A stretch of 40,244 bases of DNA from Solirubrobacterales bacterium (lineage in GTDB: Bacteria; Actinomycetota; Thermoleophilia; Solirubrobacterales; Solirubrobacteraceae). Shown one piece after another: positions 1 through 40,244 of this stretch; within the stretch, counting starts at the first letter, position 1, and each line of letters starts with the position of its first letter. The notes beneath the pieces are model-generated. The model worked only from the letters and a program-made list of their open reading frames with translations, searched no databases and had not been told where the DNA came from. The DNA lies in NCBI GenBank assembly GCA_019240655.1, contig JAFAXX010000103.1:1-40244 (forward strand). The letters run 5' to 3'. Made by a program: the position numbers and the translations under genes.

Positions 1-190
1 CCTCGAGCACCCAGGGCATCGTGATCAGCGACGGTCCGGTGTCCCAGGTGAAGCCGTCAGTGCGCAGCCGAGACGCACGCCCGCCGGGGGACGAGCGACG
101 CTCGAGCACCTCGACCTCGAAGCCGAGCGCCTGCAGTCGCAGTGCAACTGCCAATCCGCCCAGGCCGGCTCCGATGACCACCACCTTCAT
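1..190 (-). CDS. crtI: Phytoene desaturase-like FAD oxidoreductase, N-terminal part (runs off the window)
   Basis: Only the first 63 codons are in the window; the gene continues beyond base 1. The translation begins MKVVVIGAGLGGLAVALRLQ, a beta-alpha-beta dinucleotide-binding fold with GxGxxG at residues 7-12. It is followed by an acidic strand end (VLER, about residues 34-37), then SPGGRAS and DTGPSLITMP. The last two are the usual N-terminal signatures of CrtI-type carotenoid desaturases, FAD enzymes that introduce double bases into phytoene-type polyenes at the membrane. The start codon overlaps the stop of the PAP2 gene upstream by ATGA, so the two are translationally coupled. Because only the FAD-binding end is visible, a carotenoid isomerase/ketolase or another CrtI-fold oxidoreductase is possible; desaturase is the best guess. 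Confidence 0.75.
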   Translation of the reverse strand, partial: MKVVVIGAGLGGLAVALRLQALGFEVEVLERRSSPGGRASRLRTDGFTWDTGPSLITMPWVLE

Positions 191-1059
191 CCCATGTCAC
201 CACCCATGCGAGTCGGTTCCACAAAGATCGAGCGCCGCGTCCCGGCCCTCGGCGACACGACGCCGCCCGGGCATTCGTCCTTCGCAGGCTGAGGCCCGGG
301 CGCCGACACGGGGAGGCGTCGCGCAGGGCACCGAAATCGTGCCTGGCGCTTCCAGCCGGCCGCTCCGGCGCCGGCCGCGGCCACCAGGACGCCGGCGACG
401 ACGTCCACCCACAGGTGGTTGCCGGTGGCCAGCACGACGAACGTCACGAGGGGCGGATAGCCAAGCGCGATGAGACGTAAGATCCGGGACCGCGCCAGGC
501 AGGCCACGGTCCCGGCCGCGACCACGGCGAACACCACATGGCCGCTGGGCATCGCCGCGAAACGACTTTGTAACCGGTAGACGAGCCTCCCGGCGAGTAG
601 TTCCGGAGTGTGATGAGCCGTCACGGCCCACGGAGGGGCGGTTGGCATCAGCAAGTAAACGGCGGCGGTCAGGCACTGGGCGAACACAAAGGTGTCGCGG
701 GCGAAGGAGAATGACGCCGGCCGCTCGAGGGCAACCCAGACGAGCACGCCGATCAGCACCGGCAGATGGACCCACATATAGAAGTTCTCGAGCGCGGCGC
801 GCAGGAACTGATGTCGCGAGACGATCCGCGCCAGGCTGCCCTCGAAGTGCGCTCCAGCGACCCGCTCAAAGGAGGCCAGCTCGCGGGCGTGGGCGATCGG
901 GATGGCAGGGCCGCGAGGCGCCAGCGCGGCCACCACCGGACACAGGCCCAAGGCGCAGACCACCGGCGACCACGAGAGGGCTAGGAATCGCCATCTCAGC
1001 GGCCGACGAGGGCGCGCGGCGGCCGCCCGGGGTGCGCTCACGGCTCGACTGCCGGCCAT
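187..1059 (-). CDS. PAP2-superfamily membrane phosphatase/transferase
   Basis: A 290-residue membrane protein with about five or six hydrophobic segments between residues 25 and 235. The PAP2 signature is visible as MPSGH (residues 170-174) and, about 41 residues on, NHLWVD (214-219), giving the expected catalytic His174, His215 and Asp219. PTAPPWA at 139-145 resembles the inositol-phosphotransferase-like (Aur1/Ipt1-type) PAP2 branch seen in actinobacteria. The basic tail after residue 237 is probably cytoplasmic. The start at 1059 has GAGGG about five bases upstream. Its TGA overlaps the ATG of the CrtI-like gene. The family acts on lipid or prenyl phosphates; next to a carotenoid gene, a prenyl diphosphate or polar carotenoid lipid is a plausible substrate, but this is inference. 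Confidence 0.8.
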   Translation of the reverse strand: MAGSRAVSAPRAAAARPRRPLRWRFLALSWSPVVCALGLCPVVAALAPRGPAIPIAHARELASFERVAGAHFEGSLARIVSRHQFLRAALENFYMWVHLPVLIGVLVWVALERPASFSFARDTFVFAQCLTAAVYLLMPTAPPWAVTAHHTPELLAGRLVYRLQSRFAAMPSGHVVFAVVAAGTVACLARSRILRLIALGYPPLVTFVVLATGNHLWVDVVAGVLVAAAGAGAAGWKRQARFRCPARRLPVSAPGPQPAKDECPGGVVSPRAGTRRSIFVEPTRMGGDMG

Positions 1060-2243
1060 ACAGCCCTCACGCCACCACCCGTCGCATCGAAGTCGTCCCC
1101 CCCTCGTCCACCAGCAGGTCTTGAACTCGAACGGCGCCCGTGCCGAGCATCGCGATCGCGTTCCTGTCTGTCGACCTCACGTCGGATAGATGGGTGATCA
1201 GATCCCTGTCCAAGTTGGTGTTGCGCCATGTGTCGGCTCCGGTCGTCGCGTAAAGCCCAGCGACCCGGGTACCCGGCGCCCAAACGTATACACCAACTGC
1301 AAGAAAACCTAGTCGTCTTGTTTTGTCGCGCAACCCAGGCTGGTACCGATGCTTGATCGGCGGCCGCGGTCGAGGCTGGCGTGCGCCACGACGCCACGGC
1401 GGTGGCCGAATGGGCGAGATCGCCATGTCGTTGATGAAGGTCTGGTGCGGGGGTGCTGCACCGTGAACTCCGTGCCTCACAGCGAACGTCGAGCCAGCTG
1501 GGCGGCCCTGCTCGGGGGCGAGAGCCAAGACGCCGACTCAACGGCGAACCGCTCAGGCAGTTGGCTACACCGGACTTGTCCATGGTGTCGGGGCCCCTGA
1601 CCGGGCGCGTGGCTGGTTCTGCATCCTCTCGCTCAGCAGCAGCACAGCCGTCCCCGCCGATTGCTGCTGCCTGGTTTTGAGCGATGGCGCCGCTGCCGTG
1701 ACGTTGGCGCGTCTGCAATGTGCCGCCAGGCCGGCTGGTTTGGCACGGTTAGGCAGACTGAGGTCAATCGCGGCCGATCGGTGGGGATGTCGTGGACCGT
1801 CTCGGGCACGGCGCGTGACTGCGTGCCAATGGCCAGGACTGAGGTCTGGTCTTCTCGCAGCGACCGAGTACCTGGCCGGTTCGTGGTCGGCTCGAACGCG
1901 AGAACTCGTTGCTGCGGCCCCGGCGCGGCGGCCGCGTAGCGATGCCCGGATCCAGCGCGAACTCGCGGCGGTCGACTTGCTGAACCCGCGCGCGTCAGCG
2001 AACGGCTTCGCTTCGCGCTGGTGGCGCTGCAGGCCGCAGTGCTCGAGGAACTGCTGTTGCGCGGACGATCGTCGGGGCTGGTCGCCCGCGTGCTCGCCCA
2101 GTTTGCTCGATCGGAGTGCTCGCCCCGCCCGGTCATCGCGCTGCCCGCGGTGCTCAACCTCCAGCTGCGCTCGCTCGGCGAGCACCCGCCGGGCCCGGCC
2201 GCTGAGCGCCCCCACTCGCCGTCTGACAGGCCGAGGTGAATGA
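1060..2243. other. About 1.2 kb without a recognisable intact gene; probable decayed coding fragments
   Basis: Two stretches look coding but are not recognisable. On the minus strand an open frame ending at 1067, eight bases before the PAP2 ATG, carries protein-like sequence (for example FLAVGVYVWAPGTRVAG) but with less third-position G/C than its neighbours. On the plus strand 1940-2239 is open and has strongly G/C-biased third positions, with helical sequence such as LRFALVALQAAVLEELLLRG. A neighbouring plus-strand frame covering about 1800-1990 may be its upstream half after a frameshift. I could not assign either to a family. They may be remnants of degraded genes or lineage-specific proteins. 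Confidence 0.4.
1940..2239 (+). pseudogene. Possible 3' remnant of an unidentified gene
   Basis: An open frame that follows a stop at 1937-1939 and ends in TGA at 2237-2239. Third codon positions are almost all G or C between about 1994 and 2200, the pattern of real genes here. Possible starts inside it are the GTG codons at 2021 and further on, but none has a clear ribosome-binding site. The upstream frame (about 1677-2000) reads into similar sequence, so a single frameshift near 1985 could join them. The stop lies a few bases before the SRPBCC gene, and AGGTGA at the end of this frame serves as that gene's ribosome-binding site, so the two may once have formed an operon. Family unknown. Confidence 0.3.
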
Positions 2244-2705
2244 GTGGCGGACTGGATCCGAGGAGAGCGCAGCGCGACGATCGCCGCCCCGCCGGCCACC
2301 TGCTTTGCCGTCCTGGCCGACGTCGAGGCGTATCCCGAGTGGCAATCGATGGTCGGCGAGATCCGCGTCCACGACCGCGACGAGCATTCGCGCCCGCAGG
2401 TCGTCGAGACGGTGGCTATCACTCAGGTCCGCACCGTCCGCTACGTCATGCGCTACGCCTTCGAGCCGCCGCGCCGGATCGCGTGGCGACAGCTCGAAGG
2501 TGACCTGCGCGATCTCGAGGGCGAGTACACGTTTGCAGACGGGCCGCAAGGCGGCACGCATGCCACCTACCGGCTGGGCATCCTGCCCGGTCGGCGCCTC
2601 GGGCTGCTCACGCGCGCGCCGCTCTTCCCTCAGGTGGCCGGCTGGTTCATGCACCAGGCGCTCGACGAGCTGCGGGCACGCTGCGAAGCCGTTGGCGCCC
2701 GTTAG
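2244..2705 (+). CDS. SRPBCC-fold (polyketide cyclase/dehydrase-like) protein
   Basis: A 153-residue single-domain protein of the START/Bet v1-like SRPBCC superfamily. The N-terminus has the usual pattern: a beta strand (RSATIAAPPATCFAVLADV), then PEWQSMV, corresponding to the helix-grip beginning of cyclase/dehydrase and RatA-like proteins. The middle has alternating strands and the C-terminus a long amphipathic helix (about residues 130-150) that closes the hydrophobic cavity. Members bind lipids or polycyclic ligands; the sequence gives no specific ligand. GTG at 2244 is chosen because AGGTGA lies just upstream. An ATG at 2240 is in another frame. It stands alone, next to decayed sequence. 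Confidence 0.75.
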   Translation: MADWIRGERSATIAAPPATCFAVLADVEAYPEWQSMVGEIRVHDRDEHSRPQVVETVAITQVRTVRYVMRYAFEPPRRIAWRQLEGDLRDLEGEYTFADGPQGGTHATYRLGILPGRRLGLLTRAPLFPQVAGWFMHQALDELRARCEAVGAR

Positions 2706-3205
2706 CGCGACGCCGGCGCGCTACGGGATAAACCGCGCCGGCTCCCGGGTCCGTGACACCCCATCGGTCCGCGACGCCACCAACGAGTAAGACGTCCCTC
2801 GCCCGAGAACAAGCGGCTGCTGGTGCTGCAATCGGAGCTCGCGCAGGTGATGAAGGCCCGGGGCTTGGGGTTTCGGCCGACCAGATCAGGCCGCGCCTTG
2901 GCGACGCGGGAGAAGCTCAGGTCGCGAGCCATCGGAACGAACGCCTCGAGCACGAGTGTGGTGGCTGCCTTGCCGCCGGCGGCGGGCCGGACTGGATGTC
3001 CACGCTCGCCGACGGTGGCGCGTGCGCCCCCGTCTTGCCGTGGGATGAGGCGGCGAGCGTTACGTCGCGGCCGATCGCTCGAATCTACAGTCTCTACTGC
3101 CGGCCGTTGGGAGCCGCCACGCCTCAACGGTCTCCGCGGGCCACTGATAAACAAACGTGACGCACCTGACACCCAGGCGTCGAAACCGCCGACATCCAAG
3201 CGGGC
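2706..3205. other. 500 bp spacer with no supported gene
   Basis: Open frames exist on both strands but none has third-position bias, a ribosome-binding site or recognisable family sequence. Part of the minus strand (about 2960-2850) reads as protein-like sequence without a start, so decayed coding DNA is possible. I see no terminator hairpin or RNA gene. Confidence 0.5.
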
Positions 3206-4228
3206 TCACCATATAGCTGGAGACCGAGCGCCGAGGAGCGCGGACCGATCACATCTGCGGGCATGCGCCACGCGTGCGTTCATCTGTAGCTCGCGCGCAG
3301 ACACTCCGTACCGCTCACGGAACAGGCGGCTGAAGAACGACATGTTGCGGAAGCCCCATCGGTAGGCGATCGCGGTGACCGACTCGTCTGGGCCGCGCAG
3401 CAGATCGGCACGGCAGCGGCTGAGCCTGCGCTCGCGAATGACCGCGCCGACGCTGTCGTCCGTGGCCTCGAACAACCGGTGCAGGGTGCGGAGCGAGATG
3501 GCGTTCGCCTTCGCGATAGTTGCCGGGGAGAGGCCTGGGTTGCTGAGGTTCGCGTCGATGTACAGCCGCACGGCGATGAGCCGCGCCGCGGTCTGCTGTC
3601 GCGGTTGAGGGTCGTCGCGTGTTGCGACGACCGCTCGCGCGATATCCAACGCGGCATCGGCCACCGCGTCGCGCGCCGCTGCGTCGAGGCGGCTGACGAC
3701 CGGCATGAGGGCGCCCATGAAGCTTCCCATCAGCCTGGCGGCGGGATGGTCGGGGCGGAACGGCCGGCCGAACATCGCCTCGTAGCCTGGAGCCGCCATC
3801 GCCAGGCGCTCCCGCGGGACAACGAGAGTTTGGTTGTCCACCCGGGCGAACGTCGTGAAGCCTCCGCGGCGCGCGGTGTCCCACATCACGAGCTCGCCGG
3901 GGCGGAGCGCGACCGGCCTGCCCTCGAAGTCCAGACCGATCGTGCCGTGGCGCATGTACAGAAACCCGACGAGGTCAGGATCGCTGGCAGCGATCTCGGA
4001 TGGGCCTCTGTGGCCGTCGCCGCGGTCGTGCACGGTATGGACGAGCGCAAGGCTGCCGAGCTGCCACCGCGACGTGCTGGCGGAGAACGTCTCGCCGGAC
4101 GCCGGGGCCGCCCGGACCGCGAATCCGAAGGTGTAGGTCCGCGCCAGTACCTCGCGCCAGCCCTCAGTGGGGTTTGCAGTCTCGACGGTGCGCAGGTCGC
4201 AGGAGACATCGCCTAAAGCCGGCTGCAT
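3206..4228 (-). CDS. AraC-family transcriptional regulator
   Basis: A 340-residue regulator. The first 170-190 residues form the cupin-like AraC-binding domain (PF14525 type), with a strand pattern such as DLVGFLYMRHGTIGLDFEGR followed by LRPGELVMWDTARRGG. The C-terminal 100 residues contain the two helix-turn-helix motifs: LSPATIAKANAISLRTLHRL is the first, and ESVTAIAYRWGFRNMSFFSR with FRERYGVSARE is the second, highly typical one. The frame is open upstream to 4450, but the start at 4228 is preferred because a perfect AAGGAGGAG lies at 4246-4238, nine bases upstream. A 74-residue basic extension is thus excluded. Neighbours are sparse, so the target is unknown. Confidence 0.88.
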   Translation of the reverse strand: MQPALGDVSCDLRTVETANPTEGWREVLARTYTFGFAVRAAPASGETFSASTSRWQLGSLALVHTVHDRGDGHRGPSEIAASDPDLVGFLYMRHGTIGLDFEGRPVALRPGELVMWDTARRGGFTTFARVDNQTLVVPRERLAMAAPGYEAMFGRPFRPDHPAARLMGSFMGALMPVVSRLDAAARDAVADAALDIARAVVATRDDPQPRQQTAARLIAVRLYIDANLSNPGLSPATIAKANAISLRTLHRLFEATDDSVGAVIRERRLSRCRADLLRGPDESVTAIAYRWGFRNMSFFSRLFRERYGVSARELQMNARVAHARRCDRSALLGARSPAIW

Positions 4229-5156
4229 GGCTAACCACTCCTCCTTGGTGCGGGGCATCTTAGACTCGACGCTTACGGCAGACAAGGCGACGGCCGCGCG
4301 GCGGAGCCGAGCATCAGCGTGGACGGGCGACCGGCGCTGGAAAGAGCTCGGCGCGTGAAGGTTGGCCGGTCTTTGGAGGCGGCGCAACCCTGCTGCACGG
4401 TCCGAGGTCCATCTTCTGTCGTAGGACGCCGGGCGCGCAAGTCGGCGCACTTTGTTCGCTGCGTGCCAATCCGTTTCCCACCCGTGCCAGATGCCTCCCG
4501 CAGCCCTAGGTGCCGATTCGGGTTCGATGTATACAAGGGGTCACGCTACCCCCGGCAGGGGGCTTCGCTGGAGAGGAGATACGGCGCGTGTCTGGACCAC
4601 GTCGACAGACTGTCTCTGCGCGCTGCTGTGCTTGGCGCGATCGCGTGCTTATCGCCGACCGCCGCGGCTGTGCCGATGCCGACCGTCACGAGATGATTTG
4701 ACACCGGAGGCCGCGTGTGGAACGCCTGGGGGCACGACCTGTTGGGGTTCCCGCCGGTTCTCTTCCGCTGAGCATCCTTGTGAACCAACGCGACCGACTG
4801 CTGGTGGCGCACGTGGACGATCAACCCTGCACGCTCGCCCACGGCGCGCGTCTGAGCAGAGCACCGCTCTCGTCCCCTCGAGTGGACTTGAGACAGTGCC
4901 GACGCCGACGACCTTCCGAGCCGATTCATCTCCGCAGCTTCGTGCGACGGCCAAGGCCGGCGAGGTGGGCGCGGCGTGATCTCGGCGTGGTGTCTGAATG
5001 CGCGGTCGGGCGTCCTGCGGGACCTTGCCCCGGCGGTGTCACGGAATCGGCTTACCTCGAGTACGCATGCCGGGGGCCGCCAAGGTGCGCGGACTGACCG
5101 GGCGTTGTGTTGCCCGCTCGGGACAAGGGCGACAGGTTGATTCGATCGGAGGAACC
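4229..5156. other. Roughly 0.9 kb intergenic region with no recognisable gene
   Basis: No open frame here has coding bias or family resemblance. It contains a small perfect hairpin, CCCCC-GGCA-GGGGG, at 4549-4562, just after an AT-richer patch (GATGTATACAAGG, about 4526-4538) that could be a promoter element. The last 150 bp lead into the SGNH hydrolase gene and end in its GGAGGAA ribosome-binding site. Confidence 0.45.
4238..4246 (-). promoter_or_regulatory. Strong Shine-Dalgarno deciding the AraC gene start
   Basis: AAGGAGGAG, nine bases before the ATG at 4228-4226. An alternative ATG at 4258 would place this site inside the coding sequence and has no comparable site of its own. Confidence 0.75.
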
Positions 5157-6545
5157 ATGAAACTTCATCACGTGAAGATCGCGGTGGCCGCGGGAGTCCT
5201 CGTGGGTTCGCTCGCCGCCGCCTCCACTGGCCAGGCGCGCTCGAGTTGGGTGGACGCGTGGACCACTGGGGAGCAGGCCGCCTATCCAGCTGGCTATGAG
5301 GTGGGCCAGCCGGGGATCAATGGACCCCTGGGGCCGAACGCGACCGGGCCGCTGCTGACGTTCGCGTTCCCGGAAAACGTGGCCAACAACCAGACCTTGC
5401 GGATGATCATCCACCCGAGCATCGGCGGCGGGGTCTGGCGCCTGAAGCTGACCAATGTATTCGGAACGCGGGCGGTGAAGTTCGCGGATGTGAGAATCGC
5501 CCTGCAGGCTCTGGGCGCCACGATCATGCCGGGCACCAGCCGGAGGTTGACATTCTCCGGGCGGGGCTCTGTCACAGTGGCAGCGGGCCACGACACGCTG
5601 AGCGATCCAGTCCGGTTCACACTTCCCACGCGGCCTACGACGAATCTCGCCGTGAGCCTGTACGTGAGCGGGACGACCGGGCCGATGACCTGGCACGCCG
5701 CGTCATTTACGACCTCCTACATAACGAATCCGGGCACCGGAGATCACACTGCGGACCGCTACGACGACGCCTTCCCCAACTCGACCACGTCGTGGTTCTT
5801 CCTCGCGGGGCTCGAGGTGCAACGCTCGGACGCGGCGACCGTGATCGCGTTCGGCGACTCCATCACCGATGGGTTCTACTCCACGATCAATGGCAATGAC
5901 CGTTGGCCGGACCAGCTGCAACGCCGCCTGGTCGAGCGCGAATCGCTAGGTGGGCTAGAGCTCTCGGTTGTTAACCAGGGGATCGCGGGCAACATGATCA
6001 CGCCGATCGGGCGCCTCCCGGGTGGATGCACCCCGTGCGATGGGCCGCCCGCGCTCGACCGCCTGGATCGCGACATCTTCAGCCAGCCGAACGTCCGCGC
6101 CGTGGTCTTCCTCGAGGGCATCAACGACCTGGGTGGCGGCGGCGCCACCGCGGACCAGGTCATCGCCGGCCTCAAGGGAGTCGTCGCACGCGTCCACGCT
6201 CACGGCATCAAGATCATCTGCGCCACGCTCACCCCCTCGGGCGGGACCAACGCCGACGGTCTGGCGAACTACGGGACCGCGGAGACCAACGCCCGTCGGG
6301 TGGCGGTCAACCAGTTCATCCGCACGAGCGGAACGTGTGATGGAGTCGCTGACTTCTCGGCCGTGACGGAGGATCCAGCCAACCCCGGTCACCTGCTCCC
6401 GGCCTACGACCTCAACTCCAGCGTCGGGGGCCCAGGCGATCATCTGCACCCGGATCGGGCAGGCTTCCTGGCCATGGCCCGCGCCGTCAATCTCAACCAG
6501 TTGGAGCGGTTCGCGCGCACCGCCAGAAGCCGTCGAGCCGGCTGA
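5157..6545 (+). CDS. Secreted SGNH/GDSL-family hydrolase
   Basis: A 462-residue exported hydrolase. Residues 1-27 form a Sec signal peptide (MKLHHVKIAVAAGVLVGSLA, cleavage near GQA-R). Residues 30-220 form a beta-rich N-terminal domain common in actinobacterial SGNH enzymes. The catalytic domain has the four blocks: GDSITDG (233-239, Ser235 nucleophile), NQGIAGN (273-279, Gly/Asn oxyanion), GIND (321-324), and DHLHPD near residue 440 with the catalytic Asp and His. Members are esterases or acetylxylan/rhamnogalacturonan acetylesterases; the substrate here is not evident. The ATG at 5157 has GGAGGAA five to nine bases upstream; an in-frame upstream codon at 4998 lacks a signal peptide. Confidence 0.9.
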   Translation: MKLHHVKIAVAAGVLVGSLAAASTGQARSSWVDAWTTGEQAAYPAGYEVGQPGINGPLGPNATGPLLTFAFPENVANNQTLRMIIHPSIGGGVWRLKLTNVFGTRAVKFADVRIALQALGATIMPGTSRRLTFSGRGSVTVAAGHDTLSDPVRFTLPTRPTTNLAVSLYVSGTTGPMTWHAASFTTSYITNPGTGDHTADRYDDAFPNSTTSWFFLAGLEVQRSDAATVIAFGDSITDGFYSTINGNDRWPDQLQRRLVERESLGGLELSVVNQGIAGNMITPIGRLPGGCTPCDGPPALDRLDRDIFSQPNVRAVVFLEGINDLGGGGATADQVIAGLKGVVARVHAHGIKIICATLTPSGGTNADGLANYGTAETNARRVAVNQFIRTSGTCDGVADFSAVTEDPANPGHLLPAYDLNSSVGGPGDHLHPDRAGFLAMARAVNLNQLERFARTARSRRAG

Positions 6546-6553
6546 CCGCGCAA

Positions 6554-6580
6554 CGGGCCGGCCCTCCTCGGGCCGGCCCG
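6554..6580 (+). terminator. GC-rich stem-loop after the SGNH hydrolase gene
   Basis: A perfect 10-bp stem, CGGGCCGGCC (6554-6563) with GGCCGGCCCG (6571-6580), around a seven-base loop, starting nine bases after the stop codon. There is no T-run, as is common for high-GC actinobacterial terminators. Confidence 0.65.
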
Positions 6581-7022
6581 CGCTCCGGCGGCACCAGCCT
6601 CCGCGGCCACCGCCCGGTGACAAAGTCATCGCTGGAGAGACGACGATGTCGGCCGGGAACGGCCGACGGAGCGCGTCGATGGGCTCGTACGGACCGTGCC
6701 ACGACGCGCTGCCCCGCCGTAGTCGCAGCTGCCCCAGCGCCGCGTCGAGCTCAGCGACAGCGCGACTGGCGGTTCGCCTGACGACCTTTGGGCGCCTGCA
6801 AGACGGCTCCCGCGCCGCAAGCATCCGCACCTTATCGAAGGCGACCTCGTCGGCCACGCTGAAAGAACGACACCGAGCAAGGGTTTGCTTTGATCGATCG
6901 CGCGACCGCTTTCATCGCTCGCCGGTCGCGGAGCCCACGAGCGCAACGGCGACATACCGATTGGGCCCGCCACGGGACGGACTCATGTCCAATCGAAGCG
7001 TCGCTGGCGTTACGATCGCAAC
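6581..7022. other. About 440 bp spacer without a supported gene
   Basis: No open frame shows coding bias. It lies between the SGNH terminator and the stress-protein gene and presumably carries the latter's promoter. A short GGCCG-type inverted repeat near 6650-6668 is visible but weak. Confidence 0.4.
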
Positions 7023-7451
7023 GTGCCCGACGACGCGCCACACGTCCTGGTGGTTGCCCATCGTACGGCGGCGACGCCGGGGCTCATGAAAGCGGTGCGC
7101 CGCAGGGCACAGGTCGGGCCGTGCACGGTCACGCTGCTGGTCCCGAAGCCGTACTGGGACCCGGACACGGAGGAGGCCGAGCTGGTCGTTGAGTTGGCTG
7201 TGCCCCTCCTCGAGCAGGCGGCCGGTCGCCGCGTCGAAGCGGTGATCGGCGACTCCGATCCGGTCGAGGCGGTACGCCAGCTCGTGTCAGCGACCGCCGT
7301 AGACGAGGTAATCGTCTCGACGCTACCTGAGCGCGTCTCGCGTTGGCTTCGCCGAGACGTTCCCTCCCGCCTGCGGGCGCTCGGTCTGCCTGTGACGGTC
7401 GTGACCGCCGAACAGTCCTCTCGCAGCCTCCTCGCCAACGCAGAGCGCTGA
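7023..7451 (+). CDS. Universal stress protein-like nucleotide-binding-fold protein
   Basis: A 142-residue cytoplasmic protein. It starts with a beta strand (HVLVVAHRTA) and alternates helices and strands in the Rossmann-like order of UspA proteins. The middle has VEAVIGDSDPVEAVRQLV, and the C-terminal half has DEVIVSTLPERVSRWLRRDV followed by GLPVTVVTAE. These correspond to the DEIVVGT..R..W...D..., ...PVTVV pattern of a branch of actinobacterial USP-like proteins. A clear ATP-binding G-2x-G-9x-G(S/T) loop is not seen, so nucleotide binding is uncertain. The start is GTG; the preceding bases show no strong ribosome-binding site. Confidence 0.65.
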   Translation: MPDDAPHVLVVAHRTAATPGLMKAVRRRAQVGPCTVTLLVPKPYWDPDTEEAELVVELAVPLLEQAAGRRVEAVIGDSDPVEAVRQLVSATAVDEVIVSTLPERVSRWLRRDVPSRLRALGLPVTVVTAEQSSRSLLANAER

Positions 7452-7885
7452 CGCGTCAACCTCGATGCTGGGCGACGCGCACGAGCGGCAGGCGCTGTCG
7501 TCGTCGCACAACATCACCGGCCGGCGCCTCCTCGAGATTGGCCAACACGCCTGGATCGGCAGCGGCAGCCGCGGACCTGCACCTCTCTAGGATTACACGG
7601 TCGGGCCTCTACAGGAGTTGTGCCCACCGACGCAGCGTCCACGCCGCCAAAGCGAGTCACGCCGCCGGCGATATTTGGGGACGCCCCGAGTTCAGTCTGC
7701 CCCACGAAATGGCCGCAATCCGGCGCGATAATCCGAATACCGCTATTCGGCACCCGCTGGAAGGTGGGTACTTGCAGCGAATCTCCTCGGAGTATTTCCA
7801 CAACAGACGCCCGTGGTAACAGCAGAACGCGTTACACGTCTATTTCTGAGGCGCGGGCACCCTAAGCAAGTTGCAGGGGATTTAG
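7452..7885. other. About 430 bp spacer downstream of the tRNA
   Basis: It holds no convincing gene. The 3' end of the minus-strand tRNA reads into it. AT content is slightly higher at 7750-7885 than in the neighbouring genes, which fits transcribed trailer or spacer sequence. Confidence 0.4.
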
Positions 7886-7958
<73 letters not shown>

Positions 7959-8073
7959 GCGGATTTCCAATACTAGCGCAGCAGGCAAGCCTCGAGCGCG
8001 TGACGCTTGACCGACCGGACGGCGTCGACCCGGCGCCAATGAGGGGATCTGCCACCGGCCGCCGAGACAGGGC

Positions 8074-8094
8074 CCGCGGCCGCCAAGGCCGCGG
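8074..8094 (-). terminator. Possible stem-loop terminator downstream of the GH27 gene
   Basis: CCGCGGCC (8074-8081) and GGCCGCGG (8087-8094) form a perfect 8-bp stem with a five-base loop, about 115 bp after the GH27 stop. It has no T-run. Distance and the lack of a U-tract make this tentative. Confidence 0.35.
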
Positions 8095-8207
8095 ATCGCG
8101 GCGTCGGAGGCGCTCGCCGGGGCGCGCGGGCGGGACCACGCGCGGGCGGCTGGAGGACGTGATCGCCAGCGCTCCGCGCGAGGCCCGGGACTGCGGTGGC
8201 GATCACG

Positions 8208-9791
8208 TCATTTCGCCGTGGGCAGCGTCGCCGCCGTCGGCGCCAGCAGCTGCTCGCCGAACGTCGCCCCGATGACCCGCCGTCCGGCCGTAGAGGTGTA
8301 GGAGGCGGTCGCGGTGAGCGCGGCGGTGGCCGCCGGCGGACCGACCGACGGCGCGAGTGCCAGGACGGCGACCCGGAACGTGCGACCGGGCCGCAGCGCG
8401 GCGCGGTAGTTGCGGCTCGTGCGCCCGTGCCACCCCTTCGGCGCGCGAAAGCCGAGCGTGAGCCGGTTGATAGTCGATGTGCCCTGGTTGGTGAACGACA
8501 CGATGACCGTGATCAGCTCGCCGAAGTGAATCTGGCCGGGGTGGGGACTCAACGACAGGACGGAGTGGGGCGCGAGCGTCTCGGTGTCGCGACTGGGGAG
8601 CGGCGTGATCCTGAACATGGCCACACCGTGCGCCGGCACAAAGGCGGCGATCCCACCGCCGCTCTCGCTCGACTGTCGGTTCCACAGGTTGGTCAGGCGA
8701 TACCTGGGAGCGCCTGGCAGTCCGACCGCTCGCGCGCTGGTGGCGATCCTCGTCGCAGCGCCGGTGGAGTTGAACAGCACGACGGCGTGATCCCCGCCTC
8801 TGAGTTGCTTCGAGAGCGCCCACAGCCCGCCGGCGCCCCGGACGGGGACGCCGGGCTTGCCGAGCGGGTCCTGATCGACCGCGATCACGTTGCGGTTCTC
8901 ATAAATGGCCAGATCGGCCGCCGAGAGCGTGGCGAGGTTGGTGCTGGCGATCAGCGGCGCCGCCATCTCAGCCCACAGGCTGAACTCGGTCTGGTACTCG
9001 AGCGTCGTGCTGCCGCCGTTGCCGATCTGGAGCATGTCAGGATCGTTCCACGCTCCCGGGCGGGCGCTGCGGAACAATCCGACCGTGCCCTCGAAGTTGG
9101 CCAGCATCGACCCGAAGTTGTCCGCGATGTCGGGTGTCGTTCGCCACAGGTTGGCCACCGCAGCGCCCCACGCCCACGGGTCGTCGCCGGGGTCGGGATT
9201 GCAAATGGAGAAGACGATCGGGCGCCCGGTCGCCTTCAGCGCAGCGCTCATCCGGGCGTACAGCGTCTGCTGGACCTGCTCGGGGGACTCGCCGGGGAAC
9301 TCGCCATAGGGGATGTTGCAGCGGTCGTACTTCACGTAGTCGACGCCCCACGAAGCGAACGTGGCGGCGTCCTGCGCCTCGTGGCCGTAGCTGCCCGGCA
9401 GGCCGGCGCAGGTGGCGGTGCCGGCGTCCTCGTAGATCCCAAGCCTGAGCCCCAGGCTGTGGAGGTAATCCGCCACCGGCTTGATGCCGCTCGGGAACCT
9501 CGTTGGGTCGGCGACCAGATTGCCGGCGCTGTCGCGGCTCGGGGTCATCCAGCAGTCGTCGATGTTGACGTACCGGTAGCCGGCGGTCCTCAGGCCGTCG
9601 CTCGCCATCGTCTGTGCCGTCTGCTCGACGAGCTGGGCGCTCACGCCGCAGAAGGCCGAGTACCAGTCGTTCCAGCCCATCGGCGGCGTCAGGGCGAGGC
9701 GGTTTGCTTCGGCCGATGCGGCCGGCACGGCGGCGGCCACGGCCAACAGCGCCGCGCACAGGCACGCTATAAGCAACTTTCCTCGGCGCAT
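8208..9791 (-). CDS. Secreted GH27 glycosidase (alpha-galactosidase/alpha-N-acetylgalactosaminidase-like) with C-terminal NEW3-like domain
   Basis: A 527-residue exported glycosidase. Residues 1-27 form a signal peptide ending ASA. The GH27 barrel follows: PPMGWNDW (36-43), NIDDCW (76-81), YVKYDRCN (152-159, nucleophile Asp156) and RPGAWNDPDML (244-254, acid/base Asp250). A beta-sandwich domain closes the barrel, and the last 110 residues (PGQIHFGELITVIVSFTNQG onward) look like an NPCBM-associated NEW3 domain. Alpha-galactosidases usually have Glu, and alpha-GalNAc enzymes Ser, after the Cys of the recognition loop. Here the loop is SICNPDP with Asn198, so sugar preference cannot be read directly. 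The start at 9791 fits the signal peptide; upstream in-frame codons do not. The kinase, deacetylase and isomerase genes nearby favour a GalNAc- or galactose-containing glycan. Confidence 0.88.
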   Translation of the reverse strand: MRRGKLLIACLCAALLAVAAAVPAASAEANRLALTPPMGWNDWYSAFCGVSAQLVEQTAQTMASDGLRTAGYRYVNIDDCWMTPSRDSAGNLVADPTRFPSGIKPVADYLHSLGLRLGIYEDAGTATCAGLPGSYGHEAQDAATFASWGVDYVKYDRCNIPYGEFPGESPEQVQQTLYARMSAALKATGRPIVFSICNPDPGDDPWAWGAAVANLWRTTPDIADNFGSMLANFEGTVGLFRSARPGAWNDPDMLQIGNGGSTTLEYQTEFSLWAEMAAPLIASTNLATLSAADLAIYENRNVIAVDQDPLGKPGVPVRGAGGLWALSKQLRGGDHAVVLFNSTGAATRIATSARAVGLPGAPRYRLTNLWNRQSSESGGGIAAFVPAHGVAMFRITPLPSRDTETLAPHSVLSLSPHPGQIHFGELITVIVSFTNQGTSTINRLTLGFRAPKGWHGRTSRNYRAALRPGRTFRVAVLALAPSVGPPAATAALTATASYTSTAGRRVIGATFGEQLLAPTAATLPTAK

Positions 9792-9939
9792 GCGTTGAGG
9801 GTGCCACGCCAAGCGGCGACGCGCCGCGAGCACACGATCCCGTGCGCTTCCGAGGCATCCACGTCCAACCGGGACAGCGCAGCCGCCGCGGCTCGAGCCG
9901 ACTGCCCCGCCCCGCCGCCGCCCGAGCCGAGCGCCGACC

Positions 9940-9959
9940 CCCTCGACGAGAGTCGAGGG
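9940..9959 (-). terminator. Perfect 8-bp hairpin with four-base loop between pfkB-like and GH27 genes
   Basis: CCCTCGAC (9940-9947), loop GAGA, GTCGAGGG (9952-9959). On the minus strand the loop reads TCTC and the stem is followed by further G/T-rich sequence. It lies 31 bases after the stop of the 12-codon ORF, so termination of the upstream transcript, or attenuation, is possible. Confidence 0.45.
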
Positions 9960-9990
9960 AGTCCGCAGTGCCTCACGAGGATCCCACGGC

Positions 9991-10029
9991 TCACACACGG
10001 CGCCGCTTGGCCACGACGATGTAGGCCAT
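9991..10029 (-). CDS. Possible 12-residue peptide ORF
   Basis: ATG at 10029 opens the peptide MAYIVVAKRRRV, ending in TGA at 9991-9993. AGGAG lies nine bases upstream, so it could be translated. It might be a leader peptide, a degraded N-terminus of a larger gene (the start resembles small monooxygenase-like proteins), or chance. The basic C-terminus is notable. No family is recognised. Confidence 0.25.
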   Translation of the reverse strand: MAYIVVAKRRRV

Positions 10030-10156
10030 GCTCACGCTCTCCTCTCGTTCATTCGTGTTCTCGGCAGGATGCCGACTCGTGAGCTGTGGCGCGCCGCTTG
10101 GGCGCAAACGGCTCGGCGTCCGCTGGTCAGGGCGATTACGACCCCGCCGGTGATGG

Positions 10157-11083
10157 CTACGACGCCCCGATCTCCTCTGCCTCAAGCCGAGCGAGCAGAC
10201 GCCGGTATACCGAATCGTCGAACGACCCGGCCAGCGGCGCGCACACCGCCGCCGCCGAGACGGCGACGGCGTCGCACAGGCGCTCGGGCCACGACCGGCC
10301 CTCGACCAGCCCGACCGCCAGCGCCGCCGTGGCGGCGTCGCCAGCGCCGATCGGGTTGCCGCTCAGGCGCTCGGGCGGCGCTGCGCGCCATGATCCCTCC
10401 TCGGTGACGCAGACGATCCCGTCCGGACCAGATGAGACGACCACCGCGCTTACGCCGTGGCGCCGCAACCGCTCGGCGCCTGCCACGACCGACACCTCGT
10501 CGGAGCCGAGCACCCCGGAGAGCTCCTCGGCGTTGATCGCCACAACTGCCGGCCCCGCCGCGACGCCATGAACCAGCGCATCTCCGTGAGAGTCGAGGAC
10601 GACGGGCACGCCGACGGCTCCGGCCAAGCCGATCAGCCGCGCGTAGGCGTCGACCGGGACCCCGGGCGGCACGCTCCCGGACAGGACGACGACGGAGGCG
10701 CCGTCGACGAGGTCGGGAAAGTCGTCCGCGAACCCGTCCCATTCCAGCCCGGACACCTCTGGACCGGGCTCCGAGAACCCCGTCACCTCGCCGCCCGCCT
10801 CCACCACGACCAGGGTGCTGCGGGACTCGCCGCTCACTTCGACCATCGCGTCGGTCATGCCGCTGGTCGTAAGTTCCTCTCGGGCCACCGCGCCGGTGGT
10901 CCCGCCGGCAAGCCCGGTGACCGTTACCGCGTGTCCGAGCTGGTGGAGCGTCCGCGCCACGTTCACGCCCTTGCCACCGGCCCGGCGACCGACCGGCCGC
11001 ACGGCGTTGGTCCGCCCCCACTCCACGCGGTCGAGCTCGTAGGTGATGTCGAGCGCGAAGTTGAGCGTAACGGTGAGGATCAT
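10157..11083 (-). CDS. PfkB-family hexose kinase (1-phosphofructokinase/tagatose-6-phosphate kinase-like)
   Basis: A 308-residue cytoplasmic ribokinase-fold kinase. The N-terminus, MILTVTLNFALDITYELD, matches the N-P-A-D-type start of the LacC/FruK branch with Phe in place of Pro (NFALD). Sugar-binding GRRAGGKGVNVART is at about residues 32-45, and the anion-hole/catalytic motif NPIGAGDA is near residues 244-251 with the catalytic Asp in GAGDA. The family phosphorylates fructose-1-phosphate or tagatose-6-phosphate. With NagA and an aminosugar-phosphate isomerase nearby, tagatose-6-phosphate kinase in GalNAc/galactose catabolism is attractive but unproven. The ATG at 11083 is chosen because the family starts there; the upstream in-frame extension has no similarity. 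Confidence 0.85.
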   Translation of the reverse strand: MILTVTLNFALDITYELDRVEWGRTNAVRPVGRRAGGKGVNVARTLHQLGHAVTVTGLAGGTTGAVAREELTTSGMTDAMVEVSGESRSTLVVVEAGGEVTGFSEPGPEVSGLEWDGFADDFPDLVDGASVVVLSGSVPPGVPVDAYARLIGLAGAVGVPVVLDSHGDALVHGVAAGPAVVAINAEELSGVLGSDEVSVVAGAERLRRHGVSAVVVSSGPDGIVCVTEEGSWRAAPPERLSGNPIGAGDAATAALAVGLVEGRSWPERLCDAVAVSAAAVCAPLAGSFDDSVYRRLLARLEAEEIGAS

Positions 11084-11231
11084 CGCTTCGACCCTACCTC
11101 GACAGGCCGCTCGTGCGATGTGCCGGAGCCGAGGACGGTTCGCCGAAGGAAAGGCCGGGAGCGCAGCCAGCGCTCGCGGATCAGCCCGGCAAGTCGATGG
11201 TCGATCTCGGGCCGACGGCCGAACGCCCGAA

Positions 11232-11277
11232 CGGTGCGGGGACCCGCCGAGCGCCCCAACCGGTGCGGGAACCCGCC
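11232..11277. promoter_or_regulatory. Pair of 17-bp direct repeats with internal dyad in the divergent PfkB/PrpD promoter region
   Basis: CGGTGCGGGGACCCGCC (11232-11248) and CGGTGCGGGAACCCGCC (11261-11277) differ at one base and are 29 bp apart, close to three helical turns. Each contains GCGGG-nn-CCCGC, a near-perfect dyad. The second ends 30 bp before the MmgE/PrpD start. The position between divergent genes suits a repressor or activator operator. Confidence 0.45.
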
Positions 11278-11306
11278 ACCTCAGGTAGCGTCGCCATCGC
11301 AGCCGC

Positions 11307-12503
11307 ATGTCAACCGCCGCCTACACCCTCGCCGCCTGGGCGACGGCTTTCGAGCCCGCCCAGGACGACCTCGCGCTCGCCGAGCGGGCACTTCGAGACA
11401 CGCTGGCGGTGCTTTACGCCTCGCGCCGGCACCCGCTGCGCTACCTGTTCGAGCAGCTGCCGGACGTTGGGCGCTGGGCGGCGCACGCCCATGTCCTCGA
11501 CTTCGACGACCTGCACCTGCCCTCGACCACGCACATCAGCGCGGTCTGCGTGCCGGTGGCCCTGGCCAGCGGGGGCGACGCGCGGGCGTACCTCGCCGGC
11601 GCGGGCGTGATGGCGCGGCTCGGCACCGCGCTCGGGTGGGGTCACTACACCGCCGGCTGGCACGCCACCTGCACGGCCGGCGCGCCGGCGGCCGCAGTCA
11701 CCGCGGCGGTCGCGGGCGAGCTCGACGCGGTGCCGACGGCGGCGGCGATCGCGCTCGCCGTTCCGGCCGCCGGCGGGGTACAGCGGGCCTTCGGCACCTC
11801 CGCCAAGGCGCTGCAGGTCGGCTTCGCGGCCGACGCCGGGATGCGGGCGGCCAGGCTCGCCGCCGAGGGCGCGACGGCCGACCCCGGCGCGCTCGACGAC
11901 TGGATCGGACTTGTCGGCGGCGACCGGAGCGCCTTGCCCGCCTCGGACGACGGGGAGACAATTCCCGGTGGCCTCGCGATCAAGCTCTACCCCTGCTGCT
12001 ACGCCCTGCAGAGGCCGATCGCCGCCCTCCTCGACCTGAATCCGCTTCCCCCCGCCGACCAGGTCACCGCGATACGGGTGGCCACTCCGGAGAGCGGGCT
12101 GAAGCCGCTGATCCACGCGCGGCCGCGCACCGGCCTCGAGGGCAAGTTCAGCCTCGAGTACGCGATCGCCGCGACGCTACTCGACGGCCGTCCCAATCAG
12201 GTCAGCTTCACCGACGCGGCGGTGCAGCGCCCGGCGGCGCAGCGGCTCGTCGATCTCGTCGAGGTCACGCCAACCGCACAGGGAAACGGACTGCTCGACG
12301 GCAAGGTCGAAATCGAGATCTCGCTCCACGACCGCGAACCGGCGATCGCGCGGATCGACCTACCGCCCGGCGCGCCGCAGAGGCCGCCCAGCGACCGCGA
12401 GCTCCGCCGCAAGCTCGAGGCATGCGCCGGTCCGGCCGCGGCCGAGCTCGCCGAGGTCACGTGGGCGACCGCCCGGTCGTTCCTCGAAGAGCACGGGCTC
12501 TGA
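11307..12503 (+). CDS. MmgE/PrpD family protein
   Basis: A 398-residue protein of the 2-methylcitrate dehydratase/cis-aconitate decarboxylase fold. Family features are the helical N-terminus, HVLDFDDLHLPSTTHISAVC (about residues 62-81), GWHATCTAGAPAAAV (around 117-131), AFGTSAKALQVGFAADAGMRAA, and GGLAIKLYPCCYALQRPI near residues 222-239, the active-site region. It is shorter than the usual 440-490 residues, mainly from compact loops, and appears intact. PrpD enzymes dehydrate 2-methylcitrate, but many family members act on other tricarboxylic or sugar acids. No prpB/prpC genes are nearby, so methylcitrate cycle membership is not supported. It diverges from the PfkB gene and converges on nagA. 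Confidence 0.85.
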   Translation: MSTAAYTLAAWATAFEPAQDDLALAERALRDTLAVLYASRRHPLRYLFEQLPDVGRWAAHAHVLDFDDLHLPSTTHISAVCVPVALASGGDARAYLAGAGVMARLGTALGWGHYTAGWHATCTAGAPAAAVTAAVAGELDAVPTAAAIALAVPAAGGVQRAFGTSAKALQVGFAADAGMRAARLAAEGATADPGALDDWIGLVGGDRSALPASDDGETIPGGLAIKLYPCCYALQRPIAALLDLNPLPPADQVTAIRVATPESGLKPLIHARPRTGLEGKFSLEYAIAATLLDGRPNQVSFTDAAVQRPAAQRLVDLVEVTPTAQGNGLLDGKVEIEISLHDREPAIARIDLPPGAPQRPPSDRELRRKLEACAGPAAAELAEVTWATARSFLEEHGL

Positions 12504-12515
12504 CGCCGCCCAGAC

Positions 12516-12567
12516 GCGCCCGCACCCAGCTCACAGATTCGGCGCCCGCACCCAGCTCACAGATCCG
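12516..12567. repeat. 26-bp tandem duplication across the nagA stop codon
   Basis: Two adjacent 26-bp copies (12516-12541 and 12542-12567) differ at one position (GATTCG versus GATCCG). The nagA TGA lies in the second copy; the first contains a second, unused TGA. The convergent PrpD gene ends 12 bp away. It looks like a recent slippage duplication. Confidence 0.8.
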
Positions 12568-13705
12568 GCTCGAGCACCCAGCGCCCGCCGATCATCGTTC
12601 CCCGCACATACAGCGAGTCGTCGAGCACGACGAGGTCCGCGTCGGTGCCCACCGCGATCGCGCCTTTTCGCCCGGCCAGTCCGAGTAACGCGGCCGGGTT
12701 GGTCGAGGCCATCGCCACCGCCTCCTCGACACCCGCGCCGAGGAAGCGGACGGCGCCGCGGACCGCGGCGTCCATCGTCAGCGTGCTGCCCGCGATCGTC
12801 TCGTGCCCCGGAAGCCGCGCGCGCCCGCGCCTCACGGACACCATCGCGGCGCCGAGCCGGTAGTCGCCGTCCGGCATGCCGGCCGCCGCGATCGCATCGG
12901 TAACCAGCCGCACCCCCGCCGGCCCGCAGCAGCGATGGGCGAGGCGAAGCGCCGCCGGGGCAACATGCACCCCGTCGCAGATCAGCTCGGCGCTGACCCC
13001 GAGGTCGAGCACCGCGCCGATCACCCCCGGCTCGCGGTGGTGAAACGGCCGCATGGCGTTGAACAGGTGGGTGGCGGCGCCGGCGCCGGCCCGGATCGCG
13101 GCCTCGCTCTCAGCGTAGGTGGCGTCCGTGTGGCCGAGCGAGGCGACGACGCCCACGTCGCGCAGGCGTTCGATCAGCGCGAGCGCCGCAGGCAACTCGG
13201 GCGCCAGCGTGACCATCCGCACGCGTCCCGCCCCCGCGGAGAGCAGCCGATCGAGGACACGAACATCCGGCGCCACAAATGTCTCCGGGTCCATCGCCCC
13301 GGGACGCGCGCGGCTCACGAAGGGCCCCTCCAGATGCGCCCCGAGGACGAGCGGGCAGCGGGCGATCGCCGCCAGCGACCGGCAGAGCTCCTCGATCGGC
13401 GCGGCCACCGTCGTGGCGAAGAGGCCGGTGGTCCCGTGCGCGGCGTGAAAGCGCGCCACCGCGGCGATCTCGGAGGCGTCGGCGGAATTGCACTGAGCTC
13501 CGCCGCCGCCGTGCACGTGGCCGTCGATGAACCCGGGCACGAGCCACGCGTCGCCGAGATCGACCCCGTCCTCGCCGGCGGGCGCGGAGCGGCCCGCCGC
13601 ACCGGCCGCCGAGCGCTCCACGGCCGCGATCCGGCCGTCGCGCAAGATCACCTCACCCTCGACGGTCCCCTCAGGGCAGACGATCCGGGCGCTCCGCAGG
13701 CGCAT
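12557..13705 (-). CDS. nagA: N-acetylglucosamine-6-phosphate deacetylase
   Basis: A 382-residue amidohydrolase-fold enzyme that removes acetate from N-acetyl-amino-sugar 6-phosphates. Motifs in order: PGFIDGHVHGGGG (57-69), HLEGPF (about 123-128, metal ligand Glu), SLGHTDAT (about 189-196), THLFNAM..HHREPG (about 212-225), ICDGVHV, and VTDAIAAAGMPDG with the catalytic Asp. The C-terminus returns to the small beta domain (AVGTDADLVVLDD). Nothing essential appears missing. It starts nine bases after the SIS-domain gene and is transcribed with it. NagA enzymes may also take GalNAc-6-phosphate (AgaA); the GH27 and kinase genes leave both open. Confidence 0.93.
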   Translation of the reverse strand: MRLRSARIVCPEGTVEGEVILRDGRIAAVERSAAGAAGRSAPAGEDGVDLGDAWLVPGFIDGHVHGGGGAQCNSADASEIAAVARFHAAHGTTGLFATTVAAPIEELCRSLAAIARCPLVLGAHLEGPFVSRARPGAMDPETFVAPDVRVLDRLLSAGAGRVRMVTLAPELPAALALIERLRDVGVVASLGHTDATYAESEAAIRAGAGAATHLFNAMRPFHHREPGVIGAVLDLGVSAELICDGVHVAPAALRLAHRCCGPAGVRLVTDAIAAAGMPDGDYRLGAAMVSVRRGRARLPGHETIAGSTLTMDAAVRGAVRFLGAGVEEAVAMASTNPAALLGLAGRKGAIAVGTDADLVVLDDSLYVRGTMIGGRWVLEPDL

Positions 13706-13714
13706 GAACCGCCG

Positions 13715-14719
13715 CTAGGTCGGGGTGACCTTGGTCAGGCCCTCCGGACGGTCGGGGTCGTAGCCGAGGCGCAGGGCGAGCGCCCGGGCCAGCTGCTGAC
13801 CCCGGACCACGGCGAGGCCCGGCGCGAGGGCCTCGGGGACCTCCGCGGGCAGCGAAACATCGCCGCCCGCGCCGACCGTTACGACCTGCGCGCCGCGCCG
13901 GCGCAGCTCCGACGTGAGCTCGGAGACGTCCGCGTGGGCGGGGCCGTCGGCGTTCAGGTCGATCACCGGAGGACCGTGCGTCACCGCGGCGATCGGGCCG
14001 TGACGCAGATCGGCCGACGAGTAGCCGTCGGCCAGCAGCGAGCACGTCTCCTTGATCTTGAGCGCGGTCTCGAGCGCCGCCCCGTACAGGTAGCCCCGCG
14101 CCACCACGATCAGCTGCGCGGCGTCGTCCAGCGCCGCGACCGCGTCGTCCGCGCACCCGCCGTCGGCCAACACCTCGTCGACCGCCGAGGGCAGCGCCGT
14201 CAGCGCCGCGGAGGAGAACGGCAGCTTCCCGAGCGCGCCGGCCAGCAGGACGAACGCGACCATCTGCCCGGTCACCGTCTTCGTCGCCGGCACCGCCTCT
14301 TCCTCGCCGAGCCGGAGCGCCACGACCGCTTCGGCGCGCGCGGCCAGCTCGCTTGCCTCGTCGTTGGTGATCGCCAGCCCGAAGCCACCGGCCCCGGACA
14401 GCGCCTCTAGCGTCCGGACGATTTCCGGCGTGCGCCCGGACTGGCTCACCGCGACAACCAGCTGACCTCGGTAGTCGGCCTCGATCCCGTACAGCGTGTG
14501 GAGGCTCGGCGCCGCCATGCTGACCGGCCGCCCAGTGGCCGCCTCGAGCAGGTAGCGCCCGTAGGTCGCGGCATGGTCCGGGGAGCCTCGGGCGACGATC
14601 GTCACGCCGTCGAAGCGCCGGCCGCCAACCAGCCGGGCGACCTCGCCGGCGCGCACCACCAGCGACGCGAGCCTGGCCGGCTGCTCGGCCATCTCGGCCG
14701 CCATCCGCGTGCCGGTCAT
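13715..14719 (-). CDS. SIS-domain aminosugar-phosphate isomerase/deaminase (NagB-II/AgaS/GlmS-C type)
   Basis: A 334-residue protein with two SIS domains like the isomerase half of GlmS but without the glutaminase half. It begins with the EMAEQP segment, then VARGSPDHAATYGRYLLE (first SIS strand-turn-helix), VAVSQSGRTPEIVRTL (phosphate-binding Ser loop), and EEAVPATKTVTGQ. The second domain has ALETALKIKETCSLLADGYS with a catalytic-type Glu and SADLRHGPIAAV. The tail DPDRPEGLTKVT is typical of GlmS and NagB-II proteins, which convert glucosamine- or galactosamine-6-phosphate to the ketose phosphate and ammonia. The ATG at 14719 is chosen, but the frame is open upstream into the transporter C-terminus with no stop between, giving an apparent fusion. 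Confidence 0.85.
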   Translation of the reverse strand: MTGTRMAAEMAEQPARLASLVVRAGEVARLVGGRRFDGVTIVARGSPDHAATYGRYLLEAATGRPVSMAAPSLHTLYGIEADYRGQLVVAVSQSGRTPEIVRTLEALSGAGGFGLAITNDEASELAARAEAVVALRLGEEEAVPATKTVTGQMVAFVLLAGALGKLPFSSAALTALPSAVDEVLADGGCADDAVAALDDAAQLIVVARGYLYGAALETALKIKETCSLLADGYSSADLRHGPIAAVTHGPPVIDLNADGPAHADVSELTSELRRRGAQVVTVGAGGDVSLPAEVPEALAPGLAVVRGQQLARALALRLGYDPDRPEGLTKVTPT

Positions 14720-16259
14720 GAGGCGACACCGGTCGGCGGCGATCCTCGGACTCGACCCCGGACGTGGCCCGCGCCTCGGCGCCCGCGCGGGCGCGTCCGG
14801 CCAGCGACCGCCGTTCTCCCAGTAGACCCGGATCGCCTCGAGCGGCCGGCCCTTGGTCTCGGGCGCCATCGCGAAGATGAACAGGAACGAGAAGGCGGCC
14901 AGCCCGAGGAACAGCGCGAACGTCGCCGTGCCGCCCATGTCCTGCAGCACGGTGAGGTAGAACCGAGAGATCAGCAGGTTGGCGACCAGGTCGGCGGTCA
15001 GCATGGTCGACGCCCCGGCGGTCCGCAGCCGGGCCGGGAAGCTCTATGAGGCGTACACCCACACCATCGCGCCAAAGCCGAAGTTGAAGCCGGCGGTGAA
15101 GAACAGGATGCCGACGAACCCGAGCGCCGAGGCGAGGCCGCTGAAGTGGCTGCCCTGCGCGTAGAGGACGACGAGCAGCGCGGTCGAGGCGATCATCACC
15201 CCGACGCCGGTCAAGAGCGTCACCCGCCGCCCGATGCGGTCCACCACCAGCACCGCGCTCACGGTGGCGAACACCGAGAACACCTCGACCAGCGCCTGCG
15301 CCAGCAGCACCTCGTGGCCGTGCCACCCCATGTCATGGAAGATGAACGGGCTGTAGTAGGTGACCGCGTTGATGCCGGTGATCTGGACGAGGCAGCCGAG
15401 CAAGAGCACGAAGATCGTCGGCCGGAGGTAGGGCAGGCGGAGCATCTCCCTCAGATTCCCGCCGAGCTCGGCGCTCAAGTCGGCCTCGATCTCCCGCAGG
15501 CTCTCCTCCGCGTCGCCAGCAGTATCGACCCGTTGCAGTGTCGCCAGTGTGTCCTCGCGGCGGCGGCGCATGACGTACCAGCGCGGCGTGTCGGGCAAGC
15601 GCAGGAGCACGAACAGCACGAGCCCGCTCGCCACCGCCGAGAGCCCGAGCATGATCCGCCACGAGCCGCTGCCGGCCAGCAGCCAGTCGGGCGAAGTAGG
15701 CGATCATGATCCCCACCACGGTGACGACCTGATAGCCGACGATCAGCGCGCCCCGGATCGCCACCGGCGCCGACTCGGCGATGAACACCGGCGCGGCGAT
15801 CGAGATGCCGATGCTGACGCCGAGGAAGAATCGCGTGACGTCGAGCCACACGATGTCCTGCGCCGCGCCCTGCAGGATCGCGAACACGGTGAAGCCGATC
15901 GCGATCATGATCATCGCCACCTTCCGCCCGTAACGGTCGGCGATCGGGGTTGGCGATCAGCGCGCCGAGGATCAAGCCGAGCCCGGTGAACGTGGTGATC
16001 CACTCGACCGCGGTGGTCGAGAGCTTGAAATGCGCCGGGACGAACAGCAGGGCCCCGGCGATGCTGCCGGTGTCGTAGCCGTAGACCACGCCCACCGTCG
16101 CGGCGGTGAGACCGATCGTGATCGCCAAGCCGCGCGCACCCAGGCCGCGCCACCCAGGCGGCGCCCCTTCGGAGGTCCCGGCCGCTTCTCACCCTGCCCG
16201 CTTTCGGCGCCCTGCCCGGTTCCGGGCCCCTGCCCGGTTCCGCTCTGTGTCGATGCCAT
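14720..16259 (-). pseudogene. Sugar-porter-family MFS transporter, disrupted by indels and an amber codon
   Basis: Fragments in successive frames together make a complete 12-helix sugar porter: VYGYDTGSIAGALLFVP, DRYGRK after correction, LPDTPRWYVMRRR, GINAVTYYSPFIF, DRIGRR and APETKGRPLE. Breaks: one base missing near 16128; one extra C in the run at 15946-15949; one extra C in the run at 15689-15691; an in-frame TAG at 15044-15046 where family members have YASELFP-like sequence; and no stop before the SIS gene, so the C-terminus fuses to it. ATG at 16259 has GGGAGG upstream. The N-terminus has a Gly/Gln-rich repeat (GTGQG). It would import the sugar for the NagA/SIS enzymes. Pseudogene or sequencing errors; the homopolymer positions favour errors for two of the breaks. 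Confidence 0.75.
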
Positions 16260-16437
16260 CGCGCCTCCCTCGTGACGGTCCCGCTCGCGAGTATCCCCGC
16301 CCGGCGGGCCGCGAAACGCTGGGAGCGCTCCGCCCGCCCGCGAACCGAGGACCGCAGCGATTAGTCTCTGCTTGGCCGATGGCAATCGTTCCGATGAGGC
16401 CGGACTCCGGCGAGCTCCTGGCGCCGGTGGCGGGAGA

Positions 16438-17328
16438 ATGGCGGAGATGACTGCTGCAGCAGATACCCGGGTCGGATTCCTCGGGACCGGGCTGATGGGA
16501 GCGGCGATGGCTCATCGCCTGCTGAACCAGGGCTTCGCGGTGATCGCTTGGGACCGTGAGCCCGAGCACGTGCAGCCCCTCGCAGAGCGCGGAGCCGAGG
16601 TTGCCGGCACGGCCGCCGAGGTGCTGCACAGCGCTCGAGCCGTGATCACGATGCTGCCGACGGCCGAGGTCGTCCTCGCGGTGGTCGAGCCATTGCTCGA
16701 CGAGTGGCCCGAGGCGACGGTCTGGCTGCAGATGAGCAGCGTCGGGGCGGCGGAGGCGGACCGACTCACGGAGGTCGCCACCACCCGTGGTGTGACGCTC
16801 TTCGATGCGCCCGTGTCGGGAAGCACCCACCCCGCGGAGGAAGGCCAACTGACGATCCTCGCCTCGGGGCCGGACGCGGCGCGCGGGCAGGTTGAGCCGG
16901 TGTTCGCCGCACTCGGCTCGCGGGTCCAATGGGTCGGGGAGGCCGGCATGGGCTCGCGCCTCAAGCTGGCGGCCAACCATTGGATGATCGCGATGGTGGC
17001 TGCACTCGCCGAGACGATGCACCTATGCGAACTGATGGGGCTCGGTCAGCAAGCGTTCGTGACCCTGCTCGATGGCGGACCGCTGGGCTCCTCCTACGGT
17101 GTCGAGAAGCTCGGCGAGATGCAGCGCCACGAGTACCCGGCCGGCTTTCCCGTGCGGCTCGCGGTCAAAGATCTCGAGCTCGTCAGGGAGGTTGCGAGCA
17201 GCTCGGGCGTCGAGCTGCCTCTGCTCGACGCCGTCCTCGAGCGGATGGGCGACGCCGAGGACAGCCACGCCGATGACGATCTCGCCGCCGTGTACGAGCT
17301 GAAGCTTCCGCGCCGCGCGAAGCACTGA
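16438..17328 (+). CDS. 3-hydroxyisobutyrate dehydrogenase-like NAD(P)-dependent oxidoreductase
   Basis: A 296-residue beta-hydroxyacid dehydrogenase. The dinucleotide fold starts at GFLGTGLMGAAMA (about residues 12-24); the substrate-binding signature DAPVSGS lies near 124-130; and GMGSRLKLAANHW near 172-184 carries the catalytic Lys. The C-terminal all-helical domain ends with KDLELV and DDDLAAVYE, as in the family. It oxidises a beta-hydroxyacid such as hydroxyisobutyrate, tartronate semialdehyde or a related compound; specificity cannot be read. ATG at 16438 is chosen for GGGAGA just upstream; a TTG at 16372 would add 22 unrelated residues, and an ATG at 16447 is possible. It diverges from the sugar-porter gene across 180 bp. 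Confidence 0.88.
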   Translation: MAEMTAAADTRVGFLGTGLMGAAMAHRLLNQGFAVIAWDREPEHVQPLAERGAEVAGTAAEVLHSARAVITMLPTAEVVLAVVEPLLDEWPEATVWLQMSSVGAAEADRLTEVATTRGVTLFDAPVSGSTHPAEEGQLTILASGPDAARGQVEPVFAALGSRVQWVGEAGMGSRLKLAANHWMIAMVAALAETMHLCELMGLGQQAFVTLLDGGPLGSSYGVEKLGEMQRHEYPAGFPVRLAVKDLELVREVASSSGVELPLLDAVLERMGDAEDSHADDDLAAVYELKLPRRAKH

Positions 17329-17360
17329 AGACCACGAGCCCGGTAGACCGCTGGGTGCTG

Positions 17361-17388
17361 GCGGGGCGAGGTCTCGCGGTCCCGCCCC
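17361..17388 (+). terminator. Imperfect GC-rich hairpin after the hydroxyacid dehydrogenase
   Basis: GCGGGGCGAG and CTCGCGGTCCCGC can pair around a GT loop with a small internal bulge, 33 bp after the stop. It lies between convergent genes, so it may serve both. Confidence 0.35.
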
Positions 17389-17400
17389 GAACTCACCCGC

Positions 17401-17457
17401 GCACCGGGACCGCACATACGCACCGGGACCGCACATACGCACCGCGACCTGACCTAC
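17401..17457. repeat. Three tandem 19-bp repeats between convergent genes
   Basis: The unit GCACCGGGACCGCACATAC occurs exactly at 17401-17419 and 17420-17438, with a diverged third copy at 17439-17457. It is non-coding and lies just before the end of the CynX-like gene. Confidence 0.8.
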
Positions 17458-17470
17458 ATCGGAACCTCAG

Positions 17471-18724
17471 CTACGCAACGTCATCCTCGACATAGACCGG
17501 CCGGACCGCAGCCAGTCCCGCGAGCACGGCCACGATACCCGTGCCGGCAACGAACACCATCGGTGCGCGCCAGCCGCCGGTGGCGGTGTGGAGATAGCCC
17601 ACGAGAATCGGCCCCGCGCCGGCGATCAGGTACCCGACGCCTTGCACGAAGCCGCTCAGACGCGTCGCACCTTCCTCCGTCCGTGTGCGCAGGTTCACGA
17701 GCGTCAGGCCGATCGGCAGGAACATCGCGCCCAGCGCCGCCGGGAATATCCATATCCATGCGGCGTGGGGAGCGAATGCCAGCCCGAGCGGACCACCGAT
17801 TGCACATAGCGCGGCGAAGGCGGTCACCCATTCAGGCCTGCGCGTGCGGGCCAGGATGATCGGGACGAGCAGGCTGTGCGGCAGGCCGATCAGCGTGTAC
17901 ATCGACAGCATGGTGCCGGCGGTAGCCGCACTGACCGCTGCCGCGCCGGTGAGCAGCGGCGGCAGCCATTGGATCAGCGTGAAGGTCTGGACGGCCCCGA
18001 CGCTGAACAGCGCGGTGACCGCCCAGCTCGTCGGCGACCGCCAGAGGGGGCAGGTGAGTCGCGGATTTGTCGGACGGCGCCCCGGCGATGTGCTCCTGGA
18101 CCAGAGCAACCCATGGCACCGCGGCGACCAGACCCAGCAGGCCCCACATGCCCACCGATGTCCGCCAGCCAAGCGAGTCCGCGGCCGGGACCGCGACGAG
18201 CGACGGGACGGAGGCCCCGATCGAGGTGAGCACCAGATAGACGCTCGTCAACGCGCCAATGTGACGCGGGAAGTAGTGCATGATGGCGGGTGGCAGGAGC
18301 ACGTTCCCGAACCCCATCCCGCCGGCGAGAGCACCGACAGCAGGCCGAAGACGACCATCGAATGGCTGACATAGGCGCGGCCTAGCGCTCCGGCGCAGAC
18401 CATCGCCATCGCGACCGCGAGGCTGCACTCGAGTCCGACCCGCCGCGCCAGCGACGGCGCCAGCGTCCCGAACAGGGCGAAGCACAGGACCGGAAGCGTG
18501 CCCATCATGCTGCGGCCGGCGGTGCTGACCGGGAAGCTCCTGGCGATCTGGGTGTAGATCGGCGGCACCGACACCACCGCGGGGCGCAGATTGAACCCCA
18601 CCAGCACGATCCCGGCCAGCGCGAGCCCGGCACCGAGCCGGTGCCCCGGTCGCGTCGAGGTGACCGTCACGCGGCGTTCCCCCGGGATCGTGACCACGCC
18701 GGCCGGTGAGCGAATCACGGCCAT
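17471..18724 (-). pseudogene. CynX/NimT-family MFS transporter, frameshifted twice
   Basis: Three overlapping frames together make a normal 12-helix transporter of about 417 residues. GIVLVGFNLRPAVVSVPP is the signature of the cyanate/2-nitroimidazole CynX branch; then come GRSMMGTLPVLCFALFG, MGFGNVLLPPAIMHYFP, SWAVTALFSVGAVQ and GYLIAGAGPILVGYLHTATG. The first break is near 18327-18331, in a GAGAG run (one base missing or two extra). The second is an extra base in the G5 run at 18046-18050 (C5 in the gene). The two cancel, so both ends are in the same frame. Sequencing error at the homopolymer is likely; otherwise the gene is dead. Substrate unknown. Confidence 0.75.
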
Positions 18725-18737
18725 ATCACGATCCCGG
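18682..18737 (-). promoter_or_regulatory. Perfect 12-bp inverted repeat bracketing the CynX-like start codon
   Basis: CCGGGATCGTGA (18682-18693) and TCACGATCCCGG (18726-18737) are exact reverse complements separated by 32 bases. The annotated ATG (18724-18722) sits directly inside one arm. In the mRNA the hairpin would place the ribosome-binding region in a stem; as DNA it could be an operator. Confidence 0.5.
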
Positions 18738-18778
18738 TCTCACCCTCGCCGTGGGGAGGCCTTGCCTGGCATCGTCCG

Positions 18779-19543
18779 TCACCGCTTCGGCAACGTCACC
18801 GTCGAGTGCTCGTCGCCAGGGTGCTCAGGCGGCTGCTGAGGTTGCGTGTGCTCGCCGTCGTCGCTCACGGCGCGGCCGCGGCGAACGCCCGGTATGCCGG
18901 TGAGCGCGACGTCGGCCGCGCGGGGCAGTCCGATGCCGTAGCGCAGACCGGCCATACGCATCAGGAAGCACGCCGAGGCGCCGACGATCGGGAACACGAT
19001 CGTACGGTCCCCGGCGTGGTAGGCAACGACGACGATTCCAGCCCCGACCAGGGCGGGGATCGCGTAAAGCCCCCCGCGTAGGACGGCGGGGATCTCGCCC
19101 ACGAGGATGTCGCGCAGTATGCCGCCGCCGATCCCGGTGATCGCGCCGAGGATCACCGCGTCGACGGCGCCGAGGCGATGGGCCAGCGCGGTGGCCGCGC
19201 CCGTCACGCAGAACAGCGCGAGCCCTGCGGCGTCAAGTGCTTCGATCGGGCGCTGGAGGCGGTCGATCGCCGGATGCGCGAGGCTCGTCACGAGACCAGC
19301 GCCACCGGCCACGGCCAGGTAGCGCCAGTCGCGGAACGTGGCCGGCGGGGTGCCGATCAGCAAGTCGCGGATCGTGCCGCCCGCGATGCCCACCCCCACG
19401 GCGAGCACGACTGCCCCAAATAGATCGAGCTGCGCGCGGATCCCGGCCATGCCGCCGCTGAGGCCGAACACGAACGTTCCGGTCAGATTGAGGACGAGGA
19501 GCAGGGTCGGGTTGAACCCGTGCAGCAAGGGCGGCGACGCCAT
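18779..19543 (-). CDS. Trimeric intracellular cation channel (TRIC/UPF0126) family membrane protein
   Basis: A 254-residue membrane protein with seven hydrophobic segments arranged as two homologous three-helix repeats plus one. Each repeat carries the family loop: GIAGGTIRDLLIG (about residues 52-64) and GIGGGILRDILVGE (about 137-150). These GGxxRD-type loops bend the pore helices in bacterial TRIC channels, which conduct K+ and other monovalent cations. The last 45 residues are polar and presumably cytoplasmic. The gene lies between the M20 gene and the CynX-like gene on the same strand. Function beyond cation conductance is not indicated. Confidence 0.9.
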   Translation of the reverse strand: MASPPLLHGFNPTLLLVLNLTGTFVFGLSGGMAGIRAQLDLFGAVVLAVGVGIAGGTIRDLLIGTPPATFRDWRYLAVAGGAGLVTSLAHPAIDRLQRPIEALDAAGLALFCVTGAATALAHRLGAVDAVILGAITGIGGGILRDILVGEIPAVLRGGLYAIPALVGAGIVVVAYHAGDRTIVFPIVGASACFLMRMAGLRYGIGLPRAADVALTGIPGVRRGRAVSDDGEHTQPQQPPEHPGDEHSTVTLPKR

Positions 19544-19585
19544 CGCGATGTGCGCAGGCTAGTGGGCCGCCTGCGAACGTTCACC

Positions 19586-20848
19586 CTAGGCGGCGAGCCA
19601 GGCGCACGTCGCCGCGACGAGCGTCTCCACGCCGGTCTCGAGCGTGGGATGGATGACCGGGGCGAACTTCGGGTTGTGATTGGTGGGGATCTCACTCAGA
19701 CGGCCCTCGCGCTCGGCCTTCGCGTAGGTCTCGGGATCGACGCCACCGATGAACCAGAACACCGACGGCGCATGCCATTCGGCCCCGAAGGAGCCGAAGT
19801 CCTCGCTGGCCGAGGCAGGACCGGTGTGCGTGACCCGCTCATCGCCGAAGTGGGCACGAAGCGCGTCGCGCACCCGCCCGGTGGCCTGATCGTCGTTGCG
19901 CACGAGGTCGTAGCGATCAAGTGGAGTGATCTCCGGTGGCCGGGGCGCGCCGGAGGCCTCGGACTCGGCGTTGACGATCCGCTCGATCGCGCCGAGCACC
20001 CGCTGACGGACGGTCTCATCGAAGGTGCGCACGTTGAGCTTGATCACGGCCTCGTCCGGAATCACGTTCTCCTTGGTGCCGGCTTGCAGCGCGCCGACCG
20101 TGACGACGGCCGCATCCGACGGGCCGACCTCGCGTGAGACGACCGTCTGCAACCGCAAGACCGTTGAGGCGGCCATCACCACCGGGTCGATGCTGGCCTG
20201 CGGCATCGAGCCGTGCGCACCTCGGCCGAACATCCGAATGTGAAAGCTGTCGCCGGCGGAGGTGATCACCCCGGATCGGCTGGCGATCGCTCCCGCCGAC
20301 ATCGGCATCACATGCTGGCCGAGGATCACGTCAGGTTTCCGAAAGCGGTCAAACAGCCCGTCGTCGATCATCGCCCGGGCGCCCGCCGCGACCTCCTCCG
20401 CAGGCTGGAACACAGCCATCACCCTCCCCCGCCAGGCATCCCTGGCTCCCGCCAGCAGCGCGCTTGCGCCGGCCAGCCAGGTCACATGCATGTCATGGCC
20501 GCAGGCGTGCATCACCGGCGTCTCGTTGCCGTCGCCGTCGGTCGCGGTCACCGTGCTGGCATACGGCAATCCGGTGTCCTCCTTGACCGGCAGCGCATCC
20601 ATGTCGGCACGCAGCATCACCGTCGGCCCGTCGCCGTTCTCGAGCAGCCCCACCACGCCGGTGCCCCCGATGCCGTCGGTCACCGCAAACCCCGCCGCCT
20701 TCAGCCGCTCCGCGGCCAACCCGGCCGTGCGCTGTTCCTGCAGCGAGAGCTCCGGGTGGCTGTGGATGTCCTTGTACAGCGCCTCGAGGTCATCGACGAC
20801 GTCGCGGAGCCCCCGAAGAACCGAGTCGCTCGCCGATCCATCACTCAT
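19586..20848 (-). CDS. M20-family metallo-amidohydrolase (hippurate/IAA-amino-acid hydrolase type)
   Basis: A 420-residue dinuclear metal hydrolase. It opens with DIHSHPELSLQEQRTA (about residues 29-44), followed by MLRADMDALPVKEDTGLPY (metal-site Asp region), HACGHDMHVTWLAG (about 121-134, Cys/His ligands) and FQPAEEVAAGARAMIDDG (catalytic Glu-Glu). The small dimerisation domain contains GRGAHGSMPQASIDPV, and the C-terminus has SEDFGSF plus HNPKFAP. This order matches M20D amidohydrolases, which cleave N-acyl amino acids such as hippurate. The ATG at 20848 has GAGGGG seven bases upstream; the longer frame to 21019 is not supported. Same-strand neighbours are the MFS gene and the TRIC gene. 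Confidence 0.92.
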   Translation of the reverse strand: MSDGSASDSVLRGLRDVVDDLEALYKDIHSHPELSLQEQRTAGLAAERLKAAGFAVTDGIGGTGVVGLLENGDGPTVMLRADMDALPVKEDTGLPYASTVTATDGDGNETPVMHACGHDMHVTWLAGASALLAGARDAWRGRVMAVFQPAEEVAAGARAMIDDGLFDRFRKPDVILGQHVMPMSAGAIASRSGVITSAGDSFHIRMFGRGAHGSMPQASIDPVVMAASTVLRLQTVVSREVGPSDAAVVTVGALQAGTKENVIPDEAVIKLNVRTFDETVRQRVLGAIERIVNAESEASGAPRPPEITPLDRYDLVRNDDQATGRVRDALRAHFGDERVTHTGPASASEDFGSFGAEWHAPSVFWFIGGVDPETYAKAEREGRLSEIPTNHNPKFAPVIHPTLETGVETLVAATCAWLAA

Positions 20849-20991
20849 GGCCACCCCTCGTGTAGCGAAGTGCAGTGCGGCGTGCAGGCCGATCGAGGCC
20901 GCCGCCGTACGACCGGTACTACCCGCGCCGCCCCGATTGCTATATGCGTGAGCTTGGACCCCGATCCGTGCATGTTGCGGGTCGCCGACGC

Positions 20992-22275
20992 TCAAGCCGG
21001 CATAGGTGCCGACCCGCATATGTCCCCAGTCTCGATCGTGGTCACCTGGCTCGTGGTCGCGCGGAGGCGCCGATCACGCCCCCGGGCCGCGCCGCGCAGG
21101 CTGCGCGATCCGAACAGCGCAACCGCAACCGCGGCCCCGCCGGCAGCGGCGACGACCGCGCACGCGACGGCAGGGCCGGCGGCCTGCGCGAGCCCGCCCG
21201 CCGCCGCGCTGCCCAGCGAGGCACCGACCAGCGAGGCAGCGAGCAGCCACGAGAACGCCTCCGTGTGCGTCCCCGCGGGCGCGGCCGAGTCGACCGTCGC
21301 ATATACGCTCGAGACGGTCGGCGCGATCGTCGCGCCGGCCAGCGTTATCACGATGCCGATCGCCACCACGCTGCCGGTGGCCAGCATGAGTGCTCCGTGA
21401 CCGACCGCGAGAGCGCTCAGCAGGAGAATCAGGCCCCGCGCGCTCCGAGCGCCGCCTCCCGACCGGGTGGCCACGATGCCGCCGAGCAGCGAACCCACTC
21501 CCCATAGCCCGAGCAGCGGTCCGGCTGCCGCGCCGGCCCCGAGGGAGTGAGCCGCGGCGGTGACGCCGACCTCGGTCGCGCCGAACGCTGAGCCGGTGAA
21601 GAGCACGATTGCCACCAGGACCCTGATCGTCGGTGAGCGCAGCGAGCCGCCACGCTCACGCGGCGCGCCGCGCTCGGGACGCCAGCGGCGTGACGCCGGC
21701 TGCACGGCGAAGGCGAGCGTGCCGACGAGCATCACGGAGCCGCTGATCATCAGCGCGACACCCGGCGACCACAACGAGCCTAGTCCGAGCGCGAGCGGCG
21801 GACCTGCGACGAAGGTCAATTCGAGGACCGTCGACTCCAGCGCGAACAGCGCCGGCAGCTGAACCGGATCGGCAACGATCTCCGGCAGCAGCGTGCGCAC
21901 GCACGCGGCGAGCGGCGGGGTGCAAAAGCCGCTGGCGGCGCCGAGCCCGACCAGAACCGAGGCCGGTGTGCCGTCCCGAAGCAGACCGTCAGCCAGCAGC
22001 ACGAGCGCGGCCGCGACCCCTCCACAGACGAGCACCCTCGTCTGGCCGCAGCGGTCGACCAGGCCGCCCAGCAGTGGCGCGGCGGCCGCGCTCGCGATCG
22101 CGTACGCGCCGCTCACCAGACCCGCGACAGCGAACGAACCCGTCAGCCGCTGAGCCTGCACGAGCAGCGCGATGCTGAACATCGCCAGCGGCAGCCGCGC
22201 CAGAATCGAGGTGGCCAACAGGGCGGTCGCTCCGGGTCCTGCGAGGGTCGGATGCCGGTCCATCCGCACCTTCAT
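20992..22275 (-). CDS. MFS transporter
   Basis: A 427-residue membrane protein with 12 predicted helices (ALLATSILARLPLAMFSIAL is the first, and the last ends near AGGAAVAVALFG). The loop GGLVDRCGQTRVLVCG between helices 2 and 3 matches the MFS A-like motif. The best resemblance is to short actinobacterial drug-efflux-like MFS proteins; no substrate is evident. The ATG at 22275 is favoured because a 19-codon ORF upstream ends in TGA overlapping it (ATGA). An internal ATG at 22263 is also possible. Its N-terminal residues MKVRMDRHPTLAG are duplicated upstream in the short ORF. The MocR-type regulator gene lies directly upstream on the same strand and may control it. Confidence 0.82.
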   Translation of the reverse strand: MKVRMDRHPTLAGPGATALLATSILARLPLAMFSIALLVQAQRLTGSFAVAGLVSGAYAIASAAAAPLLGGLVDRCGQTRVLVCGGVAAALVLLADGLLRDGTPASVLVGLGAASGFCTPPLAACVRTLLPEIVADPVQLPALFALESTVLELTFVAGPPLALGLGSLWSPGVALMISGSVMLVGTLAFAVQPASRRWRPERGAPRERGGSLRSPTIRVLVAIVLFTGSAFGATEVGVTAAAHSLGAGAAAGPLLGLWGVGSLLGGIVATRSGGGARSARGLILLLSALAVGHGALMLATGSVVAIGIVITLAGATIAPTVSSVYATVDSAAPAGTHTEAFSWLLAASLVGASLGSAAAGGLAQAAGPAVACAVVAAAGGAAVAVALFGSRSLRGAARGRDRRLRATTSQVTTIETGDICGSAPMPA

Positions 22276-22334
22276 GGCGCGCTCGCTCCGAGTCCCGCGA
22301 GGGTCGGGTTCCGGTCCATTCGCGTCTTCATGGC
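22229..22334. repeat. Imperfect 50-bp direct duplication of the MFS start region (56-bp period)
   Basis: Copies at 22229-22278 and 22285-22334 share about 42 of 50 bases. The right copy (upstream on the minus strand) encodes MKTRMDRNPTLAG; the left encodes the MFS start MKVRMDRHPTLAG. The 56-bp period is not a multiple of three, so the copies are in different frames. Confidence 0.85.
22272..22331 (-). CDS. 19-residue leader ORF derived from duplicated MFS start
   Basis: ATG at 22331 opens a 19-codon frame whose translation MKTRMDRNPTLAGLGASAP is a variant copy of the MFS N-terminus. Its TGA (22274-22272) overlaps the MFS ATG (22275-22273) as ATGA, an arrangement that couples translation of the two. 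Amino acids are conserved better than expected for junk (11 of the first 13 match), which hints at recency or use. A leader role is inference. Confidence 0.45.
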   Translation of the reverse strand: MKTRMDRNPTLAGLGASAP

Positions 22335-22438
22335 CGCTCACGCTATGCCACAAGCGGCCTATGCGTAAGAGCCAATTTCGGCTCGGAAGAATGGGCCGCT
22401 TTCGCGGTGGCCGCGTCGGCGCCGATTGCTCCCCGTCG

Positions 22439-23869
22439 CTAGAGCAGGTCGGCAACCGCGCCGATGCCGCGTTCGATCGCCGCCTCGCTCAGGTTTCCGA
22501 ATCCGAGTACGAGTTGCGGCGATCCGCTGGACCCGCTCGGACGAAACGCACTCATCGCGTATAGCCCGACCGAACGCGCGCGCGCCTGCTCGACGATCGC
22601 CCGCTCATCCGCGTCGGCGGCCAGGTGCGCAACCGCGTGAAACCCCGCCATCAGCCCGTCGAGGACGATCGCCGGCGACTGCTCGGAGAGCGCCCCAACG
22701 AGCGTGTCGCGCCGCGAGCCATAAACCTGACGCATGCGGCGCACGTGACGGTCAAAGCGGCCGGATTCGATCAGTGTGGCCAGTGCGAGCTGTTCGAGCG
22801 CCGGTGAACCGCGATCGTTCAGCCGCTTGTCCTCGACCAGCGGCTCGAGGAGATCCGGCGGGCACACCACCCATCCCAGCCGAAGCCCAGGAGCCAGGGA
22901 CTTGCTCACGGTGCCGATCAGAGCCACCCGGTCAGGAGCAAGTCCCTGCAGCGCGCCGACCGGATCGCGGTCGTAGCGGAACTCGGCGTCATAGTCGTCC
23001 TCGATGATCGTCGCCCGGCATGACTGCGCCCACGCCACCAACGCCTGGCGGCGCTCAGATGCCAGCGCAGTCCCGGTCGGGAACTGATGCGTCGGGGTGA
23101 GAATCACCGCGCGCACACGCGCGGCGGCCAGCGCGTCGAGGTCGATGCCTCGTTCATCGACCCTCACCGGAACGGCCCGGATCCCGAGCCGCTCGCAGAT
23201 TGCGAGGTAGTCCGTGTCGCCGGGATCCTCGATCGCAACCCGGCCGATGCCGCGCCTCGACAGCGAGCCCAGCACCAGGTTGATCCCCTGAGCGAACCCG
23301 CCGCAGACAACCACACGCTCGGCGTCGGCTACCGCGCCGCGGACCCGGCGCAGGTATCCGGCCAGCACGACGCGCAGAAACTCGTTGCCCCGGGGGTCGC
23401 CATAGCCGAGCTCCAGAGGCGTCGCGTTGCGACAGCCCTCACGCAACGCCCATGCCCAGTCTCGTCGCGGGAAGCTCGTCAAGTCCGGAACCCCGGGCCG
23501 GAAATCGACCGCCAGCCGCGCCGAGGACGCCCGCCGCGCCGAGGACGCCAGCCGTACCGAAGACCCCCGCCTCACCGGCAGTCCCGAGGGCGCGAGCGCA
23601 CCCGACGCCACGCGCGTCACCGAACCAGACCTCGAGGTCAGGAAGCCCTCGGCCTGCAGCTGGCTGTAGCACTCGAGCACCAACCCCCGCGAGATCCCCA
23701 GCTCCGCCGCCATCACACGCGACGACGGAAGGCGCTCCCCCGCTTCCAACCGGCCGGAACGGATCGCCTCCCGCAGCCCACGCTCCAGCTGGACTCGGAG
23801 CGGCTCACCGGCAGAACGATCGAGCGTCAGCAGAACGTCCGGGCCCTGACCGGCCCACTCAATCGACAT
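22439..23869 (-). CDS. MocR/PdxR-type regulator (GntR wHTH fused to fold-type I aminotransferase)
   Basis: A 476-residue chimera. Residues 15-85 form a GntR winged helix: PLRVQLERGLREAIRSGRLE, then LPSSRVMAAELGISRGLVLE and a wing ending FLTSRSGS. A linker of three six-residue repeats (SSVRL, ASSARR, ASSARL) follows. The rest is an aminotransferase-like domain: PGDTDYL, PTHQFPTGTAL, IIEDDYDAEFRYD (Asp contacting the PLP ring nitrogen) and GTVSKSLAPGLRLGW with the PLP Lys in SKSL. Family members regulate nearby transport or PLP/amino-acid genes; the MFS gene 160 bp downstream is the obvious candidate. TACGAT lies eight bases before the ATG, suggesting a leaderless mRNA. The frame extends upstream to 24112 without support. 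Confidence 0.9.
   Translation of the reverse strand: MSIEWAGQGPDVLLTLDRSAGEPLRVQLERGLREAIRSGRLEAGERLPSSRVMAAELGISRGLVLECYSQLQAEGFLTSRSGSVTRVASGALAPSGLPVRRGSSVRLASSARRASSARLAVDFRPGVPDLTSFPRRDWAWALREGCRNATPLELGYGDPRGNEFLRVVLAGYLRRVRGAVADAERVVVCGGFAQGINLVLGSLSRRGIGRVAIEDPGDTDYLAICERLGIRAVPVRVDERGIDLDALAAARVRAVILTPTHQFPTGTALASERRQALVAWAQSCRATIIEDDYDAEFRYDRDPVGALQGLAPDRVALIGTVSKSLAPGLRLGWVVCPPDLLEPLVEDKRLNDRGSPALEQLALATLIESGRFDRHVRRMRQVYGSRRDTLVGALSEQSPAIVLDGLMAGFHAVAHLAADADERAIVEQARARSVGLYAMSAFRPSGSSGSPQLVLGFGNLSEAAIERGIGAVADLL
23515..23568. repeat. Three in-frame 18-bp tandem repeats in the MocR linker
   Basis: Units at 23515-23532, 23533-23550 and 23551-23568 (consensus GCCGCGCCGAGGACGCCC); the third is diverged. 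On the coding strand they encode six-residue repeats in the inter-domain linker, so length change would keep the frame. Confidence 0.75.
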
Positions 23870-23975
23870 CCAAACGGATCGTATCGTCGGGCCGATACCC
23901 GCGGAGCCAGGCCTGGACGGCGATCCCTGTCGATGTCCTCGACACCCGCTGCGCACATCTATCGGTGCCGCGACG

Positions 23976-24827
23976 TCACGCCACGGCCAGCAGCACGATC
24001 CCCACCAGGATGGCCGTCGCGGCCAGCATTCGCTGAACGGCTTGGCCCTCGCCGAGAACGTTCGCGCCGAGCAGCACACCGAACACGATCGAGACCTCAC
24101 GAGCCGGGGCAACGAAGATCACCGGGGCGAGCGTGAGCGCCACCAGGACGAGGATGTACGCCGCCGGGCTCAGGGCCCCGACGCCCAGCACCAGGCGGTG
24201 TTGGGCGTTCCACACACCACGGAGCTTGGCTCGCTGGCGCCAGATCAGCGGCGTCAGCACCACGACCTGAGTCGCCTCGGCTCCCCAGTAGTAGACGATG
24301 GCGGGCTGGTGGAGCGCGGTGACAGCGTGGGCGTCCCAGATCGTGTATGCGGCGGTGAAGGCACCGGTGAGGATGCCGAAGGTGATTGCCAGAGCCGCGC
24401 CCTCCTCACGGGCGCCCCGCACCAGCGAGAGGACGGCGGCGATGATCAGGGCGGCCCCGAGGAGCCCCGGCGGCGACGCCCGCTCGCGGAGGATGACGAG
24501 CGCGGCGATGACCGACAGGAGCGGTCCGGTGCCGCGCGCGAGCGGATAGACGAGAGACAGGTCACCCTCTGCGTATCCGCGTTGCAGCGCGGTGAAGTAA
24601 CCCGCGTGCAGGATGCCGCTGCCGGCCATGAAGCCGAGGCCGGCCCAGCTGAAGCGCTGCCAGCGCAGCGTAACCTGGATCAGCGCGGCCGGCGCATACA
24701 GCGTGAGGCCTGCGATCGCATACAGCCACACGAATGTCACCCCGCCGCCCGAGCGCTTGGCGAGAAAGTTCCAGGTGGCGTGCGCGCTGGCCGCGGAGAG
24801 GACGAGGACGAGCGGGACGAGACCCAT
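23976..24827 (-). CDS. EamA/DMT-family transporter
   Basis: A 283-residue membrane protein with ten hydrophobic helices in two EamA repeats. The first runs from LVLVLSAASAHATWNFLAKR, a typical start with the N-terminal Asn-Phe, to ERASPPGLLGAALIIAAVL. The second runs from ALAITFGILTGAFTAAYTIW to GEGQAVQRMLAATAILVGIVLL, with the characteristic Glu-(x)-Gly at the start of the last helices. Members export amino acids, purine-like compounds or other metabolites. AAGGAG lies six bases before the ATG at 24827. The MocR gene follows about 100 bp downstream on the same strand, so co-transcription is possible. Confidence 0.88.
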   Translation of the reverse strand: MGLVPLVLVLSAASAHATWNFLAKRSGGGVTFVWLYAIAGLTLYAPAALIQVTLRWQRFSWAGLGFMAGSGILHAGYFTALQRGYAEGDLSLVYPLARGTGPLLSVIAALVILRERASPPGLLGAALIIAAVLSLVRGAREEGAALAITFGILTGAFTAAYTIWDAHAVTALHQPAIVYYWGAEATQVVVLTPLIWRQRAKLRGVWNAQHRLVLGVGALSPAAYILVLVALTLAPVIFVAPAREVSIVFGVLLGANVLGEGQAVQRMLAATAILVGIVLLAVA

Positions 24828-25072
24828 TTGGCTCCTTCTGACGGCAGGTCACCGGAGCCCTCAAGGCTTTTGTCCTTTCAGGTGTGGGCAACGATGCCCT
24901 GGCGCCGCTCGGTCACAGTCGCCGCAGCTCTCATTGTCCGGGGCCTCTGAAGGCGCGGGCGCGGCCGGAACCCTAGGCGCAAGCGCGTGCTGGCCGACAT
25001 CCTAGCGCTGAGCCGGCGATCGCCCCGCGCATACCGGCCGCGTGCCCGGAGCCGCATGCACGAGCGAGTGCG

Positions 25073-25837
25073 TCAGCGGCCCGCCGCCCGCCGATACCGG
25101 GCCACCGCCAGCGGCGCGAACACGACGACGATCACCAGCGACCACGCGAACGCCCCCCACACGTAGTTGCCGGCCGGGGTCCCAATCCACAGCGAGCGCA
25201 TCGCGTTGACCACAATCGTGAACGGATTGACGTTCGCGAAGGCGCGCAGGACGGCCGGCATCGACGACGGCGGCACGAACGCCGAGGAGATGAAGGTCAG
25301 CGGGAAGACCGCGATGAAGCCGACCGAGTTCGCCGACTCGGTCGAGTTGACCAGGAGGCCAACGAGGGCGAAGAACCACGAGAACCCGTAGCCGAACAGC
25401 AGTAGCAGGACCACTCCGGCCGCCGCCTGCCCGAGGCTGGTGTGGAACGAGAATCCGATGATCACCCCGGTGACGAGCAGGATGGTCAGCGACAGGGCGT
25501 TCGTCGCGACGTCGGCCAGGGTGCGTCCGGCCAGCACGGCGGGGCGCGCCATGGGCAGCGAGCGGAAGCGGTCGACCAGCCCTTTGTGAACGTCCTCGTT
25601 CAGCCCGATGGCGGTGACGAACCCGCCGAAGGCGATGTTCTGCACGATGATCCCCGGGATCAGGAACTCGACGTAGGGAATGCCATCGGTGTTGATCGCG
25701 CCGCCGAACACGTAGCGGAACAGCAGCACGAACATGATCGGCTGGACCGTGAACGCCAGCAGCAGGTCCGGCGCACGCGGCAGCCGGATCAGGTTGCGCT
25801 CGGCGATCACGAGGGTGTCGGTGACCAGCCGCCTCAC
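25073..25837 (-). CDS. ABC-2 type exporter permease (DrrB-like)
   Basis: A 254-residue permease with six membrane helices. It begins TLVIAERNLIRLPRAPDLLL, an amphipathic entry segment, then FTVQPIMFVLLFRYVFGG. The middle holds the ABC-2 signature region VHKGLVDRFRSLPMARPAVL, the loop that contacts the ATPase. The last third has STESANSVGFIAVFPLTFIS followed by FVPPSSMPAVLRAFANVNPF, typical of daunorubicin-resistance-type permeases. GTG at 25837 is the first start in the frame. In the simplest ancestor it would overlap the ATPase stop as GTGA; a 35-bp duplication now separates the genes. It works with the ATPase upstream to export lipophilic compounds. Confidence 0.9.
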   Translation of the reverse strand: MRRLVTDTLVIAERNLIRLPRAPDLLLAFTVQPIMFVLLFRYVFGGAINTDGIPYVEFLIPGIIVQNIAFGGFVTAIGLNEDVHKGLVDRFRSLPMARPAVLAGRTLADVATNALSLTILLVTGVIIGFSFHTSLGQAAAGVVLLLLFGYGFSWFFALVGLLVNSTESANSVGFIAVFPLTFISSAFVPPSSMPAVLRAFANVNPFTIVVNAMRSLWIGTPAGNYVWGAFAWSLVIVVVFAPLAVARYRRAAGR

Positions 25838-25868
25838 CGCGCGACCGCCCCGCAGACCCCCAGCCGCC

Positions 25869-25884
<16 letters not shown>
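25825..25884. repeat. Exact 25-bp direct repeat (35-bp period) at the drrA-drrB-like junction
   Basis: 25825-25849 and 25860-25884 are identical. Each contains the GTGA stop-start overlap on the minus strand. The 35-bp period is not a multiple of three, so it creates an extra small ORF between the two genes. Confidence 0.85.
25834..25872 (-). CDS. 12-residue ORF bridging the ABC exporter genes by GTGA overlaps
   Basis: GTG at 25872 overlaps the ATPase TGA, and the TGA at 25836-25834 overlaps the permease GTG at 25837. The peptide MRRLGVCGAVAR is a mixture of the permease start and ATPase end, as expected from junction duplication. It would let ribosomes pass from one gene to the next by coupling. 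Whether it matters is unknown. Confidence 0.4.
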
Positions 25885-26876
<992 letters not shown>

Positions 26877-26911
26877 CGCCGTCGCACACTACCGGCCGCT
26901 GTGCCTGCGCC

Positions 26912-26948
26912 TTGACCGGCCGAAGGCCGATCTGATCATATATACGCA
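26912..26948 (+). promoter_or_regulatory. Promoter for the M24-fold gene with GATC-centred AT-rich box
   Basis: TTGACC (26912-26917) is a -35-like hexamer, and CATATATA (26937-26944) supplies -10-like sequence ending four bases before the ATG at 26949, which would give a leaderless or nearly leaderless mRNA. CTGATCATATAT overlaps the -10 and resembles the GATC boxes of the LLM and hydroxylase promoters. The stretch stands out as AT-rich in very GC-rich DNA. Confidence 0.5.
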
Positions 26949-28148
26949 ATGACCGCTTCCCGCGCCGCGGCGGTGCCGCCGTCGGACGCTCGCCTGGCCG
27001 AGGACGTCGAGCGCCGCCATCGCCTGATCCGCGAGGCCGCCGAGCGCGACGGGCTCGACGCGGTGCTGGTCTGCGCCACCGAATACACCGGCTTTGAAGG
27101 GGCGATGTTCTACCTGTCGGGCTTTCGCCTCCTCCACCGTTACGCCTACGTCCTGCTGCCGGTGCACGAGCCCCCGACCAACATCTTCCCGGGCGAGGGG
27201 CGTTGGGTCGGGGATCACGCCGAGGGATGGGTCGAGGACCGGGTCTTCGCCGAGACGCCCGGGAAGTGGATCGCCCAACGACTGAAGGACCGCGGCTGGA
27301 AGCGGCTCGGCGTGTACGGCCTTGACCTCGTGATGCCGGTGCGCGACTTCGTCGAGCTGCCCGAGGAGCGGGTGGTCCGCTGGGATGCCGAGTTCGACCT
27401 CGCGCGCGCCGTCAAGTCCGAGTTCGAGCTCGAGTCCGTGCGGGAGTCGATGCGGATCAACGAGGCGGGCGTCTTCGCCGTGATGGCGGCGTGGGAGCCG
27501 GGAATGACCGAGGCCGAGTTGATGGCGGTCGCCGAGCGGGAGTTCGTCGGCCGCGGGACTCGGCGGCTGACCATGGACATGGTGCTCACCGGCCCCGAGG
27601 GAGCGGCTTGGCCGGAGATGCGCCTGCCCGACGAAAAGCGGCGCGTGCGCGAGGACGACATGCTGATCTACGGGCTCGAGGTCGCCGGCCCGGGGGGTCA
27701 CTGGGTCGAGTTCTCGCGCCCGATGTGCGCCGGCGAGCCCTCGACGGAGTCAGAGCAGATGATGCAGGCCTACCGCGAGTACCACGAGATCTGCCGCGGC
27801 GCGATGCACGCGGGCGCCACCGCCCGCGAGGTCCACCGGGCCGTCTCACGGCCGTTCCTCGAGCGCGGCTGGAAGCTCGGGCACGTGACCGGACACTCGA
27901 TAGGGATGACGATGATCGAGCATCCGCGTATCGGCGAGGCCTTCGACGTACCGCTCCGCGAGGACATGGTCTGCTCGATGCACCCACACGTGATCTCCGC
28001 CGACGAGCGGACCTGCCTGTATTTCCAGGACACCTGGCACGTGCGCGCCGACGGTGCGGCGCCGCTCAGCGACGCCCCGCTCGAGTTCTACGACCCGCGC
28101 CACGTCCGAGACCACGACGGCCGTCTACCGAGCGCGCAATCGGGGTAG
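26949..28148 (+). CDS. M24-fold (pita-bread) hydrolase-like protein with non-canonical active site
   Basis: A 399-residue protein with a creatinase-type N-terminal domain (residues 1-155) and an M24 C-terminal domain (about 160-385). The His motif GHSIGM is intact (His316), but the usual metal ligands are changed. The Asp-containing strand reads GLEVAGPGGHWVEFSR with Glu in both regions; the Glu of FTVEPG-like segments is His345 (SMHPHV); and the Glu before DT is Gln360 (FQDT). So the dimetal site of Xaa-Pro and methionine aminopeptidases looks absent. Creatinase shows that the fold can work without metal, so a C-N hydrolase acting on a small molecule is a plausible role. Location beside the Mo-hydroxylase/Liv locus supports this. 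The ATG lies just after the -10-like box. Confidence 0.82.
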   Translation: MTASRAAAVPPSDARLAEDVERRHRLIREAAERDGLDAVLVCATEYTGFEGAMFYLSGFRLLHRYAYVLLPVHEPPTNIFPGEGRWVGDHAEGWVEDRVFAETPGKWIAQRLKDRGWKRLGVYGLDLVMPVRDFVELPEERVVRWDAEFDLARAVKSEFELESVRESMRINEAGVFAVMAAWEPGMTEAELMAVAEREFVGRGTRRLTMDMVLTGPEGAAWPEMRLPDEKRRVREDDMLIYGLEVAGPGGHWVEFSRPMCAGEPSTESEQMMQAYREYHEICRGAMHAGATAREVHRAVSRPFLERGWKLGHVTGHSIGMTMIEHPRIGEAFDVPLREDMVCSMHPHVISADERTCLYFQDTWHVRADGAAPLSDAPLEFYDPRHVRDHDGRLPSAQSG

Positions 28149-28158
28149 CCCAGCCGGT

Positions 28159-28326
28159 ATGGAAATCGACCCTTCAGAGTTCACAGAGGAGCCCAGGGAG
28201 GTGCCTGAGCCCCCGCCGGACACGAGCGATCACCCCTCGCACGAGGAGCAGGTCGGTGGCCGCGGCGCCGAGGACCCGGACGAGCTCGCCGACGAGGACC
28301 GTTACCGCAAGGGCCCGGGCTGGTAG
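28159..28326 (+). CDS. Small acidic hypothetical protein
   Basis: A 55-residue, highly acidic and proline-rich protein, starting MEIDPSEFTEEPREVPEPPP and ending RKGPGW, probably disordered. Third positions are G/C-rich except in the first codons, as in real genes here. It follows the M24 gene by ten bases on the same strand, so it may be co-transcribed. There is no clear ribosome-binding site, and no family is recognised. It converges on the CoxG-like gene. Confidence 0.5.
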   Translation: MEIDPSEFTEEPREVPEPPPDTSDHPSHEEQVGGRGAEDPDELADEDRYRKGPGW

Positions 28327-28370
28327 CGCCTCCCACGCCCGCCCAGATCCCGCCAGCCCCCAGGTCCGCA

Positions 28371-28388
28371 GCGATCGCCGCCGATCGC
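28371..28388. terminator. Possible bidirectional terminator hairpin
   Basis: GCGATCG (28371-28377), loop CCGC, CGATCGC (28382-28388), between the small acidic protein gene and the convergent CoxG-like gene. No T-run on either side. Confidence 0.45.
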
Positions 28389-28397
28389 CGGCCGCGC

Positions 28398-29150
28398 CTA
28401 GCGCCGGCGCCGGCCCACCAGCCACCCGACGATCACACCGAGTAGCGCCGCGCCGGCATACCTGACCGCCGGCATCCCCGCGACCAGCGCCCCGACGTCC
28501 AGCTCGTCCGCCACCGGCGCTGCGGCACGCGGCGGCCCCCCCGCTCCCACGCCGCCGCCCACGCCGCCCGCGCCGGCGAGCGCGCCCGCCTCCGCCCCTG
28601 AGCCACCGGCGACCCCGCCAACCCCAACCTGCGCGCCGTCCGCTCCGCCGGCCTGCCCTCCGCCAACCCCCGCGACCCCGGCCATCCCCGCCCCACCATC
28701 GGGCGGCTTGGCGATCCGCTGCTCGAGGCACCGCGAGAACTCCCCCAGCACGCGCTTGCCGACGTCCTCGATCACCCCCCGCCCGAACTGGGCCTGTGGA
28801 CCGGTGATCTGCAGCTCGGTCAGCGCGCTCACGCGCGTGCCGCCGTCCAAGGACTCGAGCTGGTTGCGGATCGTCGCCATCGCCGACCCCTGTCCCTTCG
28901 CCTCGCGCGCGCTCAACACGATGACCGCGGTATGCGTTGCCTCGTCGACCTCCGAGAGCGTCGCCGTGCCGCGGTACTCGACGCGCATCGGTCCGACCTT
29001 CAGTCGCATCGAGCCGTCGTAGACGTTCTCGGTGTCGGTGGCCTGGATCGTCGCTCCCGGCAGGCAGCTGGCCACGCCCTCCATGTCGAGCAGCTCGCGC
29101 CAGACGGTCTCCACCTCGGCCCCGACCCGGAACTCGTTCTCGATGATCAT
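28398..29150 (-). CDS. coxG: CoxG-type SRPBCC protein with Gly/Ala-rich linker and C-terminal membrane anchor
   Basis: A 250-residue protein. Residues 1-150 form the CoxG SRPBCC domain: FRVGAEVETVWRELLDMEGV, SCLPGATIQATDTENVYDGS, LKVGPMRVEYRGTATLSEVD, and QITGPQAQFGRGVIEDVGKR. A long Gly/Ala/Val linker (about 165-215) follows, then YAGAALLGVIVGWLVGRRRR, a single membrane helix with an arginine-rich tail. CoxG proteins are needed for assembly or membrane recruitment of CO-dehydrogenase-type molybdenum hydroxylases. The ATG overlaps the large-subunit stop as ATGA, fixing the start at 29150. It is the last gene of the hydroxylase operon. Confidence 0.9.
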   Translation of the reverse strand: MIIENEFRVGAEVETVWRELLDMEGVASCLPGATIQATDTENVYDGSMRLKVGPMRVEYRGTATLSEVDEATHTAVIVLSAREAKGQGSAMATIRNQLESLDGGTRVSALTELQITGPQAQFGRGVIEDVGKRVLGEFSRCLEQRIAKPPDGGAGMAGVAGVGGGQAGGADGAQVGVGGVAGGSGAEAGALAGAGGVGGGVGAGGPPRAAAPVADELDVGALVAGMPAVRYAGAALLGVIVGWLVGRRRR

Positions 29151-31642
29151 GACTCGCCTTCCGCCGAGGCCGCGGCCTGCGCCGACACCCGGACTCCGCG
29201 CGGCTCGCCGCGCTCGCCGCTGTGGACCAGCCACCACACCCGCTCCCACGGGTTGTGGCTGTCGGAGACGATCGCGTCCTGGTCACCCAGCGCGTCCTGG
29301 ATCGCGCTGCAGATGGCGTGCAGCGGCGCCCCGCCGCCCTCGCCCATGCCCTTGGCGCCGTTCGGCGTGAACGGGCTCGGGGACTCGATGTCGGCGGTCT
29401 TGATGTCCGGGGCATCGAGCGCGGTGATCGCGTGGTAGTCGTAGAACGAGGCCTGCTGCAGCTGGCCGTCCCCGTCGTATTCGAAGCTCTCGTACAGAGC
29501 GGCCCCGATGCCGAGTGCGGTCGCGCCGTGAACCTGGCCCTCGACGATGCGCGGGTTTATCCGCTTGCCACAGTCGTCGACCGCGGCGTATTCGAGGATC
29601 TCGACGTGGCCGGTGTCCTCGTCGATCTCCACCACGCAGGCGTGGATCTGCGAGGCGTAGGTCAGCGTCAGGTTGCCGCGCTTCTTGTCCGGATCGGGCA
29701 CCTCGAACGGGGGCACGTACACGTGCCGGCAGTTCAGGCTGATGCGCTCGCGCAGCTCGGTCGGCAGGGCGGCGTTGTTGGCGTAGATCAGGTTCGCCAC
29801 GCCGATGAACGGGATCGCCCGCTCCTGGTCGCCGCGCACCGAGCACATGCCGTCGGCCAGCTCGATGTCCTCGGCATCGGCCTCGAGCGCGAACGCCGCC
29901 ACCTCGATGATCTCGGCCCGTAGCTTCTCCGCCGCGCCCTTGGCCGCCCCCAGCCCGGTCACCGCGAACTGGCTCGCATAGGTGCCAGAGAACGCCACGT
30001 AGGTGTTCTGCTGCTGGTTGAACCCGGCGGTCACGTGCACCTGCTCGGGACCCATCCCGAGCACGTCGCCGACCACCTGGGCGGCCGTCGTCTCGTGCGA
30101 CTGGCCCTGCGGCGTCGTCCCGAGGTTGACGTTGACCTCGCCGTACAGGTCGAGCTTCACGTAGGCCGCCTCGCCGTTGCCGGAGAACGGCAGCTCGGGG
30201 TTGATGATCCGGGCCTGGCCGAAGTTGTTGGTGCCCGAGTCGAGCGTCGAGCCGATCCCGATCCCGATCCGCTTGCCCGAGCCGCGCCCGAGCTCGCGCT
30301 GGCGCGCCCGCCACTTATCGTGATCGATCAGCTCGAGCGCGATGTCGAGCGACCGCGGCAGGTCGCCCGAGTCGTACACGCAGCCATTCGGCGTCTCGTA
30401 GGGGTAGTCGTCGGGTTGCACGTAGTTGCGCTTGCGCAGCTCCACCGGGTCGAAGCCGAGCTCGTGGGCGACGATGTCGATGATCCGCTCGATCAGCCAC
30501 AGGTGCTGCAGGCGGGAGTAGCCGCGATTGGGAATCGTCGGGCACTTGTTGGTGAGCGTCTCGGTGTAGTCGACGTGCAGGTGCTTCAGGCGGTAGCAGC
30601 CGCAGCTCACCTGCGACCAGATCACCGCGCCGAGTGGCTCGTAGTGCAGATAGGCGCCGGCGTCGTCGAAGGCGCGGGTCTTGAAGCCGAGGATCGTGCC
30701 GTCCTTCATCACCGCGACCCTGGTGTCGAGGAACGTGCGCTCGTTGCCGTGTCCACAGGAGAGCATGTGCTCGGTGCGGTACTCGGTCCACTTGGCCGGC
30801 CGCCCGGCCTTGCGGGAGAGCAGGGCCAGGGCCGCGATCTGGGGGTAGCTGCCGATCTTGTTGCCGAACGCGCCGCCGATGTCCTGGGAGGCGAACAGCA
30901 GGCGGTTGCTGGCCACCCCTAGCGTCGGCCCGATCACCATCGACGCGAACATCGGCATCTGGTTGTTGGACTTCACCTGCACCGTGTCGGTGCCCGGGTC
31001 CCAGTGCACTACGGCGGCGTTGCACTCGAGCGGCGTCGAGGAGAAGCGGTGGAAGTGCAGATGGTCGATCTCGACCACGTGGTCGGCGTTCTCGAGCGCC
31101 CAGTCGACGTCGCCCCAGTCGAACACCCCGTGCCACGCCACGTTTGTGCCGACCTGCTCGTGCAGCAGCGGCGCGTCGGCCTCGGCGGCGGCGACTCCGT
31201 CGACCACGACCGGGAGCAGCTCGTACTCGACGTCGACCAGGCCGGCGGCGTCGCGCGCCAGCTCGCGCGTCTCCGCCAACACCACCGCGACCGCGTCACC
31301 GTGGTAGCGGACCTTGTCGACGGCAAGCGGATACTCCGCGATCTTCGCCGCCGGCTCGGGCGCGATCTGGAAGAACGGCGACTCGCACAGCTCCTTGACC
31401 TCTTCCCCGGTCAGCGCCGCGTAGACGCCGTCGAGCGCCAGCGCGCGCCGCGTGTCGACCGAGACGATGCGGGCGTGGGCGTGGGGCGAGCGGACGAAGT
31501 GCGCGTACCCCTGGCGGTGCATCCACACGTCGTCGGCGAACTCTCCCTGACCCTGCAGCAGCCGGCGGTCCTCGCGCCGTGGCACGCTCACGCCGATCGA
31601 GCGGCCGATCTCGACGGCGGTATCTGCGGGGGTCGTGCTCAT
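29147..31642 (-). CDS. Molybdenum hydroxylase large subunit (xanthine dehydrogenase/CoxL family), substrate unknown
   Basis: An 831-residue molybdopterin-cytosine-dinucleotide-type catalytic subunit. Residues 20-130 form the a/b hammerhead domain (GQGEFADDVWMHRQGYAHFV, RSPHAHARI). The Moco domains include SQDIGGAFGNKIG (about 252-264), TTPQGQSHETTAAQVVGDVL, and GAKGMGEGGGAPL near residue 765, with the catalytic Glu. The active-site loop reads IPNRGYSRLQH (about 370-380). Form I CO dehydrogenases have AYxCSFR here and form II enzymes AYRGAGR. So this is neither, and the substrate must be another heterocycle or aldehyde. GAGGAGG lies six bases before the ATG at 31642. The start overlaps the small-subunit stop as ATGA. 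Neighbours are the small subunit upstream and CoxG downstream. Confidence 0.92.
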   Translation of the reverse strand: MSTTPADTAVEIGRSIGVSVPRREDRRLLQGQGEFADDVWMHRQGYAHFVRSPHAHARIVSVDTRRALALDGVYAALTGEEVKELCESPFFQIAPEPAAKIAEYPLAVDKVRYHGDAVAVVLAETRELARDAAGLVDVEYELLPVVVDGVAAAEADAPLLHEQVGTNVAWHGVFDWGDVDWALENADHVVEIDHLHFHRFSSTPLECNAAVVHWDPGTDTVQVKSNNQMPMFASMVIGPTLGVASNRLLFASQDIGGAFGNKIGSYPQIAALALLSRKAGRPAKWTEYRTEHMLSCGHGNERTFLDTRVAVMKDGTILGFKTRAFDDAGAYLHYEPLGAVIWSQVSCGCYRLKHLHVDYTETLTNKCPTIPNRGYSRLQHLWLIERIIDIVAHELGFDPVELRKRNYVQPDDYPYETPNGCVYDSGDLPRSLDIALELIDHDKWRARQRELGRGSGKRIGIGIGSTLDSGTNNFGQARIINPELPFSGNGEAAYVKLDLYGEVNVNLGTTPQGQSHETTAAQVVGDVLGMGPEQVHVTAGFNQQQNTYVAFSGTYASQFAVTGLGAAKGAAEKLRAEIIEVAAFALEADAEDIELADGMCSVRGDQERAIPFIGVANLIYANNAALPTELRERISLNCRHVYVPPFEVPDPDKKRGNLTLTYASQIHACVVEIDEDTGHVEILEYAAVDDCGKRINPRIVEGQVHGATALGIGAALYESFEYDGDGQLQQASFYDYHAITALDAPDIKTADIESPSPFTPNGAKGMGEGGGAPLHAICSAIQDALGDQDAIVSDSHNPWERVWWLVHSGERGEPRGVRVSAQAAASAEGES

Positions 31643-32133
31643 GCTGCCTCCTCGGCTCCGTTGCGCGCCGCACGCTCGATCGAGCGGATGATGTTCACGT
31701 AGCCGGTGCAGCGGCAGATGTTGCCGCGCACTGCGCGGCGGATCTCGTCTTCGCTGGGCTGCGGGTTTCGCCGCAGCAGGAACGTGGCCGCCATTACCAG
31801 TCCCGGCGTGCAGTAGCCGCACTGCAGCCCGTGCTCCTCGTGGAACGCCCGCTGGACCGCGGTCAGCTCGCCGTCCTTCGCGATGCCCTCGATCGTCTCG
31901 ATCTCGCAGCCGTCGGCCTGCGGCGCCAGCATCATGCAGCTCTTGACCAGGCGGCCGTCGACGATCACCGAGCAGGCGCCGCAGCTGCCGGTGTCACAGC
32001 CGATGTGGGTTCCCTTCATGCCCAGCGAATCGCGCAGGAAGTGCACCAGCAGCTGACGTGAGGCAACCGTGGCCTCGCGCCGCTCGCCGTTGACGGTGAA
32101 CTCGATCGCCTGCACGTTGCCTGCCTCAACCAT
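31639..32133 (-). CDS. Molybdenum hydroxylase small subunit (two [2Fe-2S] clusters)
   Basis: A 164-residue iron-sulfur protein. The plant-type cluster is at GCDTGSCGACSVIVDG with a distal Cys in KSCMML (about residues 45-68). The second, helical cluster is at GLQCGYCTPGLVMAA and RGNICRCTGYVNI (about 102-145), the all-alpha [2Fe-2S] domain. These transfer electrons from the molybdenum centre to the FAD subunit. Length and Cys spacing are normal. The ATG at 32133 overlaps the end of the medium-subunit gene by eight bases, and its own stop overlaps the large-subunit start, indicating an operon in the medium-small-large order. Confidence 0.94.
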   Translation of the reverse strand: MVEAGNVQAIEFTVNGERREATVASRQLLVHFLRDSLGMKGTHIGCDTGSCGACSVIVDGRLVKSCMMLAPQADGCEIETIEGIAKDGELTAVQRAFHEEHGLQCGYCTPGLVMAATFLLRRNPQPSEDEIRRAVRGNICRCTGYVNIIRSIERAARNGAEEAA

Positions 32134-32998
32134 GCTGCGGACCTCCGTTGCCGATCGCTTGACACACCGCTCGCCGCGCCACCACCCGCGCCATCGCGCG
32201 CCGGTACTCGGCGCTCCCGTGGGCGTCGCCCAGCGGCTCGAGGTCCGCGCCGATCCGCTCCGCCGCCGCGGCGACGGCGGCCGGCTCGGCGGCGCGGCCG
32301 CGCAGCGCCTCCTCCATCCCCGCGTGGCGGGCGGGGATCGGCGATACGCACGCGAGGACGACCCGGGCCTCCTCGATCGTCCCGTTGGCGCGGACGAGGG
32401 CGGCGGCGCGCGCGATCGCCTTCGAGTCCGCCCCGACCGCGACCGTGCTGTACCCGGCGCTTGCGCCGGCGGCCAGCGGCGGGACCCGCACGCTCGTGAG
32501 CAGTTCGCCCTCGCCCACCGCGGTCGCGAAGTAGCCGTGGAAGAAATCGCTCGCCGCCACCTCCCGCGGCCCGCCGGAGGACGCGATCACCATCGTGGCG
32601 CCGAGCGCGACGAGCAGCGGCGGCAGGTTGTTGGTCGGGTCGCTGAGGCAGCAGTTGCCGCCAATCGTGCCGGCGTCGCGGATCTGCTGATCCTCGATGT
32701 GGCCGGCCACGTCGGCCAGCATTGGCTGCGCGGAGCGTACCTCCGGCGAGTGATCGAGCTCGTCGTAGGTGACGCAGGCACCGATCTCGAGGCCCCCGTC
32801 TGGCGCCGCCGCGATCCCGCGCAGCTCTTCGAGCCGGCTGATGTCGACGAGCAGCTCGAGCGAGGCGACCCGGTGCTTGAGCACGTTGATCAGGCTCTGG
32901 CCGCCGGCCAGCGGCGCCGCGTCTTCGTTCTCGGCCAGCAGTTGGAGCGCCTCCGCAACCGTATCCGGACGGGCGTAGGCGACCGATTCAAGGAGCAT
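32126..32998 (-). CDS. Molybdenum hydroxylase FAD-binding medium subunit (CoxM-like)
   Basis: A 290-residue flavoprotein. The FAD-binding loops are PLAGGQSLINVL (about residues 29-40) and RDAGTIGGNCCLSDPTNN (about 106-123), as in the xanthine-dehydrogenase FAD domain. The C-terminal CO_deh_flav_C domain covers about residues 180-285. It passes electrons from the iron-sulfur subunit to an acceptor such as NAD or quinone. ATG at 32998 is preferred, since the FAD domain starts within a few residues and GGAGAG lies just upstream; the longer frame to 33058 adds 20 unrelated residues. The promoter-like region lies at 33037-33065. First gene of the hydroxylase operon. Confidence 0.92.
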   Translation of the reverse strand: MLLESVAYARPDTVAEALQLLAENEDAAPLAGGQSLINVLKHRVASLELLVDISRLEELRGIAAAPDGGLEIGACVTYDELDHSPEVRSAQPMLADVAGHIEDQQIRDAGTIGGNCCLSDPTNNLPPLLVALGATMVIASSGGPREVAASDFFHGYFATAVGEGELLTSVRVPPLAAGASAGYSTVAVGADSKAIARAAALVRANGTIEEARVVLACVSPIPARHAGMEEALRGRAAEPAAVAAAAERIGADLEPLGDAHGSAEYRRAMARVVARRAVCQAIGNGGPQHG

Positions 32999-33035
32999 CT
33001 CTCTCCACCCCCGTGGTCTCGTGGTTCCGCTTCGC

Positions 33036-33065
33036 GAACATTGCAGATATTTGATCAATCGTCAA
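33036..33065 (-). promoter_or_regulatory. Promoter with operator-like box of the hydroxylase operon
   Basis: On the minus strand, TTGACG (33065-33060) is followed at once by ATTGATCAAA, containing the palindrome TTGATCAA. The first 16 bases, TTGACGATTGATCAAA, match the LLM promoter at 13 of 16 positions. A -10 about 17 bases on is weak (CAATGT or AATGTT). The AT-rich patch is conspicuous here. Start codon at 32998. Confidence 0.5.
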
Positions 33066-33312
33066 GGAGCTGTGCGGTGCGCCCGGGGGCAGTGCCCGTG
33101 ACGGTGAGGTCGCGAGTCCAGCAGGGCTCGTGGCGGTGAGGTCGCGGGTCCAGTGCTCGTCGCGGTGAGGTCGTGAGTGCAGTGCTCGTGGCGGTGAGGT
33201 GCTGATGCTGATGGGCTGCGCGCCGGAGGGTCAGCGCGGGCCGAGGGACGTGGGGCGCGCAGCGTCCATGGGGCCGGGCATTCCGGGCCTCGGTCGGCCG
33301 CCGCGATCGCGC
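33066..33312. other. Non-coding gap between GntR and hydroxylase genes
   Basis: About 250 bp holding the tandem repeats and no supported gene. The sequence after 33200 is GC-rich with no clear hairpin terminator. Confidence 0.4.
33092..33200. repeat. About 3.6 copies of a 29-31 bp tandem repeat
   Basis: Copies at roughly 33092-33122, 33123-33154, 33155-33183 and a partial one at 33184-33200 share the core CGGTGAGGTCG(C/T)GAGT. They lie between the GntR stop and the hydroxylase promoter, in non-coding DNA. Tandem, not spaced, so not CRISPR. Confidence 0.8.
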
Positions 33313-34053
33313 CTACGACGCCACCACGGTCTCCGGCTCGTCGAGCAGCTCGAACAGCTCCCCGCCGCCCATCTGGGTGGCGATCAGATTGGCCGTGCGC
33401 GCCAGGTGGTTGTGGAGCTCGCGCGCGGCGGCGTCGGGATCGTGGTCGATGCAGGCCTGGAGGATCCGTTCGTGCTCGGGCTGGCGCTTGTCCAGGTTCA
33501 TCCGCACCGGCAGCACGGCGAAGCGGTAGCGCTCGCTCGACTCCCACAGGGGATGGATCAGCCGTGACATCCAGCGCGAATTCGCGGCGTCGTAGAGGGC
33601 GAAGTGAAACGCCGTGTGGGTGGCCCACAGCGGCGCCGGCCGGCGCTGCCTGAAGGCTCTCACGTGCTCGGCCAGGCGCTCGCCGGCGCGCTGGGCGTCG
33701 GCCTCGGTGAAGTTTTCGGCCGCGTGGCGCACGGCCAGAGGCTCGAGGGCCAGCCGGGCCTCGTAGACCTCGCGCAGGTCGTCGATCGACAGCTCGGTGA
33801 CCCGCGCGCCCCGGTGCGGCACGTTCTCGACCAGCCCCACCGAGTCGAGCTGGCGCAGAGCCTCGCGGATCGGCATCGGGCTCATCTCGAGCACCTCGGC
33901 CAGGTCCTCGATCGGGAGCCGCTCTCCGGCCGGCAGCACGCCGGTGATGATTGCCTCGTGCAGCGTCGCGAAGGCACGCTCGGCGAGCGTGCGGTGGCCG
34001 CCGGTGGGACGGAGCGCGGAGAGTTGTTCAGCGGCGCGCACGGCCCCGTCCAA
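33313..34053 (-). CDS. GntR-family regulator with FCD ligand-binding domain
   Basis: A 246-residue FadR-subfamily repressor-like protein. The winged helix is at residues 20-90: TLAERAFATLHEAIITGVLP, LPIEDLAEVLEMSPMPIREA, LRQLDSVGLVENVPHRGARV. The helical FCD domain (about 95-230) includes LREVYEARLALEPLAVRHA and EHERILQACIDHDPDAAARE, with the His/Asp pattern that binds a metal and carboxylate ligand in this family. The start is uncertain: the frame opens at a TTG (34053), just after a stop, and a GTG at 34041 is an alternative. It overlaps the LivM end by about 26 bases, placing it at the end of the Liv operon. A GATC-centred box lies 20-40 bp upstream, inside livM, suggesting autoregulation. 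Confidence 0.88.
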   Translation of the reverse strand: MDGAVRAAEQLSALRPTGGHRTLAERAFATLHEAIITGVLPAGERLPIEDLAEVLEMSPMPIREALRQLDSVGLVENVPHRGARVTELSIDDLREVYEARLALEPLAVRHAAENFTEADAQRAGERLAEHVRAFRQRRPAPLWATHTAFHFALYDAANSRWMSRLIHPLWESSERYRFAVLPVRMNLDKRQPEHERILQACIDHDPDAAARELHNHLARTANLIATQMGGGELFELLDEPETVVAS

Positions 34054-35095
34054 GATAGCTCATGGCCGACGCGGATCTGATCTTTGATACACGCGGCCGC
34101 CCCAGCTGCCACTCGCGGCCCCCGGTGAGGCCGCGCGGGCGCAGTACCAGCATCGCTGTCAGCAGCACGCCGAGGATCAGGTCGGCGGCGCCCGACGGCA
34201 GCGTCAGCTTGAACAGCCCCAGGTGCAGGCCGTTCTCGGCCTGGTTCAGGTAGGAGTCGAGGAGGCTGACCAGCACGGCGCCGACGGTCGCGCCCCACAG
34301 GCTCCCGGTGCCGCCGACCACGAGCATCGCCAGCGTGAGGAAGGTCAGCTCGAGGTAGACCTGCGACGGCGTGATCGAGCCGATCTGATGGACCAGCAGC
34401 CCACCGGCCAGCCCGGACACCGCGCCGGACAGCGTGAACGCGATCAAACGCTCGCGGTGGATGTCGACACCGATGGCGAGGGCCGCGGACTGGTCCTCGC
34501 GTGAGGCGCGCAGCAGGCGCCCGCGACGGCTGCGCTGGTAGGCGAAGGCCACGACGGCGGCGACGATCGCGCCCGCTGCCGCCTGAGTGAGGCCGGTGGT
34601 GGTCGGCACGAGCGACAGCGTCTGACCGCTCTGTGGCGCGATCTTGGGCCAGAAGGTGAGCAGGTTGTAGGTGATCTCGAGCACCGCGAACGTGGCGATG
34701 CCGGCGCTCAGCCCGGACAGGCGCATGAGCGGCAGGCCCACGACCAGCGCGTAGAGCGCGCCGAGCCCGGCCGCGATCGCCAGCGAGGGAAGGTTGCCGA
34801 CCGAGTGCTCGGCGATGAACGACCACAGTCCCGGCAGCACGTAGTGCTTGGGTCCGGTGGGAATCGTCAGCTCTCCCGCGGCGTAGGCGCCGATCGCCAC
34901 GAAGCTGACCTGCCCGAACGAGATCACCCCCGAGTTGCCCATGAACACGTAGAGCCCGATGACGATCGTCACCGAGACCAGCGCGGTGATGAAGTTCTGC
35001 TGCGTCGCGGTCGAAGTCAGGCTGCCGACCAGCGTCACCAGCACGATCAGAAGCACGGGCGCGAGCAGCGGCCGGATCGGCGCGAGCCGGCTCAT
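34028..35095 (-). CDS. livM: LivM-type ABC transporter permease
   Basis: A 355-residue inner-membrane permease of the branched-chain amino acid (HAAT) transporter type. It has about nine or ten helices; the family segments SGVISFGQVSFVAIGAYAAG and LSGLSAGIATFAVLEI lie near residues 58-145, and LEAxxLxxxGGxGxxxGxxxGA-type sequence (LAMLVVGGTGSLWGATVGAV) near 265-290. EAA-like loop GRLLRASREDQSAALAIGVD contacts the ATPases. The last 25 residues beyond the usual LRPRGL end are an odd basic tail that overlaps the GntR gene. The ATG overlaps the LivH stop as ATGA. Confidence 0.93.
   Translation of the reverse strand: MSRLAPIRPLLAPVLLIVLVTLVGSLTSTATQQNFITALVSVTIVIGLYVFMGNSGVISFGQVSFVAIGAYAAGELTIPTGPKHYVLPGLWSFIAEHSVGNLPSLAIAAGLGALYALVVGLPLMRLSGLSAGIATFAVLEITYNLLTFWPKIAPQSGQTLSLVPTTTGLTQAAAGAIVAAVVAFAYQRSRRGRLLRASREDQSAALAIGVDIHRERLIAFTLSGAVSGLAGGLLVHQIGSITPSQVYLELTFLTLAMLVVGGTGSLWGATVGAVLVSLLDSYLNQAENGLHLGLFKLTLPSGAADLILGVLLTAMLVLRPRGLTGGREWQLGRPRVSKIRSASAMSYLGRGRARR
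34074..34090 (-). promoter_or_regulatory. GATC-centred operator-like box upstream of the GntR gene
   Basis: GATCTGATCTTTGATAC on the plus strand, reading GTATCAAAGATCAGATC on the minus strand, lies within the livM 3' end, 21-37 bp before the GntR start. It shares the GATCAGATC half with the M24 promoter box and the AAAGATC/TTTGATC core with the other two boxes. Being inside coding sequence, some of this could be chance. Confidence 0.35.
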
Positions 35096-35979
35096 ACGCG
35101 GTCGACTCCCGACTGGCCGAGCGGCGCGAGCAGGCCCGCCGGCCGGATCAGCAGCACGAGAATCACGACGAGGAAGGTGAACGACGGCGCGAAGTTGCTC
35201 AGCGAGGCGGGCAGCTCGTCACCGAGAATCGAGGAGATGAAGCCGATCAGGAACCCGCCCGCGGTCGCCGTGGCCAGGCGGTCGATGCCGCCAAGCACCG
35301 CGCCGACCAGCGCGAGGATCGTGACGTCGAGGCCAAAGGTCGGAGTGACGAGCGGCTGCTGCACGGTCAACAGCAGCGAGACCACCGCGGCGAGGAACCC
35401 CGACATCGCGAAGGCCGCGCGGATCACGCGGTCGGCCCGCACGCCAAGCAGCCGAGCGGCGCGGAAGTCGCTCGCCGCCGCGCGCATGTGAAGGCCGATC
35501 GTCGTCCGGTTCAGCACCAGCACCGTCCCGCCCAGCAGCACCACCCCGGCCACGAGCTCGGTGATCGTCACCCACCGCAGATGCAGGCTGCCGTGGGTTG
35601 CCGTCCGGTTGAGCGCCGACAGCAGATCGGCGGTCTTGCCCTGCGGTGTGAAGGCGATCAGCCACACCGCCTCGAGCGCGAATGCCACGGCGAAGGTGGC
35701 CACGAGCGTCGTCGCCGGGCTGGCGCCGCGGAGCGGGCGGAAGGCGACCCGCTCGATCGCCACGGCCAGTGCGACGCAGACCACGAAGCAGACGACGATG
35801 CTCACGACCAGCGGTAGATTGCGCGTGAGGTAGAGCGAGTATGCCCCAGCGGTGATCAGCTCCCCCTGGGCGAAGTTGATCAGCCGCATGACGCCGAACA
35901 CGAGGGCCAGCCCGACCGCCACCAGCGCATACAGCGCGCCGACCGCGATCGCGTCGATGATCGCCTGGATCGTCTGCAT
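35092..35979 (-). CDS. livH: LivH-type ABC transporter permease
   Basis: A 295-residue permease with about eight helices. It starts MQTIQAIIDAIAVGALYALV, the standard LivH opening, then GVMRLINFAQGELITAGAYS. The EAA-like loop is NRTTIGLHMRAAASDFRAARLLGV, and GAVLGGIDRLATATAGGFLIG lies near residues 230-250. It forms the membrane channel with LivM. ATG at 35979 shares one base with the LivF stop (TGATG), so the longer frame to 36525 is excluded. Start and length are normal for the family. Confidence 0.94.
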   Translation of the reverse strand: MQTIQAIIDAIAVGALYALVAVGLALVFGVMRLINFAQGELITAGAYSLYLTRNLPLVVSIVVCFVVCVALAVAIERVAFRPLRGASPATTLVATFAVAFALEAVWLIAFTPQGKTADLLSALNRTATHGSLHLRWVTITELVAGVVLLGGTVLVLNRTTIGLHMRAAASDFRAARLLGVRADRVIRAAFAMSGFLAAVVSLLLTVQQPLVTPTFGLDVTILALVGAVLGGIDRLATATAGGFLIGFISSILGDELPASLSNFAPSFTFLVVILVLLIRPAGLLAPLGQSGVDRV

Positions 35980-36684
35980 CAGGCCAGATACGCGGCGATC
36001 ATCCGATCGGTGTCCTGCGCCTCGTCGGGGGTGAGAGACATCCGGATCCGCCCGTTGCTGAGCACGTGTGTGCGGTCGGCGAACCCGGCGATCAGCTGGG
36101 CCCGCTGCTCCACCAGGAGGATCGCCACTCCCCGCGCGCGGATGTCCGACAGCGCGCCGAGCACGGTGTCGATCACCGACGGCGCCAGCCCGAGCGACGG
36201 CTCGTCGAGCAGCAGCACAGTGGGCGCGGCGATCATCGCGCGTGCGATCGCGAGCTGTTGTTGCTGGCCTCCGGAGAGCGCTCCGGCCGGCCGCTCGCGG
36301 AACTGCCCAACGACCGGAAACAGGCCGTGGATCCAGTCCATGTCCGCGTCCAGGCCGTCTCGCGATTGCCGCCCGGCCAGGCCGAGGCGCAGGTTCTCCG
36401 CCACCGTGAGGTTGGCGAAGATGTGACGGCCCTCGGGAACCAGCGCGATCCCTCGCCTCACCGTTGCCTCCGTGGGCAGGCCCGAGATCGCTTTGCCGCG
36501 CAGACGCACGACACCGCCGGCACAAGGCACCTCGCCCATGATGGTCAAAAGCGTGGTCGTCTTGCCGGCGCCGTTGGGGCCGATCAGACCGACGATCTCT
36601 CCTCCGGCGACGGTCAGAGAGACGCCGCGAACCACCGAGATCGCCCCGTAGCGGGCCTCCACGCGGTCGAGCTCGAGCATGGGC

Positions 36685-36692
<8 letters not shown>
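35979..36692 (-). CDS. livF: LivF-type ABC transporter ATP-binding protein
   Basis: A 237-residue ATPase. Walker A GPNGAGKTTT (about residues 38-47), Q-loop segment LVPEGRHIFANLTVAENL (LivF-type), signature ALSGGQQQQLAIARAM, Walker B VLLLDEPSLGLAPSV, and H-loop replaced by Gln in LVEQRAQL, as usual in LivF. It hydrolyses ATP for uptake. GTG at 36692 overlaps the LivG stop by eight bases; an internal ATG at codon 5 is an alternative. Operon position is between LivG and LivH. Confidence 0.94.
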
Positions 36693-37467
<775 letters not shown>

Positions 37468-37476
37468 CTCGGTCGG

Positions 37477-38742
37477 TCAACCGATGCTGGCCGGCGTCGT
37501 CGCCTTCATCTCCTCGATGTACTTCGGCTTTCCGTTGACCACATGCATCACCCGGTACTGCCGGCCGTACACCGAATGCAGCGAGGGGGAGAAGCTCACG
37601 GCGCCCGAGACCGTGGGCAGGTTGTGGAAGCTCTCCATGGCCGCCGCGAGCTTGCTGCCGTCGGTCGAGCCGCCGGATTGCTTGATCGCGGCCACGATCC
37701 CGTCGATCGCCGCCGCCCCGGTCACGAAGCCGCCGGTCGCCGGCGGGTTGCCGGACGAGGTCAGCTGCTGCTCGAGCGCCTTGACGGCGGGGTCGGGGTC
37801 GTCTCCGAAGACCGACGCGTAGGTCACGTACCAGATGTTGTTGGAGACCTTCGGATCCTTGGGCAGCCAGAAGGTGCCGTCGATCGACCACGGGCCGAGG
37901 ATCGGCGTCTGGTTTCCGAGGCTGCGCAGGTCCGAGACGAACGCCGGCAGGTCGCCGGCCGGCGTCGGGTAGGTGCAGAGCGTGACGACCGCGGCCTTCT
38001 GGCCGTTCACCTTGGACGCCACCGAGCCGACGGTGTGATCGCCCTGCGTGAACTGGTCCTGCGCCACCACCTTGCCGCCGAGCTCCGTGAAGCGCTTGGT
38101 GAACGCCTGGCAGTCGTTGACCTCGTAGACGATCGACTTGTCGGTGACCACGTCGGCCGTCTTCCAGCCTTGCTTGATCGCCAGCTGGGCGAGCGCGGCG
38201 CCTTCGTCCTGGGCGACGTTGCCATAGCTAAACGCGAGCTTGCCCTGCGAGCCGAAGCGCTTGGGGCCCATCTGGTCGGTCCCGATGCAGGGAGCGACCG
38301 TGAGCAGGCTCTTGCTCAACCCGACCTCAGTCGACGGTGTGGCGAAGTCGACGTCGCAGGTCACCCATAGGACGTTCGCGCCCTTGCCGACGACATCGAG
38401 CGCGTCGGCCCGTGTGCGGCTCGGGTTCAGCTGGTCGTTCTCGACGATGAACTCGAGCTTGCGGCCGTCGACTCCGCCCTGGGCGTTGATCTTGTTGACC
38501 TCGAGCTGAGCCGCCGCGGCCGCCGGGCTGTCGAAGGGCTTCATCGTCGAGCTCTGGTCGATGGCCGCTCCGATGACGATCGGCTTCTTGCTCGCCGATT
38601 GGCCGGACGAGCCGCCGCCGCTGGTGGTGCCGGCGCCGCCGCTGGCGCTGGTGGTTTTGCTGCTGCTCGACCCACACGCGGCGAGCACGACGGCGGTCAG
38701 CACGGCGCCCAGCCACGCCGCCGACGCTTTGGTCCCTCTCAT
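37477..38742 (-). CDS. livK: LivK-type extracellular substrate-binding lipoprotein
   Basis: A 421-residue exported lipoprotein. Residues 1-23 form a signal with lipobox LAAC (Cys23) followed by a Ser/Gly-rich tether (about 24-52). The type I periplasmic-binding fold starts at KPIVIGAAIDQSSTMKPFDS, with AQLEVNKINAQGGVDGRKLE and DNQTPILGPWSIDG-like segments matching branched-chain-amino-acid/amide-binding proteins. It captures a small molecule and delivers it to LivHM. The ligand-binding residues do not tell which compound; the neighbouring hydroxylase and LLM enzyme suggest a ligand other than a plain amino acid. AAGGAGAGG lies seven bases before the ATG. It follows the LLM gene by 32 bases. 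Confidence 0.92.
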   Translation of the reverse strand: MRGTKASAAWLGAVLTAVVLAACGSSSSKTTSASGGAGTTSGGGSSGQSASKKPIVIGAAIDQSSTMKPFDSPAAAAAQLEVNKINAQGGVDGRKLEFIVENDQLNPSRTRADALDVVGKGANVLWVTCDVDFATPSTEVGLSKSLLTVAPCIGTDQMGPKRFGSQGKLAFSYGNVAQDEGAALAQLAIKQGWKTADVVTDKSIVYEVNDCQAFTKRFTELGGKVVAQDQFTQGDHTVGSVASKVNGQKAAVVTLCTYPTPAGDLPAFVSDLRSLGNQTPILGPWSIDGTFWLPKDPKVSNNIWYVTYASVFGDDPDPAVKALEQQLTSSGNPPATGGFVTGAAAIDGIVAAIKQSGGSTDGSKLAAAMESFHNLPTVSGAVSFSPSLHSVYGRQYRVMHVVNGKPKYIEEMKATTPASIG

Positions 38743-38774
38743 GGCACACCTCTCCTTATCTTGTGACGACGCCC

Positions 38775-39866
38775 TCACTGGGCCGCCGCGCCGACGGTCT
38801 CGGCCGCCCGCGCCGGCGCGGCCTGGAAGTGGGGCATCACCAGGTCGGCGAACATCTCCTGCGTCTTGATCGCCTTCCAGTGCTCGATGCCGCCGGGGTT
38901 CACTGTGATCGCGACCTCGGTCAGCCCCGCGCATACCTCCCGCGTCTGCTCGATCCGCTCGATCACGTCGGCCGGCGTGCCGACCCAAACGATGTCGCCG
39001 GCGATCATCTCGTCGTAAGGCGTCGCGGCCAGCTGCTCCATGATCCCCGAGGCGTAGAACCCGTAGCCGGCCGCCTGCAGCTCGGCGTCGGAGGCCCGCT
39101 CGGCCAGCGGCGATGCGTTGCCTTCGAGGAAGCCGCGCATCCCCCGCTCGGCGTCGCGCTTGGCCACGTCTCGGTCCTCGTCCATGTAGCAGGCGTGGAT
39201 CCAGACGATGTCCGGCTCGTTGCCGTGCGCGGCACAGGTCTCGCGGTAGATGTCGAGCTGGGCCTCGAGCGCCTTGTAGGGCAGCAGCGGCGGCACCGCG
39301 ACCGAATAACCCTTGCGCCCGGCCAGTTCATAGGTGGAGTCGCTCGTCCCTCCCACGAACACGCGCAGCTTTCGCGTGGGGGGTGGCGGCACGATGTGCG
39401 AGTCGCTCACGCTGTAGAACCTGCCCTCGTGCGAGAAGCGCTCGTTCTCGAGCGCTTTGAAGAACAGCTCCATCGACTCCTCGTAGAGCTCTTTGACGTC
39501 CTCGAACCGCACGCCCGCCTTCGGCGGGATCCAGCCGTGCCCGCGGCCGACGCCGAACTCGTAGCGGCCGTCGAGCAGGATCTCGGCCTCCGCGACGCGC
39601 GAGGCCAGCATCGTCGGGTTGTGGTAGGGCAGGACGTGGAGCATCGTCCGGAAGTTGATCTGCCTGGTCTTCGGCGCCAGCTGGGCGAAGAACGACAGCG
39701 GGTCGGGCGAGATCGAGAACCTCGGGAAGAACAGGTGCTCGATGATCGCGTAGCTCGAGTAGCCGAGCCGGTCGGCGTGGATGATCTGCTCGGCGACTTC
39801 GGCGTACAGGCGCTCCGCCGACTTGCCGGGCCAGTGCTGCATCTCGGAGTAGATGCTGAACCTCAT
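38775..39866 (-). CDS. LLM-class flavin-dependent oxidoreductase
   Basis: A 363-residue TIM-barrel enzyme of the bacterial-luciferase-like superfamily, using FMN or F420. Typical segments: AIIEHLFFPRFSISPDPLSFFA (residues about 40-60), FRTMLHVLPYHNPTMLASRVAEAE (72-95), LLDGRYEFGVGRGHG (97-111, flavin phosphate region) and VFVGGTSDSTYELAGRKGYS (about 169-188). The enzyme would oxygenate or oxidise a small organic substrate in the cytoplasm. It is the first gene of the transport operon and has GAGGAGG upstream of the ATG at 39866. Cofactor choice cannot be read; no separate flavin reductase gene is visible nearby. Confidence 0.92.
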   Translation of the reverse strand: MRFSIYSEMQHWPGKSAERLYAEVAEQIIHADRLGYSSYAIIEHLFFPRFSISPDPLSFFAQLAPKTRQINFRTMLHVLPYHNPTMLASRVAEAEILLDGRYEFGVGRGHGWIPPKAGVRFEDVKELYEESMELFFKALENERFSHEGRFYSVSDSHIVPPPPTRKLRVFVGGTSDSTYELAGRKGYSVAVPPLLPYKALEAQLDIYRETCAAHGNEPDIVWIHACYMDEDRDVAKRDAERGMRGFLEGNASPLAERASDAELQAAGYGFYASGIMEQLAATPYDEMIAGDIVWVGTPADVIERIEQTREVCAGLTEVAITVNPGGIEHWKAIKTQEMFADLVMPHFQAAPARAAETVGAAAQ

Positions 39867-39889
39867 GATCCTCCTCGTGCCCTCGTTTT

Positions 39890-39952
39890 ACGCCCCGGCT
39901 TCGCCCCGGGTCACGCCCCGGCTTCGCCCCGGGGTCACACGCCCCGGCGTGG
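39890..39952. repeat. Two and a half copies of a 23-24 bp direct repeat in the LLM leader
   Basis: ACGCCCCGGCTTCGCCCCGG occurs at 39890-39909 and 39913-39932, with a partial third near 39939. Each copy can form a small hairpin (GGCTTCGCC). They lie in the 5' leader of the LLM operon if the promoter at 39995-40022 is used. Confidence 0.75.
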
Positions 39953-39960
39953 TTGGTCCC

Positions 39961-39978
39961 GCGGGCCTCACGGCCCGC
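39961..39978 (-). other. Leader stem-loop
   Basis: GCGGGCC (39961-39967), loop TCAC, GGCCCGC (39972-39978), within the predicted 5' leader of the LLM operon, about 10 bases after the predicted transcription start. Could be a terminator for the opposite strand, an mRNA stabiliser or an attenuator. Confidence 0.4.
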
Positions 39979-39994
39979 TGTTGGATTGGGCGAC

Positions 39995-40022
39995 AGTATC
40001 CCCGAGTTAGATCAAATGTCAA
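39995..40022 (-). promoter_or_regulatory. Promoter and operator-like box of the LLM-Liv-GntR operon
   Basis: On the minus strand, TTGACA (40022-40017), a 16-base spacer and GATACT (40000-39995) make a good sigma-70-type promoter, with predicted start near 39988 and a leader of about 120 nt. The spacer begins TTTGATCTAA, so TTGACATTTGATCTAA matches the hydroxylase promoter at 13 of 16 bases. A protein bound there would block RNA polymerase; the GntR encoded at the operon end is the obvious candidate. Confidence 0.6.
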
Positions 40023-40085
40023 ACATCATCCGGCTCTGGGACGTTCGCTTAGCGCTACGAAAACATGTGCCAAGCTTGCGGCGCG

Positions 40086-40244
40086 ATGGCCGGCGAGTAC
40101 GACGCGATCCTGATCGGCGCCGGGCACAACGCGCTGGTCTGCGCCCTCTACTTGGCGCGGGCGGGGTGGCGCGCGCTCGTGCTCGAGCGCTCGGACCGGC
40201 CCGGCGGCGCGGTGCAGAGCGGTGAATTGACTCGCCCGGGATTC
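40086..40244 (+). CDS. FAD-dependent oxidoreductase, PYROXD2/phytoene-dehydrogenase-like, N-terminal part
   Basis: Only the first 53 codons are in the window. The sequence begins MAGEYDAILIGAGHNALVCA, with the GxGxxx dinucleotide-binding loop as GAGHNA, then an acidic strand end VLERS and RPGGAVQSGE. GAGHNxLV is the hallmark of the PYROXD2-like branch of amine-oxidase/phytoene-desaturase FAD enzymes. It is divergent from the LLM gene, sharing a 220-bp intergenic region with the operator-like box, so joint regulation is likely. Unlike the CrtI-like start at the left end, this branch is usually not a carotenoid enzyme. Substrate unknown. Confidence 0.75.
   Translation, partial: MAGEYDAILIGAGHNALVCALYLARAGWRALVLERSDRPGGAVQSGELTRPGF

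What the first reader, a model, noticed from the sequence alone, without database searches (positions are those of the whole stretch)
26949..40244. Possible undescribed catabolic system: LLM oxidoreductase + LivKGFHM + GntR + Mo hydroxylase + M24-fold enzyme
Eleven minus-strand genes run in order LLM oxidoreductase, LivK, LivG, LivF, LivH, LivM, GntR, then medium, small and large Mo-hydroxylase subunits and CoxG, almost all overlapping or within tens of bases of the next. An M24-fold protein with an altered active site and a PYROXD2-like FAD enzyme flank it. Established families: Liv systems import small polar molecules; Mo hydroxylases hydroxylate heterocycles or aldehydes; LLM enzymes are flavin oxygenases. 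Inference: a single pathway importing and oxidising a nitrogen heterocycle or amide-like compound, with C-N hydrolysis by the M24 protein. I do not recognise this exact combination.
Basis: partly seen in the sequence, partly recalled or inferred. Interest (0 to 1): 0.7.

Follow-up and report, generated by a model that had tools for sequence, protein, structure and literature searches.

The report
Catabolic regulon, probably for nitrogen aromatics
The window carries about half of a conserved set of uptake, oxidation and hydrolysis genes in uncultured actinobacteria that appear to be switched on together to consume one small nitrogen-containing compound, probably aromatic, whose identity is unknown.

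Summary
The gene list is right. Orthologues of the window genes recur together in three families of the class, in G407 (another family of the phylum) and in an Acidimicrobiia MAG. With them stand genes missing from the window: a second, F420-reductase-like LLM, an M20 aminohydrolase, an FAH hydrolase, a second M24, two ketopantoate-reductase-like enzymes and often a homocitrate-synthase-like enzyme. In the window's own genome five of these begin another contig.

A palindromic site stands before M24, CoxM and LLM2: the only exact matches to YTGATCAWATAT in the 4.06-Mb genome. It recurs before cluster genes in relatives and led to cluster pieces not yet fetched. So there are at least two minus-strand units, not one 11-gene operon, in one probable FCD-GntR regulon that includes M24.

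CoxL is not CO dehydrogenase. M24 has lost four of five metal ligands. M20 is closest to 5-nitroanthranilate aminohydrolase. Best reading: import and breakdown of a nitrogen-containing aromatic or heteroaromatic compound; substrate and chemistry are inferred. CoxL also occurs outside the cluster, and LLM is not universal.

The parts
38775..39866 (-). LLM-class oxidoreductase (luciferase-like monooxygenase fold; FMN or F420 not settled)
   Evidence: PF00296 E 1.4e-49; nearest solved 7bip luciferase-like monooxygenase E 1.2e-25; best NCBIfam TIGR03619 98.6 bits, below its 166.9 cut-off; found in 5 of 232 genomes of the order, all 5 with CoxL
37477..38742 (-). LivK-type substrate-binding protein
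36685..37467 (-). LivG ATPase
   Evidence: ABC_tran plus BCA_ABC_TP_C
35979..36692 (-). LivF ATPase
   Evidence: ABC_tran
35092..35979 (-). LivH permease
   Evidence: BPD_transp_2 in the enclosing ORF 35092-36525; start overlaps the LivF stop
34028..35095 (-). LivM permease
   Evidence: BPD_transp_2 E 5.3e-32
33313..34053 (-). FCD-type GntR regulator, presumed to bind the operator
   Evidence: FCD E 8.4e-24, GntR E 2.4e-14; homologues (43-84%) on cluster contigs of G018, G010, G009, G202, G407, G249, G081, G004 and G060
33047..33058 (-). operator-like site TTGATCAAATAT, about 50 bp before the CoxM ATG
   Evidence: one of 3 exact YTGATCAWATAT matches in the 4.06-Mb genome
32126..32998 (-). CoxM-like FAD subunit of the molybdenum hydroxylase
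   Evidence: FAD_binding_5 plus CO_deh_flav_C; start by homology
31639..32133 (-). CoxS-like 2Fe-2S subunit
   Evidence: Fer2 plus Fer2_2
29147..31642 (-). CoxL-like molybdenum subunit, subfamily with loop NRG(Y/F)SR(L/M)Q
   Evidence: Ald_Xan_dh_C, MoCoBD_1, MoCoBD_2; nearest solved quinoline 2-oxidoreductase E 2e-112; loop kept in 25 of 25 relatives looked at
28398..29150 (-). CoxG-like SRPBCC protein; Gly/Ala-rich linker and hydrophobic C-terminal tail (seen by eye)
   Evidence: COXG E 1.4e-16
26949..28148 (+). M24-fold protein with substituted metal site (G242, E254, H316, H345, Q360)
26932..26943 (+). operator-like site CTGATCATATAT, ending 5 bp before the M24 ATG
   Evidence: exact match, genome-wide scan
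40007..40016 (-). weaker operator-like site TTTGATCTAA between the divergent LLM and PYROXD2-like genes
   Evidence: degenerate scan; not in the genome-wide list
40086..40244 (+). start of a PYROXD2 / carotenoid-desaturase-like FAD oxidoreductase, cut by the contig end
   Evidence: 53 codons; 83% to the full-length gene in the G010 cluster; that gene: Amino_oxidase, crtI/CrtO-type NCBIfam models below cut-off

Best explanation
It is about half of a conserved catabolic regulon of uncultured actinobacteria. Shown by sequence: the genes are linked or co-occur across genera, families and classes, and a shared palindrome precedes several of the units. Inferred: the FCD-GntR protein binds that palindrome and lets go when an inducer arrives. 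LivKGFHM then imports a small nitrogen-containing aromatic or heteroaromatic compound. CoxMSL, helped by CoxG, hydroxylates a ring carbon with water. The LLM flavoenzyme, the PYROXD2-like enzyme and the F420-reductase-like LLM2 carry out further ring oxidation or reduction. M20 removes a ring amino group by hydrolysis, as 5-nitroanthranilate aminohydrolase does. The two M24 proteins break a further C-N bond; the window one does so without the classical dinuclear metal site, as creatinase and ectoine hydrolase are recalled to do. FAH splits an acylpyruvate-like ring-fission product, and the ApbA and homocitrate-synthase-like enzymes handle the 2-oxo acids. The order of steps and the substrate are inference.
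For: Synteny in relatives: G010, G239, G407, G234, G249 and G274 carry long versions on one contig. LLM2, M20, FAH and M24b stand in that order in 12 of 15 LLM2 loci read, once with an MBL gene between. Five genes missing from the window are in the own genome. Operator: 3 of 3 exact YTGATCAWATAT matches of the genome lie before M24, CoxM and LLM2. YTGATCAAATRT gives 16 matches in 9 of 16 genomes, 0 in the reversed control, 0 in the 5 genomes taken as lacking the markers. Six of the 16 were new; 3 lead to Liv, PYR and GntR genes of the same cluster and 2 to AKR-OCD pairs that in G004 adjoin CoxMSLG. Co-occurrence. CoxL nearest to quinoline 2-oxidoreductase, GMGE glutamate kept. M20: 5-nitroanthranilate aminohydrolase E 6.4e-50 against 5.3e-17 for the next enzyme, and the same Asn in NxKG in 14 of 14. 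In Mesorhizobium loti plasmid pML2037 the same CoxL subfamily with a PYR homologue (46%) and FCD regulators adjoins genes that I read, from memory, as a nicotinate cluster.
Against: No enzyme or ligand has been tested. CoxL of the same subfamily also occurs without the cluster: in the closed genome G066 and at two G091 loci the 20 kb read hold CoxMSL but otherwise only distant relatives (39% or less) of generic families. G084 has LivKGFHM orthologues but is not among the CoxL hits. LLM was not found in genome G060 nor in the regions read of G234, G249 and G274. No ring-cleaving dioxygenase is among the families mapped, so ring opening would fall to a flavoenzyme; but not every neighbouring ORF was scanned. 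The operator pattern was partly drawn from the same sites it was tested on, and two cluster genomes (G202, G229) have no match to it. LivK's fold match does not separate amino-acid from aromatic-acid binders. No homocitrate-synthase-like orthologue was found in the own assembly (best 37%); the second ApbA was not searched for there.
Confidence: 0.55

Rival explanations
1. Two or more separate catabolic functions share a regulator and a neighbourhood: Liv imports an ordinary nutrient, CoxMSL works on another compound, and the LLM2-M20-FAH set on a third.
For: CoxL without the rest in G066 and at two G091 loci; Liv without a CoxL hit in G084; LLM not universal; Liv and Cox units on different contigs in G060, G004 and G217.
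Against: The same palindrome before CoxM, M24, LLM2, PYR and LivK; co-occurrence within the order; repeated linkage across families and classes.
Confidence: 0.22
2. Peptide, lactam or compatible-solute pathway: M20 and M24b act as real peptidases or amidases, Liv imports an amino-acid derivative, and the Mo enzyme and flavoenzymes oxidise the released amine or aldehyde, as in ectoine use (M24 plus M20, sometimes an OCD-family gene; recalled).
Against: M20 is much nearer to an aromatic aminohydrolase than to deacylases and has Asn where canonical M20 enzymes are recalled to have the bridging Asp; ectoine hydrolase cut-offs are not reached; FAH, Mo hydroxylase and two LLMs are not needed for ectoine.
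Confidence: 0.15
3. CO oxidation or general aldehyde scavenging: CoxMSLG is a respiratory CO or aldehyde dehydrogenase and its neighbours are incidental.
For: Top NCBIfam names are aerobic CO dehydrogenase and glyceraldehyde dehydrogenase.
Against: Scores far below those cut-offs (544 against 950; 476 against 790); the CSFR loop of CO dehydrogenase is absent; conserved linkage to catabolic genes.
Confidence: 0.06

Closest known systems
Three-subunit molybdenum hydroxylases of N-heterocycle degradation (quinoline 2-oxidoreductase Qor; 6-hydroxypseudooxynicotine dehydrogenase Kdh)
   Same: Same subunit plan and domains, catalytic GMGE glutamate kept; Qor is the nearest solved large subunit.
   Different: Active-site loop NRG(Y/F)SR(L/M)Q instead of Qor's AYRGVGF; linked to Liv, LLM2, M20 and FAH.
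5-nitroanthranilate degradation (Bradyrhizobium JS329)
   Same: An aminohydrolase starts the pathway by hydrolytic removal of the ring amino group (passages of PMC10306065); it is the closest solved relative of the cluster M20.
   Different: There a monocupin dioxygenase opens the ring; none is among the families mapped in this cluster, which has LLM and Mo enzymes.
Riboflavin/lumichrome catabolism (rcaE; lum cluster of Nocardioides simplex)
   Same: Soil actinobacterial catabolic cluster with a xanthine-oxidase-type enzyme, a putative metallohydrolase, a putative FAH and transport-related genes; flavin monooxygenase RcaE in another strain (abstract and passages of PMC12746152).
   Different: Uses P450, Rieske and catechol dioxygenases and a thiamin-dependent enzyme; no LLM2, M24 or ApbA named in what I saw.
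Trigonelline (tgn) and uracil (rut) ring opening by LLM-family flavin monooxygenases (recalled)
   Same: LLM enzyme opening an N-heterocycle followed by hydrolases.
   Different: No Mo hydroxylase, LivKGFHM or F420-type LLM recalled there; not compared by any search.
Ectoine utilisation (EutD/DoeA M24 plus DoeB M20)
   Same: M24 and M20 hydrolases together (recalled); M24 fold nearest to EutD.
   Different: Sequence scores far below DoeA cut-offs; substituted metal site; M20 of the aromatic aminohydrolase type.

Membership tests
Aerobic CO dehydrogenase (CoxL, form I) | AYxCSFR-type loop with the Cu-binding cysteine (motif recalled; seen as ACSFR in the aligned 8uem chain) | tested here: not met
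   Window has PNRGYSRLQH at that place; NRG(Y/F)SR in 25 of 25 relatives
Aerobic CO dehydrogenase (CoxL, form I) | reaches the curated NCBIfam cut-offs | tested here: not met
   544 bits against 950 and 435 against 991
Xanthine-dehydrogenase-family Mo hydroxylase, three subunits | FAD, 2Fe-2S and molybdopterin subunits with their domains and the catalytic glutamate | tested here: met
   GMGE in 24 of 25 CoxL, the other cut by its contig end
Quinoline 2-oxidoreductase | hydroxylation next to the ring nitrogen | not testable with these tools
   Nearest solved relative only
Branched-chain amino acid LivK | reaches the curated NCBIfam cut-off | tested here: not met
   PRK15404 49 bits against 477
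Branched-chain amino acid LivK | binds leucine, isoleucine or valine | not testable with these tools
   Top fold matches are LivJ 38.8, LivK 38.0 and a 4-hydroxybenzoate-bound protein 37.6
Liv-type ABC importer | SBP, two permeases and two ATPases in one unit | tested here: met
FCD-GntR regulon | regulator gene in the cluster and a shared palindrome before several units | tested here: met
FCD-GntR regulon | the regulator binds that palindrome | not testable with these tools
   No binding data
M24 dinuclear metallopeptidase | five metal ligands (D, D, H, E, E; recalled) | tested here: not met
   G or S, E, H, H, Q in 14 of 14 orthologues; only the histidine kept
Ectoine hydrolase DoeA/EutD | reaches the curated NCBIfam cut-off | tested here: not met
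   25.6 bits against 575 and 23.6 against 613
Creatinase/prolidase fold group | M24 domain with Creatinase_N domain and that fold | tested here: met
5-nitroanthranilate aminohydrolase (off-window M20, G000:C155) | close sequence relation and the Asn of the NxKG motif | tested here: met
   E 1.2e-49 for the own-genome protein; Asn in the enzyme and in 14 of 14 orthologues
5-nitroanthranilate aminohydrolase (off-window M20, G000:C155) | hydrolytic deamination of an aromatic amine | not testable with these tools
   No activity data
LLM class | Bac_luciferase domain | tested here: met
   for LLM; for LLM2 (G239 copy)

The most novel reading that the evidence does not exclude
A complete, undescribed route for mineralising a nitrogen-containing aromatic or heteroaromatic compound in uncultured actinobacteria. 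It uses Mo hydroxylation, F420- and flavin-dependent LLM steps in place of a ring-cleaving dioxygenase, hydrolytic deamination by an M20 aminohydrolase of the 5-nitroanthranilate type, and a pita-bread enzyme that has swapped its metal ligands. All of it would be under one FCD-GntR operator that can be used to find the whole pathway in fragmented metagenome-assembled genomes.
Probability: 0.35. Interest if true: 0.75.

Novelty: new variant of a known kind. Interest (0 to 1): 0.55.

Why it matters
Mo hydroxylase genes of these mostly uncultured actinobacteria are easily labelled 'CoxL' and read as CO oxidation (the top family name is CO dehydrogenase). This cluster ties one such subfamily to a large catabolic gene set instead, gives a loop motif that tells it apart, and gives an operator and a marker set by which the rest of the pathway can be found in fragmented genomes. 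If the substrate were identified, it could name a carbon or nitrogen source for these organisms and a new use of M20- and M24-fold enzymes.

Tried and rejected
Aerobic CO dehydrogenase: rejected on the active-site loop and the cut-offs. One 11-gene operon: weakened by the GntR-CoxM gap with its own site. M24 as an unrelated neighbour: rejected, because in 13 of 14 loci it lies beside ApbA, LLM2, FAH/PYR or CoxG (in G009 only an ADI gene is seen on a 6.4-kb contig) and it carries the operator. DrrA/DrrB (25073-26876) as parts: no orthologue kept in the other clusters at E 1e-12. OCD/AKR as core members: left open; OCD is in 14 of 232 genomes, 7 of them not among the CoxL hits, and in the own genome it lies 36 kb from LLM2. 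The four one-mismatch operator matches elsewhere in G000 were read with 1.6-3.0 kb around them; no cluster gene apart from a 27% SDR match. Plasmid searches gave one CoxL relative (Mesorhizobium) and no LLM. The LivK model does not tell the ligand. Five literature searches were aimed at the cluster: 50, 72 and 100 held no paper, 99 held two unrelated ones, and of the 88 I saw the 15 listed, none on this cluster by title and abstract start. One search (operator letters) listed 10 of 70, none bacterial regulation by title. Searches looked for background. Subscription papers are not held. The marker searches used different E cut-offs (CoxL 1e-250, LLM and LivK 1e-80, LLM2, M24 and OCD 1e-70), and the p-values ignore phylogeny and incompleteness.
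Full report
Observation. The window is one contig (G000:C170) of a 4.06-Mb, 191-contig genome. Contigs of the same-genus genomes G018, G004 and G010 have the lengths and matches of records named Solirubrobacterales MAGs, so the source is very likely such a MAG. Overlaps are tight except between GntR and CoxM. The PYROXD2-like gene is only its first 53 codons.

Linkage. A search of 299 relatives gave CoxL in 20 genomes, 21 loci, at E <= 1e-250; a draw of 296 genomes of the phylum added G407 at E <= 1e-200. With L007 that is 23 loci. I mapped the window proteins and sixteen neighbouring families on them. Liv orthologues lie on the CoxL or CoxMS contig in 10 of 23: G000, G010, G213, G009 (contig C241, CoxMS), G234, G239, G249, G259, G274 and L007. 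Of the other 13, four are contigs under 10 kb (G018, G004, G027, G116). G004, G060 and G217 have the Liv set on another contig. G407, G264 and G081 carry other cluster genes. G297 shows only CoxMSL in the 10.6 kb read, with an FAH orthologue on another contig. G066 and the two G091 loci show CoxMSL with only distant relatives (39% or less) of generic families in the 20 kb read; G091 has a Liv set beside a PYR gene elsewhere. G066 is a closed genome and is not among the LLM, LLM2, M24 or LivK hits, so this CoxL subfamily is wider than the cluster.

The missing half. The neighbours outside the window are LLM2 (nearest to F420-dependent methylene-tetrahydromethanopterin reductase, below its cut-off), M20, FAH, a second M24 (M24b), a homocitrate/isopropylmalate-synthase-like enzyme (HMGL) and two ApbA/PanE-like reductases. 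In 12 of 15 LLM2 loci read (G010, G060, G081, G213, G000, G407, G239, G234, G249, G264, G274, G259), LLM2, M20, FAH and M24b stand in that order, in G259 with an MBL gene between. G004 and G229 run to a contig end, and G202 has FAH about 11 kb away. In the window's own genome, C155 begins with ApbA, M24b, FAH, M20 and LLM2, in the orientation that follows PYR in G010. So C170 and C155 may be neighbours; this is inference. No HMGL orthologue was found in the own assembly (best 37%); G018 also lacks one between ApbA and M24b. The second ApbA was not searched for in the own genome.

Regulon. A degenerate scan found TTTGATCAAA-like palindromes before CoxM, LLM, LLM2, M24, PYR, FAH, HMGL or LivK in many, not all, of the contexts. 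In the whole own genome YTGATCAWATAT has three exact matches, before LLM2 (C155), M24 and CoxM, and four one-mismatch matches near no cluster gene; the reversed control gave 0 and 1. The pattern was drawn from these sites, so exclusivity rather than presence is the finding. A further test used YTGATCAAATRT on 16 genomes: 16 matches in 9 genomes, reversed control 0 throughout. Two cluster genomes, G202 and G229, had none. Five genomes picked because they were not among the CoxL, LLM, LLM2 or M24 hits (G026, G011, G016, G035, G150) had none; G011 was later found to have OCD. Twelve of the 16 matches adjoin core cluster genes, two precede AKR-OCD pairs, one a sugar-type ABC importer and one an alpha/beta hydrolase. 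Ten of the 16 lay in stretches already scanned. The six new ones: two on G060:C72, which proved to carry LivMHFGK, PYR and GntR; one before PYR on G009:C165; two before AKR-OCD; one before the ABC importer. That the GntR protein binds the site is inference.

Co-occurrence in the 232 genomes of the order: CoxL 13 (the order members among the hits), LLM 5, LLM2 8, M24 9, LivK 9, OCD 14. Of 15 pairs tested, shared counts run from 3 (LLM-LLM2, p 2.6e-4, the weakest) to 8 (CoxL-M24 and CoxL-LivK, p 6.2e-11); LLM2-M24 share 7 (p 4.4e-11), CoxL-LLM 5 (2.4e-7), CoxL-LLM2 6 (2.2e-7), CoxL-OCD 7 (7.6e-7). The values ignore phylogeny and incompleteness. FAH orthologues are frequent in family f7: 29 of 219 genomes of the class, 26 of them f7.

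Mechanism. Gene presence, linkage, sites and residue changes are shown. Import, ring hydroxylation, deamination, ring opening, acylpyruvate cleavage and 2-oxo acid handling are read from family chemistry. The nitrogen-aromatic class is favoured by M20, CoxL and the Mesorhizobium plasmid neighbourhood, where the CoxL/PYR/FCD module lies near a MarR regulator, a 2Fe-2S protein, a long Mo protein, an FAD monooxygenase, an alpha/beta hydrolase and an Asp/Glu racemase. I read these as nic-type nicotinate genes from memory; no call tests it.

Known or new. Compared with riboflavin/lumichrome (outline, abstract and passages of PMC12746152), 5-nitroanthranilate (passages), ectoine and, from recall, trigonelline, uracil and nicotinate pathways, none that I know has this set. 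The literature searches aimed at it listed no paper on it. All families are known; the combination, the operator and the altered M24 site are new as far as these searches reach.

Noticed in passing
L048 (Mesorhizobium loti pML2037) 1-32313: Two CoxL copies of the same NRG(Y/F)SR subfamily with a PYR homologue and FCD regulators near genes that look like a nicotinate-degradation cluster (by eye), and a five-gene ABC importer.
   Followed up: partly
window 13715-15652: A sugar transporter (Sugar_tr) looks split: 15044-15652 matches profile 173-376, and the first residues of the SIS-domain ORF 13715-15004 match 395-452. A frameshift or assembly error is possible.
   Followed up: no
window 8208-15004: Sugar-type block: alpha-galactosidase, PfkB kinase, MmgE/PrpD, amidohydrolase, SIS protein.
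   Followed up: no
window 18779-24827: GntR-aminotransferase (MocR-like) regulator with MFS, M20 peptidase, EamA and glycine-transporter-family genes, on the minus strand.
   Followed up: no
window 39884-39960 and 33060-33310: Short GC-rich direct repeats, seen by eye, lie upstream of LLM and between GntR and CoxM.
   Followed up: no
G000:C155 38989-42611 (L091, L092); L085 425-4023: The OCD gene lies beside genes that look by eye like tryptophan 2,3-dioxygenase and a class V aminotransferase; in G081 and G009 an AKR-OCD pair carries the operator.
   Followed up: partly
L093-L094 (G084:C1 3776976-3781564): LivKGFHM orthologues (59-66%) in a closed genome that is not among the CoxL hits; a 26% LLM match lies about 7 kb away.
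   Followed up: partly
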